From the IMG/VR virus record IMGVR_UViG_3300037882_001201, positions 1-32,535 of that record: a stretch of 32,535 nt of DNA. One strand, written 5' to 3'. This DNA is from a virus. The translations under genes and the position numbers were made by a program. Under the pieces are notes generated by a model. It made no database searches and was not told the DNA's origin. It saw nothing but the letters and a program-made list of their open reading frames with translations. Below are positions 1-32,535 of this stretch, piece after piece. Numbering within the stretch: position 1 is the stretch's first letter; the number at the start of each line of letters is the position of its first letter.

Positions 1-114
1 ATTGCAGCGTATAAAGGCGGGTTCAACTTTGTAGGATTTGAAATAGACCAAGAATATTATGAGAAACAAGAAAAGCGTTTTAATGACTTTAAATCACAAT
101 TACGGTTGTTTTAG
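1..114 (+). CDS. DNA methyltransferase, C-terminal end (partial)
   Basis: The reading frame is open from base 1 to a TAG at 112-114 and encodes 37 residues. The stretch FVGFEIDQEYYEKQEKRF is the typical last part of site-specific N6-adenine or N4-cytosine DNA methyltransferases, where a 'GF-x-F-x-G-x-E-x-D-x-x-Y' strand and helix closes the Rossmann-like fold. The catalytic (D/N/S)PP(Y/F) motif lies outside the window, so base specificity cannot be read. In phages such orphan methyltransferases commonly protect DNA against host restriction. The assignment rests on this short tail only. Confidence 0.75.
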   Translation: MAAYKGGFNFVGFEIDQEYYEKQEKRFNDFKSQLRLF

Positions 115-178
115 CGGTGTCGGTGGCATTGCTGGTAACAACGTTATATACGAAACTACCTCTCTTAATATATTAATA

Positions 179-394
179 ATGAATCAAATAATTATACATA
201 AATTTACTTTCAATCCTTATTTTGATGGATATTTTCAAGAAGGAAATTTTTATTCTAAAGAAAATAAATTACTAAAAAAAAGAAGCTACAATGGATGTTT
301 ATGTATTGTTTTAAACAAAAAACGATATGGATTAGTTAAATTAAGGTCATTTGCAAAAAAAGTAAATAGTAATATTAATATTTGCCCTTTCTAA
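179..394 (+). CDS. hypothetical protein, 71 aa
   Basis: I do not recognise this protein. The frame is open from 59, but the part before 179 overlaps the end of the methyltransferase gene in another frame. I therefore prefer the internal ATG at 179, preceded by an AT-rich stretch, giving a 71-residue product starting MNQIIIHKF. It is basic and rich in Lys, Asn and Tyr, with no signal peptide or membrane segment. The next gene has its own promoter, so this is probably the last gene of the upstream unit. If the frame is coding from 59, the product would be 111 aa. Confidence 0.45.
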   Translation: MNQIIIHKFTFNPYFDGYFQEGNFYSKENKLLKKRSYNGCLCIVLNKKRYGLVKLRSFAKKVNSNINICPF

Positions 395-411
395 AATTTT
401 TATTAATTTTG
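381..411 (+). promoter_or_regulatory. Bacteroidota-type promoter (TTTG-N19-TAATTTTG)
   Basis: TTTG at 381-384 is followed after 19 nt by TAATTTTG at 404-411. This matches the -33 (TTG/TTTG) and -7 (TAnnTTTG) consensus of the Bacteroidota primary sigma factor at good spacing. The -7 box ends 4 nt before the ATG at 416, so the transcript would have almost no leader. Confidence 0.6.
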
Positions 412-415
412 TATT

Positions 416-616
416 ATGATACCAAATAAAAGAAAAAGTAGCACATTCCCTTTAGATGACTTAAAAATAAACAAATCAATAAGTATTTGTGGATATTCAG
501 CTGAAAATAGTAAAAAAATAGGAAGCAAAATAGCATATTATAATAAAACTCGTAATCCAAAGAGATTTGTGCAGCGTAAAATAAAAAATTTAATTGTAAT
601 TTTTAGAGAAAAATAA
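416..616 (+). CDS. small basic phage protein, 66 aa
   Basis: A 66-residue basic protein with the pattern FPLDDLKINKSI followed by SKIAYYNKTRNPKRFVQRK. This layout (a short 'F-P-x-x-x-L-x-x-x-x-S' strand, then a helix ending in a K/R-rich F-x-x-R strand) resembles small conserved phage proteins of unknown function that I have seen in many phages. The family link is from memory and unproven. No membrane segment or cysteine pair is present. It has its own promoter and probably a near-leaderless transcript. Confidence 0.6.
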   Translation: MIPNKRKSSTFPLDDLKINKSISICGYSAENSKKIGSKIAYYNKTRNPKRFVQRKIKNLIVIFREK

Positions 617-620
617 AAGT

Positions 621-628
621 TACATTTG
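621..628 (+). promoter_or_regulatory. putative -7 box TACATTTG
   Basis: TACATTTG fits TAnnTTTG exactly and ends 4 nt before the ATG at 633. The best upstream TTG is at 594-596, about 24 nt away, which is longer than usual, so the promoter is less certain than the one at 381-411. If active, it would start transcription at or next to the start codon of the sigma-like gene and its glycan operon. Confidence 0.4.
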
Positions 629-632
629 CTTA

Positions 633-1127
633 ATGAGCCCAGAAAAAGAAAAGATATTACTAGACATATTTAATAATGATTCTTTAAAGTCGTATGCTTA
701 CAGGGTTTCAAATGGAAATAGTTTAAAAGATGATTTATTTAGTGAGTTAATTTTATCTATAAATGATATGGATGAGATTAAGTTATTTAACTTAGTAGAT
801 GATAAAAAAATTTTAAATTATTGCTATAAAATAATTTGGCTTAGTTGGAATAGCACTACTAGCCCTTTTTATATAAAATATTTAAAAGAAAACAAAACGG
901 ATTTTATAATTTCAGAAACAAAAAAAAAATATTGTGAGGCATTTGTTTTTGATGAGTTAAAAAAAATGGAATCAAATTTAAGTAGATTCCCTACTGAAAT
1001 AAAAATTTTTGAGTTGTATTTAAAATTAAAAAGTTCACGAAAAGTTGCAAAAGAAACTGGCATACCTCGTTCTACCGTTCAGTATTTAGTTTCACAAGTA
1101 AAAAAAGAGTTATTAAAAATAAAATGA
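633..1127 (+). CDS. sigma-70-like / ECF-type sigma factor-like protein
   Basis: A 164-residue protein with two recognisable parts. Residues ~25-45 (SLKDDLFSELILSI) resemble the helical 'D-D-L-x-x-E' segment of sigma region 2. The segment around 'NSTTSPFYIKYL' (~73-84) is typical of sigma-like proteins in Bacteroidota phages. The C-terminus (~127-160) is a helix-turn-helix of the sigma region 4 type: 'SSRKVAKETGIPRSTVQYLVSQVKKEL'. Together these suggest a phage transcription initiation factor. Its stop codon overlaps the start of the next gene (ATGA at 1124-1127), so it is translationally coupled to the glycosyltransferase operon. It is a natural candidate to recognise the TTAGCCA/TA-tract motif found before late genes, but this is inference. 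A plain HTH regulator is the alternative. Confidence 0.6.
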   Translation: MSPEKEKILLDIFNNDSLKSYAYRVSNGNSLKDDLFSELILSINDMDEIKLFNLVDDKKILNYCYKIIWLSWNSTTSPFYIKYLKENKTDFIISETKKKYCEAFVFDELKKMESNLSRFPTEIKIFELYLKLKSSRKVAKETGIPRSTVQYLVSQVKKELLKIK

Positions 1128-2260
1128 AAATACTCCTTATAACATCAAAGAGATTAACGGGATTAAATTATCATAGGCAAATAGTTCCTTTTGAGAATTT
1201 GCTCGAAATAAATGTAGATCCTCAACCTGAGTGGAAAAATGATTTTACAGATGAATATTTACGTAGTTTTGATATAGTTTCATTTTTGAGAATAATAAGC
1301 GAGAAGGGTGAAACAGAAGTAATATGTAAACGATTAAAAAAGTTAGGAGTTAAGATACACTTTGATATTGATGACTATTGGGTGCTACCAAAAACACACC
1401 AACTTTACAAGGCATATATTGATAATAACATACCACAACAAACCATTGAGGCTATTAAGTTATCGGACGTGGTAACGACTACTACAAAGTATCTGGCTGA
1501 AGAAATAAGTAAGCTGAATGAGAATGTATACATATTACCTAATGCTATTAACCCGAATGAAAAGCAATGGCAGATAAACAAGGTTGAAAACAATAGGTTA
1601 AGATTTGGATATATTGCAGGTGTACATCATGTTCACGATGCAATGATTTTAACAAGTCAAGTTAATAAATTGTTTTACGACAAATATAGTAGGGATAAGT
1701 ATCAAATATGTGTAGCGGGATTCAACATAATAAAAGATGGCGAAAAGATGTGGATGAACAAGTACTACGAATTTATTGAGCAGTTAATGACAAACAACCT
1801 TAAAAACATTCGCAATCCTGAATATTTAGATTATTTAAAAAGACAAATGCCTAGCCATAATGAGTTTACACATGGTGAGGAATATCGTAGGTTATGGGGT
1901 CGTGATTGCTTTAATTACGGGGTGCTATATAATGAGATAGATGTAAGTTTAGTTCCTTTAGCTGAAACAATGTTTAGTAGAAACAAGAGTGAGTTAAAAT
2001 TGATTGAGGCGGGTTTTATGAAGAAAGCTGTAATAGTAAGTGATGTGAAGCCTTATGACTTATTAGCTACTAAAGATAATAGTGTAATGATAAAGCCAAT
2101 GAGAAATGGCATTGATTGGTACACTACTATGCGTAAAATGATAAGAGAGCCAAATATGGTATCAGATTTGAGTGAGCAGTTATATGAAGATGTGAAAGTG
2201 AAATACCATATTGATACTGTGAATGTAGAACGTAAACAAATACTTGAATCATGCGTATAG
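1124..2260 (+). CDS. GT-B glycosyltransferase (family 4-like)
   Basis: A 378-residue protein with the two-lobed plan of GT-B enzymes. The N-terminal lobe begins MKILLITSKRLTGLNYHR and contains 'KIHFDIDDYWVLP', common in group 1 transferases. A linker with 'VYILPNAINPNE' marks the usual domain boundary (~140-150). The C-terminal lobe has 'LRFGYIAGVHHVHD' and 'DVSLVPLAETMFSRNKSELKLIEAGFMKKAVIVSD', the E-x7-E-type nucleotide-sugar binding region. It would transfer a sugar from an activated donor, acceptor unknown. First of six transferase-like genes in the operon; coupled to the sigma-like gene by a 4-nt overlap and to the next gene by a 10-nt overlap. Confidence 0.85.
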   Translation: MKILLITSKRLTGLNYHRQIVPFENLLEINVDPQPEWKNDFTDEYLRSFDIVSFLRIISEKGETEVICKRLKKLGVKIHFDIDDYWVLPKTHQLYKAYIDNNIPQQTIEAIKLSDVVTTTTKYLAEEISKLNENVYILPNAINPNEKQWQINKVENNRLRFGYIAGVHHVHDAMILTSQVNKLFYDKYSRDKYQICVAGFNIIKDGEKMWMNKYYEFIEQLMTNNLKNIRNPEYLDYLKRQMPSHNEFTHGEEYRRLWGRDCFNYGVLYNEIDVSLVPLAETMFSRNKSELKLIEAGFMKKAVIVSDVKPYDLLATKDNSVMIKPMRNGIDWYTTMRKMIREPNMVSDLSEQLYEDVKVKYHIDTVNVERKQILESCV

Positions 2261-2874
2261 GAATTGGCGTGACCACATTTTTAAGACCTGACTGTTTAGC
2301 TAAATGTATTGAAAGCATACATAAGCATACAGATATGACTAATGTAACTTTGCATATAGCAGACGATAGCATAGAACGTAAAGGAGTGGCATATCGTAAG
2401 AATGAATGTTTACGAGCATTAAAAGATTGTGATTATGTTTTTCTTTTCGATGACGATTGTTATCCGATAAAAGATAATTGGATAGATTTTTTTTATATTC
2501 CAAACACACGTGATTTTCATTGGCTATTTTTAAATGACAAGCTACATACATATTTAGGAGGCAACACCTACAAAGAATGTGGAGGTGTTTTTATGTTTCT
2601 AACAAAAGAAATGGTAAGTACCGTTGGGGCTTTTAATGAAGGGTTTGAAACATGGGGGTTTGAACACGCTGAATACTCACAAAGAGTTTATAAGAGTGGT
2701 TTTAATAAGCAACCTTATATGTGTTTGCAAGGAACAGAAAACTATTTATACTCCGAAGATTACAGCAACCCAAATCATAAAAGTTCAATAACAAATGAAG
2801 AAAAAAATGAGCTTTTTAAAATAAATTTTCCTAAATTTGCAAAAGGAATAGAAAACATTTATATCCCTTTATGA
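2251..2874 (+). CDS. GT-A glycosyltransferase (family 2-like)
   Basis: A 207-residue protein with the N-terminal GT-A strand 'IGIGVTTFLRPDCLAKCIESI', a nucleotide-binding 'HIADDSIERKGVAYRKNECL' stretch, and the metal-binding acidic motif 'YVFLFDDDC' at ~64-72. A later 'GAFNEGFETWGFEHAEYSQR' (~127-146) is the usual acceptor-side 'F-x-x-x-F-x-x-W-G-x-E' motif of family 2 and chondroitin-polymerase-like enzymes. It is short for the family, so it is likely a single catalytic domain. Overlaps 10 nt with the gene before and 4 nt (ATGA) with the gene after. Confidence 0.85.
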   Translation: MRIGIGVTTFLRPDCLAKCIESIHKHTDMTNVTLHIADDSIERKGVAYRKNECLRALKDCDYVFLFDDDCYPIKDNWIDFFYIPNTRDFHWLFLNDKLHTYLGGNTYKECGGVFMFLTKEMVSTVGAFNEGFETWGFEHAEYSQRVYKSGFNKQPYMCLQGTENYLYSEDYSNPNHKSSITNEEKNELFKINFPKFAKGIENIYIPL

Positions 2875-3527
2875 AGATACTATTCAAATATACAACACGT
2901 TCCAGACGTTCCAATTTTTTAAGAGGGATTGATTCAATCATAAATAACGTAGCGGATAAATCCAATTATCATATACTTATAAGTGTTGAGAATGAGCTTC
3001 ACGATGCCACTATGCACCCATTGCCACAATTAGACTGCCCTCATACATATTGTGTTAATCCTGATAAGCCTACAACGAAAGTAGATGCTATAAACAGAAA
3101 CCTTAATGAGTTTACAAAGGTATGTGATTGGGGTATAGTAGTAAACATGAGTGATGATATGGTTTTTACGAAATATGGATTTGATAATATTATTAGAGAT
3201 TCATTTGATAACCTAGACCAATGTATTCACTTACCTGATGGAGTAACAGGTGAGGCATTAATAAGCATGAGTATACTAGGTATAGATTACTACAATAGAT
3301 TTAAATACATTTACCACCCATCATATAAATCTTTATGGTGTGATAACGAAACAATGGATGTAGCAAAGATGCTAGGATGTTATAAGTATGTAAACAAAGA
3401 TATATTCAAACACTTACACCCTGCACATGGTAACGCACCTAATGATATGCAATACCAAATAACAGAAAGCTATCACCCTATTGATAATGCAAACTATTTA
3501 AAACGTAAAGCAAATAACTATGTATAG
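2871..3527 (+). CDS. GT-A-like glycosyltransferase
   Basis: A 218-residue protein opening with 'MKILFKYTTRSRRSNFLRGIDSIINNV', a GT-A-type first strand and helix. It has 'TTKVDAINRNL' (the sugar-nucleotide helix) and 'WGIVVNMSDDMVF' (~88-100), where the SDD replaces the usual DxD metal motif. A His/Tyr-rich C-terminal half ('HLHPAHGNAPNDMQY') would hold acceptor-binding residues. Family assignment is by fold pattern and by context between two transferases. Translational coupling on both sides (4-nt and 8-nt overlaps). Confidence 0.7.
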   Translation: MKILFKYTTRSRRSNFLRGIDSIINNVADKSNYHILISVENELHDATMHPLPQLDCPHTYCVNPDKPTTKVDAINRNLNEFTKVCDWGIVVNMSDDMVFTKYGFDNIIRDSFDNLDQCIHLPDGVTGEALISMSILGIDYYNRFKYIYHPSYKSLWCDNETMDVAKMLGCYKYVNKDIFKHLHPAHGNAPNDMQYQITESYHPIDNANYLKRKANNYV

Positions 3528-4107
3528 CCAAAACCAGGAAGAAATTTATATTTTAAACCACTTCAAAGATAAGAAAGGAACGTTTTTAGACTTAGGTGCT
3601 TATGATGGCAAAGACCTATCAAACACTAGAGCTTTAATGGAGCTAGGATGGGATGGTATATGCTTTGAGCCACATCCAGAAACATTTGAAAGACTAGCAA
3701 AGAATTGCATGGAATTTAAAAACGTGTTATGTTATGAAATGGCAATGGGTAAAGTAAATGGTACGTTCAGTTTTAATGCAAACGATACATACTATTCAAC
3801 CTTAATAAATAGTGAGTTAGATAGATGGAAAGGTGCTTTTGAGTTTAAAACGATTGAGTGTGAAGTGATAGACTTTAATACATTTATGATAACAAGTCCT
3901 TTGCGTACATTTAATTTTATATCCATCGATACGGAAGGTTGCGACTATGAAGTGCTTACACAAATAGATTTAGATAAGGTAGGTTGTGAAATGGTGTGTG
4001 TTGAAACGAATGGTAAAGAAACAAATAAATACATTGATTACATTAATAAGTTTGAAGGGTTTAGAGTAGTACATATTAACGCTGAAAACCTAATTATGGC
4101 ACGATGA
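3520..4107 (+). CDS. FkbM-family methyltransferase
   Basis: A 195-residue protein of the FkbM type, S-adenosylmethionine-dependent O-methyltransferases often found in polysaccharide and glycan gene clusters. 'GTFLDLGAYDGKDLSNT' (~20-36) is motif I, the SAM-binding glycine loop. 'WDGICFEPHPETFERL' (~44-59) gives the acidic residue that binds the ribose. 'FNFISIDTEGCDYEVL' (~129-144) is the characteristic FkbM 'I-D-x-E-G-x-x-x-x-V-L' motif. It probably methylates a sugar hydroxyl added by the neighbouring transferases. Overlaps 8 nt with the upstream gene and 4 nt with the downstream gene. Confidence 0.88.
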   Translation: MYSQNQEEIYILNHFKDKKGTFLDLGAYDGKDLSNTRALMELGWDGICFEPHPETFERLAKNCMEFKNVLCYEMAMGKVNGTFSFNANDTYYSTLINSELDRWKGAFEFKTIECEVIDFNTFMITSPLRTFNFISIDTEGCDYEVLTQIDLDKVGCEMVCVETNGKETNKYIDYINKFEGFRVVHINAENLIMAR

Positions 4108-4658
4108 AGTTAAGTATTCTCATACGGTCACTAGAAAGTAGAAGGGATAAGTTAACAAACCTTTTAAATCATTTGTACTTACAAGCTACGGATGAAGTAG
4201 AGATATTATTTGAGGTTGACAATAAAGAAATAACATCGGGGGCAAAGGCTAATAAACTATTAAGTAGAGCAACAGGTAAGTATGTAGTTTTTATAGATGA
4301 TGATGATTGGGTAGCAGATTACTACATTAGTGAAATGTTAAAGGCTTGTGATAGTGATGCTGATTGCTTCGCTATCAATGGATTCTATTCTATCAATGGT
4401 GGCTCTGAAATAAAGTGGAGGCTATCAAAAGATAATCAGGATAGAGATGTATATGAGAATGGTGAGTTAATATACTTAAGACATACGAATCATATTACAG
4501 CGGTAAAGCGTGAGATTGCTTTAGTACATGGATTCCCAGACATATCAAATGCAGAAGATAAATGGTATAGTGAAAGGTTAAAGTTAGAAACGGAATATAA
4601 AATTGATATACCTATGTATTGGTATAGGTATTCAACACATAATAAAGAATATGCTTAG
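4104..4658 (+). CDS. GT-A glycosyltransferase (family 2)
   Basis: A 184-residue family 2 transferase. It shows the first strand 'MKLSILIRSLESRRDKLTNLLNHL', the 'SGAKANKLLSRATGKYVVFIDDDDW' block (~48-72) joining the nucleotide-binding helix to the DDDD metal site, and 'NAEDKWYSERLK' (~150-161) as the catalytic-base region. Shorter than many GT2 enzymes but complete for one catalytic domain. The first four bases overlap the FkbM gene stop (ATGA). It is similar in plan to the next gene, and the pair may derive from a duplication. Confidence 0.85.
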   Translation: MKLSILIRSLESRRDKLTNLLNHLYLQATDEVEILFEVDNKEITSGAKANKLLSRATGKYVVFIDDDDWVADYYISEMLKACDSDADCFAINGFYSINGGSEIKWRLSKDNQDRDVYENGELIYLRHTNHITAVKREIALVHGFPDISNAEDKWYSERLKLETEYKIDIPMYWYRYSTHNKEYA

Positions 4659-5265
4659 TATATTAATCCCATCAATCCCCGAAAGAGAAAAGACTTTAAC
4701 TATATTGTTAAAGGAACTTGAAAAGCAGATAGACTATTGTGCTAAGATACATGCTATGTTAGGCGAAGTAGAGGTAGTAATTGATAATAGTAAGAAGTAT
4801 TTAGAAGGTGGATTAAGTATAGGAGAGAAACGCAATAGCTTATTAAATAGAGCTACAAAGAAGTATATTTGTTTCTTAGATGATGATGAGGGTATTGCAC
4901 CCGACTACGTAGAAACATTATTAAGACTTTGCGAACGTGGCAATGATGTGTGTACGTTCAAATCACTATTCAAATGTGATACATATTGGACTGTAATAGA
5001 TATGGGATTGAATAACCCGAACGAAGAAGCAACACCAGAGAAAGAAGTAAAGCGTAATGCATGGCACGTTTGCCCTATAAGAAGAAGTATAGCAATAAAG
5101 TATCAGTTTAGTAGCTTAAACCACAATGAAGATTGGGAATGGATGCGAAGAGTATTAAAGGATATTAAAACAGAAGCAAAGACAAATAAGATAATACACA
5201 ACTATAACCACTTTAAAGCAGTTTCAGAAGCTGATCGTATATTAAATGAAAACACTACTAATTAG
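4651..5265 (+). CDS. GT-A glycosyltransferase (family 2)
   Basis: The start is placed at ATG 4651, where the product begins MLSILIPSIPEREKTLTILL, the correct first strand for the family. An upstream in-frame ATG (4603) would add a meaningless 16 residues encoded within the previous gene. The 204-residue product has 'GGLSIGEKRNSLLNRATKKYICFLDDDEG', with DDD as the metal motif, and 'NHNEDWEWMRRVL' as the likely base region. It parallels the upstream transferase closely in motif order, suggesting duplication followed by divergence. 8-nt overlap upstream, 20-nt overlap downstream. Confidence 0.83.
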   Translation: MLSILIPSIPEREKTLTILLKELEKQIDYCAKIHAMLGEVEVVIDNSKKYLEGGLSIGEKRNSLLNRATKKYICFLDDDEGIAPDYVETLLRLCERGNDVCTFKSLFKCDTYWTVIDMGLNNPNEEATPEKEVKRNAWHVCPIRRSIAIKYQFSSLNHNEDWEWMRRVLKDIKTEAKTNKIIHNYNHFKAVSEADRILNENTTN

Positions 5266-5932
5266 CTACGCATCAAAAGGACGCGAAGATTATCATAAAG
5301 GACTATTAAGATTAATTGATAGTGCTTTACTGTTTGATTTGGATATACGAGTTTACTCACCAGACATGGCTATTGATAGTTACAAAGGTGTACCGATACT
5401 ACGTGATAGTGTAACACCCCATAGCGAAGTGCCATACAAGTTTAAGTTTGAACTAATACGAAAGGCTGTTAACGATGGATATAAAAGGATAGTATGGTTA
5501 GATAGCTCCTTAATAATAAAAAAGGATTTGAACGAATTATTTATTGGAGCAGGTTTTTGTTTTGATAACTTAGGACATCCTTTATGCAAATACATAAGCG
5601 ACAAATCACAAAGCAACCTTTGGCTAAGTGATAGCGACTTACTCGAAATACCCCAAGTATGGGGCGGTGCATTTGGGTTAAACTTTAACTACGATATATC
5701 CTATAAAGTATTAGAAGATATAATAAAACAATCAGAGCTAGGTTCGTTTAACGAGGGTACAAGTGCAAGGCATGGATTTGTAGCACATAGACACGATCAA
5801 GCGGTTATGAGCGTGTTATTCAATAGACATGGAATAAAGATGTACGATTATGGATTTATAACAACAGCATCACATTGCTTTGAGCCATACGAATACGGTA
5901 ACCACGCATACATTCATCACTTATCAATATGA
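5246..5932 (+). CDS. GT-A-like glycosyltransferase
   Basis: A 228-residue protein starting MKTLLISYASKGREDYHKG. 'YKFKFELIRKAV' followed by 'YKRIVWLDSSLIIKKDLNEL' (~82-101) is the pattern of transferases that carry a D-x-S or D-x-D motif at the end of a hydrophobic strand. The C-terminal 'VAHRHDQAVMSVLFNRHG' matches the 'H-D-Q-x-x-x-x-x-L' motif common in galactosyl- and glucosyltransferase-like families. I am confident of a sugar-transferase fold and unsure of donor or acceptor. The start overlaps the previous gene by 20 nt; the end overlaps the TylF-like gene by ATGA. Confidence 0.72.
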   Translation: MKTLLISYASKGREDYHKGLLRLIDSALLFDLDIRVYSPDMAIDSYKGVPILRDSVTPHSEVPYKFKFELIRKAVNDGYKRIVWLDSSLIIKKDLNELFIGAGFCFDNLGHPLCKYISDKSQSNLWLSDSDLLEIPQVWGGAFGLNFNYDISYKVLEDIIKQSELGSFNEGTSARHGFVAHRHDQAVMSVLFNRHGIKMYDYGFITTASHCFEPYEYGNHAYIHHLSI

Positions 5933-6567
5933 CAGAAGGACAAATAATGCAGTATTGTTACGCAAATGTAACAACGTGCGAAAACACAATGGAAATGACA
6001 CGCTACGTTATTGATAACAATATTGAAGGGGACTTTGTTGAGTGTGGTGTTGCAGCTGGAGGTCAGATATGTTTAATGAAAAAGACTTTAGGACATAAAG
6101 GACAAATAAGAAACATTATTGCATTTGATTCATTTGAGGGTATACCATACGGACTTGAAGGTAAAGACACTGAGCAAGCTGGTATCGGATGGATTCCAGA
6201 TATGGATGGAAGGCTAGTTAGTACAGGAATAACAGCGCATCCAATTGAAAACTGTAAGAACAACATAGTAAATGCTTGTGGCAACTTGCACAACATAGAG
6301 TTTATTGCTGGATGGTTTCAGGATACACTACCAAAATACAAACCAAACAAGATAGCTTTACTTCGTTTAGATGGCGACCTTTACGAAAGCACAATGGTAT
6401 GTTTAAAGTACCTATTCAAGTCAGTAGTAAAAGGTGGTGTAGTTATTGTAGATGACTATGGGTTAACTGGATGCAAGTTAGCATGTGACGAATATTTTAA
6501 AAAAATAAGATACAAGCCAAACTACCAAACAATAAAAGATAGTACAGCCGTGTACTTTATAAAATAA
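5929..6567 (+). CDS. TylF/MycF-family O-methyltransferase
   Basis: A 212-residue SAM-dependent methyltransferase of the macrocin O-methyltransferase (TylF) type. 'EGDFVECGVAAGGQICLMKK' (~33-52) is the family's SAM-binding start. 'IIAFDSFEGIPYG' (~64-76) is the hallmark DSFEG(L/I)P motif. 'ALLRLDGDLYESTM' and 'GGVVIVDDYG' supply the metal-binding aspartates. Family members methylate hydroxyls of sugars or other small molecules. It ends the glycan operon: two methyltransferases plus six transferase-like proteins imply a methylated oligosaccharide product. Confidence 0.9.
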   Translation: MTEGQIMQYCYANVTTCENTMEMTRYVIDNNIEGDFVECGVAAGGQICLMKKTLGHKGQIRNIIAFDSFEGIPYGLEGKDTEQAGIGWIPDMDGRLVSTGITAHPIENCKNNIVNACGNLHNIEFIAGWFQDTLPKYKPNKIALLRLDGDLYESTMVCLKYLFKSVVKGGVVIVDDYGLTGCKLACDEYFKKIRYKPNYQTIKDSTAVYFIK

Positions 6568-6572
6568 TGTTG

Positions 6573-6580
6573 TATATTTG
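6573..6580 (+). promoter_or_regulatory. putative -7 box TATATTTG
   Basis: TATATTTG matches TAnnTTTG and ends 3 nt before the ATG at 6584. No good TTG lies at the -33 position, so this is a weak promoter call. The same arrangement, with the -7 box almost touching the start codon, is seen at 404-411 and 621-628. Confidence 0.4.
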
Positions 6581-6583
6581 CAA

Positions 6584-6790
6584 ATGATTAGTAAAGAGGA
6601 ATACGATTACTTTAACCAATACAGAGATGTAATAAATTTATTTGCTAAAACAGGTCAATACGTAGGTGGTTGTGATGCATTGTTTGATTATAAGAAAGTA
6701 GTAAACAAAGGGTGTGCTACTTGTTTAGCAACTGCATTAATAGAAGTTAACAACGCAATACAGGATTATGAAAGGAATTATAATGTATAA
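6584..6790 (+). CDS. hypothetical protein, 68 aa
   Basis: ATG 6584 is preferred over the TTG at 6578, because that TTG is part of the TATATTTG promoter-like box. The product (MISKEEYDYFNQYRDVINLFAKTG...) is acidic and helical, with three cysteines (one in 'VGGCDALF', two in 'KGCATCLATAL'). No known fold is recognised. The C-terminal end overlaps a tiny ORF and lies just before a zinc-ribbon gene, so it belongs to a group of small accessory genes ahead of the packaging module. Confidence 0.6.
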   Translation: MISKEEYDYFNQYRDVINLFAKTGQYVGGCDALFDYKKVVNKGCATCLATALIEVNNAIQDYERNYNV

Positions 6791-6839
6791 AATAAAAGAG
6801 TTCTTTCATAACTTTTGGCGAGGTTTTTTTGGACTATGA
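6783..6839 (+). CDS. very short ORF, 18 aa (doubtful)
   Basis: ATG 6783 to TGA 6837-6839 encodes MYKIKEFFHNFWRGFFGL. The stop overlaps the ATG of the zinc-ribbon gene (ATGA), and its start overlaps the end of the previous gene. It is a basic, aromatic-rich amphipathic peptide. The overlaps at both ends fit translational coupling, but at this length it may be chance. Confidence 0.25.
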   Translation: MYKIKEFFHNFWRGFFGL

Positions 6840-6994
6840 ACGGAATATGCAGAGTATGTGAGTTACTAGACAAAGATACAACTATAAAGGAGGTAATCTA
6901 TTGTAACTTTTGCAATGCTACAATGTGTAAAGACTGTGAACGTAACTGGATTAGAAGAGGACAAGCTGCAATAATAGATAAACTAAAAAAATGA
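6836..6994 (+). CDS. small zinc-ribbon protein, 52 aa
   Basis: A 52-residue protein with three Cys pairs, C5-x2-C8, C23-x2-C26 and C31-x2-C34, in MNGICRVCELLDKD... and YCNFCNATMCKDCERNWIRRG. The spacing is typical of small zinc-binding ribbons or treble clefs. The following basic helix (NWIRRGQAAIIDKLKK) could contact nucleic acid or protein. Proteins of this size and Cys pattern are common in Bacteroidota phages but have no firm function. The start overlaps the preceding short ORF by ATGA. Confidence 0.65.
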   Translation: MNGICRVCELLDKDTTIKEVIYCNFCNATMCKDCERNWIRRGQAAIIDKLKK

Positions 6995-7016
6995 ATGAAC
7001 TATCCGCTAAAGATAT

Positions 7017-7364
7017 ATGAAAAAAATAATAATACTTAGCTTACTAATCTTTACGTCTTGCAAGAAGGACGAAAAAGAAACCAATTTAACAACACAAATT
7101 ATTAATCCTATTACATTAGATGTAATTGGTCAAAGTCTTTATCCAAATGGACAAATACTACTTATAAAAAAGGGAAGTACAGCAATAGATAGTGTTTATA
7201 ACACAAAAAGAACAAACATAAAAGTAAATAAAGACGACACTTTAATAATAACAGACTCAGATTTAAATTTACACTCTATAAAAATATACCTAGATAAAAA
7301 AATATCATTAGATACTTCAATAGCATGGAATCAATTCTTTAATCTTAAATACATAATTAAATAG
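7017..7364 (+). CDS. putative phage lipoprotein, 115 aa
   Basis: The N-terminus MKKIIILSLLIFTSCKKDEKE is a clear type II signal peptide: two lysines, a hydrophobic stretch, the lipobox FTSC with Cys15, then a charged tether. The remainder is predicted mostly beta strand with Thr/Ile/Asp and resembles no enzyme I know. It would be exported and lipidated. Phage lipoproteins outside the lysis cassette often block superinfection at the cell surface, but nothing in the sequence proves that here. The stop TAG shares its last G with the GTG start of the terminase small subunit. Confidence 0.65.
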   Translation: MKKIIILSLLIFTSCKKDEKETNLTTQIINPITLDVIGQSLYPNGQILLIKKGSTAIDSVYNTKRTNIKVNKDDTLIITDSDLNLHSIKIYLDKKISLDTSIAWNQFFNLKYIIK

Positions 7365-7801
7365 TGGCAGCTCCAAAGCATAACCTATTTGCTTTAGGCA
7401 ATAATGGTGGCAGACCTCGCAAATACGAAACCGCAGAAGAAATGGAGTTAAAGATTAATGAATACTTTAACTGGTGTATAGAGAATAAGATGGAAATAGC
7501 CGTAAATGGTTTGGTTTTATACTTAGGGTTTAGTCACAAGTCTAGCCTATACGAATATCAAGAGAATGAAGAGTTTACCGACCTAATTAAAAAGGCACGA
7601 ACTGCCGTTGAAATGTCATACGAATTAGATTTAAGAACCTTTAAGTTTGGTGGGGCTGTATTTGCCTTAAAGAATATGGGATGGACGGACGTAACAACAC
7701 AAAATGTAAATCAAACAGTAACGAATGTCGAAGCAAGTTTCGGTACAACTATATCAACCCCACAGCAATCAGGCGAAGATACACCATTCAATAAAGAATG
7801 A
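7364..7801 (+). CDS. terminase small subunit (DNA-packaging protein)
   Basis: A GTG-started 145-residue protein: 'MAAPKHNLFALGNNGGRPRKYETAEEMELKINEYFNW', then 'GLVLYLGFSHKSSLYEYQ' (a DNA-binding HTH region, ~49-66), then 'LIKKARTAVEMSYELDLRTFKFGGAVFALKNMGWTD'. This order is standard for the small subunits of Bacteroidota phage terminases, which recognise phage DNA and regulate the large subunit. The C-terminal ~26 codons overlap the large-subunit gene in a different frame. GTG at 7364 is the only start consistent with the conserved 'AAPKxN' N-terminus. Confidence 0.85.
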   Translation: MAAPKHNLFALGNNGGRPRKYETAEEMELKINEYFNWCIENKMEIAVNGLVLYLGFSHKSSLYEYQENEEFTDLIKKARTAVEMSYELDLRTFKFGGAVFALKNMGWTDVTTQNVNQTVTNVEASFGTTISTPQQSGEDTPFNKE

Positions 7802-8942
7802 TAATCATAAGTACTATGTGTTAGCGATTGGTCGGCAGTTTGGTAAGTCGTTACTAGCTGTTAATCAAGTGTTAGATTGGTTTTTTAACGTACCTAATTG
7901 TAGAATTGGATGGGTTTCACCTATCTATAAACAATCAAAAAAGGTTTACAAGGATATTGAGAGTGCTTTTGGTAATAACCAACACGTATTCAAATCACAT
8001 AACGGAACGGAACTAACTTATAAAGGACACAACAATAGTACTATTGAGTTCTTTAGTGCTGAGAGATATGACAATATAAGGGGTTTTACATTTGATTACT
8101 TAGTATGTGATGAGTTTGCCTTTATGGATAGCGAAGCATGGACTGAGGTGTTAAGAGCAACTGTATTAGTAAAAGGGAAAAAGGTATTACTAATTTCAAC
8201 GCCTAAAGGTAAAAACCATTTCCATCAAATCTTTAATTTAGAAAGTCAAAACCCACAATACAAGTCATTTAAAATGACTTCATACGATAACCCTATCATT
8301 AACCCTACTGAGATAGATGATGCAAGGTTAACATTGCCTGACCACGTATTTAGGCAAGAATACCTGGCTGAGTTTATTGACGGTGGTGCTGGAATGTTTA
8401 ACGACTTAACAATTATAACTAAGTCCGAGAAAACAAATAGAATGTATGCAGGGTTGGACATAGGTAGGGCAGACGACTACACGGTGTTAAGTGTGTTTAA
8501 TTCAAATGGAGAAATGTATTACATTGAAAGGTGGAATAAAGACACATGGAATAATATAGTTAACAAGGTTGTTCAGAGAATAAACGAGTTTGGGTGCTAT
8601 ACATTGGTGGAGGTAAACGGTATTGGTGATCCTATTTTTGAACAAGTTAAATCAAAGGTTAAAAACCCAAATCTAATTAATCCATTTGTAACAACCTCGA
8701 AAAGCAAACAGGATATAATAGAACAGTTAGTTGTGGCAAATCAATCAAAGGAATTAAAAATACTAGATAAAGACTGGTTATTAAAAGAGTTAGACTTATT
8801 TACATACGAATATAATCCAAAGACAAAGAGTGTAAGGTACTCCGCACCAAATGGCTTCCATGATGATGGTGTTATGTCAACAGCAATAGGTTATCATTGC
8901 TTAAAATCGTTAAAGCTAAGTGGTGTTTATGATGTTAGGTAG
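7725..8942 (+). CDS. terL: terminase large subunit (packaging ATPase and nuclease)
   Basis: A 405-residue motor protein that pumps and cuts phage DNA at the portal. The start at 7725 gives the conserved 'LYQPHSNQAKIH' adenine-binding N-terminus, even though it overlaps the small subunit by 77 nt. The Walker A-like motif is GRQFGKS (36-42). Walker B is FDYLVCDE (123-130). 'LLISTPKGKNHF' (~155-166) is the coupling motif. The RNase H-like nuclease domain shows 'YAGLDIGRADDYTVL' (Asp245 and neighbours) and 'FHDDGVMS' (Asp380/381), matching the metal-binding acidic residues. No truncation is visible. The first late-type TTAGCCA motif follows 3 nt after the stop. Confidence 0.95.
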   Translation: MSKQVSVQLYQPHSNQAKIHHSIKNDNHKYYVLAIGRQFGKSLLAVNQVLDWFFNVPNCRIGWVSPIYKQSKKVYKDIESAFGNNQHVFKSHNGTELTYKGHNNSTIEFFSAERYDNIRGFTFDYLVCDEFAFMDSEAWTEVLRATVLVKGKKVLLISTPKGKNHFHQIFNLESQNPQYKSFKMTSYDNPIINPTEIDDARLTLPDHVFRQEYLAEFIDGGAGMFNDLTIITKSEKTNRMYAGLDIGRADDYTVLSVFNSNGEMYYIERWNKDTWNNIVNKVVQRINEFGCYTLVEVNGIGDPIFEQVKSKVKNPNLINPFVTTSKSKQDIIEQLVVANQSKELKILDKDWLLKELDLFTYEYNPKTKSVRYSAPNGFHDDGVMSTAIGYHCLKSLKLSGVYDVR

Positions 8943-8945
8943 CAC

Positions 8946-8980
8946 TTAGCCAATTCAATTCTTTTTATATTTATATATAA
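8946..8980 (+). promoter_or_regulatory. TTAGCCA / TA-tract motif, copy 1
   Basis: TTAGCCA at 8946-8952, then a TA-rich tract (TATAT from 8966, TATATATAA at 8972-8980), then ATG at 8988. The same 7-mer plus TA tract occurs in three other gene-preceding gaps. It looks like a phage promoter different from the host consensus; function is inferred. Confidence 0.5.
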
Positions 8981-8987
8981 AAGGCAA

Positions 8988-9578
8988 ATGAAAGTACCTA
9001 GTAAGTGGAGTGAGTTAACAATTGATAAATTCTATCTATTAAATGAGGCTTCAAAATTAGATTTTAAAAATGATGAAATAAAATCATTTGCTATTCTTGG
9101 TGCAATAACAGGTAAAGAGCCTGAATACTTTGAGAATATTCCAATTAATTTATTAAAGAAGTATCTAAACGATGCATCTTTTATTTCTACTGAAATTCCT
9201 AAAAAAAAGGCTGCAATATCTTTTAAATTAAAAAATAGAAGGTTTGAGTTTGATATGTATTTGAGGGATAGTATCGCATCTTGCTTTATTGATATTAGCG
9301 AATACGCTAAATCCCCAAATGAAAATATACACAATGTTCTCTCAATATTTGCTTATGAGTTAAATTGGTTTGGAAAACGAAAACCAAAAACAATAAAGAA
9401 TCAAAAAGAATATGCCGAATTATTTTTAAAAAATCTAACAATTGATCTTGCTATGAGTTATAGCACTTTTTTTTTGAACAGTTGGGAGAAATTGCAGAGA
9501 GCTACAAAAACTTATTTGGTAAAGGAGAGACTGAAAGTATTGAAGATGGCGAAGAAGATGTTAGACCATCATTTATAA
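8988..9578 (+). CDS. tail assembly chaperone, zero-frame product (gpG-like)
   Basis: A 196-residue protein starting MKVPSKWSELTIDKFYLLNEASKLDF, with 'SFAILGAITGKEPEYFENIPINLLKKYL'. This opening ('P-x-x-W-x-x-x-T-I-x-x-F' and 'x-x-I-L-x-x-I-T-G') is common in a family I know upstream of tail genes in Bacteroidota phages. A run of nine T at 9467-9475 lies near its end, and the next ORF continues the family's usual C-terminus in the -1 frame. The zero frame runs only 34 codons past the slip site. By analogy with lambda gpG/gpGT these are chaperones that load the tape measure protein. The residues after the slip site (LNSWEKLQRATK...) are basic and not family-like, fitting a terminated minor frame. 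Confidence 0.65.
   Translation: MKVPSKWSELTIDKFYLLNEASKLDFKNDEIKSFAILGAITGKEPEYFENIPINLLKKYLNDASFISTEIPKKKAAISFKLKNRRFEFDMYLRDSIASCFIDISEYAKSPNENIHNVLSIFAYELNWFGKRKPKTIKNQKEYAELFLKNLTIDLAMSYSTFFLNSWEKLQRATKTYLVKERLKVLKMAKKMLDHHL
9467..9475 (+). other. probable -1 ribosomal frameshift site (T9)
   Basis: Nine consecutive T lie in zero-frame codons ACT TTT TTT TTG. A -1 slip after the TTT at 9471-9473 reads TTT GAA CAG TTG GGA, joining '...SYSTFF' to 'FEQLGEIAESYKNLF' and giving a fused product of about 255 residues. The -1 frame is closed by TAG at 9461-9463, just upstream, and has no ATG until well inside the ORF. An insertion/deletion error in the T run is the main alternative. Confidence 0.6.
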
Positions 9579-9754
9579 AACATTGGAGCTGGTACTATTT
9601 ATTAGATAATTTAAGTAATAATGATAGAAGTAAGTGGGATTTTTTTCTAAACATGAATACGATTGAGTTTATAAATACAATGGCATATTTTAAAGATAAA
9701 CAGGATTACATTATCAGTGAACAAAAGAGAATGACAAATGCCCATAAACGGTAA
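9482..9754 (+). CDS. tail assembly chaperone, -1 frame extension (gpT-like)
   Basis: This ORF is open from 9464 and has only TTG near its beginning, so it is best read as the frameshifted extension of the preceding gene. It contains an acidic linker (GKGETESIEDGEEDVRPS) followed by 'HWSWYYLLDNLSNNDRSKWDFFLNMNTIEFINTMAYFKDKQDYI'. The 'W-S-W-x-x-L-x-x-x-L-x-x-x-D' then 'x-x-F-x-N-x-x-x-Y-x-K' pattern closes the single-ORF homologues I recall from other Bacteroidota phages. As a fusion it would bind both the tail tube and the tape measure, as lambda gpGT does. Independent translation from TTG 9482 is possible but unlikely. Confidence 0.6.
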   Translation: MGEIAESYKNLFGKGETESIEDGEEDVRPSFIKHWSWYYLLDNLSNNDRSKWDFFLNMNTIEFINTMAYFKDKQDYIISEQKRMTNAHKR

Positions 9755-10331
9755 AGATATATTAGCTAGTTACTCACAAAAATTTGTTAATGCATTACAC
9801 ACTAGTTTGTCTAATGTCGACAGAGTTTCAGCAGGAGGTTTGTATCAAAGCATTAAAGCACCAGTAAAAATTTTAGGGCAAAAAGTAGTATTAGAAATAA
9901 GAATGGCAGACTATTGGGACTACGTGAATGAAGGTGTTGATGGATGGAATAGAAGTGTAGGTAGTCCGTTTAAGTTTAAGAAAGCAGGTAAAAGAATACC
10001 ATTGCAGAGTATGAAAGACTTTATGGCTAACAGAGGTATTCAACCTACAATGAATATTAAAAGGAACCAAGTAATAGCAAAGTTAAAGAGTAAGAAGCTA
10101 AAGAAAGCATTAAAAGCGGATAGCAAAGAAAAGGATTTAAATAGTGCAGCTTATGCAATAGGGTATAGCGTAAAGAAAAAAGGTATTAAGCCTACACACT
10201 TTGCAGATGATGTAATGCAAGGTCTTTTAAAAAAAGAATTAGAAAAGGAATTAAAATTAAAAATAGGTAGACAGATTAGAGTTGAAATAAAATTATTTAC
10301 AAATGGCAATAACAATAGCTCAAGCACCTAA
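9738..10331 (+). CDS. HK97 gp10-like tail completion / minor tail protein
   Basis: A 197-residue basic protein with 'LYQSIKAPVKILGQKVVLEIRMADYWDYVNEGVDGWNRSVGSPFKFKKAGKRIP' in its first half. The 'SL/SI - strand - A-x-Y-W-x-Y-V-x-x-G-V-x-G' layout is that of small tail-completion or head-tail joining proteins in Bacteroidota phages (HK97 gp10-like). The C-terminal half is Lys-rich and helical (KSKKLKKALKADSKEK). It overlaps the chaperone ORF by 17 nt and the next gene by 29 nt. Exact position in the virion is inferred from context. Confidence 0.6.
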   Translation: MPINGKDILASYSQKFVNALHTSLSNVDRVSAGGLYQSIKAPVKILGQKVVLEIRMADYWDYVNEGVDGWNRSVGSPFKFKKAGKRIPLQSMKDFMANRGIQPTMNIKRNQVIAKLKSKKLKKALKADSKEKDLNSAAYAIGYSVKKKGIKPTHFADDVMQGLLKKELEKELKLKIGRQIRVEIKLFTNGNNNSSST

Positions 10332-11550
10332 TACATTACAGCCAGCTTACAATGACTTAAACCATGTAGTTACTAGTACTAATTACACACAGGCAAATTT
10401 TAGATATGTATGTGATTTATATGTAAATGGTTCATCATCTTTTAAAAGAATAAAAATACCACCAGACCCCACGTTTGGAAGTGGATATTTTAATCCATCA
10501 AGAATATTAGAAGATTATTTAACTCACGATTTTGATGTATCAAACATCGCATCTTATACGTGCCCCAACTCATTGATAAGTTATATTGTAAAATTTGGGG
10601 AGGAGTATGGGCTTAGCTCTAGCGGAACTACCGTATATGCAGACCTTACTGTTCAATCAAAAAAGTTTATATGGAATGGTGTTTTTGATTACGAAGACTA
10701 TTGTAACGCAACATTTAGTAATTACCAGTCAGGCTCGACATCATCTAAGATGTTGACTAATGCACCTGATGGAAAAAAAGTGTTTATTGATAGTAGTACA
10801 GATAGTGGGAATGAGTTTATTTATGGCATAAATGCAAGCTCTGGCGATATTTATTATTTGTCAGTAGTTACTTTTGACTCGTCTATTACTCCGATTGGAG
10901 GTTATAGAATAAAAAACACAGACCAAGCACTTACTAATGATACTCAAAAAATGGTTGGATTCCCTTGTGGTATAAACATGAACGCCATATCAGCTAGTAA
11001 CATAGACATACTAACAGGTACGTTACCAATAATAACAAGTAGTGTGTATGGGTATACGTTGCAGTTTATTAAATTTAATTCCACAGCAACAAGTGAAAGC
11101 AAGACATATTACATTGACAGGACTTGTACACGCTATCCATTATATGAGTTGTATTTTCTAAATAAATTAGGAGGGTATGATACTTTTTCTTTTCTGAAGA
11201 AGTCTAATTTTAAGAGTGAAATAAAAAGAGAAACTTATAAAAGAAATTTTGGGGAGCTAACTAGTGCGACTAATTACTCTATAAATGAAAATCAAAGAGG
11301 GCGTAAAGATTACTCTACTGTTATAGACGATACAATTACATTAAGAAGTGACTATATAAATGAAGAAACACAAAACTGGCTAGAAGAGCTAGTTACAAGC
11401 CCTGATATTTATATGTTAAGAGATGGAGAGCATATACCTATTCAGATTGTAACATCTCAATTTGAAAGAGAGCAAACGGTAAACAAAAAGTTATTTAATT
11501 TAATTATAGATATTAAATTTAGTTATAAACGTTTTAGACAAAGAGGCTAA
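10303..11550 (+). CDS. phage tail structural protein, 415 aa
   Basis: A beta-rich 415-residue protein beginning MAITIAQAPNTLQPAYNDLNHVVTS, a start I associate with tail-tip proteins of Bacteroidota phages. 'FRYVCDLYVNGSSSFKRIKIPPDP' and 'YPLYELYFLNKLGGYDTFSF' (~281-300) are recognisable family segments, and the C-terminal 'TLRSDYINEETQNWLEELVTSPDIYML' ends the distal domain. Its place just before the largest tail protein and the tape measure suggests a distal-tail or baseplate component. No enzyme motif is visible. The stop codon shares its last base with the next ATG. Confidence 0.6.
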   Translation: MAITIAQAPNTLQPAYNDLNHVVTSTNYTQANFRYVCDLYVNGSSSFKRIKIPPDPTFGSGYFNPSRILEDYLTHDFDVSNIASYTCPNSLISYIVKFGEEYGLSSSGTTVYADLTVQSKKFIWNGVFDYEDYCNATFSNYQSGSTSSKMLTNAPDGKKVFIDSSTDSGNEFIYGINASSGDIYYLSVVTFDSSITPIGGYRIKNTDQALTNDTQKMVGFPCGINMNAISASNIDILTGTLPIITSSVYGYTLQFIKFNSTATSESKTYYIDRTCTRYPLYELYFLNKLGGYDTFSFLKKSNFKSEIKRETYKRNFGELTSATNYSINENQRGRKDYSTVIDDTITLRSDYINEETQNWLEELVTSPDIYMLRDGEHIPIQIVTSQFEREQTVNKKLFNLIIDIKFSYKRFRQRG

Positions 11551-14285
11551 TGGGAAGAACTAGAATAGATTTAGTAAGCAGTGGAAGTATTGATATGTAT
11601 GACGATGTTTCATCGCCTATTAATTTTGCAATAGCGGATATTAGAGAGCCAGAGAAGAGGGATGCTAGCTACTCTAAGACGATTAAAATACCTGCAACTA
11701 AAAACAATAATAAATTATTTACACATATATTTGATTTAGGATTAAGTGATAGTAGTTTTAATCCTAATAGAAAGGCTGATTGCATATTATACATAGATGA
11801 TGTTCCACAGATATATGGGTATTTACAATTACTAAGTATTGATGTTGACGATAAGAGTGACATGGTTTATAGCTGCTCTATTCGTGGACAAGTTGGAAAT
11901 ATATTCCAAAAGTTAGGTGATACGGAGTTAAGAGATTTAGATTATAGCTCTTACTCTCATACATTAAATAGGATAAATCAAAAAGCATCATGGACTAACA
12001 ACCATAGTAACGGCTATGTTTACCCTATGATTGATTATGGCTTTGATAATAATTTTAATTCATTTGACACTATACATTTTTTACCATCAATATTTTTAAG
12101 GACTTATATAGATAAAATATTTAGTTATACTGGATATACCTATGATAGCTCTTTTTTTGATAGTACTCATTTTAAAAATTTAATCATACCCGCTAATGAT
12201 GTATTAAAATATACTGAATCGCAAATTGCCGCTAAATTATTTGAGGCAAGTATTTCATCAAACGTAAATGTAACGGCTAGTAATTTTCCAGCTGCATTAG
12301 TTCCGTTTAATAATGATATAAGTGACCCAGCTAATGCATTTGATACTGGTATTAGTAGGTGGGTTGCCCCTACATCAGGATATTATAATATTTCATCCGA
12401 TGTTAGTTGGACTAGTAGCTCGGTAATTCCTACGTGGGTTGAGTTACAAAAGAATGGCAATAATACAGCAATAGCATCAACATATACACAAGCAATTAGC
12501 ACTACGGTTGGAACTATCAACGTAAACATTCAAAACCATTTTTTAAATGCAGGTGATTATATAGAAGTAAAGTTAAGGTGTTTTAGTGCTATATATAATG
12601 GTCAAACATATAACGTTAAAACAACTTCTAGGTTCAATAACTCAATACCTAATAATGGATTACAATATGGTGATACTGTTGATTTATCTTTAGCTGTACC
12701 AAATAAAATAAAGTGTAAAGATTTATTAAGTGATGTAATAAAAATGTTTGGACTTTATGTTGATGTTGATAAGAATGATAGTAATAGGTTATTAATTGAA
12801 ACAAGGGACGATTTTTATTCAAGTGGAACAATAAATGATTGGACTTATAAACTAGATAACTCACGGGTTTTAGAGGTTACTCCAATGGGAGAATTAGATT
12901 TTAAAGTTTTTAATTATAAATATAAAAGCGATAAAGACTCATACAATAGTATTTATGAAAGTAAATACAATGAAGTATATAGTAACAGGTCGGTTGAGGT
13001 TGACTCAGATTTTTTAACTAGAAATAGAACATTAGAAGTAATGTTTAGCCCTACTCCAGTTGTAGCATCTGCTGGGGATGACAAAGTGATGCCTAAAATT
13101 TGGGAGGCAGATAATTCAGGAGTTGTAAAATTCAAGCCTTCAAATATTAGATTACTTTATTATGGAGGTGTTTTAAATACTAATAACACATGGGTATATA
13201 CAGATAACGGAATATCATACAATGAAACAACTTATCCATATTGCGGGCACTTAAATAGTATAACAGCACCAACATTTGATTTAAGTTTTGCACCTCCAAA
13301 GGAGTTGTTTTATAATACAAATATTTATACTAATGCTAATGTTTATAATTTATATCATAAAAAACAAATAGAAGAAATTACAAGCCCTGATAGTAAAATT
13401 ATTGTTGGTTATTTTCATTTAACACCAACGGATATATTTGATTTAGATTTTAGAAATAAGTTTTATTTTGAAGGGCAATATTTTAGATTAAATAAAATAT
13501 ATGATTACGACCCGATAAACACACAAACCACACGCTGTGAGTTTATAAAAATAAAAGACGGAACAATAATAACAGCGAGTAGCTCAACTATAAATGGTGG
13601 AACAGGTATTTTACAAGGCGACCCAAAGCCAGTTGTAACGGGGCAAAGAAGTGGTATAATAGTTCAAGGCAGTGGAAACTCATTAGGAGGTAATTTAAGA
13701 AATGCAATAATTATAGGAGATAATAATTATGTTCATGGAGGAACCAATATAACATTAATCAATAGTAGTGGATGCACTATTTATGATGGGCTTAGTAATG
13801 TAAGTATATTCAATAGTAGCGGAACAATAGTAACGGAGAGTAACTCACTTATTATGTTCAACACAACAATTACAAGTGGTACAATAGCATCGCTAGGAAA
13901 TACAGAGTGGAGTAGCCACCCATACAATAGTAGTGATTATTATACAGATGGTGGCGGAACATGGGCTGTTGATAGTGCTGATTTGATTAACAATAAATAT
14001 AGACAGGTCGGTAAAACACTGTTCTGGAGTCTAGTAATTGAAGACTCAACATTTTCAGGTGGTGTTACGTTTCCTAATATAAAATTACCAAACGGATTAA
14101 TTGTTGGCTCTACGTTTGCGGAAAATGTAATTGTTTCCGATGGGTCACAAATGTACAACGATATATTTATTCTAGGAAACGAGGGTAATAATTATTTAAT
14201 AATAAAAGCGTGGGACTCGGGCCCTTTTAGCAACTCAACAAACATGGTTGACGTAGCTTTTTCATTAACATTTGAGATACAATAA
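11550..14285 (+). CDS. large tail protein (tail-tip / receptor-binding candidate), 911 aa
   Basis: The largest protein in the window. The N-terminal ~150 residues (MGRTRIDLVSSGSIDMYDDVSSPINFAIADIREPEKRDASYSKT...) resemble baseplate or tail-hub proteins. The 'YSKTIKIPATKNNNKLF' segment recalls Bacteroidota phage tail proteins. Residues ~250-370 are Ser/Thr/Asn-rich beta strands ('YNISSDVSW', 'VELQKNGNN') like a carbohydrate-binding jelly roll. The last ~250 residues contain short repeated turns ('IVQGSGNSLGGN', 'IIIGDNNYVHGG', 'ITLINSSGCT', 'VSIFNSSGTI') typical of a beta-helix found in host-recognition proteins. Immediately precedes the tape measure. Receptor binding is inference. Confidence 0.6.
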   Translation: MGRTRIDLVSSGSIDMYDDVSSPINFAIADIREPEKRDASYSKTIKIPATKNNNKLFTHIFDLGLSDSSFNPNRKADCILYIDDVPQIYGYLQLLSIDVDDKSDMVYSCSIRGQVGNIFQKLGDTELRDLDYSSYSHTLNRINQKASWTNNHSNGYVYPMIDYGFDNNFNSFDTIHFLPSIFLRTYIDKIFSYTGYTYDSSFFDSTHFKNLIIPANDVLKYTESQIAAKLFEASISSNVNVTASNFPAALVPFNNDISDPANAFDTGISRWVAPTSGYYNISSDVSWTSSSVIPTWVELQKNGNNTAIASTYTQAISTTVGTINVNIQNHFLNAGDYIEVKLRCFSAIYNGQTYNVKTTSRFNNSIPNNGLQYGDTVDLSLAVPNKIKCKDLLSDVIKMFGLYVDVDKNDSNRLLIETRDDFYSSGTINDWTYKLDNSRVLEVTPMGELDFKVFNYKYKSDKDSYNSIYESKYNEVYSNRSVEVDSDFLTRNRTLEVMFSPTPVVASAGDDKVMPKIWEADNSGVVKFKPSNIRLLYYGGVLNTNNTWVYTDNGISYNETTYPYCGHLNSITAPTFDLSFAPPKELFYNTNIYTNANVYNLYHKKQIEEITSPDSKIIVGYFHLTPTDIFDLDFRNKFYFEGQYFRLNKIYDYDPINTQTTRCEFIKIKDGTIITASSSTINGGTGILQGDPKPVVTGQRSGIIVQGSGNSLGGNLRNAIIIGDNNYVHGGTNITLINSSGCTIYDGLSNVSIFNSSGTIVTESNSLIMFNTTITSGTIASLGNTEWSSHPYNSSDYYTDGGGTWAVDSADLINNKYRQVGKTLFWSLVIEDSTFSGGVTFPNIKLPNGLIVGSTFAENVIVSDGSQMYNDIFILGNEGNNYLIIKAWDSGPFSNSTNMVDVAFSLTFEIQ

Positions 14286-14287
14286 AA

Positions 14288-16000
14288 ATGGCAAAAGAAG
14301 TAATAGCATATAGCATAGAGGCTGATAGTAATAAGGCTGGCAAGTCTTTAAGTGATTTAAAAAAAGAGTTTAAAGAAGGACAAAAGGAGCTATCTAATTT
14401 AACTAAAGGGACTAAAGAATATATAGCTCAATTAGAGAGGTTGGGCGGATTGAGAGATGATATAGGAGATTTACGCGACACTATAAATGCTTTTAATCCA
14501 GACCAGAAATTTAAAGCCTTATCGGGTGTTATAGGTGGTGTAGCTAATGGTTTTAGTGCAGTAACATCTGCTACTGCATTGTTTGGCTCTCAAAACGAAG
14601 AGTTAGAAAAAACTTTAGTGAAAGTACAAGCGGCTATGGCATTTAGCCAATCTATAAATCAATTAGGAGAGTTAAAAGATGGGTTTAAAAATTTAGGTTT
14701 AGTTATTAAAGCAGCTTTTGCAAGCAACCCATTGGGATTAATAGCCACAGGAGTTGCAGCCATAGCAACTGCTTTAACAGCTTTTTACTACTCAATGGAT
14801 AAGAGTAGTGATGCAACAAAAGAATTAAATAAACAATTAGAAGTTCAAAAAGCAAGTAACGAAATATTAAGTAGACAGATAGAGAGAGAGATAGGTGCAT
14901 TAAAAGCACAGGGTGCTAGTGAAGAAGAAGTAATAAAAGTAAAACGAAGATTAATATTAGCTAAAATACAAGAAGTTGAAACGTCAATAAAGTTGCATGA
15001 AAGCAAGATAAGAGATGTGCAGGATAACAATTCGATTCAGGAAAGTTATTTAGAGATAAGTGCATCTATCCAAAGAAAGTTAGGAAATGAAAAGGCTGCG
15101 GAGGTTTTTGAAAAAGCTATTCAAGAAAATAAAAAGGGCAGAGCAAAAGAGGATTTGGATGCAATAGAAAAAGAAAAACAAGATTTATTAGATTTTAAAC
15201 AAAATTTTGAGAATTTAAAATATGAAGAAATAAATTTAGAAAAGAAAAAAACAGAGAATTATATAACGGAATTAGGCAAAAGGAAAGATGCCGAGTTAAA
15301 GCATAGGCAAGATATTCAAAGGATGTTAGACGAGTCTGCTATTGCTGACTTAGAACGTAGAATAAATAGTGCACAAACTTTTGAAGAAAAACAAAAAGAT
15401 GAGTTTGCTGCTATGGATGAAATAGACTCTTTTTATAACTCTTTAGAAGAAAAAAAATCGGAACAAAGAAAAGAACTAACAAAAGAAGAGGTTAATTCAA
15501 GAATAGATACATACCAGTCAATGGCTGATGGAATAAAAAATATTACAGATTTAATTTTTAGTTTTCAGTTGAATCATGCTAAAGGGAATGCCGTTGCAGA
15601 AAAACAAATAAGGCGAAAACAGTTTAACGTAAATAAGGCTTATGGAGCTACAAGTGCGACTATTGATGGAATACAAGCTGTTCAAAAAACATTAGCAACA
15701 GGTGGAGCTTTAGCAATACCAGCATCAATAGGTGTTGGTGCTATGGCTACCGCAAATGTTTTAAAAATACTTTCACAAAAATTTGATGAAAGTGGAGGTG
15801 GTTCTAGCCAATCTGCTATTAATGTAACAGCACCAACAATAACATCACCTAGTCAAGGTAGCACTCAGTTAAATGCGGACGGCACAGTAAAACAACCAAT
15901 ATCTAATAATGAAAATGCAAGTAAAGTTTATTTAGTTGAAACAGATGTAACGAAATCACAAAAAAGAGTTAGTTCTATCGAGTTAAACTCTAAAATATAA
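14288..16000 (+). CDS. tail tape measure protein
   Basis: A 570-residue protein with an N-terminal helical, charged region (KAGKSLSDLKKEFKEGQKELSNLTKGTKEYIAQLERL), a Gly/Ala-rich hydrophobic stretch 'NPLGLIATGVAAIATALTAFYYSM' (~143-166), and long Lys/Glu coiled coils (~170-400). A second Ala/Gly-rich segment follows (~448-485, 'GALAIPASIGVGAMATANVLKIL'). This is the usual architecture of tape measure proteins, which set tail length and help DNA entry. At roughly 0.15 nm per residue the tail would be about 85 nm, fitting a short-to-medium siphovirus tail. Ends the tail module; a TTAGCCA motif follows at once. Confidence 0.85.
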   Translation: MAKEVIAYSIEADSNKAGKSLSDLKKEFKEGQKELSNLTKGTKEYIAQLERLGGLRDDIGDLRDTINAFNPDQKFKALSGVIGGVANGFSAVTSATALFGSQNEELEKTLVKVQAAMAFSQSINQLGELKDGFKNLGLVIKAAFASNPLGLIATGVAAIATALTAFYYSMDKSSDATKELNKQLEVQKASNEILSRQIEREIGALKAQGASEEEVIKVKRRLILAKIQEVETSIKLHESKIRDVQDNNSIQESYLEISASIQRKLGNEKAAEVFEKAIQENKKGRAKEDLDAIEKEKQDLLDFKQNFENLKYEEINLEKKKTENYITELGKRKDAELKHRQDIQRMLDESAIADLERRINSAQTFEEKQKDEFAAMDEIDSFYNSLEEKKSEQRKELTKEEVNSRIDTYQSMADGIKNITDLIFSFQLNHAKGNAVAEKQIRRKQFNVNKAYGATSATIDGIQAVQKTLATGGALAIPASIGVGAMATANVLKILSQKFDESGGGSSQSAINVTAPTITSPSQGSTQLNADGTVKQPISNNENASKVYLVETDVTKSQKRVSSIELNSKI

Positions 16001-16001
16001 G

Positions 16002-16033
16002 TTAGCCAAATAGTAATAATTAATATATATATG
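16002..16033 (+). promoter_or_regulatory. TTAGCCA / TA-tract motif, copy 2
   Basis: TTAGCCA at 16002-16008, one base after the tape-measure stop codon, with TATATATATG at 16024-16033. The ATG of the protease gene is at 16035, so a transcript starting about 30 nt downstream of the 7-mer would begin at the start codon. Confidence 0.5.
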
Positions 16034-16034
16034 T

Positions 16035-16625
16035 ATGGATAAATTACCAGTTTATAAAATAGTAATATCGGAAGAAGAAGATGAAAGTGGAGTAAATGCA
16101 ATTGCGTTTGTTGATGAGCCAGCTATAATGGTTAACTGGATGGCTTTTAATAGTAATCTAAAATTTAAAGCAGACGCGGAAAGAAAAATTATTGTTTCAC
16201 CTGCTATGATTCCTGACTTACCGATATTTAGACGTAGTAAAGAAATGGGCGAGTTTTATGTAGTATTTGACAAAGACCAAATAAATAAAATACAAGAAAA
16301 ATTTATGAGCAAAGGGTATCTGCATAATATAAACGAGATGCATGATACAGATAGACCGATGAGTGGTTTATTTATGAAAAATAGTTGGGTGTCGGATTAT
16401 CAAATGGGAATAAAAGCTCCTGATGCTTTTAAAGATTTGCCTGAAGGAACTTGGTTTGTATCTTATAAATTTAGCGATGATAATAAGTGGAATGAGTTTG
16501 TAAAGAGCGGAGAGTTTAATGGAATTTCTGTGGAGGGATTTTTTGATTTAGAATATTTAAAAGATACTAAAGAAAATAAATTGATCAATGAAATAAAGAA
16601 AATATTATCTAATATACAATCATAA
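16035..16625 (+). CDS. XkdF-like prohead serine protease
   Basis: A 196-residue protein matching the putative phage serine protease XkdF family (Peptidase_S78_2). The N-terminus 'LPVYKIVISEEEDESGVNAIAFVDEPAI' carries the family's 'G-V-x-A-I-A-F-V-D-E-P-A-I'. His103 in 'NEMHDTDRP' and Ser165 in 'FNGISVEGFF' are the likely catalytic His and Ser. 'GEFYVVFDKDQINKI' and 'LPEGTWFVSYKFSDD' are conserved supporting strands. Such proteases cleave the scaffold and capsid delta domain during head maturation. ATG 16035 is chosen over ATG 16031, which is out of frame. A scaffold candidate and the capsid gene follow. Confidence 0.85.
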   Translation: MDKLPVYKIVISEEEDESGVNAIAFVDEPAIMVNWMAFNSNLKFKADAERKIIVSPAMIPDLPIFRRSKEMGEFYVVFDKDQINKIQEKFMSKGYLHNINEMHDTDRPMSGLFMKNSWVSDYQMGIKAPDAFKDLPEGTWFVSYKFSDDNKWNEFVKSGEFNGISVEGFFDLEYLKDTKENKLINEIKKILSNIQS

Positions 16626-16626
16626 G

Positions 16627-16657
16627 TTAGCCACTATCTAATTAACTATATATATAA
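16627..16657 (+). promoter_or_regulatory. TTAGCCA / TA-tract motif, copy 3
   Basis: TTAGCCA at 16627-16633 starts one base after the protease stop codon. After 13 nt comes TATATATATAA at 16647-16657. The scaffold candidate begins at 16674. Confidence 0.5.
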
Positions 16658-16673
16658 TTAAAACATTTATACA

Positions 16674-17318
16674 ATGACAGGAAAAGAAGCAATTGAAAAA
16701 ATAAAAGCCGTTTTAGGCTTTGAATCTCAAAAGGCAACATTTAAAAATGCTAAATTATCGGATGGAAATATTATTTCCTATGAAGGTGATTTAGCTGTTG
16801 GCACTATTGTAATGTTAGTAGATGATTCTGGCTCTATGTTGCCTTTGCCTATTGGAGATTATGTTTTAGAAGATGGTACAACTTTTTCCGTTGTAAATGA
16901 AACAGGCGCAATAGATAATATTATAGTTGCAGCTCCACCAGAAGAAAATAAAGTTGATGGTTCAAAAAATGTAGAGTCTAATGTTACTGCTCCTGCGGCT
17001 TCAAATGCACAACCAAAAAGAATAATTAAAAGTGAAGTTGAAGAGCACGTATTTAAAATAGAGATGGAAAATGAAATAATTGAAATAGATTTTAGTTCAA
17101 TAGTTAGAATTATAAACGAAAAGTCTGAGAAACTAAGCGAAGAAAATATTGCTTTGAAAAAGCAAATAGAAAGTAATTTTAATTTTTCAAAACAGGTTGC
17201 TGAAATTGTTACAGCTATTTCAGATGAGCCTATATCATCACCAACTGAAAGTGCTGTTGTTACAAGAAAAGACCAACGCAATGAAATTAAAGAAGCATTT
17301 AAAAAATTAACAAAATAA
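16674..17318 (+). CDS. putative capsid scaffold protein, 214 aa
   Basis: Residues ~25-80 ('NAKLSDGNIISYEGDLAVGTIVMLVDDSGSMLPLPIGDYVLEDGTTFSVV') form a small beta domain often found next to, or fused to, XkdF-like proteases in Bacteroidota phages. A Pro/Ala-rich linker follows (~85-115). The rest is a charged helical coiled coil (EEHVFKIEMENEIIEIDF... IINEKSEKLSEENIALKKQI) ending in a Lys-rich tail. This two-part plan, together with the position between protease and major capsid, fits a scaffolding protein that the protease would degrade. No enzymatic motif is present. A decoration protein is the main alternative. Confidence 0.6.
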   Translation: MTGKEAIEKIKAVLGFESQKATFKNAKLSDGNIISYEGDLAVGTIVMLVDDSGSMLPLPIGDYVLEDGTTFSVVNETGAIDNIIVAAPPEENKVDGSKNVESNVTAPAASNAQPKRIIKSEVEEHVFKIEMENEIIEIDFSSIVRIINEKSEKLSEENIALKKQIESNFNFSKQVAEIVTAISDEPISSPTESAVVTRKDQRNEIKEAFKKLTK

Positions 17319-17344
17319 ATATTAACTAAAAAAAATTAAATAAA

Positions 17345-18292
17345 ATGGCAGATTATACAGTAAGCTCTTTACCAGAATATATTGAGCAAAACAAATCAGA
17401 CTTATTACACGCTTCAATTGTTGGGGCACAAACATTGACTTACCCTATTGATATTATCACAGGGATTAAGCACAAACAAACTATTAATTTTGCTGCAATT
17501 ACTTCGCCATTTCAATCTGGTGGTACTTGTACATTCAATGCATCAGGTGATACAACATTTACGCAATCTACTATCACAGTAGCTGATGTAAAAGTAGAAA
17601 ACCAATTTTGTCCTAAAACATTAGAGGAAAAATATACTCAAAAGTATTTACGTCCCGGTGTTAAACAAGATGTAATGCCATTAGAGCAATATATTACAGG
17701 AGTTGTAAATGAAACTATTGCAGCTCAAATGGAGCAAGCAATCTGGCAAGGTAACACGGCTTTCACATTCTCAACTAACTTAAAACAGTTTGATGGATTA
17801 ATCAAAGCAATTGATGCGGCTTCACCAACTTACGCAACAGCAACAGCTGATGTTACAACAGCAAATATTATCGGCATCTTACAAAATATGTACACTTCAG
17901 CACCTGCGAATATTTTATCAAAGGATTTAGTTTACATTATGGGTAAAGACACTTTCAGATTATTAGTGATTGCTTTAGGTAATGCAAATCTTTATCACGT
18001 ACCAGTTAATCAAACATTGGGAGCTTGGGAATTAATTTTTCCTTTCTTTAACATCAAAGTAATTGGAGTTGATGGTTTAAGCAACATTGCAAATACAACT
18101 GCAACCTACCAAGATAGAATTGTTTTGACATACTGGGATAACCTTTATTTCGCAACCGACTTAGTGAATGACTCAGAAAATTATGAGATGTGGTACTCAA
18201 AGGATGACAGAGTTTTTAAAATGTCTATTGAGTGGAAGGCTGGAGCTGGTGTAAAATTTGGGTCAGAAGTAGTTACTTACAAAAATTCTTAA
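17345..18292 (+). CDS. major capsid protein
   Basis: A 315-residue protein that I assign as the major capsid subunit, likely with the HK97 fold. Its segments include 'PEYIEQNKSDLLHASIVGAQTL' (N-arm), 'VENQFCPKTLEEKYTQKYLRPGVKQDVMPLEQYITGVVNETIAAQMEQAIWQG' (long spine helix, ~85-140) and 'RIVLTYWDNLYFATDLVNDSENYEMWYSKDDRVFKM' (P-domain strands). It sits right after the protease and scaffold candidates. The codons look comparatively rich in C- and G-ending choices (AAC, TTC, ACT), as expected of a highly expressed gene. A strong terminator follows the stop codon by about a dozen bases. Confidence 0.85.
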   Translation: MADYTVSSLPEYIEQNKSDLLHASIVGAQTLTYPIDIITGIKHKQTINFAAITSPFQSGGTCTFNASGDTTFTQSTITVADVKVENQFCPKTLEEKYTQKYLRPGVKQDVMPLEQYITGVVNETIAAQMEQAIWQGNTAFTFSTNLKQFDGLIKAIDAASPTYATATADVTTANIIGILQNMYTSAPANILSKDLVYIMGKDTFRLLVIALGNANLYHVPVNQTLGAWELIFPFFNIKVIGVDGLSNIANTTATYQDRIVLTYWDNLYFATDLVNDSENYEMWYSKDDRVFKMSIEWKAGAGVKFGSEVVTYKNS

Positions 18293-18303
18293 TAACCAAA
18301 ATT

Positions 18304-18332
18304 GAGAGAGAGTAAAATCTCTCTCTTTTTTT
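18304..18332 (+). terminator. rho-independent terminator after the capsid gene
   Basis: GAGAGAGA (18304-18311), loop GTAAAA, TCTCTCTC (18318-18325), then seven T (18326-18332). The perfect 8-bp stem and T run make a convincing terminator. It probably lowers read-through so that the capsid is made in excess over downstream proteins. Confidence 0.85.
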
Positions 18333-18345
18333 AAAACAAATACAA

Positions 18346-18867
18346 ATGGCGTGTACTACGATAGTTCAAGGAAGTTCAATAGATTGTTTAAACTCTATTG
18401 GCGGAATTGAGGAAATATATATTACTGAGTTTACTAATGTACCACAGGGCAATATTACAGCATCCTCTGGCGTTATATCTGCAATGAGCTGTTCTAGTGG
18501 GAAAAAGTTTTTTACTTTTCAACTTAAAAAACAAACAGCGGAATCAACGGAAAGTATAGTTAGTAATGTTGAAAATGGCACATTATATTTTGAGCAGAAA
18601 ATAACATTCACTTTGCCTAAACAATCGGCATCGCTGAGATATACCTTAAAAACATTAGCGGAAAATAGATGTATGGTAATTACTAAAGACCGAAATGGAA
18701 TCATAAAGCTATATGGTCAAACAACTGGTTGTGATATTTCTGAATCATCATTTTCTACTGGTAAAACATTTGGTGATTTTAATGGTGCTACAATTTCACT
18801 AACAGGCATGGAGCCAGAGTTAGCATCAACATTGTCATCCGCAATATTAGCAACTGTAACAGTATAG
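18346..18867 (+). CDS. major tail tube protein (probable)
   Basis: A 173-residue beta-rich protein with 'SIDCLNSIGGIEEIYITEFTNV' at the N-terminus, 'ENGTLYFEQKITFTLPKQSA' in the middle and 'MVITKDRNGIIKLYGQTTGCDISESSFSTGKTFGDFNGATISLTGMEPE' at the end. The 'GGI-x-x-x-Y-I' start and the 'D-x-N-G-x-x-x-L-x-G ... G-x-x-x-x-D-x-N-G' ending fit tail tube subunits of Bacteroidota phages. It lies between two terminators, again suggesting a separately controlled, abundant product. Its separation from the other tail genes (8988-16000) is unusual. Confidence 0.7.
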   Translation: MACTTIVQGSSIDCLNSIGGIEEIYITEFTNVPQGNITASSGVISAMSCSSGKKFFTFQLKKQTAESTESIVSNVENGTLYFEQKITFTLPKQSASLRYTLKTLAENRCMVITKDRNGIIKLYGQTTGCDISESSFSTGKTFGDFNGATISLTGMEPELASTLSSAILATVTV

Positions 18868-18890
18868 TATTTATAAATAAAAAAACGAGA

Positions 18891-18920
18891 GGTGTAATAT
18901 TAATTTACACCTTTTTTTTT
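18891..18920 (+). terminator. rho-independent terminator after the tail tube gene
   Basis: GGTGTAA (18891-18897), 7-nt loop, TTACACC (18905-18911), then nine T (18912-18920). The T run merges into the TTAGCCA motif that begins at 18919, so termination and a new start are packed within about 60 nt. Confidence 0.8.
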
Positions 18921-18951
18921 AGCCAAAAGTAGAGATTATATATATATATAT
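18919..18951 (+). promoter_or_regulatory. TTAGCCA / TA-tract motif, copy 4
   Basis: TTAGCCA at 18919-18925, 11 nt, then a TA tract from 18937 to 18951 that abuts the GTG start codon at 18952. It directly follows a terminator, which strongly suggests that a transcript must start here. Confidence 0.55.
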
Positions 18952-19356
18952 GTGATAGTAATAAACAAGAACAGTAACAACACGATAGTATTAACATTAA
19001 CAGAGAATGTTACATTAACAATGCCTTACTATTTATTTAATTTTACAAGCGATTTAAGTGGAGAGGGTATAAATTTTTTAGCAGCTGATTTAAGTGGTGC
19101 TACTGGAAGGTTCAATGAGTTTTTAATTACAGAAACAAGTGGCACTACTAATTATAGTAGTGGCACAATAGAGCTTAATCCTACTGGACAGTGGACATAT
19201 AAAGTTTACGAACAAACGAGCTCTAGTAATTTAATACCAGAAAATACAGATAATTACCCAACTTATTTAGAGATAGGAATAGTAAGAGTTAAAGGTGTTG
19301 TAGATACAACATATACAGATACAACCGATAATAATATAATAATTGTAGATGAGTAA
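18952..19356 (+). CDS. conserved phage protein, 134 aa (virion-associated candidate)
   Basis: Starts at GTG 18952 directly after the TA tract. The product MIVINKNSNNTIVLTLTENVTLTMPYYLFNFTSD... is predicted beta, with 'ATGRFNEFLITETSGTTNYSSGTIELNPTGQWTYKVYEQTSSSNL' as its best-conserved-looking part. I recall this 'L-x-P-x-G-x-W-x-Y-x-V-Y-E-Q' pattern in small proteins of Bacteroidota prophages next to structural genes; the function is not established. It resembles an Ig-like or decoration domain. The stop overlaps the portal start by 8 nt, so the two are translationally linked. Confidence 0.55.
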   Translation: MIVINKNSNNTIVLTLTENVTLTMPYYLFNFTSDLSGEGINFLAADLSGATGRFNEFLITETSGTTNYSSGTIELNPTGQWTYKVYEQTSSSNLIPENTDNYPTYLEIGIVRVKGVVDTTYTDTTDNNIIIVDE

Positions 19357-21160
19357 AATAAGTATTTTAAAATTTGAAAATCATAAAGTACCTGAGTTTA
19401 AAGAGGTAAAAGGAAAGGATTTTGTTTATTATGGTGTCGATAATCAGTATCCTGAATTTCTTACCGAGCTTGCTACTAGGTCAGCAAAACACTCCGCTAT
19501 ACTTTCTTCTAAAGTAAATTATATTTATGGAAAAGGATTAAATGTAGTATCTGCTGGAGTATCTTTAATTGAACGAGCAAAGGCAGAGGTATTTATTAAG
19601 CAATTTGATGTTGATGGATTTGGAAGAAGAATGGTTTCAGACTTTGAGTGGTTTAATGGGTTTTTTATTGAGCCGATTTTTAATAAAGCAAAAACTAAAA
19701 TTGTTTCAATAAATTATATTCCATTTTCAAAGATGAGAGTTAGTGCTGATGAAAAAAAATATTTTTATTCTAATGATTGGCGTTTATCACAAAAGCAATC
19801 ACCTGAAAAAACTGGGTATAAAGAGTTTGATCCATTTGATTTTAATAACCCAAAACCAAACACCGTTTTTTATTATAAAATATTAAGTCCAAGAAACTCA
19901 AAGGATAAGAATGTATATCCTATGCCTGAGTATGTTGGTGCAGTTACTAGTATAGAAACAGATATTGAGATTGCTAACTATCATAGAAATTGTGTTAAGT
20001 CAAATTTTTCTATTGGAACAATTATTAATTTTAATAATGGAAATCCAGATGACCTAGCTAAACAGGAAATAGAAGACTCTTTAAAGGAAAAATTTACAGG
20101 AACGGATGCCGCGGATAGCATATTAATAACATTTAATGACTCTGCTGAGAAAGCACCAACAATAACATCGTTTGCTCCAAATGAGTTAGATAAAAAATTT
20201 ATTGAAATTGGAAAGAGAGTTGAGCAAGATATTTTAACAGGACATAAGTTGACTAGTCCAATGTTAGCAGGAATAAAAACAGAGGGTCAGCTAGGTGGAC
20301 GTAGTGAAATTATTGATGCTTATGAATTATTTTATAACACTTATATTGATGTTAGACAAAATTATTTAGAAGAGGTAATAAAAAAGTTTGCTAGTTTATT
20401 TGGCATTACTTGTAAGATAGAGTTTGAAGACATAAAAGCTATTAACAGAGCTGTACCTGATAGTATTTATGAGAAGGCTTATAATTTATATGGCGCTGAA
20501 CAGCTTTTAGAAATTTTAAGATTTCCTAAAGTAAAAAAAAATATTGCCATGAGCTCAGATGTTAATATTTTCAAAAAATATGGGAGTAAAATAAATGGCG
20601 TTGTTGTAAAAGAAACACCAATTTTTGATACTGAAAATTTTGATTTTGAAAAGCACGAAAAAGATTTTTTTATAAGCTTCAAAAAAACACTTAGTGTTGA
20701 TGAAGATAAGATAATGAAAATTTTAAAGTCAGACTCATTAACACCAACTAGTGATATAGCTAAATCAATTGGAGTTTCAGAAAAAGAAGTAAATAAAATT
20801 ATTTCGAGTTTGGAAGATGAAGGTTATTTAGATGTATTATCAGAAGATATTGTGGTTAATGATTTGGGAGAAGATGTTTTGAACGGGGATAATAGAAAAG
20901 GAAATTATGAGATAAAGTATAGATATGGTTGGCGACCTGATGTAAAAAATAAAGATTTAGACAATAGCAGAGATTTTTGCAAGGACATGATAGAAGATGC
21001 TAATAGCGGTAGGGCTTATAGTCGTAGCGACATAGAGAATATGACAAATGATTTAGGGTCAAATGTTTGGGAGTTTAGAGGAGGCTGGTGGAATAAGAAT
21101 GGAGCTAATGTTCCATATTGTAGGCATATATGGTCAAGTATATTAATAAAAATAAAGTAA
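19349..21160 (+). CDS. phage portal protein with C-terminal extension
   Basis: A 603-residue protein. Residues 1-~430 follow the portal layout: 'FVYYGVDNQYPEFLTELATRSAKHSAILSSKVNYIYGKGL' at the N-terminus, then a DUF-type core with 'ANYHRNCVKSNFSIGTIINF' and 'LTSPMLAGIKTEGQLGGRSEIIDAYELFYNTYID' (~303-338). Residues ~450-510 ('EDKIMKILKSDSLTPTSDIAKSIGVSEKEVNKIISSLEDEGYLDV') look like a winged-helix unit. Residues ~520-603 ('YRYGWRPDVK...SRDFCKDMIEDANSGRAYSRSDIENM...NVPYCRHIW') resemble the terminal domain of MuF-like minor head proteins. It forms the ring through which DNA enters the head. The function of the extension is unknown. Confidence 0.8.
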   Translation: MSKISILKFENHKVPEFKEVKGKDFVYYGVDNQYPEFLTELATRSAKHSAILSSKVNYIYGKGLNVVSAGVSLIERAKAEVFIKQFDVDGFGRRMVSDFEWFNGFFIEPIFNKAKTKIVSINYIPFSKMRVSADEKKYFYSNDWRLSQKQSPEKTGYKEFDPFDFNNPKPNTVFYYKILSPRNSKDKNVYPMPEYVGAVTSIETDIEIANYHRNCVKSNFSIGTIINFNNGNPDDLAKQEIEDSLKEKFTGTDAADSILITFNDSAEKAPTITSFAPNELDKKFIEIGKRVEQDILTGHKLTSPMLAGIKTEGQLGGRSEIIDAYELFYNTYIDVRQNYLEEVIKKFASLFGITCKIEFEDIKAINRAVPDSIYEKAYNLYGAEQLLEILRFPKVKKNIAMSSDVNIFKKYGSKINGVVVKETPIFDTENFDFEKHEKDFFISFKKTLSVDEDKIMKILKSDSLTPTSDIAKSIGVSEKEVNKIISSLEDEGYLDVLSEDIVVNDLGEDVLNGDNRKGNYEIKYRYGWRPDVKNKDLDNSRDFCKDMIEDANSGRAYSRSDIENMTNDLGSNVWEFRGGWWNKNGANVPYCRHIWSSILIKIK

Positions 21161-22252
21161 ATGCAAAGTATAAATAATTGGACAAGCACCGCTCTAGTAA
21201 ATGGAGCAACATATACTGGAACATTTGAGAATGTTGCGCATTATCCATCTTTGATAGTTTCTTTAAAAACGGACGTAACAGGATTATTATATGTAGACTA
21301 TTCTGTTGACGGTGTGAATGTAGATAGTACATTAACATATACAATTGCAGCGAGTATAAATGAGGTTCACAGATTAACAAATAGCAGGGCTTATGTAAGA
21401 GTAAGAATGTACAATAACAGCGGCTCAAATCAAAGTTATTTAAGATTACAATGTTTATTTGGTAATCATACAGCCTTAACAAGCCCTTTGAATTTATCAG
21501 CACAACAAGATGCGGATGCAAGTATTACTCGAATAGTTGATTTTAAATTCATGGTTGCACAAGGGAAATTTTCAGGATTTTCAACTGTAAATAAATTTGG
21601 TAAGAATGCGGATATAGATGTTGGAACGGAGGATATTTGGGGAACAGGAGGCACATGGGTAGCTCCAACAGTTGCACGTGTACACAACATAGTTAGTTCA
21701 AATGTGAATGATGCAAGTGCTGGGACTGGAGCAAGAACATTAACCATTAGTGGATTAGATGCTTCGTATTTAGAAATTTCAGAAATGCTAACAATGAATG
21801 GTACAACGGTTGTGCCAACAGTAAATAGCTATACAATTATACATAGAGCGATTGTAAATACGGCAGGCTCAACAGGCTCAAACGTAGGGACAATAACCGC
21901 AACAGCGGTTACAGATGGAACAATAAGCTTGACAATTTCTGCTACAAAAAATCAAAGTCAATTTGGAATTTATCAAGTGCCAGCAAATAAAACAGCTTAC
22001 TTGTATCAATTTCATGGGGGAATAAGTGGGGGCACGAGCTTAGAGTTAGATTTGTATATAAAACCATTTGGAGGTGTATTTAATTTAAAAAACACTTTGT
22101 TATTAACGGCAGCAGGGCAAAGTACTGATGTGATTAGTTACGATACACCTTTAGTGATAACAGAAAAATCAATAATTAAATTAACAGGAACGGCAACAGC
22201 AAACAACACGATTGTAGTTGGTAGTTTTGATTTAATTTTAGTAGATAATTAA
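21161..22252 (+). CDS. virion structural protein, 363 aa
   Basis: Two beta-rich parts are visible. Residues 1-~110 ('MQSINNWTSTALVNGATYTGTFENVAHYPSLIVSLKTDVTGLLYVDYSVDGVNVDST') resemble an exposed, fibre-like domain. Residues ~130-363 include 'GKNADIDVGTEDIWGTGGTWVAPTVARVHNIVSSNVNDASAGTGARTLTISGLDASYLEISEMLTMNG', a signature I know from structural proteins of many unrelated phages. No enzyme motif is found. Placed directly after the portal and before the connector genes; probably a head or neck fibre or decoration protein. Confidence 0.6.
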   Translation: MQSINNWTSTALVNGATYTGTFENVAHYPSLIVSLKTDVTGLLYVDYSVDGVNVDSTLTYTIAASINEVHRLTNSRAYVRVRMYNNSGSNQSYLRLQCLFGNHTALTSPLNLSAQQDADASITRIVDFKFMVAQGKFSGFSTVNKFGKNADIDVGTEDIWGTGGTWVAPTVARVHNIVSSNVNDASAGTGARTLTISGLDASYLEISEMLTMNGTTVVPTVNSYTIIHRAIVNTAGSTGSNVGTITATAVTDGTISLTISATKNQSQFGIYQVPANKTAYLYQFHGGISGGTSLELDLYIKPFGGVFNLKNTLLLTAAGQSTDVISYDTPLVITEKSIIKLTGTATANNTIVVGSFDLILVDN

Positions 22253-22253
22253 C

Positions 22254-22790
22254 ATGGCAAGGGTAGCATTTATAAGTGAAACGTATATAAAAGATAATTC
22301 ATTCATTGATGAAAATGTGGATGTAAATCTTTTACGTTCTGAAATTTTAGACGTTCAAGAGTTAAGAATATTACCAATATTAGGGACTGGATTATTTGAT
22401 GAATTAAAAACACAAATAACAGCGAATACGGTAACGGCTTTGAATAGAACATTGTTAAATGACTACGTAAAACCAGCGTTAAAATTTTGGGTATTATTTG
22501 ATTCTGCTTTGATATTTACTTTTAAAATTACTAATAAAAGTATTTATAAAAAAACGGCAGAAAACTCTGAAACTGTTGCTACTACTGATTTGGATAGGAT
22601 TATGGATTATTGTAAGATAAGAGCCGAATTTTATTCGGAGAGAATAACAAAATATTTAATTCAAAATTGTACATCATACCCTTTGTATGAAAATTCTGGT
22701 GATGGGTATGATACTATACATCCAAATAATAACAATTATACACAAGGTATATATTTAGGTGTGCGAAAAGTAAATAGAAAATATGATTAG
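22254..22790 (+). CDS. head-tail connector (DUF6712-like)
   Basis: A 178-residue helical protein: 'VAFISETYIKDNSFIDENVDVNLLRSEILDVQELRILPILGTGLFDELKTQI', followed by 'YVKPALKFWVLFDSALIFTFKITNKSI' and a C-terminal 'YCKIRAEFYSERITKYLIQN'. The 'F-I-S-E-x-Y-I-K-x-x-S' start and the 'I-x-x-x-Q-E-x-x-I-x-x-x-L-G-T' helix fit the connector/adaptor family that links the portal to the tail. It follows the portal region and precedes the tail terminator candidate, the usual place for an adaptor. Confidence 0.65.
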   Translation: MARVAFISETYIKDNSFIDENVDVNLLRSEILDVQELRILPILGTGLFDELKTQITANTVTALNRTLLNDYVKPALKFWVLFDSALIFTFKITNKSIYKKTAENSETVATTDLDRIMDYCKIRAEFYSERITKYLIQNCTSYPLYENSGDGYDTIHPNNNNYTQGIYLGVRKVNRKYD

Positions 22791-22792
22791 AT

Positions 22793-22924
22793 ATGAAAAA
22801 AAAAGGAAATTTTAGTAAGGCTTTAGAAAAAAAAGTTAGAGATTATTTAGAAAAAAAACATGACATTAAACCAAATAGTAAAGAGGCTTCGAGCAATAGC
22901 AACAAACCACAAGCAGATAAATAG
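22793..22924 (+). CDS. small overlapping ORF, 43 aa (doubtful)
   Basis: ATG 22793 to TAG 22922-22924 encodes MKKKGNFSKALEKKVRDYL followed by a Lys/Asn-rich tail. The last 65 nt overlap the next gene in another frame. It begins 2 nt after the connector stop, which suits operon packing. The lysine-rich composition could simply reflect A-rich DNA. Confidence 0.35.
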   Translation: MKKKGNFSKALEKKVRDYLEKKHDIKPNSKEASSNSNKPQADK

Positions 22925-23444
22925 CTTTGGTTTTGGTGAGTTGTTTGACATAAACTCTTCTGGAGATATTGACTATCCGTTAATGTGGGTAGTGCCTCCA
23001 AATGGTAGTATATCTGGTAATATTGAAACATTAGATTTTTCAATTATTATAATGGATATTGAAAAAAAAGGAGGAGCTAATAGGAACGATATATATAGTG
23101 ATGTCTTAGAGATAAGTAAAGATGTTGTTGCACAATTAAGCCATCAAAATTATGGTTGGTTTTTTGATGCAAATGGAGTAAATTTAGAATCGTTTAGCGA
23201 GAGATTTACAGACGATGTAACAGGTTGGACGTTTAATGTAGGATTACAATTAGATTATTCGGCAGATAGGTGCGTAATACCTTACGATGGAACAACTAGT
23301 GAGGATGAAGGTACAGGCAGTTGCACGGGTATAGTTAGCGGCTCTGCCGCTGGCACTATAAGAGTATATCTAAATGGAATATTACAAAGCACAACAGCAT
23401 CAAGTAATTTAGATGCAGAAATAGTAAATATATTATGGACATAA
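22860..23444 (+). CDS. tail terminator / tail completion protein (probable)
   Basis: A 194-residue protein. 'INSFGFGELFDINSSGDIDYPLMWVVPPNGSISGNIETLDFSIIIMDIEKKGGANRNDIYSDVLEISKDVVAQL' is close in layout to the tail terminator family of Bacteroidota phages: 'F-G-x-x-x-x-I-x-x-S-G-D-I-x-Y-P-L-M' then a strand then 'D-x-x-x-x-x-x-x-D-I'. The last ~50 residues ('DGTTSEDEGTGSCTGIVSGSAAG...') are a low-complexity addition. ATG 22860 is the first usable start, but the true start could be nearby. It overlaps the tail fibre gene by 10 nt. Confidence 0.6.
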   Translation: MTLNQIVKRLRAIATNHKQINSFGFGELFDINSSGDIDYPLMWVVPPNGSISGNIETLDFSIIIMDIEKKGGANRNDIYSDVLEISKDVVAQLSHQNYGWFFDANGVNLESFSERFTDDVTGWTFNVGLQLDYSADRCVIPYDGTTSEDEGTGSCTGIVSGSAAGTIRVYLNGILQSTTASSNLDAEIVNILWT

Positions 23445-24967
23445 ATATAAGCAGCCAAGTAACACAAACAATAACGGACGGTGTAACAACAACCGCACCT
23501 AGCGAGAATGCTGTATTTGATGCATTAGCATTAAAGTTAAATACAGCGACAGCGGCAACTACTTACCAACCATTAGATGCTGATTTAACATCTATTGCAG
23601 CTCTAGGATATTCAGTAACTTCATTCTTAAAGAAGACAGCATTAAATACATGGGCTTTAGATACATCTACATATATATCTGGTGCTGGTGCAAATAATAA
23701 ATCTGTAAGATACACTGGAGTAGGAACGGTAACTAGTGGATCATGGAATGATAATGGTGCTAATTTAACGGCTAGTATTTCTGGCGCATTTTCTGTGCTA
23801 TCAGCTGCTAGTGCAGATATGGGTGGATTAACTGCTGATATTTATTCTACTGGAGGGGCTATAACTATTGATGCTATTGGTGGTGATGCTACTTTGCAAT
23901 CTGATAATGTTGTTAGGATAAATGGTGCTGCTGGAATATCTTTAACGGGGGTCGTAGGTTTGGATAATAAAATAATATTTACAGCAGGTACTGATGAAGT
24001 TCCATTTGCCGAGCTTACGACAGGAGTAACACTTACTACGCCTGTTCAAGGCAGCATAGAATGGGACGGCAACAGAATGTATTTAACTGATGCAGGAGGT
24101 CGAGAAACTGTTGCCTATTTATCTGATGTAGGTGGGGGGGGAGGAATAACAATAGGTACATCTACAATTACTAGTGGAACTAATACACGAATATTATATA
24201 ATAATAGCGGTATAGTTGGCGAATATACATTAACAGGTAGTGGCACGAGTGTAGCAATGGGAACAAGCCCAATATTTGTAACTGACATTACAACTCCTAA
24301 AATTATTGGAGGTACAGCAAATACAAGTAAAATTACAAATGTAGGATCAACAAACGCAAGTGTAACAGCTGGTATAGCTCACGAGTGGGGAATTGGCAAT
24401 AATGGAACAACAATTGGAATGTCATTATTCCATTCTAATCAACTGTTATTAGGCACTACAACTGCACCTGGTGGGGCTCTTGCAATTCCTTTTAGAATAG
24501 GCAGTGGAACAAACACAATTGATATAGGTAGTTACAATGCTACATTTTCTTCAATTTGGTTCAATCAATCAACGCCAAGCACAAGTAATTTTGGGTTCTT
24601 AGGAAATAGTTCAACGACTTATTTGAATGGCACTTCAAATGTTTACTTTACAATTGGAGGTGCTGCAAAAGTAGCTATTTCTAGTACAGGAATGAGAGTT
24701 GGCGACTCAACCAACCCAAGTACTACATTACACGTAAATAGTACAACAGAACAGGTAAGAGTGGGGTATGACTCATCTAATTATTTAAGCATACAAGTTA
24801 CTGCAACAGGAGCAACTACTTACAATGCAGTAGGTAGTGGGGCAAAACATACATTTTCTGACAATGTAGAATTAACGCAAACAGTAACAACAGAAGCACT
24901 TACAAGTGATAGGAGCGTAACAATAGTAATTAATGGAACGACATATAAATTATTAGCAAAAGCATAG
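23435..24967 (+). CDS. tail fibre protein
   Basis: A 510-residue Gly/Ser/Thr/Ala-rich protein. The N-terminus 'TQTITDGVTTTAPSENAVFDALALKLNTATAATTYQPLDADLTSIAAL' is the standard start of many siphovirus tail fibres ('T-T-Y-Q-P-L-D-A-D-L'). The rest has repeated beta-strand turns ('GTSNVYFTIGG', 'GTTYKLLAKA') as in trimeric fibres. I see no C-terminal intramolecular chaperone (S74) motif and no lyase motif. It would bind the host surface. First gene after the connectors; its start lies inside the terminator gene end. Confidence 0.75.
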   Translation: MDINISSQVTQTITDGVTTTAPSENAVFDALALKLNTATAATTYQPLDADLTSIAALGYSVTSFLKKTALNTWALDTSTYISGAGANNKSVRYTGVGTVTSGSWNDNGANLTASISGAFSVLSAASADMGGLTADIYSTGGAITIDAIGGDATLQSDNVVRINGAAGISLTGVVGLDNKIIFTAGTDEVPFAELTTGVTLTTPVQGSIEWDGNRMYLTDAGGRETVAYLSDVGGGGGITIGTSTITSGTNTRILYNNSGIVGEYTLTGSGTSVAMGTSPIFVTDITTPKIIGGTANTSKITNVGSTNASVTAGIAHEWGIGNNGTTIGMSLFHSNQLLLGTTTAPGGALAIPFRIGSGTNTIDIGSYNATFSSIWFNQSTPSTSNFGFLGNSSTTYLNGTSNVYFTIGGAAKVAISSTGMRVGDSTNPSTTLHVNSTTEQVRVGYDSSNYLSIQVTATGATTYNAVGSGAKHTFSDNVELTQTVTTEALTSDRSVTIVINGTTYKLLAKA

Positions 24968-24968
24968 T

Positions 24969-25187
24969 ATGAGATATATATTAATAAGTACCGAGTTTCA
25001 AGGAGAAACACAAACTAAAGATGAAGAATATTCTGTTAAAATTCGGTTAGAAATAAAAGATACAGAAAGTATAGCAGATAATTTTTTTCGCTATTTAGAT
25101 GTTATTTCTTCTAATGAGTCAACTGGTTACGAAGTTGATGAACAAAGGGAAACAGAGATAAATAATTATTTAAAATCAATAAACTAA
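24969..25187 (+). CDS. hypothetical protein, 72 aa
   Basis: A small acidic protein starting MRYILISTEFQGETQTKDEEYSV, one base after the fibre stop. It contains 'KIRLEIKDTESIADNFFRYLDVISSNESTGYEVDEQRETEINNYL', with no Cys pair, signal or membrane segment. Not recognised. Its stop TAA shares its last A with the start of the following short gene, so it is part of the fibre-lysis operon. Confidence 0.55.
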   Translation: MRYILISTEFQGETQTKDEEYSVKIRLEIKDTESIADNFFRYLDVISSNESTGYEVDEQRETEINNYLKSIN

Positions 25188-25333
25188 TGGAAAAAAAATT
25201 AACAAAAGAGCAATCAATTGAAATTATAAAACAGGCATGCGATAAATTTATAGGAACAAAGCAAGACCACCTATTAATCGAACAGGCTATAATTTTAATT
25301 GAACATGAGTTAATAAAATCTTTAGAAAATTAA
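25187..25333 (+). CDS. small helical protein, 48 aa
   Basis: ATG 25187 overlaps the previous stop (TAATG), and the frame ends at TAA 25331-25333. The product MEKKLTKEQSIEIIKQACDKF...LLIEQAIILIEHELIKSLEN looks like two amphipathic helices, as in a small dimerising or adaptor protein. No homologue is recognised. The tight packing between fibre and lysis genes supports it being real. Confidence 0.5.
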   Translation: MEKKLTKEQSIEIIKQACDKFIGTKQDHLLIEQAIILIEHELIKSLEN

Positions 25334-25336
25334 TTT

Positions 25337-25516
25337 ATGACAAAATTTTTAAACGAACATCCAGATGTTCTAGGTGTAATATTAACACACTTCGCAGCGA
25401 TAGGAATAAGCTTTACAGATGTAGAAGTTGGGTTAAAAATAATTTCATTAATGGCTGCAATAGGCTATACTACTTGGAAGTGGAGAAGTGAATGGAAAAA
25501 AAATAACAATGGATAA
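25337..25516 (+). CDS. holin candidate, 59 aa
   Basis: A 59-residue protein with two possible membrane segments: ~10-26 (DVLGVILTHFAAIGISF) and ~30-48 (EVGLKIISLMAAIGYTTWK). A positively charged tail (KWRSEWKKNNNG) follows. The size, two-segment topology and basic C-terminus fit a class II holin. It directly precedes the endolysin gene, and their coding regions overlap by 8 nt (ATGGATAA). Holins have no conserved motif, so the call rests on topology and context. Confidence 0.65.
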   Translation: MTKFLNEHPDVLGVILTHFAAIGISFTDVEVGLKIISLMAAIGYTTWKWRSEWKKNNNG

Positions 25517-26000
25517 AGTAACATTAGACAGAATAAATTTACTTCATCCTAAATTAAGGGATGAAGTAAATGAAATTTATAAAGAAATTTGCGAAGCCTT
25601 AAAAGGTAAAGCCATGTGTAGGTTTACTCATACACTTAGAACATTTTCAGAACAAGACGCGCTGTTTAATTCAAAGCCACAAGTAACAAAAGCTAAAGGA
25701 GGTCAATCATACCATAATTATGGGTTGGCAATTGATATTGTTTTAGTAGTTGATAAAGATGGAAACGAAAGCTATGAGAGTGTTTCGTGGGATGTAAAAA
25801 CCGATTTTGATGGTGATGGAAAAAGTGATTGGCAAGAAGTAGTAGATATATTCAAGCGTTATGGATGGGAGTGGGGTGGAGATTGGAAATTTTACGATGC
25901 GCCACATTTTCAAAAAACATTTGGATATTCAACAATTGAACTATTAAATTTATTTAATCAAAAAAGATTTTTACCAAACTCAAATTATTTAGCAATATGA
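25509..26000 (+). CDS. endolysin: M15-family peptidase with EF-hand-like loop
   Basis: A 163-residue peptidoglycan peptidase of the VanY/L-alanyl-D-glutamate (M15) type. The start is ATG 25509; a GTG at 25488 would add residues encoded within the holin gene. The zinc site is visible as 'SYHNYGLAID' (His69, Asp76) and 'DAPHFQ' (His133). 'FTHTLRTFSEQDALFNSKPQVTKAKGGQSYH' is the standard substrate-side block. Between them 'DFDGDGKSDWQE' (99-110) fits an EF-hand calcium loop (Asp99, 101, 103, Gly104, Asp107, Glu110). The T5 endolysin is a known calcium-regulated member of this family. It would cut stem peptides at the end of infection. Confidence 0.9.
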   Translation: MDKVTLDRINLLHPKLRDEVNEIYKEICEALKGKAMCRFTHTLRTFSEQDALFNSKPQVTKAKGGQSYHNYGLAIDIVLVVDKDGNESYESVSWDVKTDFDGDGKSDWQEVVDIFKRYGWEWGGDWKFYDAPHFQKTFGYSTIELLNLFNQKRFLPNSNYLAI

Positions 26001-26146
26001 AAAACACTTTAGTATTTTTGAAATATGCAGCAGGGTCAATAGGCATAGGGGCTGTGATAGATGACTATAAATGGGTTGGAGTTACTTGTCTTATTGTTGG
26101 GGCTTTAGCCGATGCTGCAATAAAAGCATATTACAATGAAAAGTAA
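25997..26146 (+). CDS. second small membrane protein (holin / antiholin candidate), 49 aa
   Basis: ATG 25997 overlaps the endolysin stop (ATGA), and the frame ends at TAA 26144-26146. The product has two short hydrophobic stretches: 'LVFLKYAAGSIGIGAVI' (~5-21) and 'WVGVTCLIVGALADAAIKA' (~26-44), separated by 'DDYK'. It lies between endolysin and spanin. It could be a second holin or an antiholin paired with the 25337 gene; the sequence does not decide between them. Confidence 0.55.
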   Translation: MKNTLVFLKYAAGSIGIGAVIDDYKWVGVTCLIVGALADAAIKAYYNEK

Positions 26147-26570
26147 TATAATATTATTACTAATATTATTAACGAGTTGTGATGCGTCTAAGCGTATTTC
26201 ACGAATAATAAAAAGAAACCCACATTTAATTAGTGTTGATACTGTTTGGCGGGTAGATACTATAATAGTTGGGGAGGCTTCAAAAGATAGCACATTCCAC
26301 TTCTATCAACACGATACTATTGTTTTAAAGAAAGAAAATTTAACGGTTAAATACTTTTTTAATCGTGATTCCACGGTGTATATAAGTGGTAAATGTGATG
26401 CCGATACTATATATAAATACTATCCTGTTCAGGTAAATAAGATAGAAGTGCTGAAAACAATAAGCTTTTTAGATAAAATAAAAATATTTATATTTGATTA
26501 TTGGTGGATATTTGCTATTATTTTTTACATAATAATCAAAAAAACTAACATTCTAAGTAAAATTTTCTAA
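26136..26570 (+). CDS. unimolecular spanin (u-spanin) candidate
   Basis: A 144-residue protein with both ends membrane-directed. The N-terminus MKSNIILLLILLTSCDASKR is a lipoprotein signal with lipobox LTSC (Cys15). The C-terminus has a transmembrane helix at ~118-134 (FIFDYWWIFAIIFYIII) followed by basic residues. The periplasmic middle is beta-rich with repeated 'VDT', 'HDTIVL' and 'RDSTVYI' strands. An outer-membrane lipoprotein anchored at its other end in the inner membrane is exactly the layout of u-spanins such as T1 gp11, which fuse the membranes in the last step of lysis. The start overlaps the previous gene by 11 nt. Confidence 0.75.
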   Translation: MKSNIILLLILLTSCDASKRISRIIKRNPHLISVDTVWRVDTIIVGEASKDSTFHFYQHDTIVLKKENLTVKYFFNRDSTVYISGKCDADTIYKYYPVQVNKIEVLKTISFLDKIKIFIFDYWWIFAIIFYIIIKKTNILSKIF

Positions 26571-26632
26571 TTGATTATCAATGAGTTATGTGTTTTATTA
26601 AAAATAAATGTATCTCGTATTACTATTTAATA

Positions 26633-26640
26633 TATATTTG
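26633..26640 (+). promoter_or_regulatory. putative -7 box TATATTTG
   Basis: TATATTTG fits TAnnTTTG and lies 37 nt before the ATG at 26678, giving a leader of about 30 nt. No TTG is clear at -33. It begins a new transcription unit after the lysis cassette (gap 26571-26677). Confidence 0.4.
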
Positions 26641-26667
26641 ATATATAATTAATAACAAACCTTTAAT

Positions 26668-26890
26668 ACTCGCTAAAATGAACGCAACAATCGCAATGCA
26701 ACAAAATGAAGAAATGGTAAATGATTTATTATTTTCTTCTAAAAAAATGGCAGCAAATTTTAACATTTCAGTTATTGAAGCTATTGACAAAAAAATAAAA
26801 GTGTATCAAAAAATTTACCCTCAAAGTGCATTAGCGTGGTTTTTAAGAGGTGAAGAAGCAAAAAGATCTATTTAACTAACTTTAGCGAGT
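26668..26890 (+). repeat. 10-bp inverted repeat flanking the 65-aa ORF
   Basis: ACTCGCTAAA at 26668-26677, touching the ATG at 26678, is the exact reverse complement of TTTAGCGAGT at 26881-26890, a few bases after the stop codon. In the RNA the two could pair across the whole gene and cover the start codon region. Confidence 0.5.
26678..26875 (+). CDS. hypothetical protein, 65 aa
   Basis: A helical, basic protein starting MNATIAMQQNEEMVNDLLFSSKKMAANFNISVIEAIDKK. No known fold, signal peptide or membrane segment is visible. First gene after the lysis cassette and first of a group of small early-type genes. Its leader contains AACCTTTAATA, similar to the leader of the gene at 27035. The bracketing inverted repeat suggests control at the RNA level. 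Confidence 0.55.
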   Translation: MNATIAMQQNEEMVNDLLFSSKKMAANFNISVIEAIDKKIKVYQKIYPQSALAWFLRGEEAKRSI

Positions 26891-27026
26891 GCAAGAAATC
26901 GAAAGAAAGTACTGCACTGCTTTTATAATAAAGGTTGGTGAGATGCCAGAAATTGCCACTCCACACTGAGAATATATACCGCTATTGAACGGCAGCGGTT
27001 ATGAGCGAAGCCAACCTTTTAATAAT
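26881..27026 (+). ncRNA. structured RNA candidate
   Basis: A 146-nt gene-free stretch with several nested inverted repeats. (a) AGTGCA (26888-26893) pairs with TGCACT (26913-26918), followed by TTTT. (b) AAAGGTTGG (26930-26938) pairs with CCAACCTTT (27011-27019), and the AT-rich flanks extend the helix. (c) Inside it, ACCGCT (26978-26983) pairs with AGCGGT (26994-26999) around a 10-nt loop. A weaker helix GTGAG/CTcCAC lies between. This gives a multi-branched domain of about 90 nt. It ends 8 nt before the start of the 27035 gene, so a regulatory leader is possible. I do not recognise it as tRNA, hammerhead or a known riboswitch. Confidence 0.5.
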
Positions 27027-27034
27027 TATAAGAT

Positions 27035-27214
27035 ATGGAAATGATACAACCTATACTATTAGCTAATATTAAAGAGTTATTAGTAATGCAAATGAAGCCT
27101 TCTGAGGTGATTTATTTAATGAAGCTAAATAAATGGACGAATGACAAGTTAAAATACGACTTCAATTTTCATTGTGCATTAAAAGAAATTATTAACCAAA
27201 CAAAATGGAATTAG
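27035..27214 (+). CDS. hypothetical protein, 59 aa
   Basis: ATG 27035 to TAG 27212-27214. The product MEMIQPILLANIKELLVMQMKPSEVIYLMKLNKWTNDKLKYDF... is helical. 'MKPSEVIYLMKLNKWTNDKLKYDF' has the feel of an HTH-like helix pair, but no family is recognised. It starts right after the structured RNA candidate and overlaps the next gene by 10 nt. Confidence 0.5.
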   Translation: MEMIQPILLANIKELLVMQMKPSEVIYLMKLNKWTNDKLKYDFNFHCALKEIINQTKWN

Positions 27215-27420
27215 AAAAAGTGCAACGTGCCAAAGAGCTATTAGCCTATTCAAATATTAGAATGAAGAGGTATTTGAATAATCTAAAAATATGGGATAAT
27301 TTGCAAGGTAGTGAAATTACAGAACAAAAAATTTTAATTTATGAACAAATAGAGGCTAATTGTAGAGCAGCATTAAGATTAATTAATTATATAAAAAACA
27401 AATCAAATGAAAAATATTAG
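27205..27420 (+). CDS. hypothetical protein, 71 aa
   Basis: A helical, Lys/Glu-rich protein starting MELEKVQRAKELLAYSNIRMKRYLNNLKIWDNLQ, with heptad-like spacing of Leu and Ile throughout. Likely a coiled coil. No signature recognised. It overlaps the genes on both sides (10 and 14 nt), as expected in an operon of small genes. Confidence 0.5.
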   Translation: MELEKVQRAKELLAYSNIRMKRYLNNLKIWDNLQGSEITEQKILIYEQIEANCRAALRLINYIKNKSNEKY

Positions 27421-27694
27421 AGATGTAATTTTGCAGGGTCGAGATGTAGACCATTGGCACAAACAAAAAATAAGAACAAATAATAAACACTGGTTCTTAA
27501 TTGTAAGCCTAGTTAGTATAGTATACATAGGACATACTTGTATATTGTTAGAGAGGATGGATAGTTATAAAAAATTTGATGAAAAATTAAAAGAAAAAAA
27601 TAGTATAATTTTAAGACAAAACTTTGATATTAAAACACTTCAAGAGGCTGTTGATAGTGCTGTATATTTTCACGAAATAATAAAAACCAAATGA
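27407..27694 (+). CDS. single-pass membrane protein with coiled coil, 95 aa
   Basis: Residues ~29-48 (HWFLIVSLVSIVYIGHTCIL) form a transmembrane helix, after a basic N-terminal part (HWHKQKIRTNNK) that should remain in the cytoplasm. Residues ~53-90 (YKKFDEKLKEKNSIILRQNFDIKTLQEAV) form a coiled coil facing the periplasm by the positive-inside rule. Function unknown; phage inner-membrane proteins of this type may act in exclusion or host takeover. Overlaps both neighbours (14 and 4 nt). Confidence 0.5.
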   Translation: MKNIRDVILQGRDVDHWHKQKIRTNNKHWFLIVSLVSIVYIGHTCILLERMDSYKKFDEKLKEKNSIILRQNFDIKTLQEAVDSAVYFHEIIKTK

Positions 27695-27966
27695 AAGAAA
27701 AAGAACAAGCAAGAAAAATGTATTGGACTGGAGTAGAACATAAGAAAATTTGTAAAGATTTAAACATTACATATCATAGAATGCAAGATTTTATAGTTGA
27801 TTTTGTTGAAGAAAAAAGGGCTGAGTTAAATAATGAAAAAACTAGAATAGACTATATTAGAGGTGTAGAGAGTGAGTTGTTTATTGAAATAGAAAAACCA
27901 TTAAATGAACAAAATAAAAAATATTTAAACGATTTATCATTAATATATTCTACCTATGTTGTGTGA
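27691..27966 (+). CDS. small HTH-like DNA-binding protein, 91 aa
   Basis: Residues ~5-35 (QARKMYWTGVEHKKICKDLNITYHRMQDFIVDFVEEKRAEL) look like a helix-turn-helix of the Trp-repressor/transposase-like type: 'W-T-G-V-x-x-K-x-I-x-K-x-L-x-I-x-x-x-R-M'. A charged helical C-terminal part follows. It could be a regulator of early genes. The start overlaps the membrane protein by ATGA; the end overlaps the next gene by 11 nt. Confidence 0.45.
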   Translation: MKEKEQARKMYWTGVEHKKICKDLNITYHRMQDFIVDFVEEKRAELNNEKTRIDYIRGVESELFIEIEKPLNEQNKKYLNDLSLIYSTYVV

Positions 27967-28159
27967 GTTTTTTGTTAACGGAGATTTAAAGAAATTTAGA
28001 GTTTCTTTAGTTTCAAATTTTAAAAATGAAAAAATGAGAATGGACTATAAGTTAAGTTGTGTTAATGAAGAAACGTGTAGTGAATATGATGGGTTGATCA
28101 TACCACATGAAAAATTTAAAAATAGTTGGAGAGAAAATAAAATAAAAGTAATAATCTAA
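27956..28159 (+). CDS. hypothetical protein, 67 aa
   Basis: A small beta-rich protein MLCEFFVNGDLKKFRVSLVSNFKNEKMRMDYKL... with three cysteines, two of them in 'SCVNEETCSEYDGLII'. No family recognised. It overlaps the HTH-like gene by 11 nt and precedes the ERF gene by 10 nt. Confidence 0.5.
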   Translation: MLCEFFVNGDLKKFRVSLVSNFKNEKMRMDYKLSCVNEETCSEYDGLIIPHEKFKNSWRENKIKVII

Positions 28160-28169
28160 AAACAAACTA

Positions 28170-28781
28170 ATGAAACAAATTGCAGCCGCCTTATTAAAGG
28201 CTCAAAAAGAAATGGGCAATGCTACAAAAGATAGCAAAAACCCATTCTTTAAAAGTTCCTATGCGGACTTAAATGCAATTAGAGAGGCTTGTATGCCGTC
28301 TTTAAATGCAAACGGAATAGTAGTATTACAACCTACTGTAACGATTGAAGGGAAGAACTACGTTAAGACTGTATTACTTCATGAGAGTGGAGAAACATTT
28401 GAAAGTTTAACTGAGATAATTTACTCAAAGATTAACGATGCACAAAGTCAAGGTAGTGGAATTACTTATGCTAGACGTTATGGGTTACAATCACTTGTAA
28501 ACGTAGGAGCTGAAGATGACGATGGGAATAAAGCAAGTAATAATAAGCCTATTGTAGATAAAATTACACCTACTCAAATAAGTATCATTGAAGGCTTAAT
28601 GCAAACTAGTACGTTGAATGACACACAATTAACATTCATTCAAAAGAACATGATGGATTGCACTCAGGAACAGGCTACAAAATGGATTGAGAATTTAAAA
28701 GGAAAACAAGTAGATGCGATTGAAGCAGGAAATAGTTACACACAAACAGACATTAAAAATAAACTAAAAACAATAAAATAA
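28170..28781 (+). CDS. ERF-family single-strand annealing recombinase
   Basis: A 203-residue protein with the ERF core: 'IAAALLKAQKEMGNATKDSKNPFFKSSYADLNAIREACMPSLNANGIVVLQP' (~3-54), 'VKTVLLHESGETFES' (~65-79), and 'AQSQGSGITYARRYGLQSLVNVGAEDDDGN' (~91-120). The 'Q-x-x-G-S-x-x-T-Y-x-R-R-Y-x-L' stretch is the family hallmark. These proteins anneal complementary single strands during phage recombination and repair. The C-terminal part is variable. It lies just upstream of the cassette array; such recombinases could help exchange DNA at the locus, though not at attC sites themselves. Confidence 0.9.
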   Translation: MKQIAAALLKAQKEMGNATKDSKNPFFKSSYADLNAIREACMPSLNANGIVVLQPTVTIEGKNYVKTVLLHESGETFESLTEIIYSKINDAQSQGSGITYARRYGLQSLVNVGAEDDDGNKASNNKPIVDKITPTQISIIEGLMQTSTLNDTQLTFIQKNMMDCTQEQATKWIENLKGKQVDAIEAGNSYTQTDIKNKLKTIK

Positions 28782-28782
28782 A

Positions 28783-29031
28783 ATGGCAACAGAAAAAGTA
28801 TTTTTAAAAGGGTTTAGATTCTTTAAACCAAACGACAAAGCTCCAGCCTTTGTCAAAGCAAGTGTAGTATTAAGCCCAAACGAGTTAATATCTTGCATCA
28901 AAGAAAATGAAAAGTATTTCACAGAGTATAACGGTAATAAACAATTGAAATTACAGTTATTAGAAAATGATAAAGGCTTATATTTTGTAGTTGATACTTA
29001 TAAAATGGAAAAAGATTCATTTATTTTCTAA
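28783..29031 (+). CDS. small protein next to the recombinase, 82 aa
   Basis: Starts 1 nt after the ERF stop: MATEKVFLKGFRFFKPNDKAPAFVKASVVLSPNELISCIKENEKYF. The 'F-x-K-G-F-R-F-F-x-P-x-x-x-A-P-x-F-V' opening is a pattern I associate with proteins paired with phage annealing proteins or single-strand binding proteins in Bacteroidota phages. No known domain is confirmed. Likely co-expressed with ERF. Confidence 0.6.
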   Translation: MATEKVFLKGFRFFKPNDKAPAFVKASVVLSPNELISCIKENEKYFTEYNGNKQLKLQLLENDKGLYFVVDTYKMEKDSFIF

Positions 29032-29057
29032 TTCATAAATTTATATCCACAGTAAAA

Positions 29058-29189
29058 ATGCAAGAGTTAAAACAAATAGAATTAAAACAAGCTATCGGTA
29101 AGATCATAAAAGATGTTTTCATTCAGCATAGAAACAACTATACAAAGGCTGTTTCTTCAATAGCGCAAAGGTGGTGTTACAAGCAGTAA
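29058..29189 (+). CDS. short basic protein, 43 aa, possibly truncated at cassette junction
   Basis: ATG 29058 to TAA 29187-29189 encodes MQELKQIELKQAIGKIIKD followed by VFIQHRNNYTKAVSSIAQRWCYKQ. The last codons (tgt tac aag cag taa) lie over GTTACAAGC (29176-29184), which is the left end of the first gene cassette. The C-terminus may therefore be supplied by the inserted cassette, making this a hybrid or truncated gene. No fold recognised. Confidence 0.45.
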   Translation: MQELKQIELKQAIGKIIKDVFIQHRNNYTKAVSSIAQRWCYKQ

Positions 29190-29205
29190 ACTAGAGAAGC
29201 AATCA

Positions 29206-29676
29206 ATGATACAAACTTTAAATATAAACGAAATGATAAGACCATATTTAATACAAAGAGCAAAATTTGAAAATAGAAGCGGAAAAGGAATTGATACTTT
29301 ACTTGGATTTGACTATATGGGAAGTGCCGAGTTTGAGTGGGGAGCATTACCAAAAGCATTACAAAGGACAAGAGAAAACGAAAAGGAGTATGTTCAATTT
29401 GAATTTACTTTTGAAAATTTTGAGGATAAGCCAATAATGATTTTGTGTAAAGAATCCGATAAAGACGAGTTGCCAAAAATACTGGATCAACTTGCTGATA
29501 GAGAATTAAGGCTAAAAGGATATTGCGATTTAGATGCTTATTTAAAAGGAAATAAAGATTATAGAACTTCTGACTTTTGGTGGGACATTGAAAATGATTA
29601 TTTCTTTTGGCGTTCAAATGAAGAATTTAATAACAAGTTTAAGGACACGCTATTTTTAGCAAACACAGGAGCGTAG
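29206..29676 (+). CDS. cassette 1 protein, 156 aa (YMGSAEFEWGAL family)
   Basis: MIQTLNINEMIRPYLIQRAKFENRSGKGIDTLLGFDYMGSAEFEWGALPKALQRTRENEKEYV... The 'D-Y-M-G-S-A-E-F-E-W-G-A-L-P-x-A-L' motif (~36-52) is one I remember from uncharacterised phage and bacterial proteins; the function is unknown to me. The rest is mixed alpha/beta with an aromatic-rich C-terminus ('DFWWDIENDYFFWRSNEEF'). It occupies cassette 1, 22 nt after the left core site and 10 nt before its attC-like element. Confidence 0.65.
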   Translation: MIQTLNINEMIRPYLIQRAKFENRSGKGIDTLLGFDYMGSAEFEWGALPKALQRTRENEKEYVQFEFTFENFEDKPIMILCKESDKDELPKILDQLADRELRLKGYCDLDAYLKGNKDYRTSDFWWDIENDYFFWRSNEEFNNKFKDTLFLANTGA

Positions 29677-29686
29677 GCAGTTTATT

Positions 29687-29821
29687 GCTTGTAACGTATC
29701 GGGGCTTGTAGCAGTAGGGGATTTATAGCACTACTGTTCAATATAGCACCACAGCCTAATAGAAGTACTAAGGCTCAAAAATTGCACTTCTGCCCCTATT
29801 GCTACAAACCCTTCTTAGCGG
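29687..29821 (+). repeat. attC-like element A
   Basis: R''-like GCTTGTAAC (29687-29695). GGGGCTTGTAGCAGTAGGGG (29701-29720) pairs with CCCCTATTGCTACAAACCC (29793-29811), with one A/C mismatch, one G·T wobble and an unpaired end base. The distal core is degenerate (CTTAGCGG, 29814-29821). A small internal inverted repeat AGAAGT/ACTTCT (29761-29766, 29786-29791) lies inside the large loop. R'' is exactly complementary to GTTACAAGC at the left end of the cassette (29176-29184). Confidence 0.65.
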
Positions 29822-29867
29822 TTCGGGCTTGGGTAATCAAGGGTGTCAAATTTTAAATAACAAAAAA

Positions 29868-30161
29868 ATGAATTTAGCAATGTCAGAAAATCCAATAACA
29901 GAATACTACAAAGGAATGCCTTGTATGCTTGGTGAAGCGGTTGGAAAGATTGTAGATGAAAGCGAAGATGGTTCTTGGGGCGAAATAAATGGTGTCAAAA
30001 TGTATTCAATACCATTATTTGCAACACCTCACGGAACTATTATTAAAACAGGTGTAATGAAACTTTCTAAAATCACAGATGAAGGTTTGCAAAAATTGTC
30101 AGAATATGAAAAACAAGTCATTGATAAAGGCGATGAACTTTATGGTGGTCGTTTAGCCTGA
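29868..30161 (+). CDS. cassette 2 protein, 97 aa
   Basis: Start at ATG 29868, preceded by an A-rich stretch. The frame is open from 29799, but that upstream part lies in the attC-like element and is not protein-like. Product MNLAMSENPITEYYKGMPCMLGEAVGKIVDESEDGSWGEINGVKMYSIPLFATPHGTIIKTGVMKLSKI... is mixed, with no known motif. It ends at the inner core of the next attC-like element (the TGA stop is followed directly by CCGATAAC). Confidence 0.6.
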   Translation: MNLAMSENPITEYYKGMPCMLGEAVGKIVDESEDGSWGEINGVKMYSIPLFATPHGTIIKTGVMKLSKITDEGLQKLSEYEKQVIDKGDELYGGRLA

Positions 30162-30240
30162 CCGATAACGTTTTCGGGCTTTGCGAAGTACCGCCTTGCA
30201 CAATGTTGAAATTTAGTATAAAGGCTTGTGGCGGTATTAA
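30162..30240 (+). repeat. attC-like element B (3' arm incomplete)
   Basis: CCGATAAC (30162-30169), then GTTTTCGGGCTTTGCGAAG and TACCGC (30189-30194), which pairs with GCGGTA (30231-30236). CACAA (30199-30203) pairs with TTGTG (30226-30230) around a four-base bulge. The outer 3' arm that should match TTTTCGGGCTTTGCG is missing, and the HNH promoter begins instead. It appears truncated or degenerate. Confidence 0.5.
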
Positions 30241-30248
30241 AAAATAAA

Positions 30249-30292
30249 ATTGGTTTGTTAAATAATTTTTTGTATCTTTGTACCAAACCAAT
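30249..30292 (+). promoter_or_regulatory. promoter of the HNH cassette inside an inverted repeat
   Basis: TATCTTTG (30273-30280) is a perfect TAnnTTTG box, with TTG at 30250-30252 twenty nt upstream. The promoter is bracketed by ATTGGTTTG (30249-30257) and CAAACCAAT (30284-30292), exact reverse complements. The gene starts at 30301. Such an arrangement can be an operator or a hairpin at the 5' end of the transcript. Confidence 0.6.
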
Positions 30293-30300
30293 GTAAGAAT

Positions 30301-30753
30301 ATGGATACTAAAGTTTGTTGTAGATGTAAAATAGAAAAACCAAGAACAGATTTTTACCAAAGTAAAGGTAAAACATCTGGAGCTTGTAAAGTTTGTAAAG
30401 CTGAAATGTATAAAGATTGGGAGAAACGAAATCCTGAAAAAAGGAAAAAATTACACCAAGATTTTTATGCAAAGAAAAAAGAAAGAATGCGTTGGTATTG
30501 GATAGAGTCAAAGTATGGAATGACAAAAGAAAAATATCACGAACTTTTAGAAGAACAAAATAATGGGTGTAGAATATGTGGATCAACAGAAGCAAAACAT
30601 AGGAGTTCTAATAATTTATTAGTCGACCATTGCCACGTTACGGGAAAATATAGAGGGTTGCTTTGTAATAGGTGTAATACTTCTTTAGGATTTGTAAATG
30701 ATGATATTGAGCTATTAGAAAAAATGGTTAATTATCTCAAAGAATATAAGTAA
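30301..30753 (+). CDS. HNH endonuclease (recombination endonuclease VII-like)
   Basis: A 150-residue nuclease. The first 40 residues hold two Cys pairs (CCRCKIEKPRTDF ... GACKVCKAEM), a small zinc ribbon. Residues ~95-135 are the endonuclease VII core: 'GCRICGSTEAKHRSSNNLLVDHCHVTGKYRGLLCNRCNTSLG', with zinc-binding C-x2-C pairs and the catalytic-site pattern 'D-H-C-H-x-T-G-x-x-R-G-L-L-C-x-x-C-N'. Related enzymes resolve branched DNA (T4 gp49) or act as homing-type nucleases. As a cassette with its own promoter it may be independently mobile. Confidence 0.9.
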   Translation: MDTKVCCRCKIEKPRTDFYQSKGKTSGACKVCKAEMYKDWEKRNPEKRKKLHQDFYAKKKERMRWYWIESKYGMTKEKYHELLEEQNNGCRICGSTEAKHRSSNNLLVDHCHVTGKYRGLLCNRCNTSLGFVNDDIELLEKMVNYLKEYK

Positions 30754-30754
30754 T

Positions 30755-30784
30755 AACAGGTTTGCCAAACCACTGTTATAAGCC
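30755..30784 (+). repeat. attC-like element C (very short)
   Basis: AACAGGTTT (30755-30763) pairs with AAAC..CTGTT (30767-30777), leaving a two-base bulge (30771-30772) and a 3-nt loop. GTTATAAGCC (30775-30784) closes it and begins the next cassette. At about 30 nt it is much shorter than classical attC sites and could be a minimal or deleted form. Confidence 0.5.
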
Positions 30785-30825
30785 GTTTTTATTCGTGTTT
30801 GGCTTAACAATTTAATTTAAAAACA

Positions 30826-31134
30826 ATGTCAGTATCATTAAACGTAACAGCTTATTCAAGCACAGAAAGTAAAGAATTTCAGAAACACTTTAATGCAGTT
30901 AAATTCTGTATTGAAAACGGTTTATCATTCCCAAAAGAAACAAGTGAGTTTTTTAAAGGTAAACTCGGTGGTGATGATTTGGAAGATATAAAAACCGACT
31001 GCATCATTGAGTATATTCAAAATGGCGTTGAAGTAGATTTAAAAACGACAGGCGACCAATGGGGAAATGAAATCAGAATTAAAGTTTCTGAAATTCCGTC
31101 AGAGGCAGATTTGATAATTGTGAAGCTGTCCTAA
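30826..31134 (+). CDS. cassette 4 protein, 102 aa
   Basis: MSVSLNVTAYSSTESKEFQKHFNAVKFCIENGLSFPKETSEFFKGKLGGDDLEDIKTDCIIEYIQNGVEVDLKTTGDQWGNEIRIKVSEIP... No known family. It is acidic, and the C-terminal half has alternating beta strands. Its leader contains GTTATAAGCC (the left core of the cassette). The gene ends 3 nt before the R'' of element D. Confidence 0.6.
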   Translation: MSVSLNVTAYSSTESKEFQKHFNAVKFCIENGLSFPKETSEFFKGKLGGDDLEDIKTDCIIEYIQNGVEVDLKTTGDQWGNEIRIKVSEIPSEADLIIVKLS

Positions 31135-31137
31135 AAT

Positions 31138-31275
31138 GGCTCATAACGGTTTGCAGATTGCCGAAGGTGGTGAAATCGAAGCACTAAACTTGATATAAAA
31201 ACGAATGTTAAACCGAAGCACAACAGTTGATATTAGCACTAAATCGCCACTTTTGGCAATGTGCTGTTATAAGCC
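31138..31275 (+). repeat. attC-like element D
   Basis: R''-like GGCTCATAAC (31138-31147). ATTGCCGAAGGTGG (31157-31170) pairs with CCACTTTTGGCAAT (31247-31260) through G·T wobbles, extended after a symmetric mismatch by GCA/TGC. The distal core GTTATAAGCC (31266-31275) begins the next cassette. R'' differs from the complement of the left tail of the same cassette (GTTATAAGCC, 30775-30784) at a single base. Confidence 0.7.
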
Positions 31276-31300
31276 GTTTTCTTCACAAATCTTAATTAAA

Positions 31301-31621
31301 ATGGAAGTATTAATAAAAGAAGGTGATTATGTAAATTACCTTATCGAATTTGAAGAAGGAGATTTTGAGGCATCAGCAACCTTTAATGTTTTTGAAGTTA
31401 CTTCTTGGAATGCAGACAATCACGAAGTATCAGATACAGAACACTACTTGAAAGGGTGGATAAAATGGGATGGTTGTAGTCATATTTGGTTTGGTGATGA
31501 AAACGGGTATTTGCACTTGTGTGGCAAAACTTATTTTGAAAGGCATAAACAAGTAATGGATGCTATATGGGATGTTTGTTCAAAAAAAATAAAAGGTTGG
31601 GACAACGATGTCGCTTCTTAA
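31301..31621 (+). CDS. cassette 5 protein, 106 aa
   Basis: Start at ATG 31301; the frame runs open from 31205, but that part is the attC-like element. Product MEVLIKEGDYVNYLIEFEEGDFEASATFNVFEVTSWNADNHEVSDTEHYLKGWIKWDGCSHIWFGDENGYLHLCGKTYFERHKQVMDAIW... looks like a beta domain with a Trp/His/Cys-rich middle. 'YLKGWIKWDGCSHIWFGDENGYLHLCG' is its best-defined piece and recalls small proteins I have seen in Bacteroidota accessory genes; the function is unknown. Its attC-like element starts 3 nt after the stop. Confidence 0.6.
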   Translation: MEVLIKEGDYVNYLIEFEEGDFEASATFNVFEVTSWNADNHEVSDTEHYLKGWIKWDGCSHIWFGDENGYLHLCGKTYFERHKQVMDAIWDVCSKKIKGWDNDVAS

Positions 31622-31624
31622 AAT

Positions 31625-31730
31625 GGCTTATAACGGTTTGGGGCTTTGCGTTCGTTTTTTGCCTACTCGAATGTTCAAAGTTAGCACAAATGTTAAAGGC
31701 AAAAAATGACGCAAAACCCGTGTTATAACC
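31625..31730 (+). repeat. attC-like element E
   Basis: R''-like GGCTTATAAC (31625-31634), the exact complement of the cassette's left tail GTTATAAGCC (31266-31275). GGGGCTTTGCGTTCGTTTTTTGCC (31640-31663) pairs with GGCAAAAAATGACGCAAAACCC (31698-31719), one arm carrying an unpaired base. The distal core GTTATAACC is at 31722-31730. This is the best-formed copy, about 106 nt long. Confidence 0.75.
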
Positions 31731-31826
31731 AGTAGGGATTTTTAGCACAAATGTTCATTCGGAGAACGAAACAAAAAATTAAAACAAAAAAAAGCGTAGG
31801 CAAATAATCAATTAAATAATAAAAAA

Positions 31827-32535
31827 ATGAAAAAGTATTCAAGTATCGAACAGTTCAGAAACGTAATCAGAGAAGTAAAAGCAAGACACGATTACAAAGG
31901 AAAAGACGAAGAAGGTAAAGCGATTTACAGACACACGGAAAATTACCCAACTTTAAAATTTAAAGGCACAGTAAAACTTCACGGAACTAATGCTGGCATT
32001 GTAAAATATTCAGATGGTAGAGTAGAATTTCAAAGTAGGGAAAGGGTATTATCTTTAGAAGAAGACAATGCTAATTTTATGGCTGAAATGATGAAAATTG
32101 ATTTATCATTTTTGTTTAGCAATATTCAGTTTGATGATTATTGTGCTATTTATGGTGAGTGGTGCGGTGGCAATATTCAAAAAGGCGTTGCAATAAACGG
32201 ATTACCAAAGATGTTTGTAATTTTTGGAATTAAAGCTGATGACAACTGGCTTGATTTACCACTGTATTTACACAACAACCAAAACAATATTTACAATGTA
32301 AATCAATTTGAAACTTATGAAATTGATATTGACTTTAATAAGCCAGAATTCGTGCAAAATAAAATAATTGAAATGACTATTGCAGTTGAAGAATGTTGTC
32401 CTATTGGAAAGTTTTTTGGCAAAGAAGGTGTTGGAGAAGGAATTGTATTTACTTGTACAAATGACCAAGATTTAAAGTTTAAATCAAAAGGTGAAAAACA
32501 TTCGGTTACTAAAGTAAAAAAACTTAACCCGATAG
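31827..32535 (+). CDS. RNA ligase, Rnl2-like (3' end outside the window)
   Basis: The frame is open to the end of the window (236 codons). Motif I is 'KFKGTVKLHGTNAGI', with Lys50 of KLHGTN as the adenylated residue. 'YGEWCGGNIQKGVAI' is the motif III-type block. 'GEGIVFTC' is motif IV, and 'LKFKSKGEKHS' contains the motif V lysines. This order marks the nucleotidyltransferase core of the Rnl2-like RNA ligase family, which repairs nicked RNA; phages use such ligases to undo host tRNA cleavage. ATG 31827 follows an A-rich leader. Its own attC should lie beyond 32535 and is predicted to carry CTGGTTATAAC. Confidence 0.88.
   Translation, partial: MKKYSSIEQFRNVIREVKARHDYKGKDEEGKAIYRHTENYPTLKFKGTVKLHGTNAGIVKYSDGRVEFQSRERVLSLEEDNANFMAEMMKIDLSFLFSNIQFDDYCAIYGEWCGGNIQKGVAINGLPKMFVIFGIKADDNWLDLPLYLHNNQNNIYNVNQFETYEIDIDFNKPEFVQNKIIEMTIAVEECCPIGKFFGKEGVGEGIVFTCTNDQDLKFKSKGEKHSVTKVKKLNPI

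Follow-up and report, generated by a model that had tools for sequence, protein, structure and literature searches.

A two-box motif ahead of virion genes marks candidate late promoters for a phage-encoded, remote ECF-type sigma factor in a family of Bacteroidota phages

Why does a single heptamer, TTAGCCA, recur on the + strand in four gaps ahead of genes of a tailed phage, each time followed by a TA tract? The DNA in question is IMG/VR record IMGVR_UViG_3300037882_001201, analysed over a stretch of 32.5 kb (positions 1 to 32,535; hereafter, the window). The four copies begin at 8946, 16002, 16627 and 18919, and the genes that follow start at 8988, 16035, 16674 and 18952. A sequence-only reading of this DNA had taken the repeat for a candidate phage-specific promoter, and that interpretation gained support from a fixed spacing between the two elements, from the succession of terminator and promoter at the fourth site, and from distinct element pairs found in related phages. 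We consider it very probable that the four sites, designated P0 to P3, are promoters as such. That they are promoters of virion (late) genes and are read by the phage's own sigma factor is, on the comparative evidence presented here, a likely reading.

Each site consists of a -35-like element (box A, TTAGCCA) and a -10-like element (box B), both on the + strand. At P0, located in the gap 3' of terL, box A occupies 8946..8952 and box B (TATATTTA) 8966..8973. The gene behind it (8988..9578) is the first after terL, the position of a tail assembly gene. P1 (box A, 16002..16008; box B, AATATATA, 16022..16029) lies a few nucleotides from the ATG at 16035 of the capsid protease gene (16035..16625; Pfam Peptidase_S78_2). 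P2 (box A, 16627..16633; box B, TATATATA, 16647..16654) stands at a longer distance from its start codon than the other three and precedes a gene encoding a scaffold-like protein (16674..17318), so named for its position between protease and capsid; the major capsid gene (17345-18292) comes next. At P3 (box A, 18919..18925; box B, TATATATA, 18939..18946), box A lies 3' of a terminator and box B adjoins the GTG start at 18952 of a gene (18952..19356) whose next neighbor encodes the portal protein (19349-21160). We refer to these sites as putative late promoters because the downstream genes are structural.

By itself the heptamer is unremarkable, with 7 copies on the two strands of the window against 5.2 expected, as would be expected if an AT-rich motif had recurred by chance in a genome that is itself rich in A and T. 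The box pair, however, is over-represented. TTAGCCA-N(8-18)-TATATA has 3 matches in the window against 0.05 expected; the copy at 8946 falls outside this pattern because its box B is TATATTTA. An unsupervised two-box search of the four gaps, to which the motif was not supplied, recovered exactly P0-P3, with a 13-nt spacer that is identical at all four sites (after an 8-nt box, TTAGCCAA/C). The motif reaches z = 18 against 12 dinucleotide shuffles of the gaps, confirming the earlier observation of four gene-preceding copies with a TA tract. Weight-matrix scores for P0-P3 range from 24.1 to 25.3, and the next best position on either strand of the whole window scores 16.9. The heptamer occurs a fifth time on the + strand, at 14643 within the tape-measure gene, where no TA tract follows it. 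Independent pairs moreover recur at homologous positions in relatives, as described below. Chance repetition is ruled out by the shuffles and the relatives together, and we assign it practically no probability.

The four sites do not resemble promoters of the host type. The Bacteroidota housekeeping promoter is likewise built of two elements, TTTG and TAnnTTTG (PMC6847099, PMC9723704), but neither is present at the window sites: TTTG-N19-21-TAnnTTTG matches none of the four on the + strand, and the host TTTG is absent from every box B. The mismatch to this consensus, already pointed out in the sequence-only reading, is thereby upheld at 4 of 4 sites. Also missing are the canonical elements of ECF promoters (AAC at -35 and CGT at -10), in place of which the window has TTAGCCA/TATATATA. 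Since AAC and CGT were seen only at the sites of the cultured phage P12024L discussed below, the window sites are not classed as canonical ECF promoters.

A scan of related phages with the window's own motif had been proposed as a check, and it returned nothing: an exact motif scan of six related records found no TTAGCCA...TATATA pair. The scan is empty because the motif is lineage-specific and other motifs stand at the same positions. Judged by capsid protein identity to the window, the closest relatives found are L017 and L018 (87%), followed by L020 (72-73%), L153 (about 71-73%), L021 (71%) and L154 (60%). The homologous gaps of the closest relatives lack TTAGCCA and carry TTGCACA-N14-TACATATA. 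Specifically, TGCACA/TACATATA is found at the P1 place of L017 and L018, and TTGCACA at the P3 place of L017, L018, L020 and L153 as well as in the gap of L153 homologous to P0; L153 is without the motif at P1. L017 has 3 copies of TGCACA/TACATATA, against 0.01 by shuffling, and L153 has 3 copies of TTGCACA/(W)ACATWTA, against 0.00 by shuffling, while the remaining half of the record is devoid of the pair. More distinct pairs occupy the same gaps elsewhere, including AGCAAC/TCTATTTTT in L173, TTCAAAC/ATATTTAT in L145, AGCAAA/TTTATATTT in L162 and L166, and TTGCACA/TATATAAT in L154. L201 contains 4 copies of AGCAA/TATACTAAT (0.00 by shuffling). A wider search of IMG/VR for TTAGCCA-N(8-18)-TATATATA matched many contigs, with one copy each among the matches listed; we took these for chance occurrences and regard them as uninformative.

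To the capsid protein, we found no relatives in GTDB genomes and, at a threshold of 1e-5, none among cultured phages. The portal and protease proteins led to the Nonlabens phages P12024L (NC_018272) and P12024S (NC_018271), which infect a flavobacterium and are the nearest cultured relatives of the window (tblastn identity, 27% for the portal and about 32% for the protease). Like the window, these phages encode a sigma-type protein, in their case one with a sigma70 region 2, and have two-box sites that recur ahead of structural genes. The box pair of P12024L is AAACAA/CGTTAATA, and in the form AAACAA-N-CGTTAWTA it has 6 exact copies, against 0.01 by shuffling. Each copy stops precisely 4 nt short of an annotated start, the start codons concerned being those at 179, 3031, 5412, 24771, 26011 and 27612. 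The motif AAACAA/CGTTAWTA thus differs from the TTAGCCA/TATATATA of the window. Both AAC and CGT occur in the late promoter candidates of P12024L, CGT being indicative of recognition by ECF sigma factors (PMC9723704).

A protease profile search yielded at least 587 further relatives, of which 80 were kept. We defined 25 lineages as protease clusters at 70% identity and compared the 100-nt regions preceding the orthologous P0-P3 genes with one another, using five other gene starts as controls (capsid, the gene after capsid, portal and two tail-region genes). Similarity within genomes exceeded similarity between genomes in all six pairings among P0-P3 (p = 0.024, 0.006, 0.002 and, for three pairings, 0.0002). 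At p < 0.05, this was true of 1 of 20 site-control pairings and 1 of 10 control-control pairings. Because enrichment is confined to the P pairings, the lineage-specific motif is common to P0-P3 and is not a property of gene starts generally. Given individual genomes, an automatic two-box search identified a clear motif in about half; where no significant motif emerged, likewise in about half, the cause was that starts had been called wrongly, that fewer sites could be used or that the motif was weaker.

The fourth site had been described as following directly on a terminator, from which transcription would have to restart. This arrangement is present in the window and is widely kept. An intrinsic terminator on the + strand (AGGTGTAA...TTACACCT, then a T run; ~18890..18920) runs into box A of P3, and a terminator-like hairpin with a T run lies directly ahead of P3 in 22 of 28 genomes. 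No terminator was found ahead of P1, P2 or the capsid gene in 30 genomes each, or ahead of the portal gene in 28. In many genomes, the window included, box A begins within the T run. A terminator also follows the capsid gene in 14 of 30 genomes, and no promoter motif is found behind those.

Unlike the spacing between the boxes, the distance from box B to the start codon varies. In the window, about 3 nt separate the end of box B from the start codon at two sites, compared with 12-13 nt at P0 (start 8988) and about 17-20 nt at P2 (start 16674). In lineages with a clear motif, the gap between box B and the start codon is mostly 3-9 nt at P0, P1 and P3; at P2, it is usually 16-21 nt in several lineages, and the two boxes keep their spacing there. 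The box pair, in other words, shifts as a unit relative to the start codon. The sequence-only reading had assigned a fixed distance of about 30 nt to the stretch from the heptamer to the start region; the constant distance is instead the one between the boxes, with their 13-nt spacer.

These positions bear on two explanations in which the sites are not promoters. Boxes B that often adjoin start codons could be RNA-level signals, such as translation enhancers or processing sites within a long polycistronic mRNA. Bacteroidota do without Shine-Dalgarno sites and prefer A-rich start contexts, and translation in Flavobacterium initiates better with adenines at positions -3 and -6 (PMC6847099), which counts in favor of such signals. 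However, the spacing within the pair is kept at P2, 16-21 nt from the start codon; the P3 copy lies 3' of a terminator in most lineages; and the pair is missing from the five control gene starts, which belong to the same operons. Host-wide translation signals, moreover, would not be expected to differ between phages with 87% capsid identity. We judge an RNA-level function to be very unlikely. Alternatively, the boxes might be DNA targets of a phage-encoded repressor or of some other protein and have no promoter activity of their own, a role that repeated gap sites with a co-varying code would fit too. The two boxes, however, are asymmetric, contain no inverted repeat and in every case point the same way as the gene they precede, directly ahead of its start and, at P3, 3' of a terminator. 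We consider a binding site of this kind extremely improbable.

If the sites are promoters, their placement makes a prediction about the transcripts. In F. johnsoniae, the host-type -7 element spans -12 to -5 (PMC6847099); by this geometry, many of the predicted transcripts would begin at or beside the start codon, and many late mRNAs are accordingly predicted to be leaderless. In mapped transcripts of F. psychrophilum, only ~5.5% of mRNAs are leaderless (PMC9723704), and the mean leader in F. johnsoniae is 33 nt (PMC6847099).

A candidate reader of the promoters is encoded near the start of the window. The sequence-only reading had alluded to a sigma-like protein, and one exists: the 164-aa, ECF-type product of the + strand gene at 633..1127, with a sigma2 domain at residues ~1-90 and a sigma4 domain at ~101-164. 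Homologues were detected in 22 of 29 relative records; most of the records that lack one are short fragments. The sigma-like gene is likewise located upstream of the terminase region in L152 and in L234/L236. Compared with the ECF sigma factor SigW, a profile built from 20 family members aligns over residues 7-165 (E = 4e-5), and the PHROG family "RNA polymerase sigma factor" matches 5 of the 20 members. In Pfam, the window protein remains below the cut-off for Sigma70_r4_2 (18.5 versus 25.7 bits) and has no match to Sigma70_r2, which 2 of the 20 family members match weakly; gp35 of P12024L exceeds the Sigma70_r2 cut-off (25.2 versus 24). Detection by Pfam is a matter of threshold and not a defining trait of ECF sigma factors.

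Structure modeling points in the same direction. The AlphaFold2 model of the 633-1127 protein (mean pLDDT 84) consists of two helical domains. A Foldseek search with the model gave no match at E 0.001, and we attribute the weak E-values to the flexible placement of the two domains. Domain-wise realignment of the Foldseek candidates with VIA-align placed sigma factors in the top rows (AlgU, Z 9.1). The sigma4 part superimposes on region 4 of E. coli sigmaE bound to -35 DNA (2h27) with an rmsd of 2.7 A over 64 residues; rmsd values were 1.9 A for the -35 domain of SigC and 3.8-3.9 A for sigma2 of SigW. As Z scores of 8-9 (below ~13) are modest for helical proteins, the profile match to SigW outweighs the structural comparison. 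On profile and model together, the 633-1127 product is a predicted remote ECF-type sigma factor in which sigma2 and sigma4 are joined by a short linker. Among the larger non-structural proteins checked in a 40-kb relative, there was no RNA polymerase; the largest of them is a primase-helicase. A possible host-type promoter, TTTG-N19-TAATTTTG (381..411, + strand), lies ahead of the genes at 416 and 633 and was a weak lead; with 1 match against 1.0 expected and no conservation ahead of the sigma genes of relatives, we rejected it.

Does the promoter code follow the sigma factor? Using raw 100-nt sites from 17 genomes, we obtained a Mantel correlation of promoter similarity with sigma region 4 similarity of r = -0.02 and of r = 0.17 (p = 0.054) with region 2, neither of which is significant; a partial Mantel test of promoter against sigma similarity was not significant either. 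Four related phages with an AGCAA-like box A have the recognition helix TGISYSALR, and these phages are close in other genes too. For L017, we found no sigma homologue; the gene is absent from the 15-kb contig of L017, and a viral scan gave only the L152 record. Because the co-variation is not significant and the sigma gene of L017 falls outside its contig, the link between sigma and promoter is an inferred one. The window and L017 share 87% capsid identity, yet the TTGCACA of L017 is common to the more distant L153 and L154. In the simplest history, the window lineage changed all of its sites together, which suggests a single trans-acting factor.

That factor could in principle be an activator. 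T4 MotA and AsiA provide the example, with a phage-specific upstream box, a short spacer and a retained host -10. By analogy, the host primary sigma factor would transcribe the late genes with a phage activator that binds box A and replaces -35 recognition, while box B would act as the host -7 element. The compact box A some 13 nt upstream of a TA-rich box is similar to the MotA arrangement, and the window box B has a TAnnT-like core. Such a mechanism, however, should keep a host-like -10/-7 in every lineage, whereas in this family box B itself changes between lineages (TATATATA, TACATATA, TATACTAAT, TCTATTTTT, ATATTTAT and CGTTAATA) and in the window never contains the host TTTG. The conserved regulator, moreover, is sigma-like and has both DNA-binding domains. 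As both boxes differ between lineages, replacement of the sigma factor fits better than an activator working with the host sigma, and we regard the activator as unlikely.

We propose, then, that host core RNA polymerase carrying the phage ECF-type sigma (633-1127) would recognize the four sites, with TTAGCCA serving as the -35-like and TATATATA/TATATTTA as the -10-like element at fixed spacing. At two sites, transcription would begin on the start codon itself or no more than a few nucleotides away from it, giving a predicted leaderless mRNA; at the other two, it would begin slightly further upstream. P3 would restart transcription 3' of the intrinsic terminator. The phage sigma would redirect the host RNA polymerase, and all promoters of a genome would switch together when the specificity of the sigma changes.

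Reprogramming of the host polymerase for late genes by phage sigma factors is known from T4 gp55 and from SPO1 gp28 and gp33-34, which the proposed system resembles in devoting a phage sigma to late genes. T4 late promoters consist of a -10-like element only and need sliding-clamp co-activation. In our assessment, the closest precedent is offered by phages 7-11 and phiEco32. In 7-11, a phiEco32-like phage, the sigma SaPh711_gp47 recognizes late promoters of the form GTAAtg-16-aCTA; phiEco32 gp36 has no region 4 and brings the core polymerase of the host to promoters of the middle and late classes, which have a single element, tAATGTAtA (PMC8948821). The two sigmas are 15% identical and the late promoters differ, but promoter positions are conserved (PMC8948821). 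As in 7-11, the window family would combine a phage sigma containing region 4 with bipartite late promoters, at positions common to related phages despite different motifs. Relative to phiEco32 gp36, the window has two boxes and a predicted region 4. Whereas 7-11 and phiEco32 are enterobacterial podophages with two known specificities, proven in vitro, the window family comprises siphophage-like genomes of Bacteroidota with several specificities predicted computationally, and its sites, unlike those of 7-11, often lie right next to the start codon.

In the open papers searched, we found no report on late promoters of Bacteroidota phages, including P12024L and P12024S, and the control of late transcription in small Bacteroidota phages appears to be undescribed there. 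The authors of the work on 7-11 and phiEco32 predicted that further sigma/promoter pairs would be found (PMC8948821), and the system described here, with its conserved promoter positions, fits that prediction. It offers several sigma/promoter pairs, seemingly mutually distinct, whose sequence differences are known, making sigma-promoter co-evolution directly testable, and the cultured Nonlabens phages P12024L and P12024S bring the system within experimental reach. Bacteroidota have few orthogonal expression parts. Leaderless late mRNAs, if true, would contrast with the mostly leadered mRNAs of the hosts. Taken as a whole, this family of Bacteroidota phages may, somewhat more plausibly than otherwise, represent a natural radiation of sigma/late-promoter pairs, in which positions stay fixed, both elements switch together in each lineage in step with a fast-evolving ECF-type sigma, and many late mRNAs would be leaderless.

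Directly downstream of P0, one of the four putative late promoters, the first gene after terL (8988-9578) is overlapped by a -1 frame ORF that extends to 9754, and a run of nine T residues lies at approximately 9468-9476 inside the overlap. Two related phages, L019 and L021, carry a comparable T run, and the second ORF is 57% identical. The arrangement at 8988-9754 has the appearance of two tail assembly chaperones produced via programmed frameshifting.

Immediately 3' of the major capsid gene, we found a terminator-like hairpin (18293-18345), with no promoter motif downstream of it; 14 of 30 relatives have such a post-capsid hairpin. This structure may perhaps reduce expression of the genes that follow the capsid gene. 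The weight-matrix scan also returned a weak fifth match to the motif, TTAGCAAA-N13-ATATATATT (24953-24982; score, 16.9), which straddles a gene junction, spanning the end of the first gene and the start of the second.

The sigma-like gene is separated from the terminase genes by a long series of what look like glycosyltransferase and methyltransferase genes (1124-6567); within this series, 1124-2257 was searched against Pfam and gave no match. The window's right part has several ORF-free gaps of 120-175 nt each (26876-30300), in contrast to the tight gene packing of the left part. Upstream of an endonuclease VII-type gene (30301-30753), GGTTTG and CAAACC repeats lie on either side of TATCTTTG, a host-like -7 box (30240-30300).

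The cultured Nonlabens phage P12024L (NC_018272) contains six copies of AAACAA-N-CGTTAWTA (146-174, 2998-3026, 5379-5407, 24739-24766, 25978-26006, and 27579-27607), each followed by a start codon exactly 4 nt beyond it. With these six copies in a cultured phage, P12024L is a promising model for experiments.
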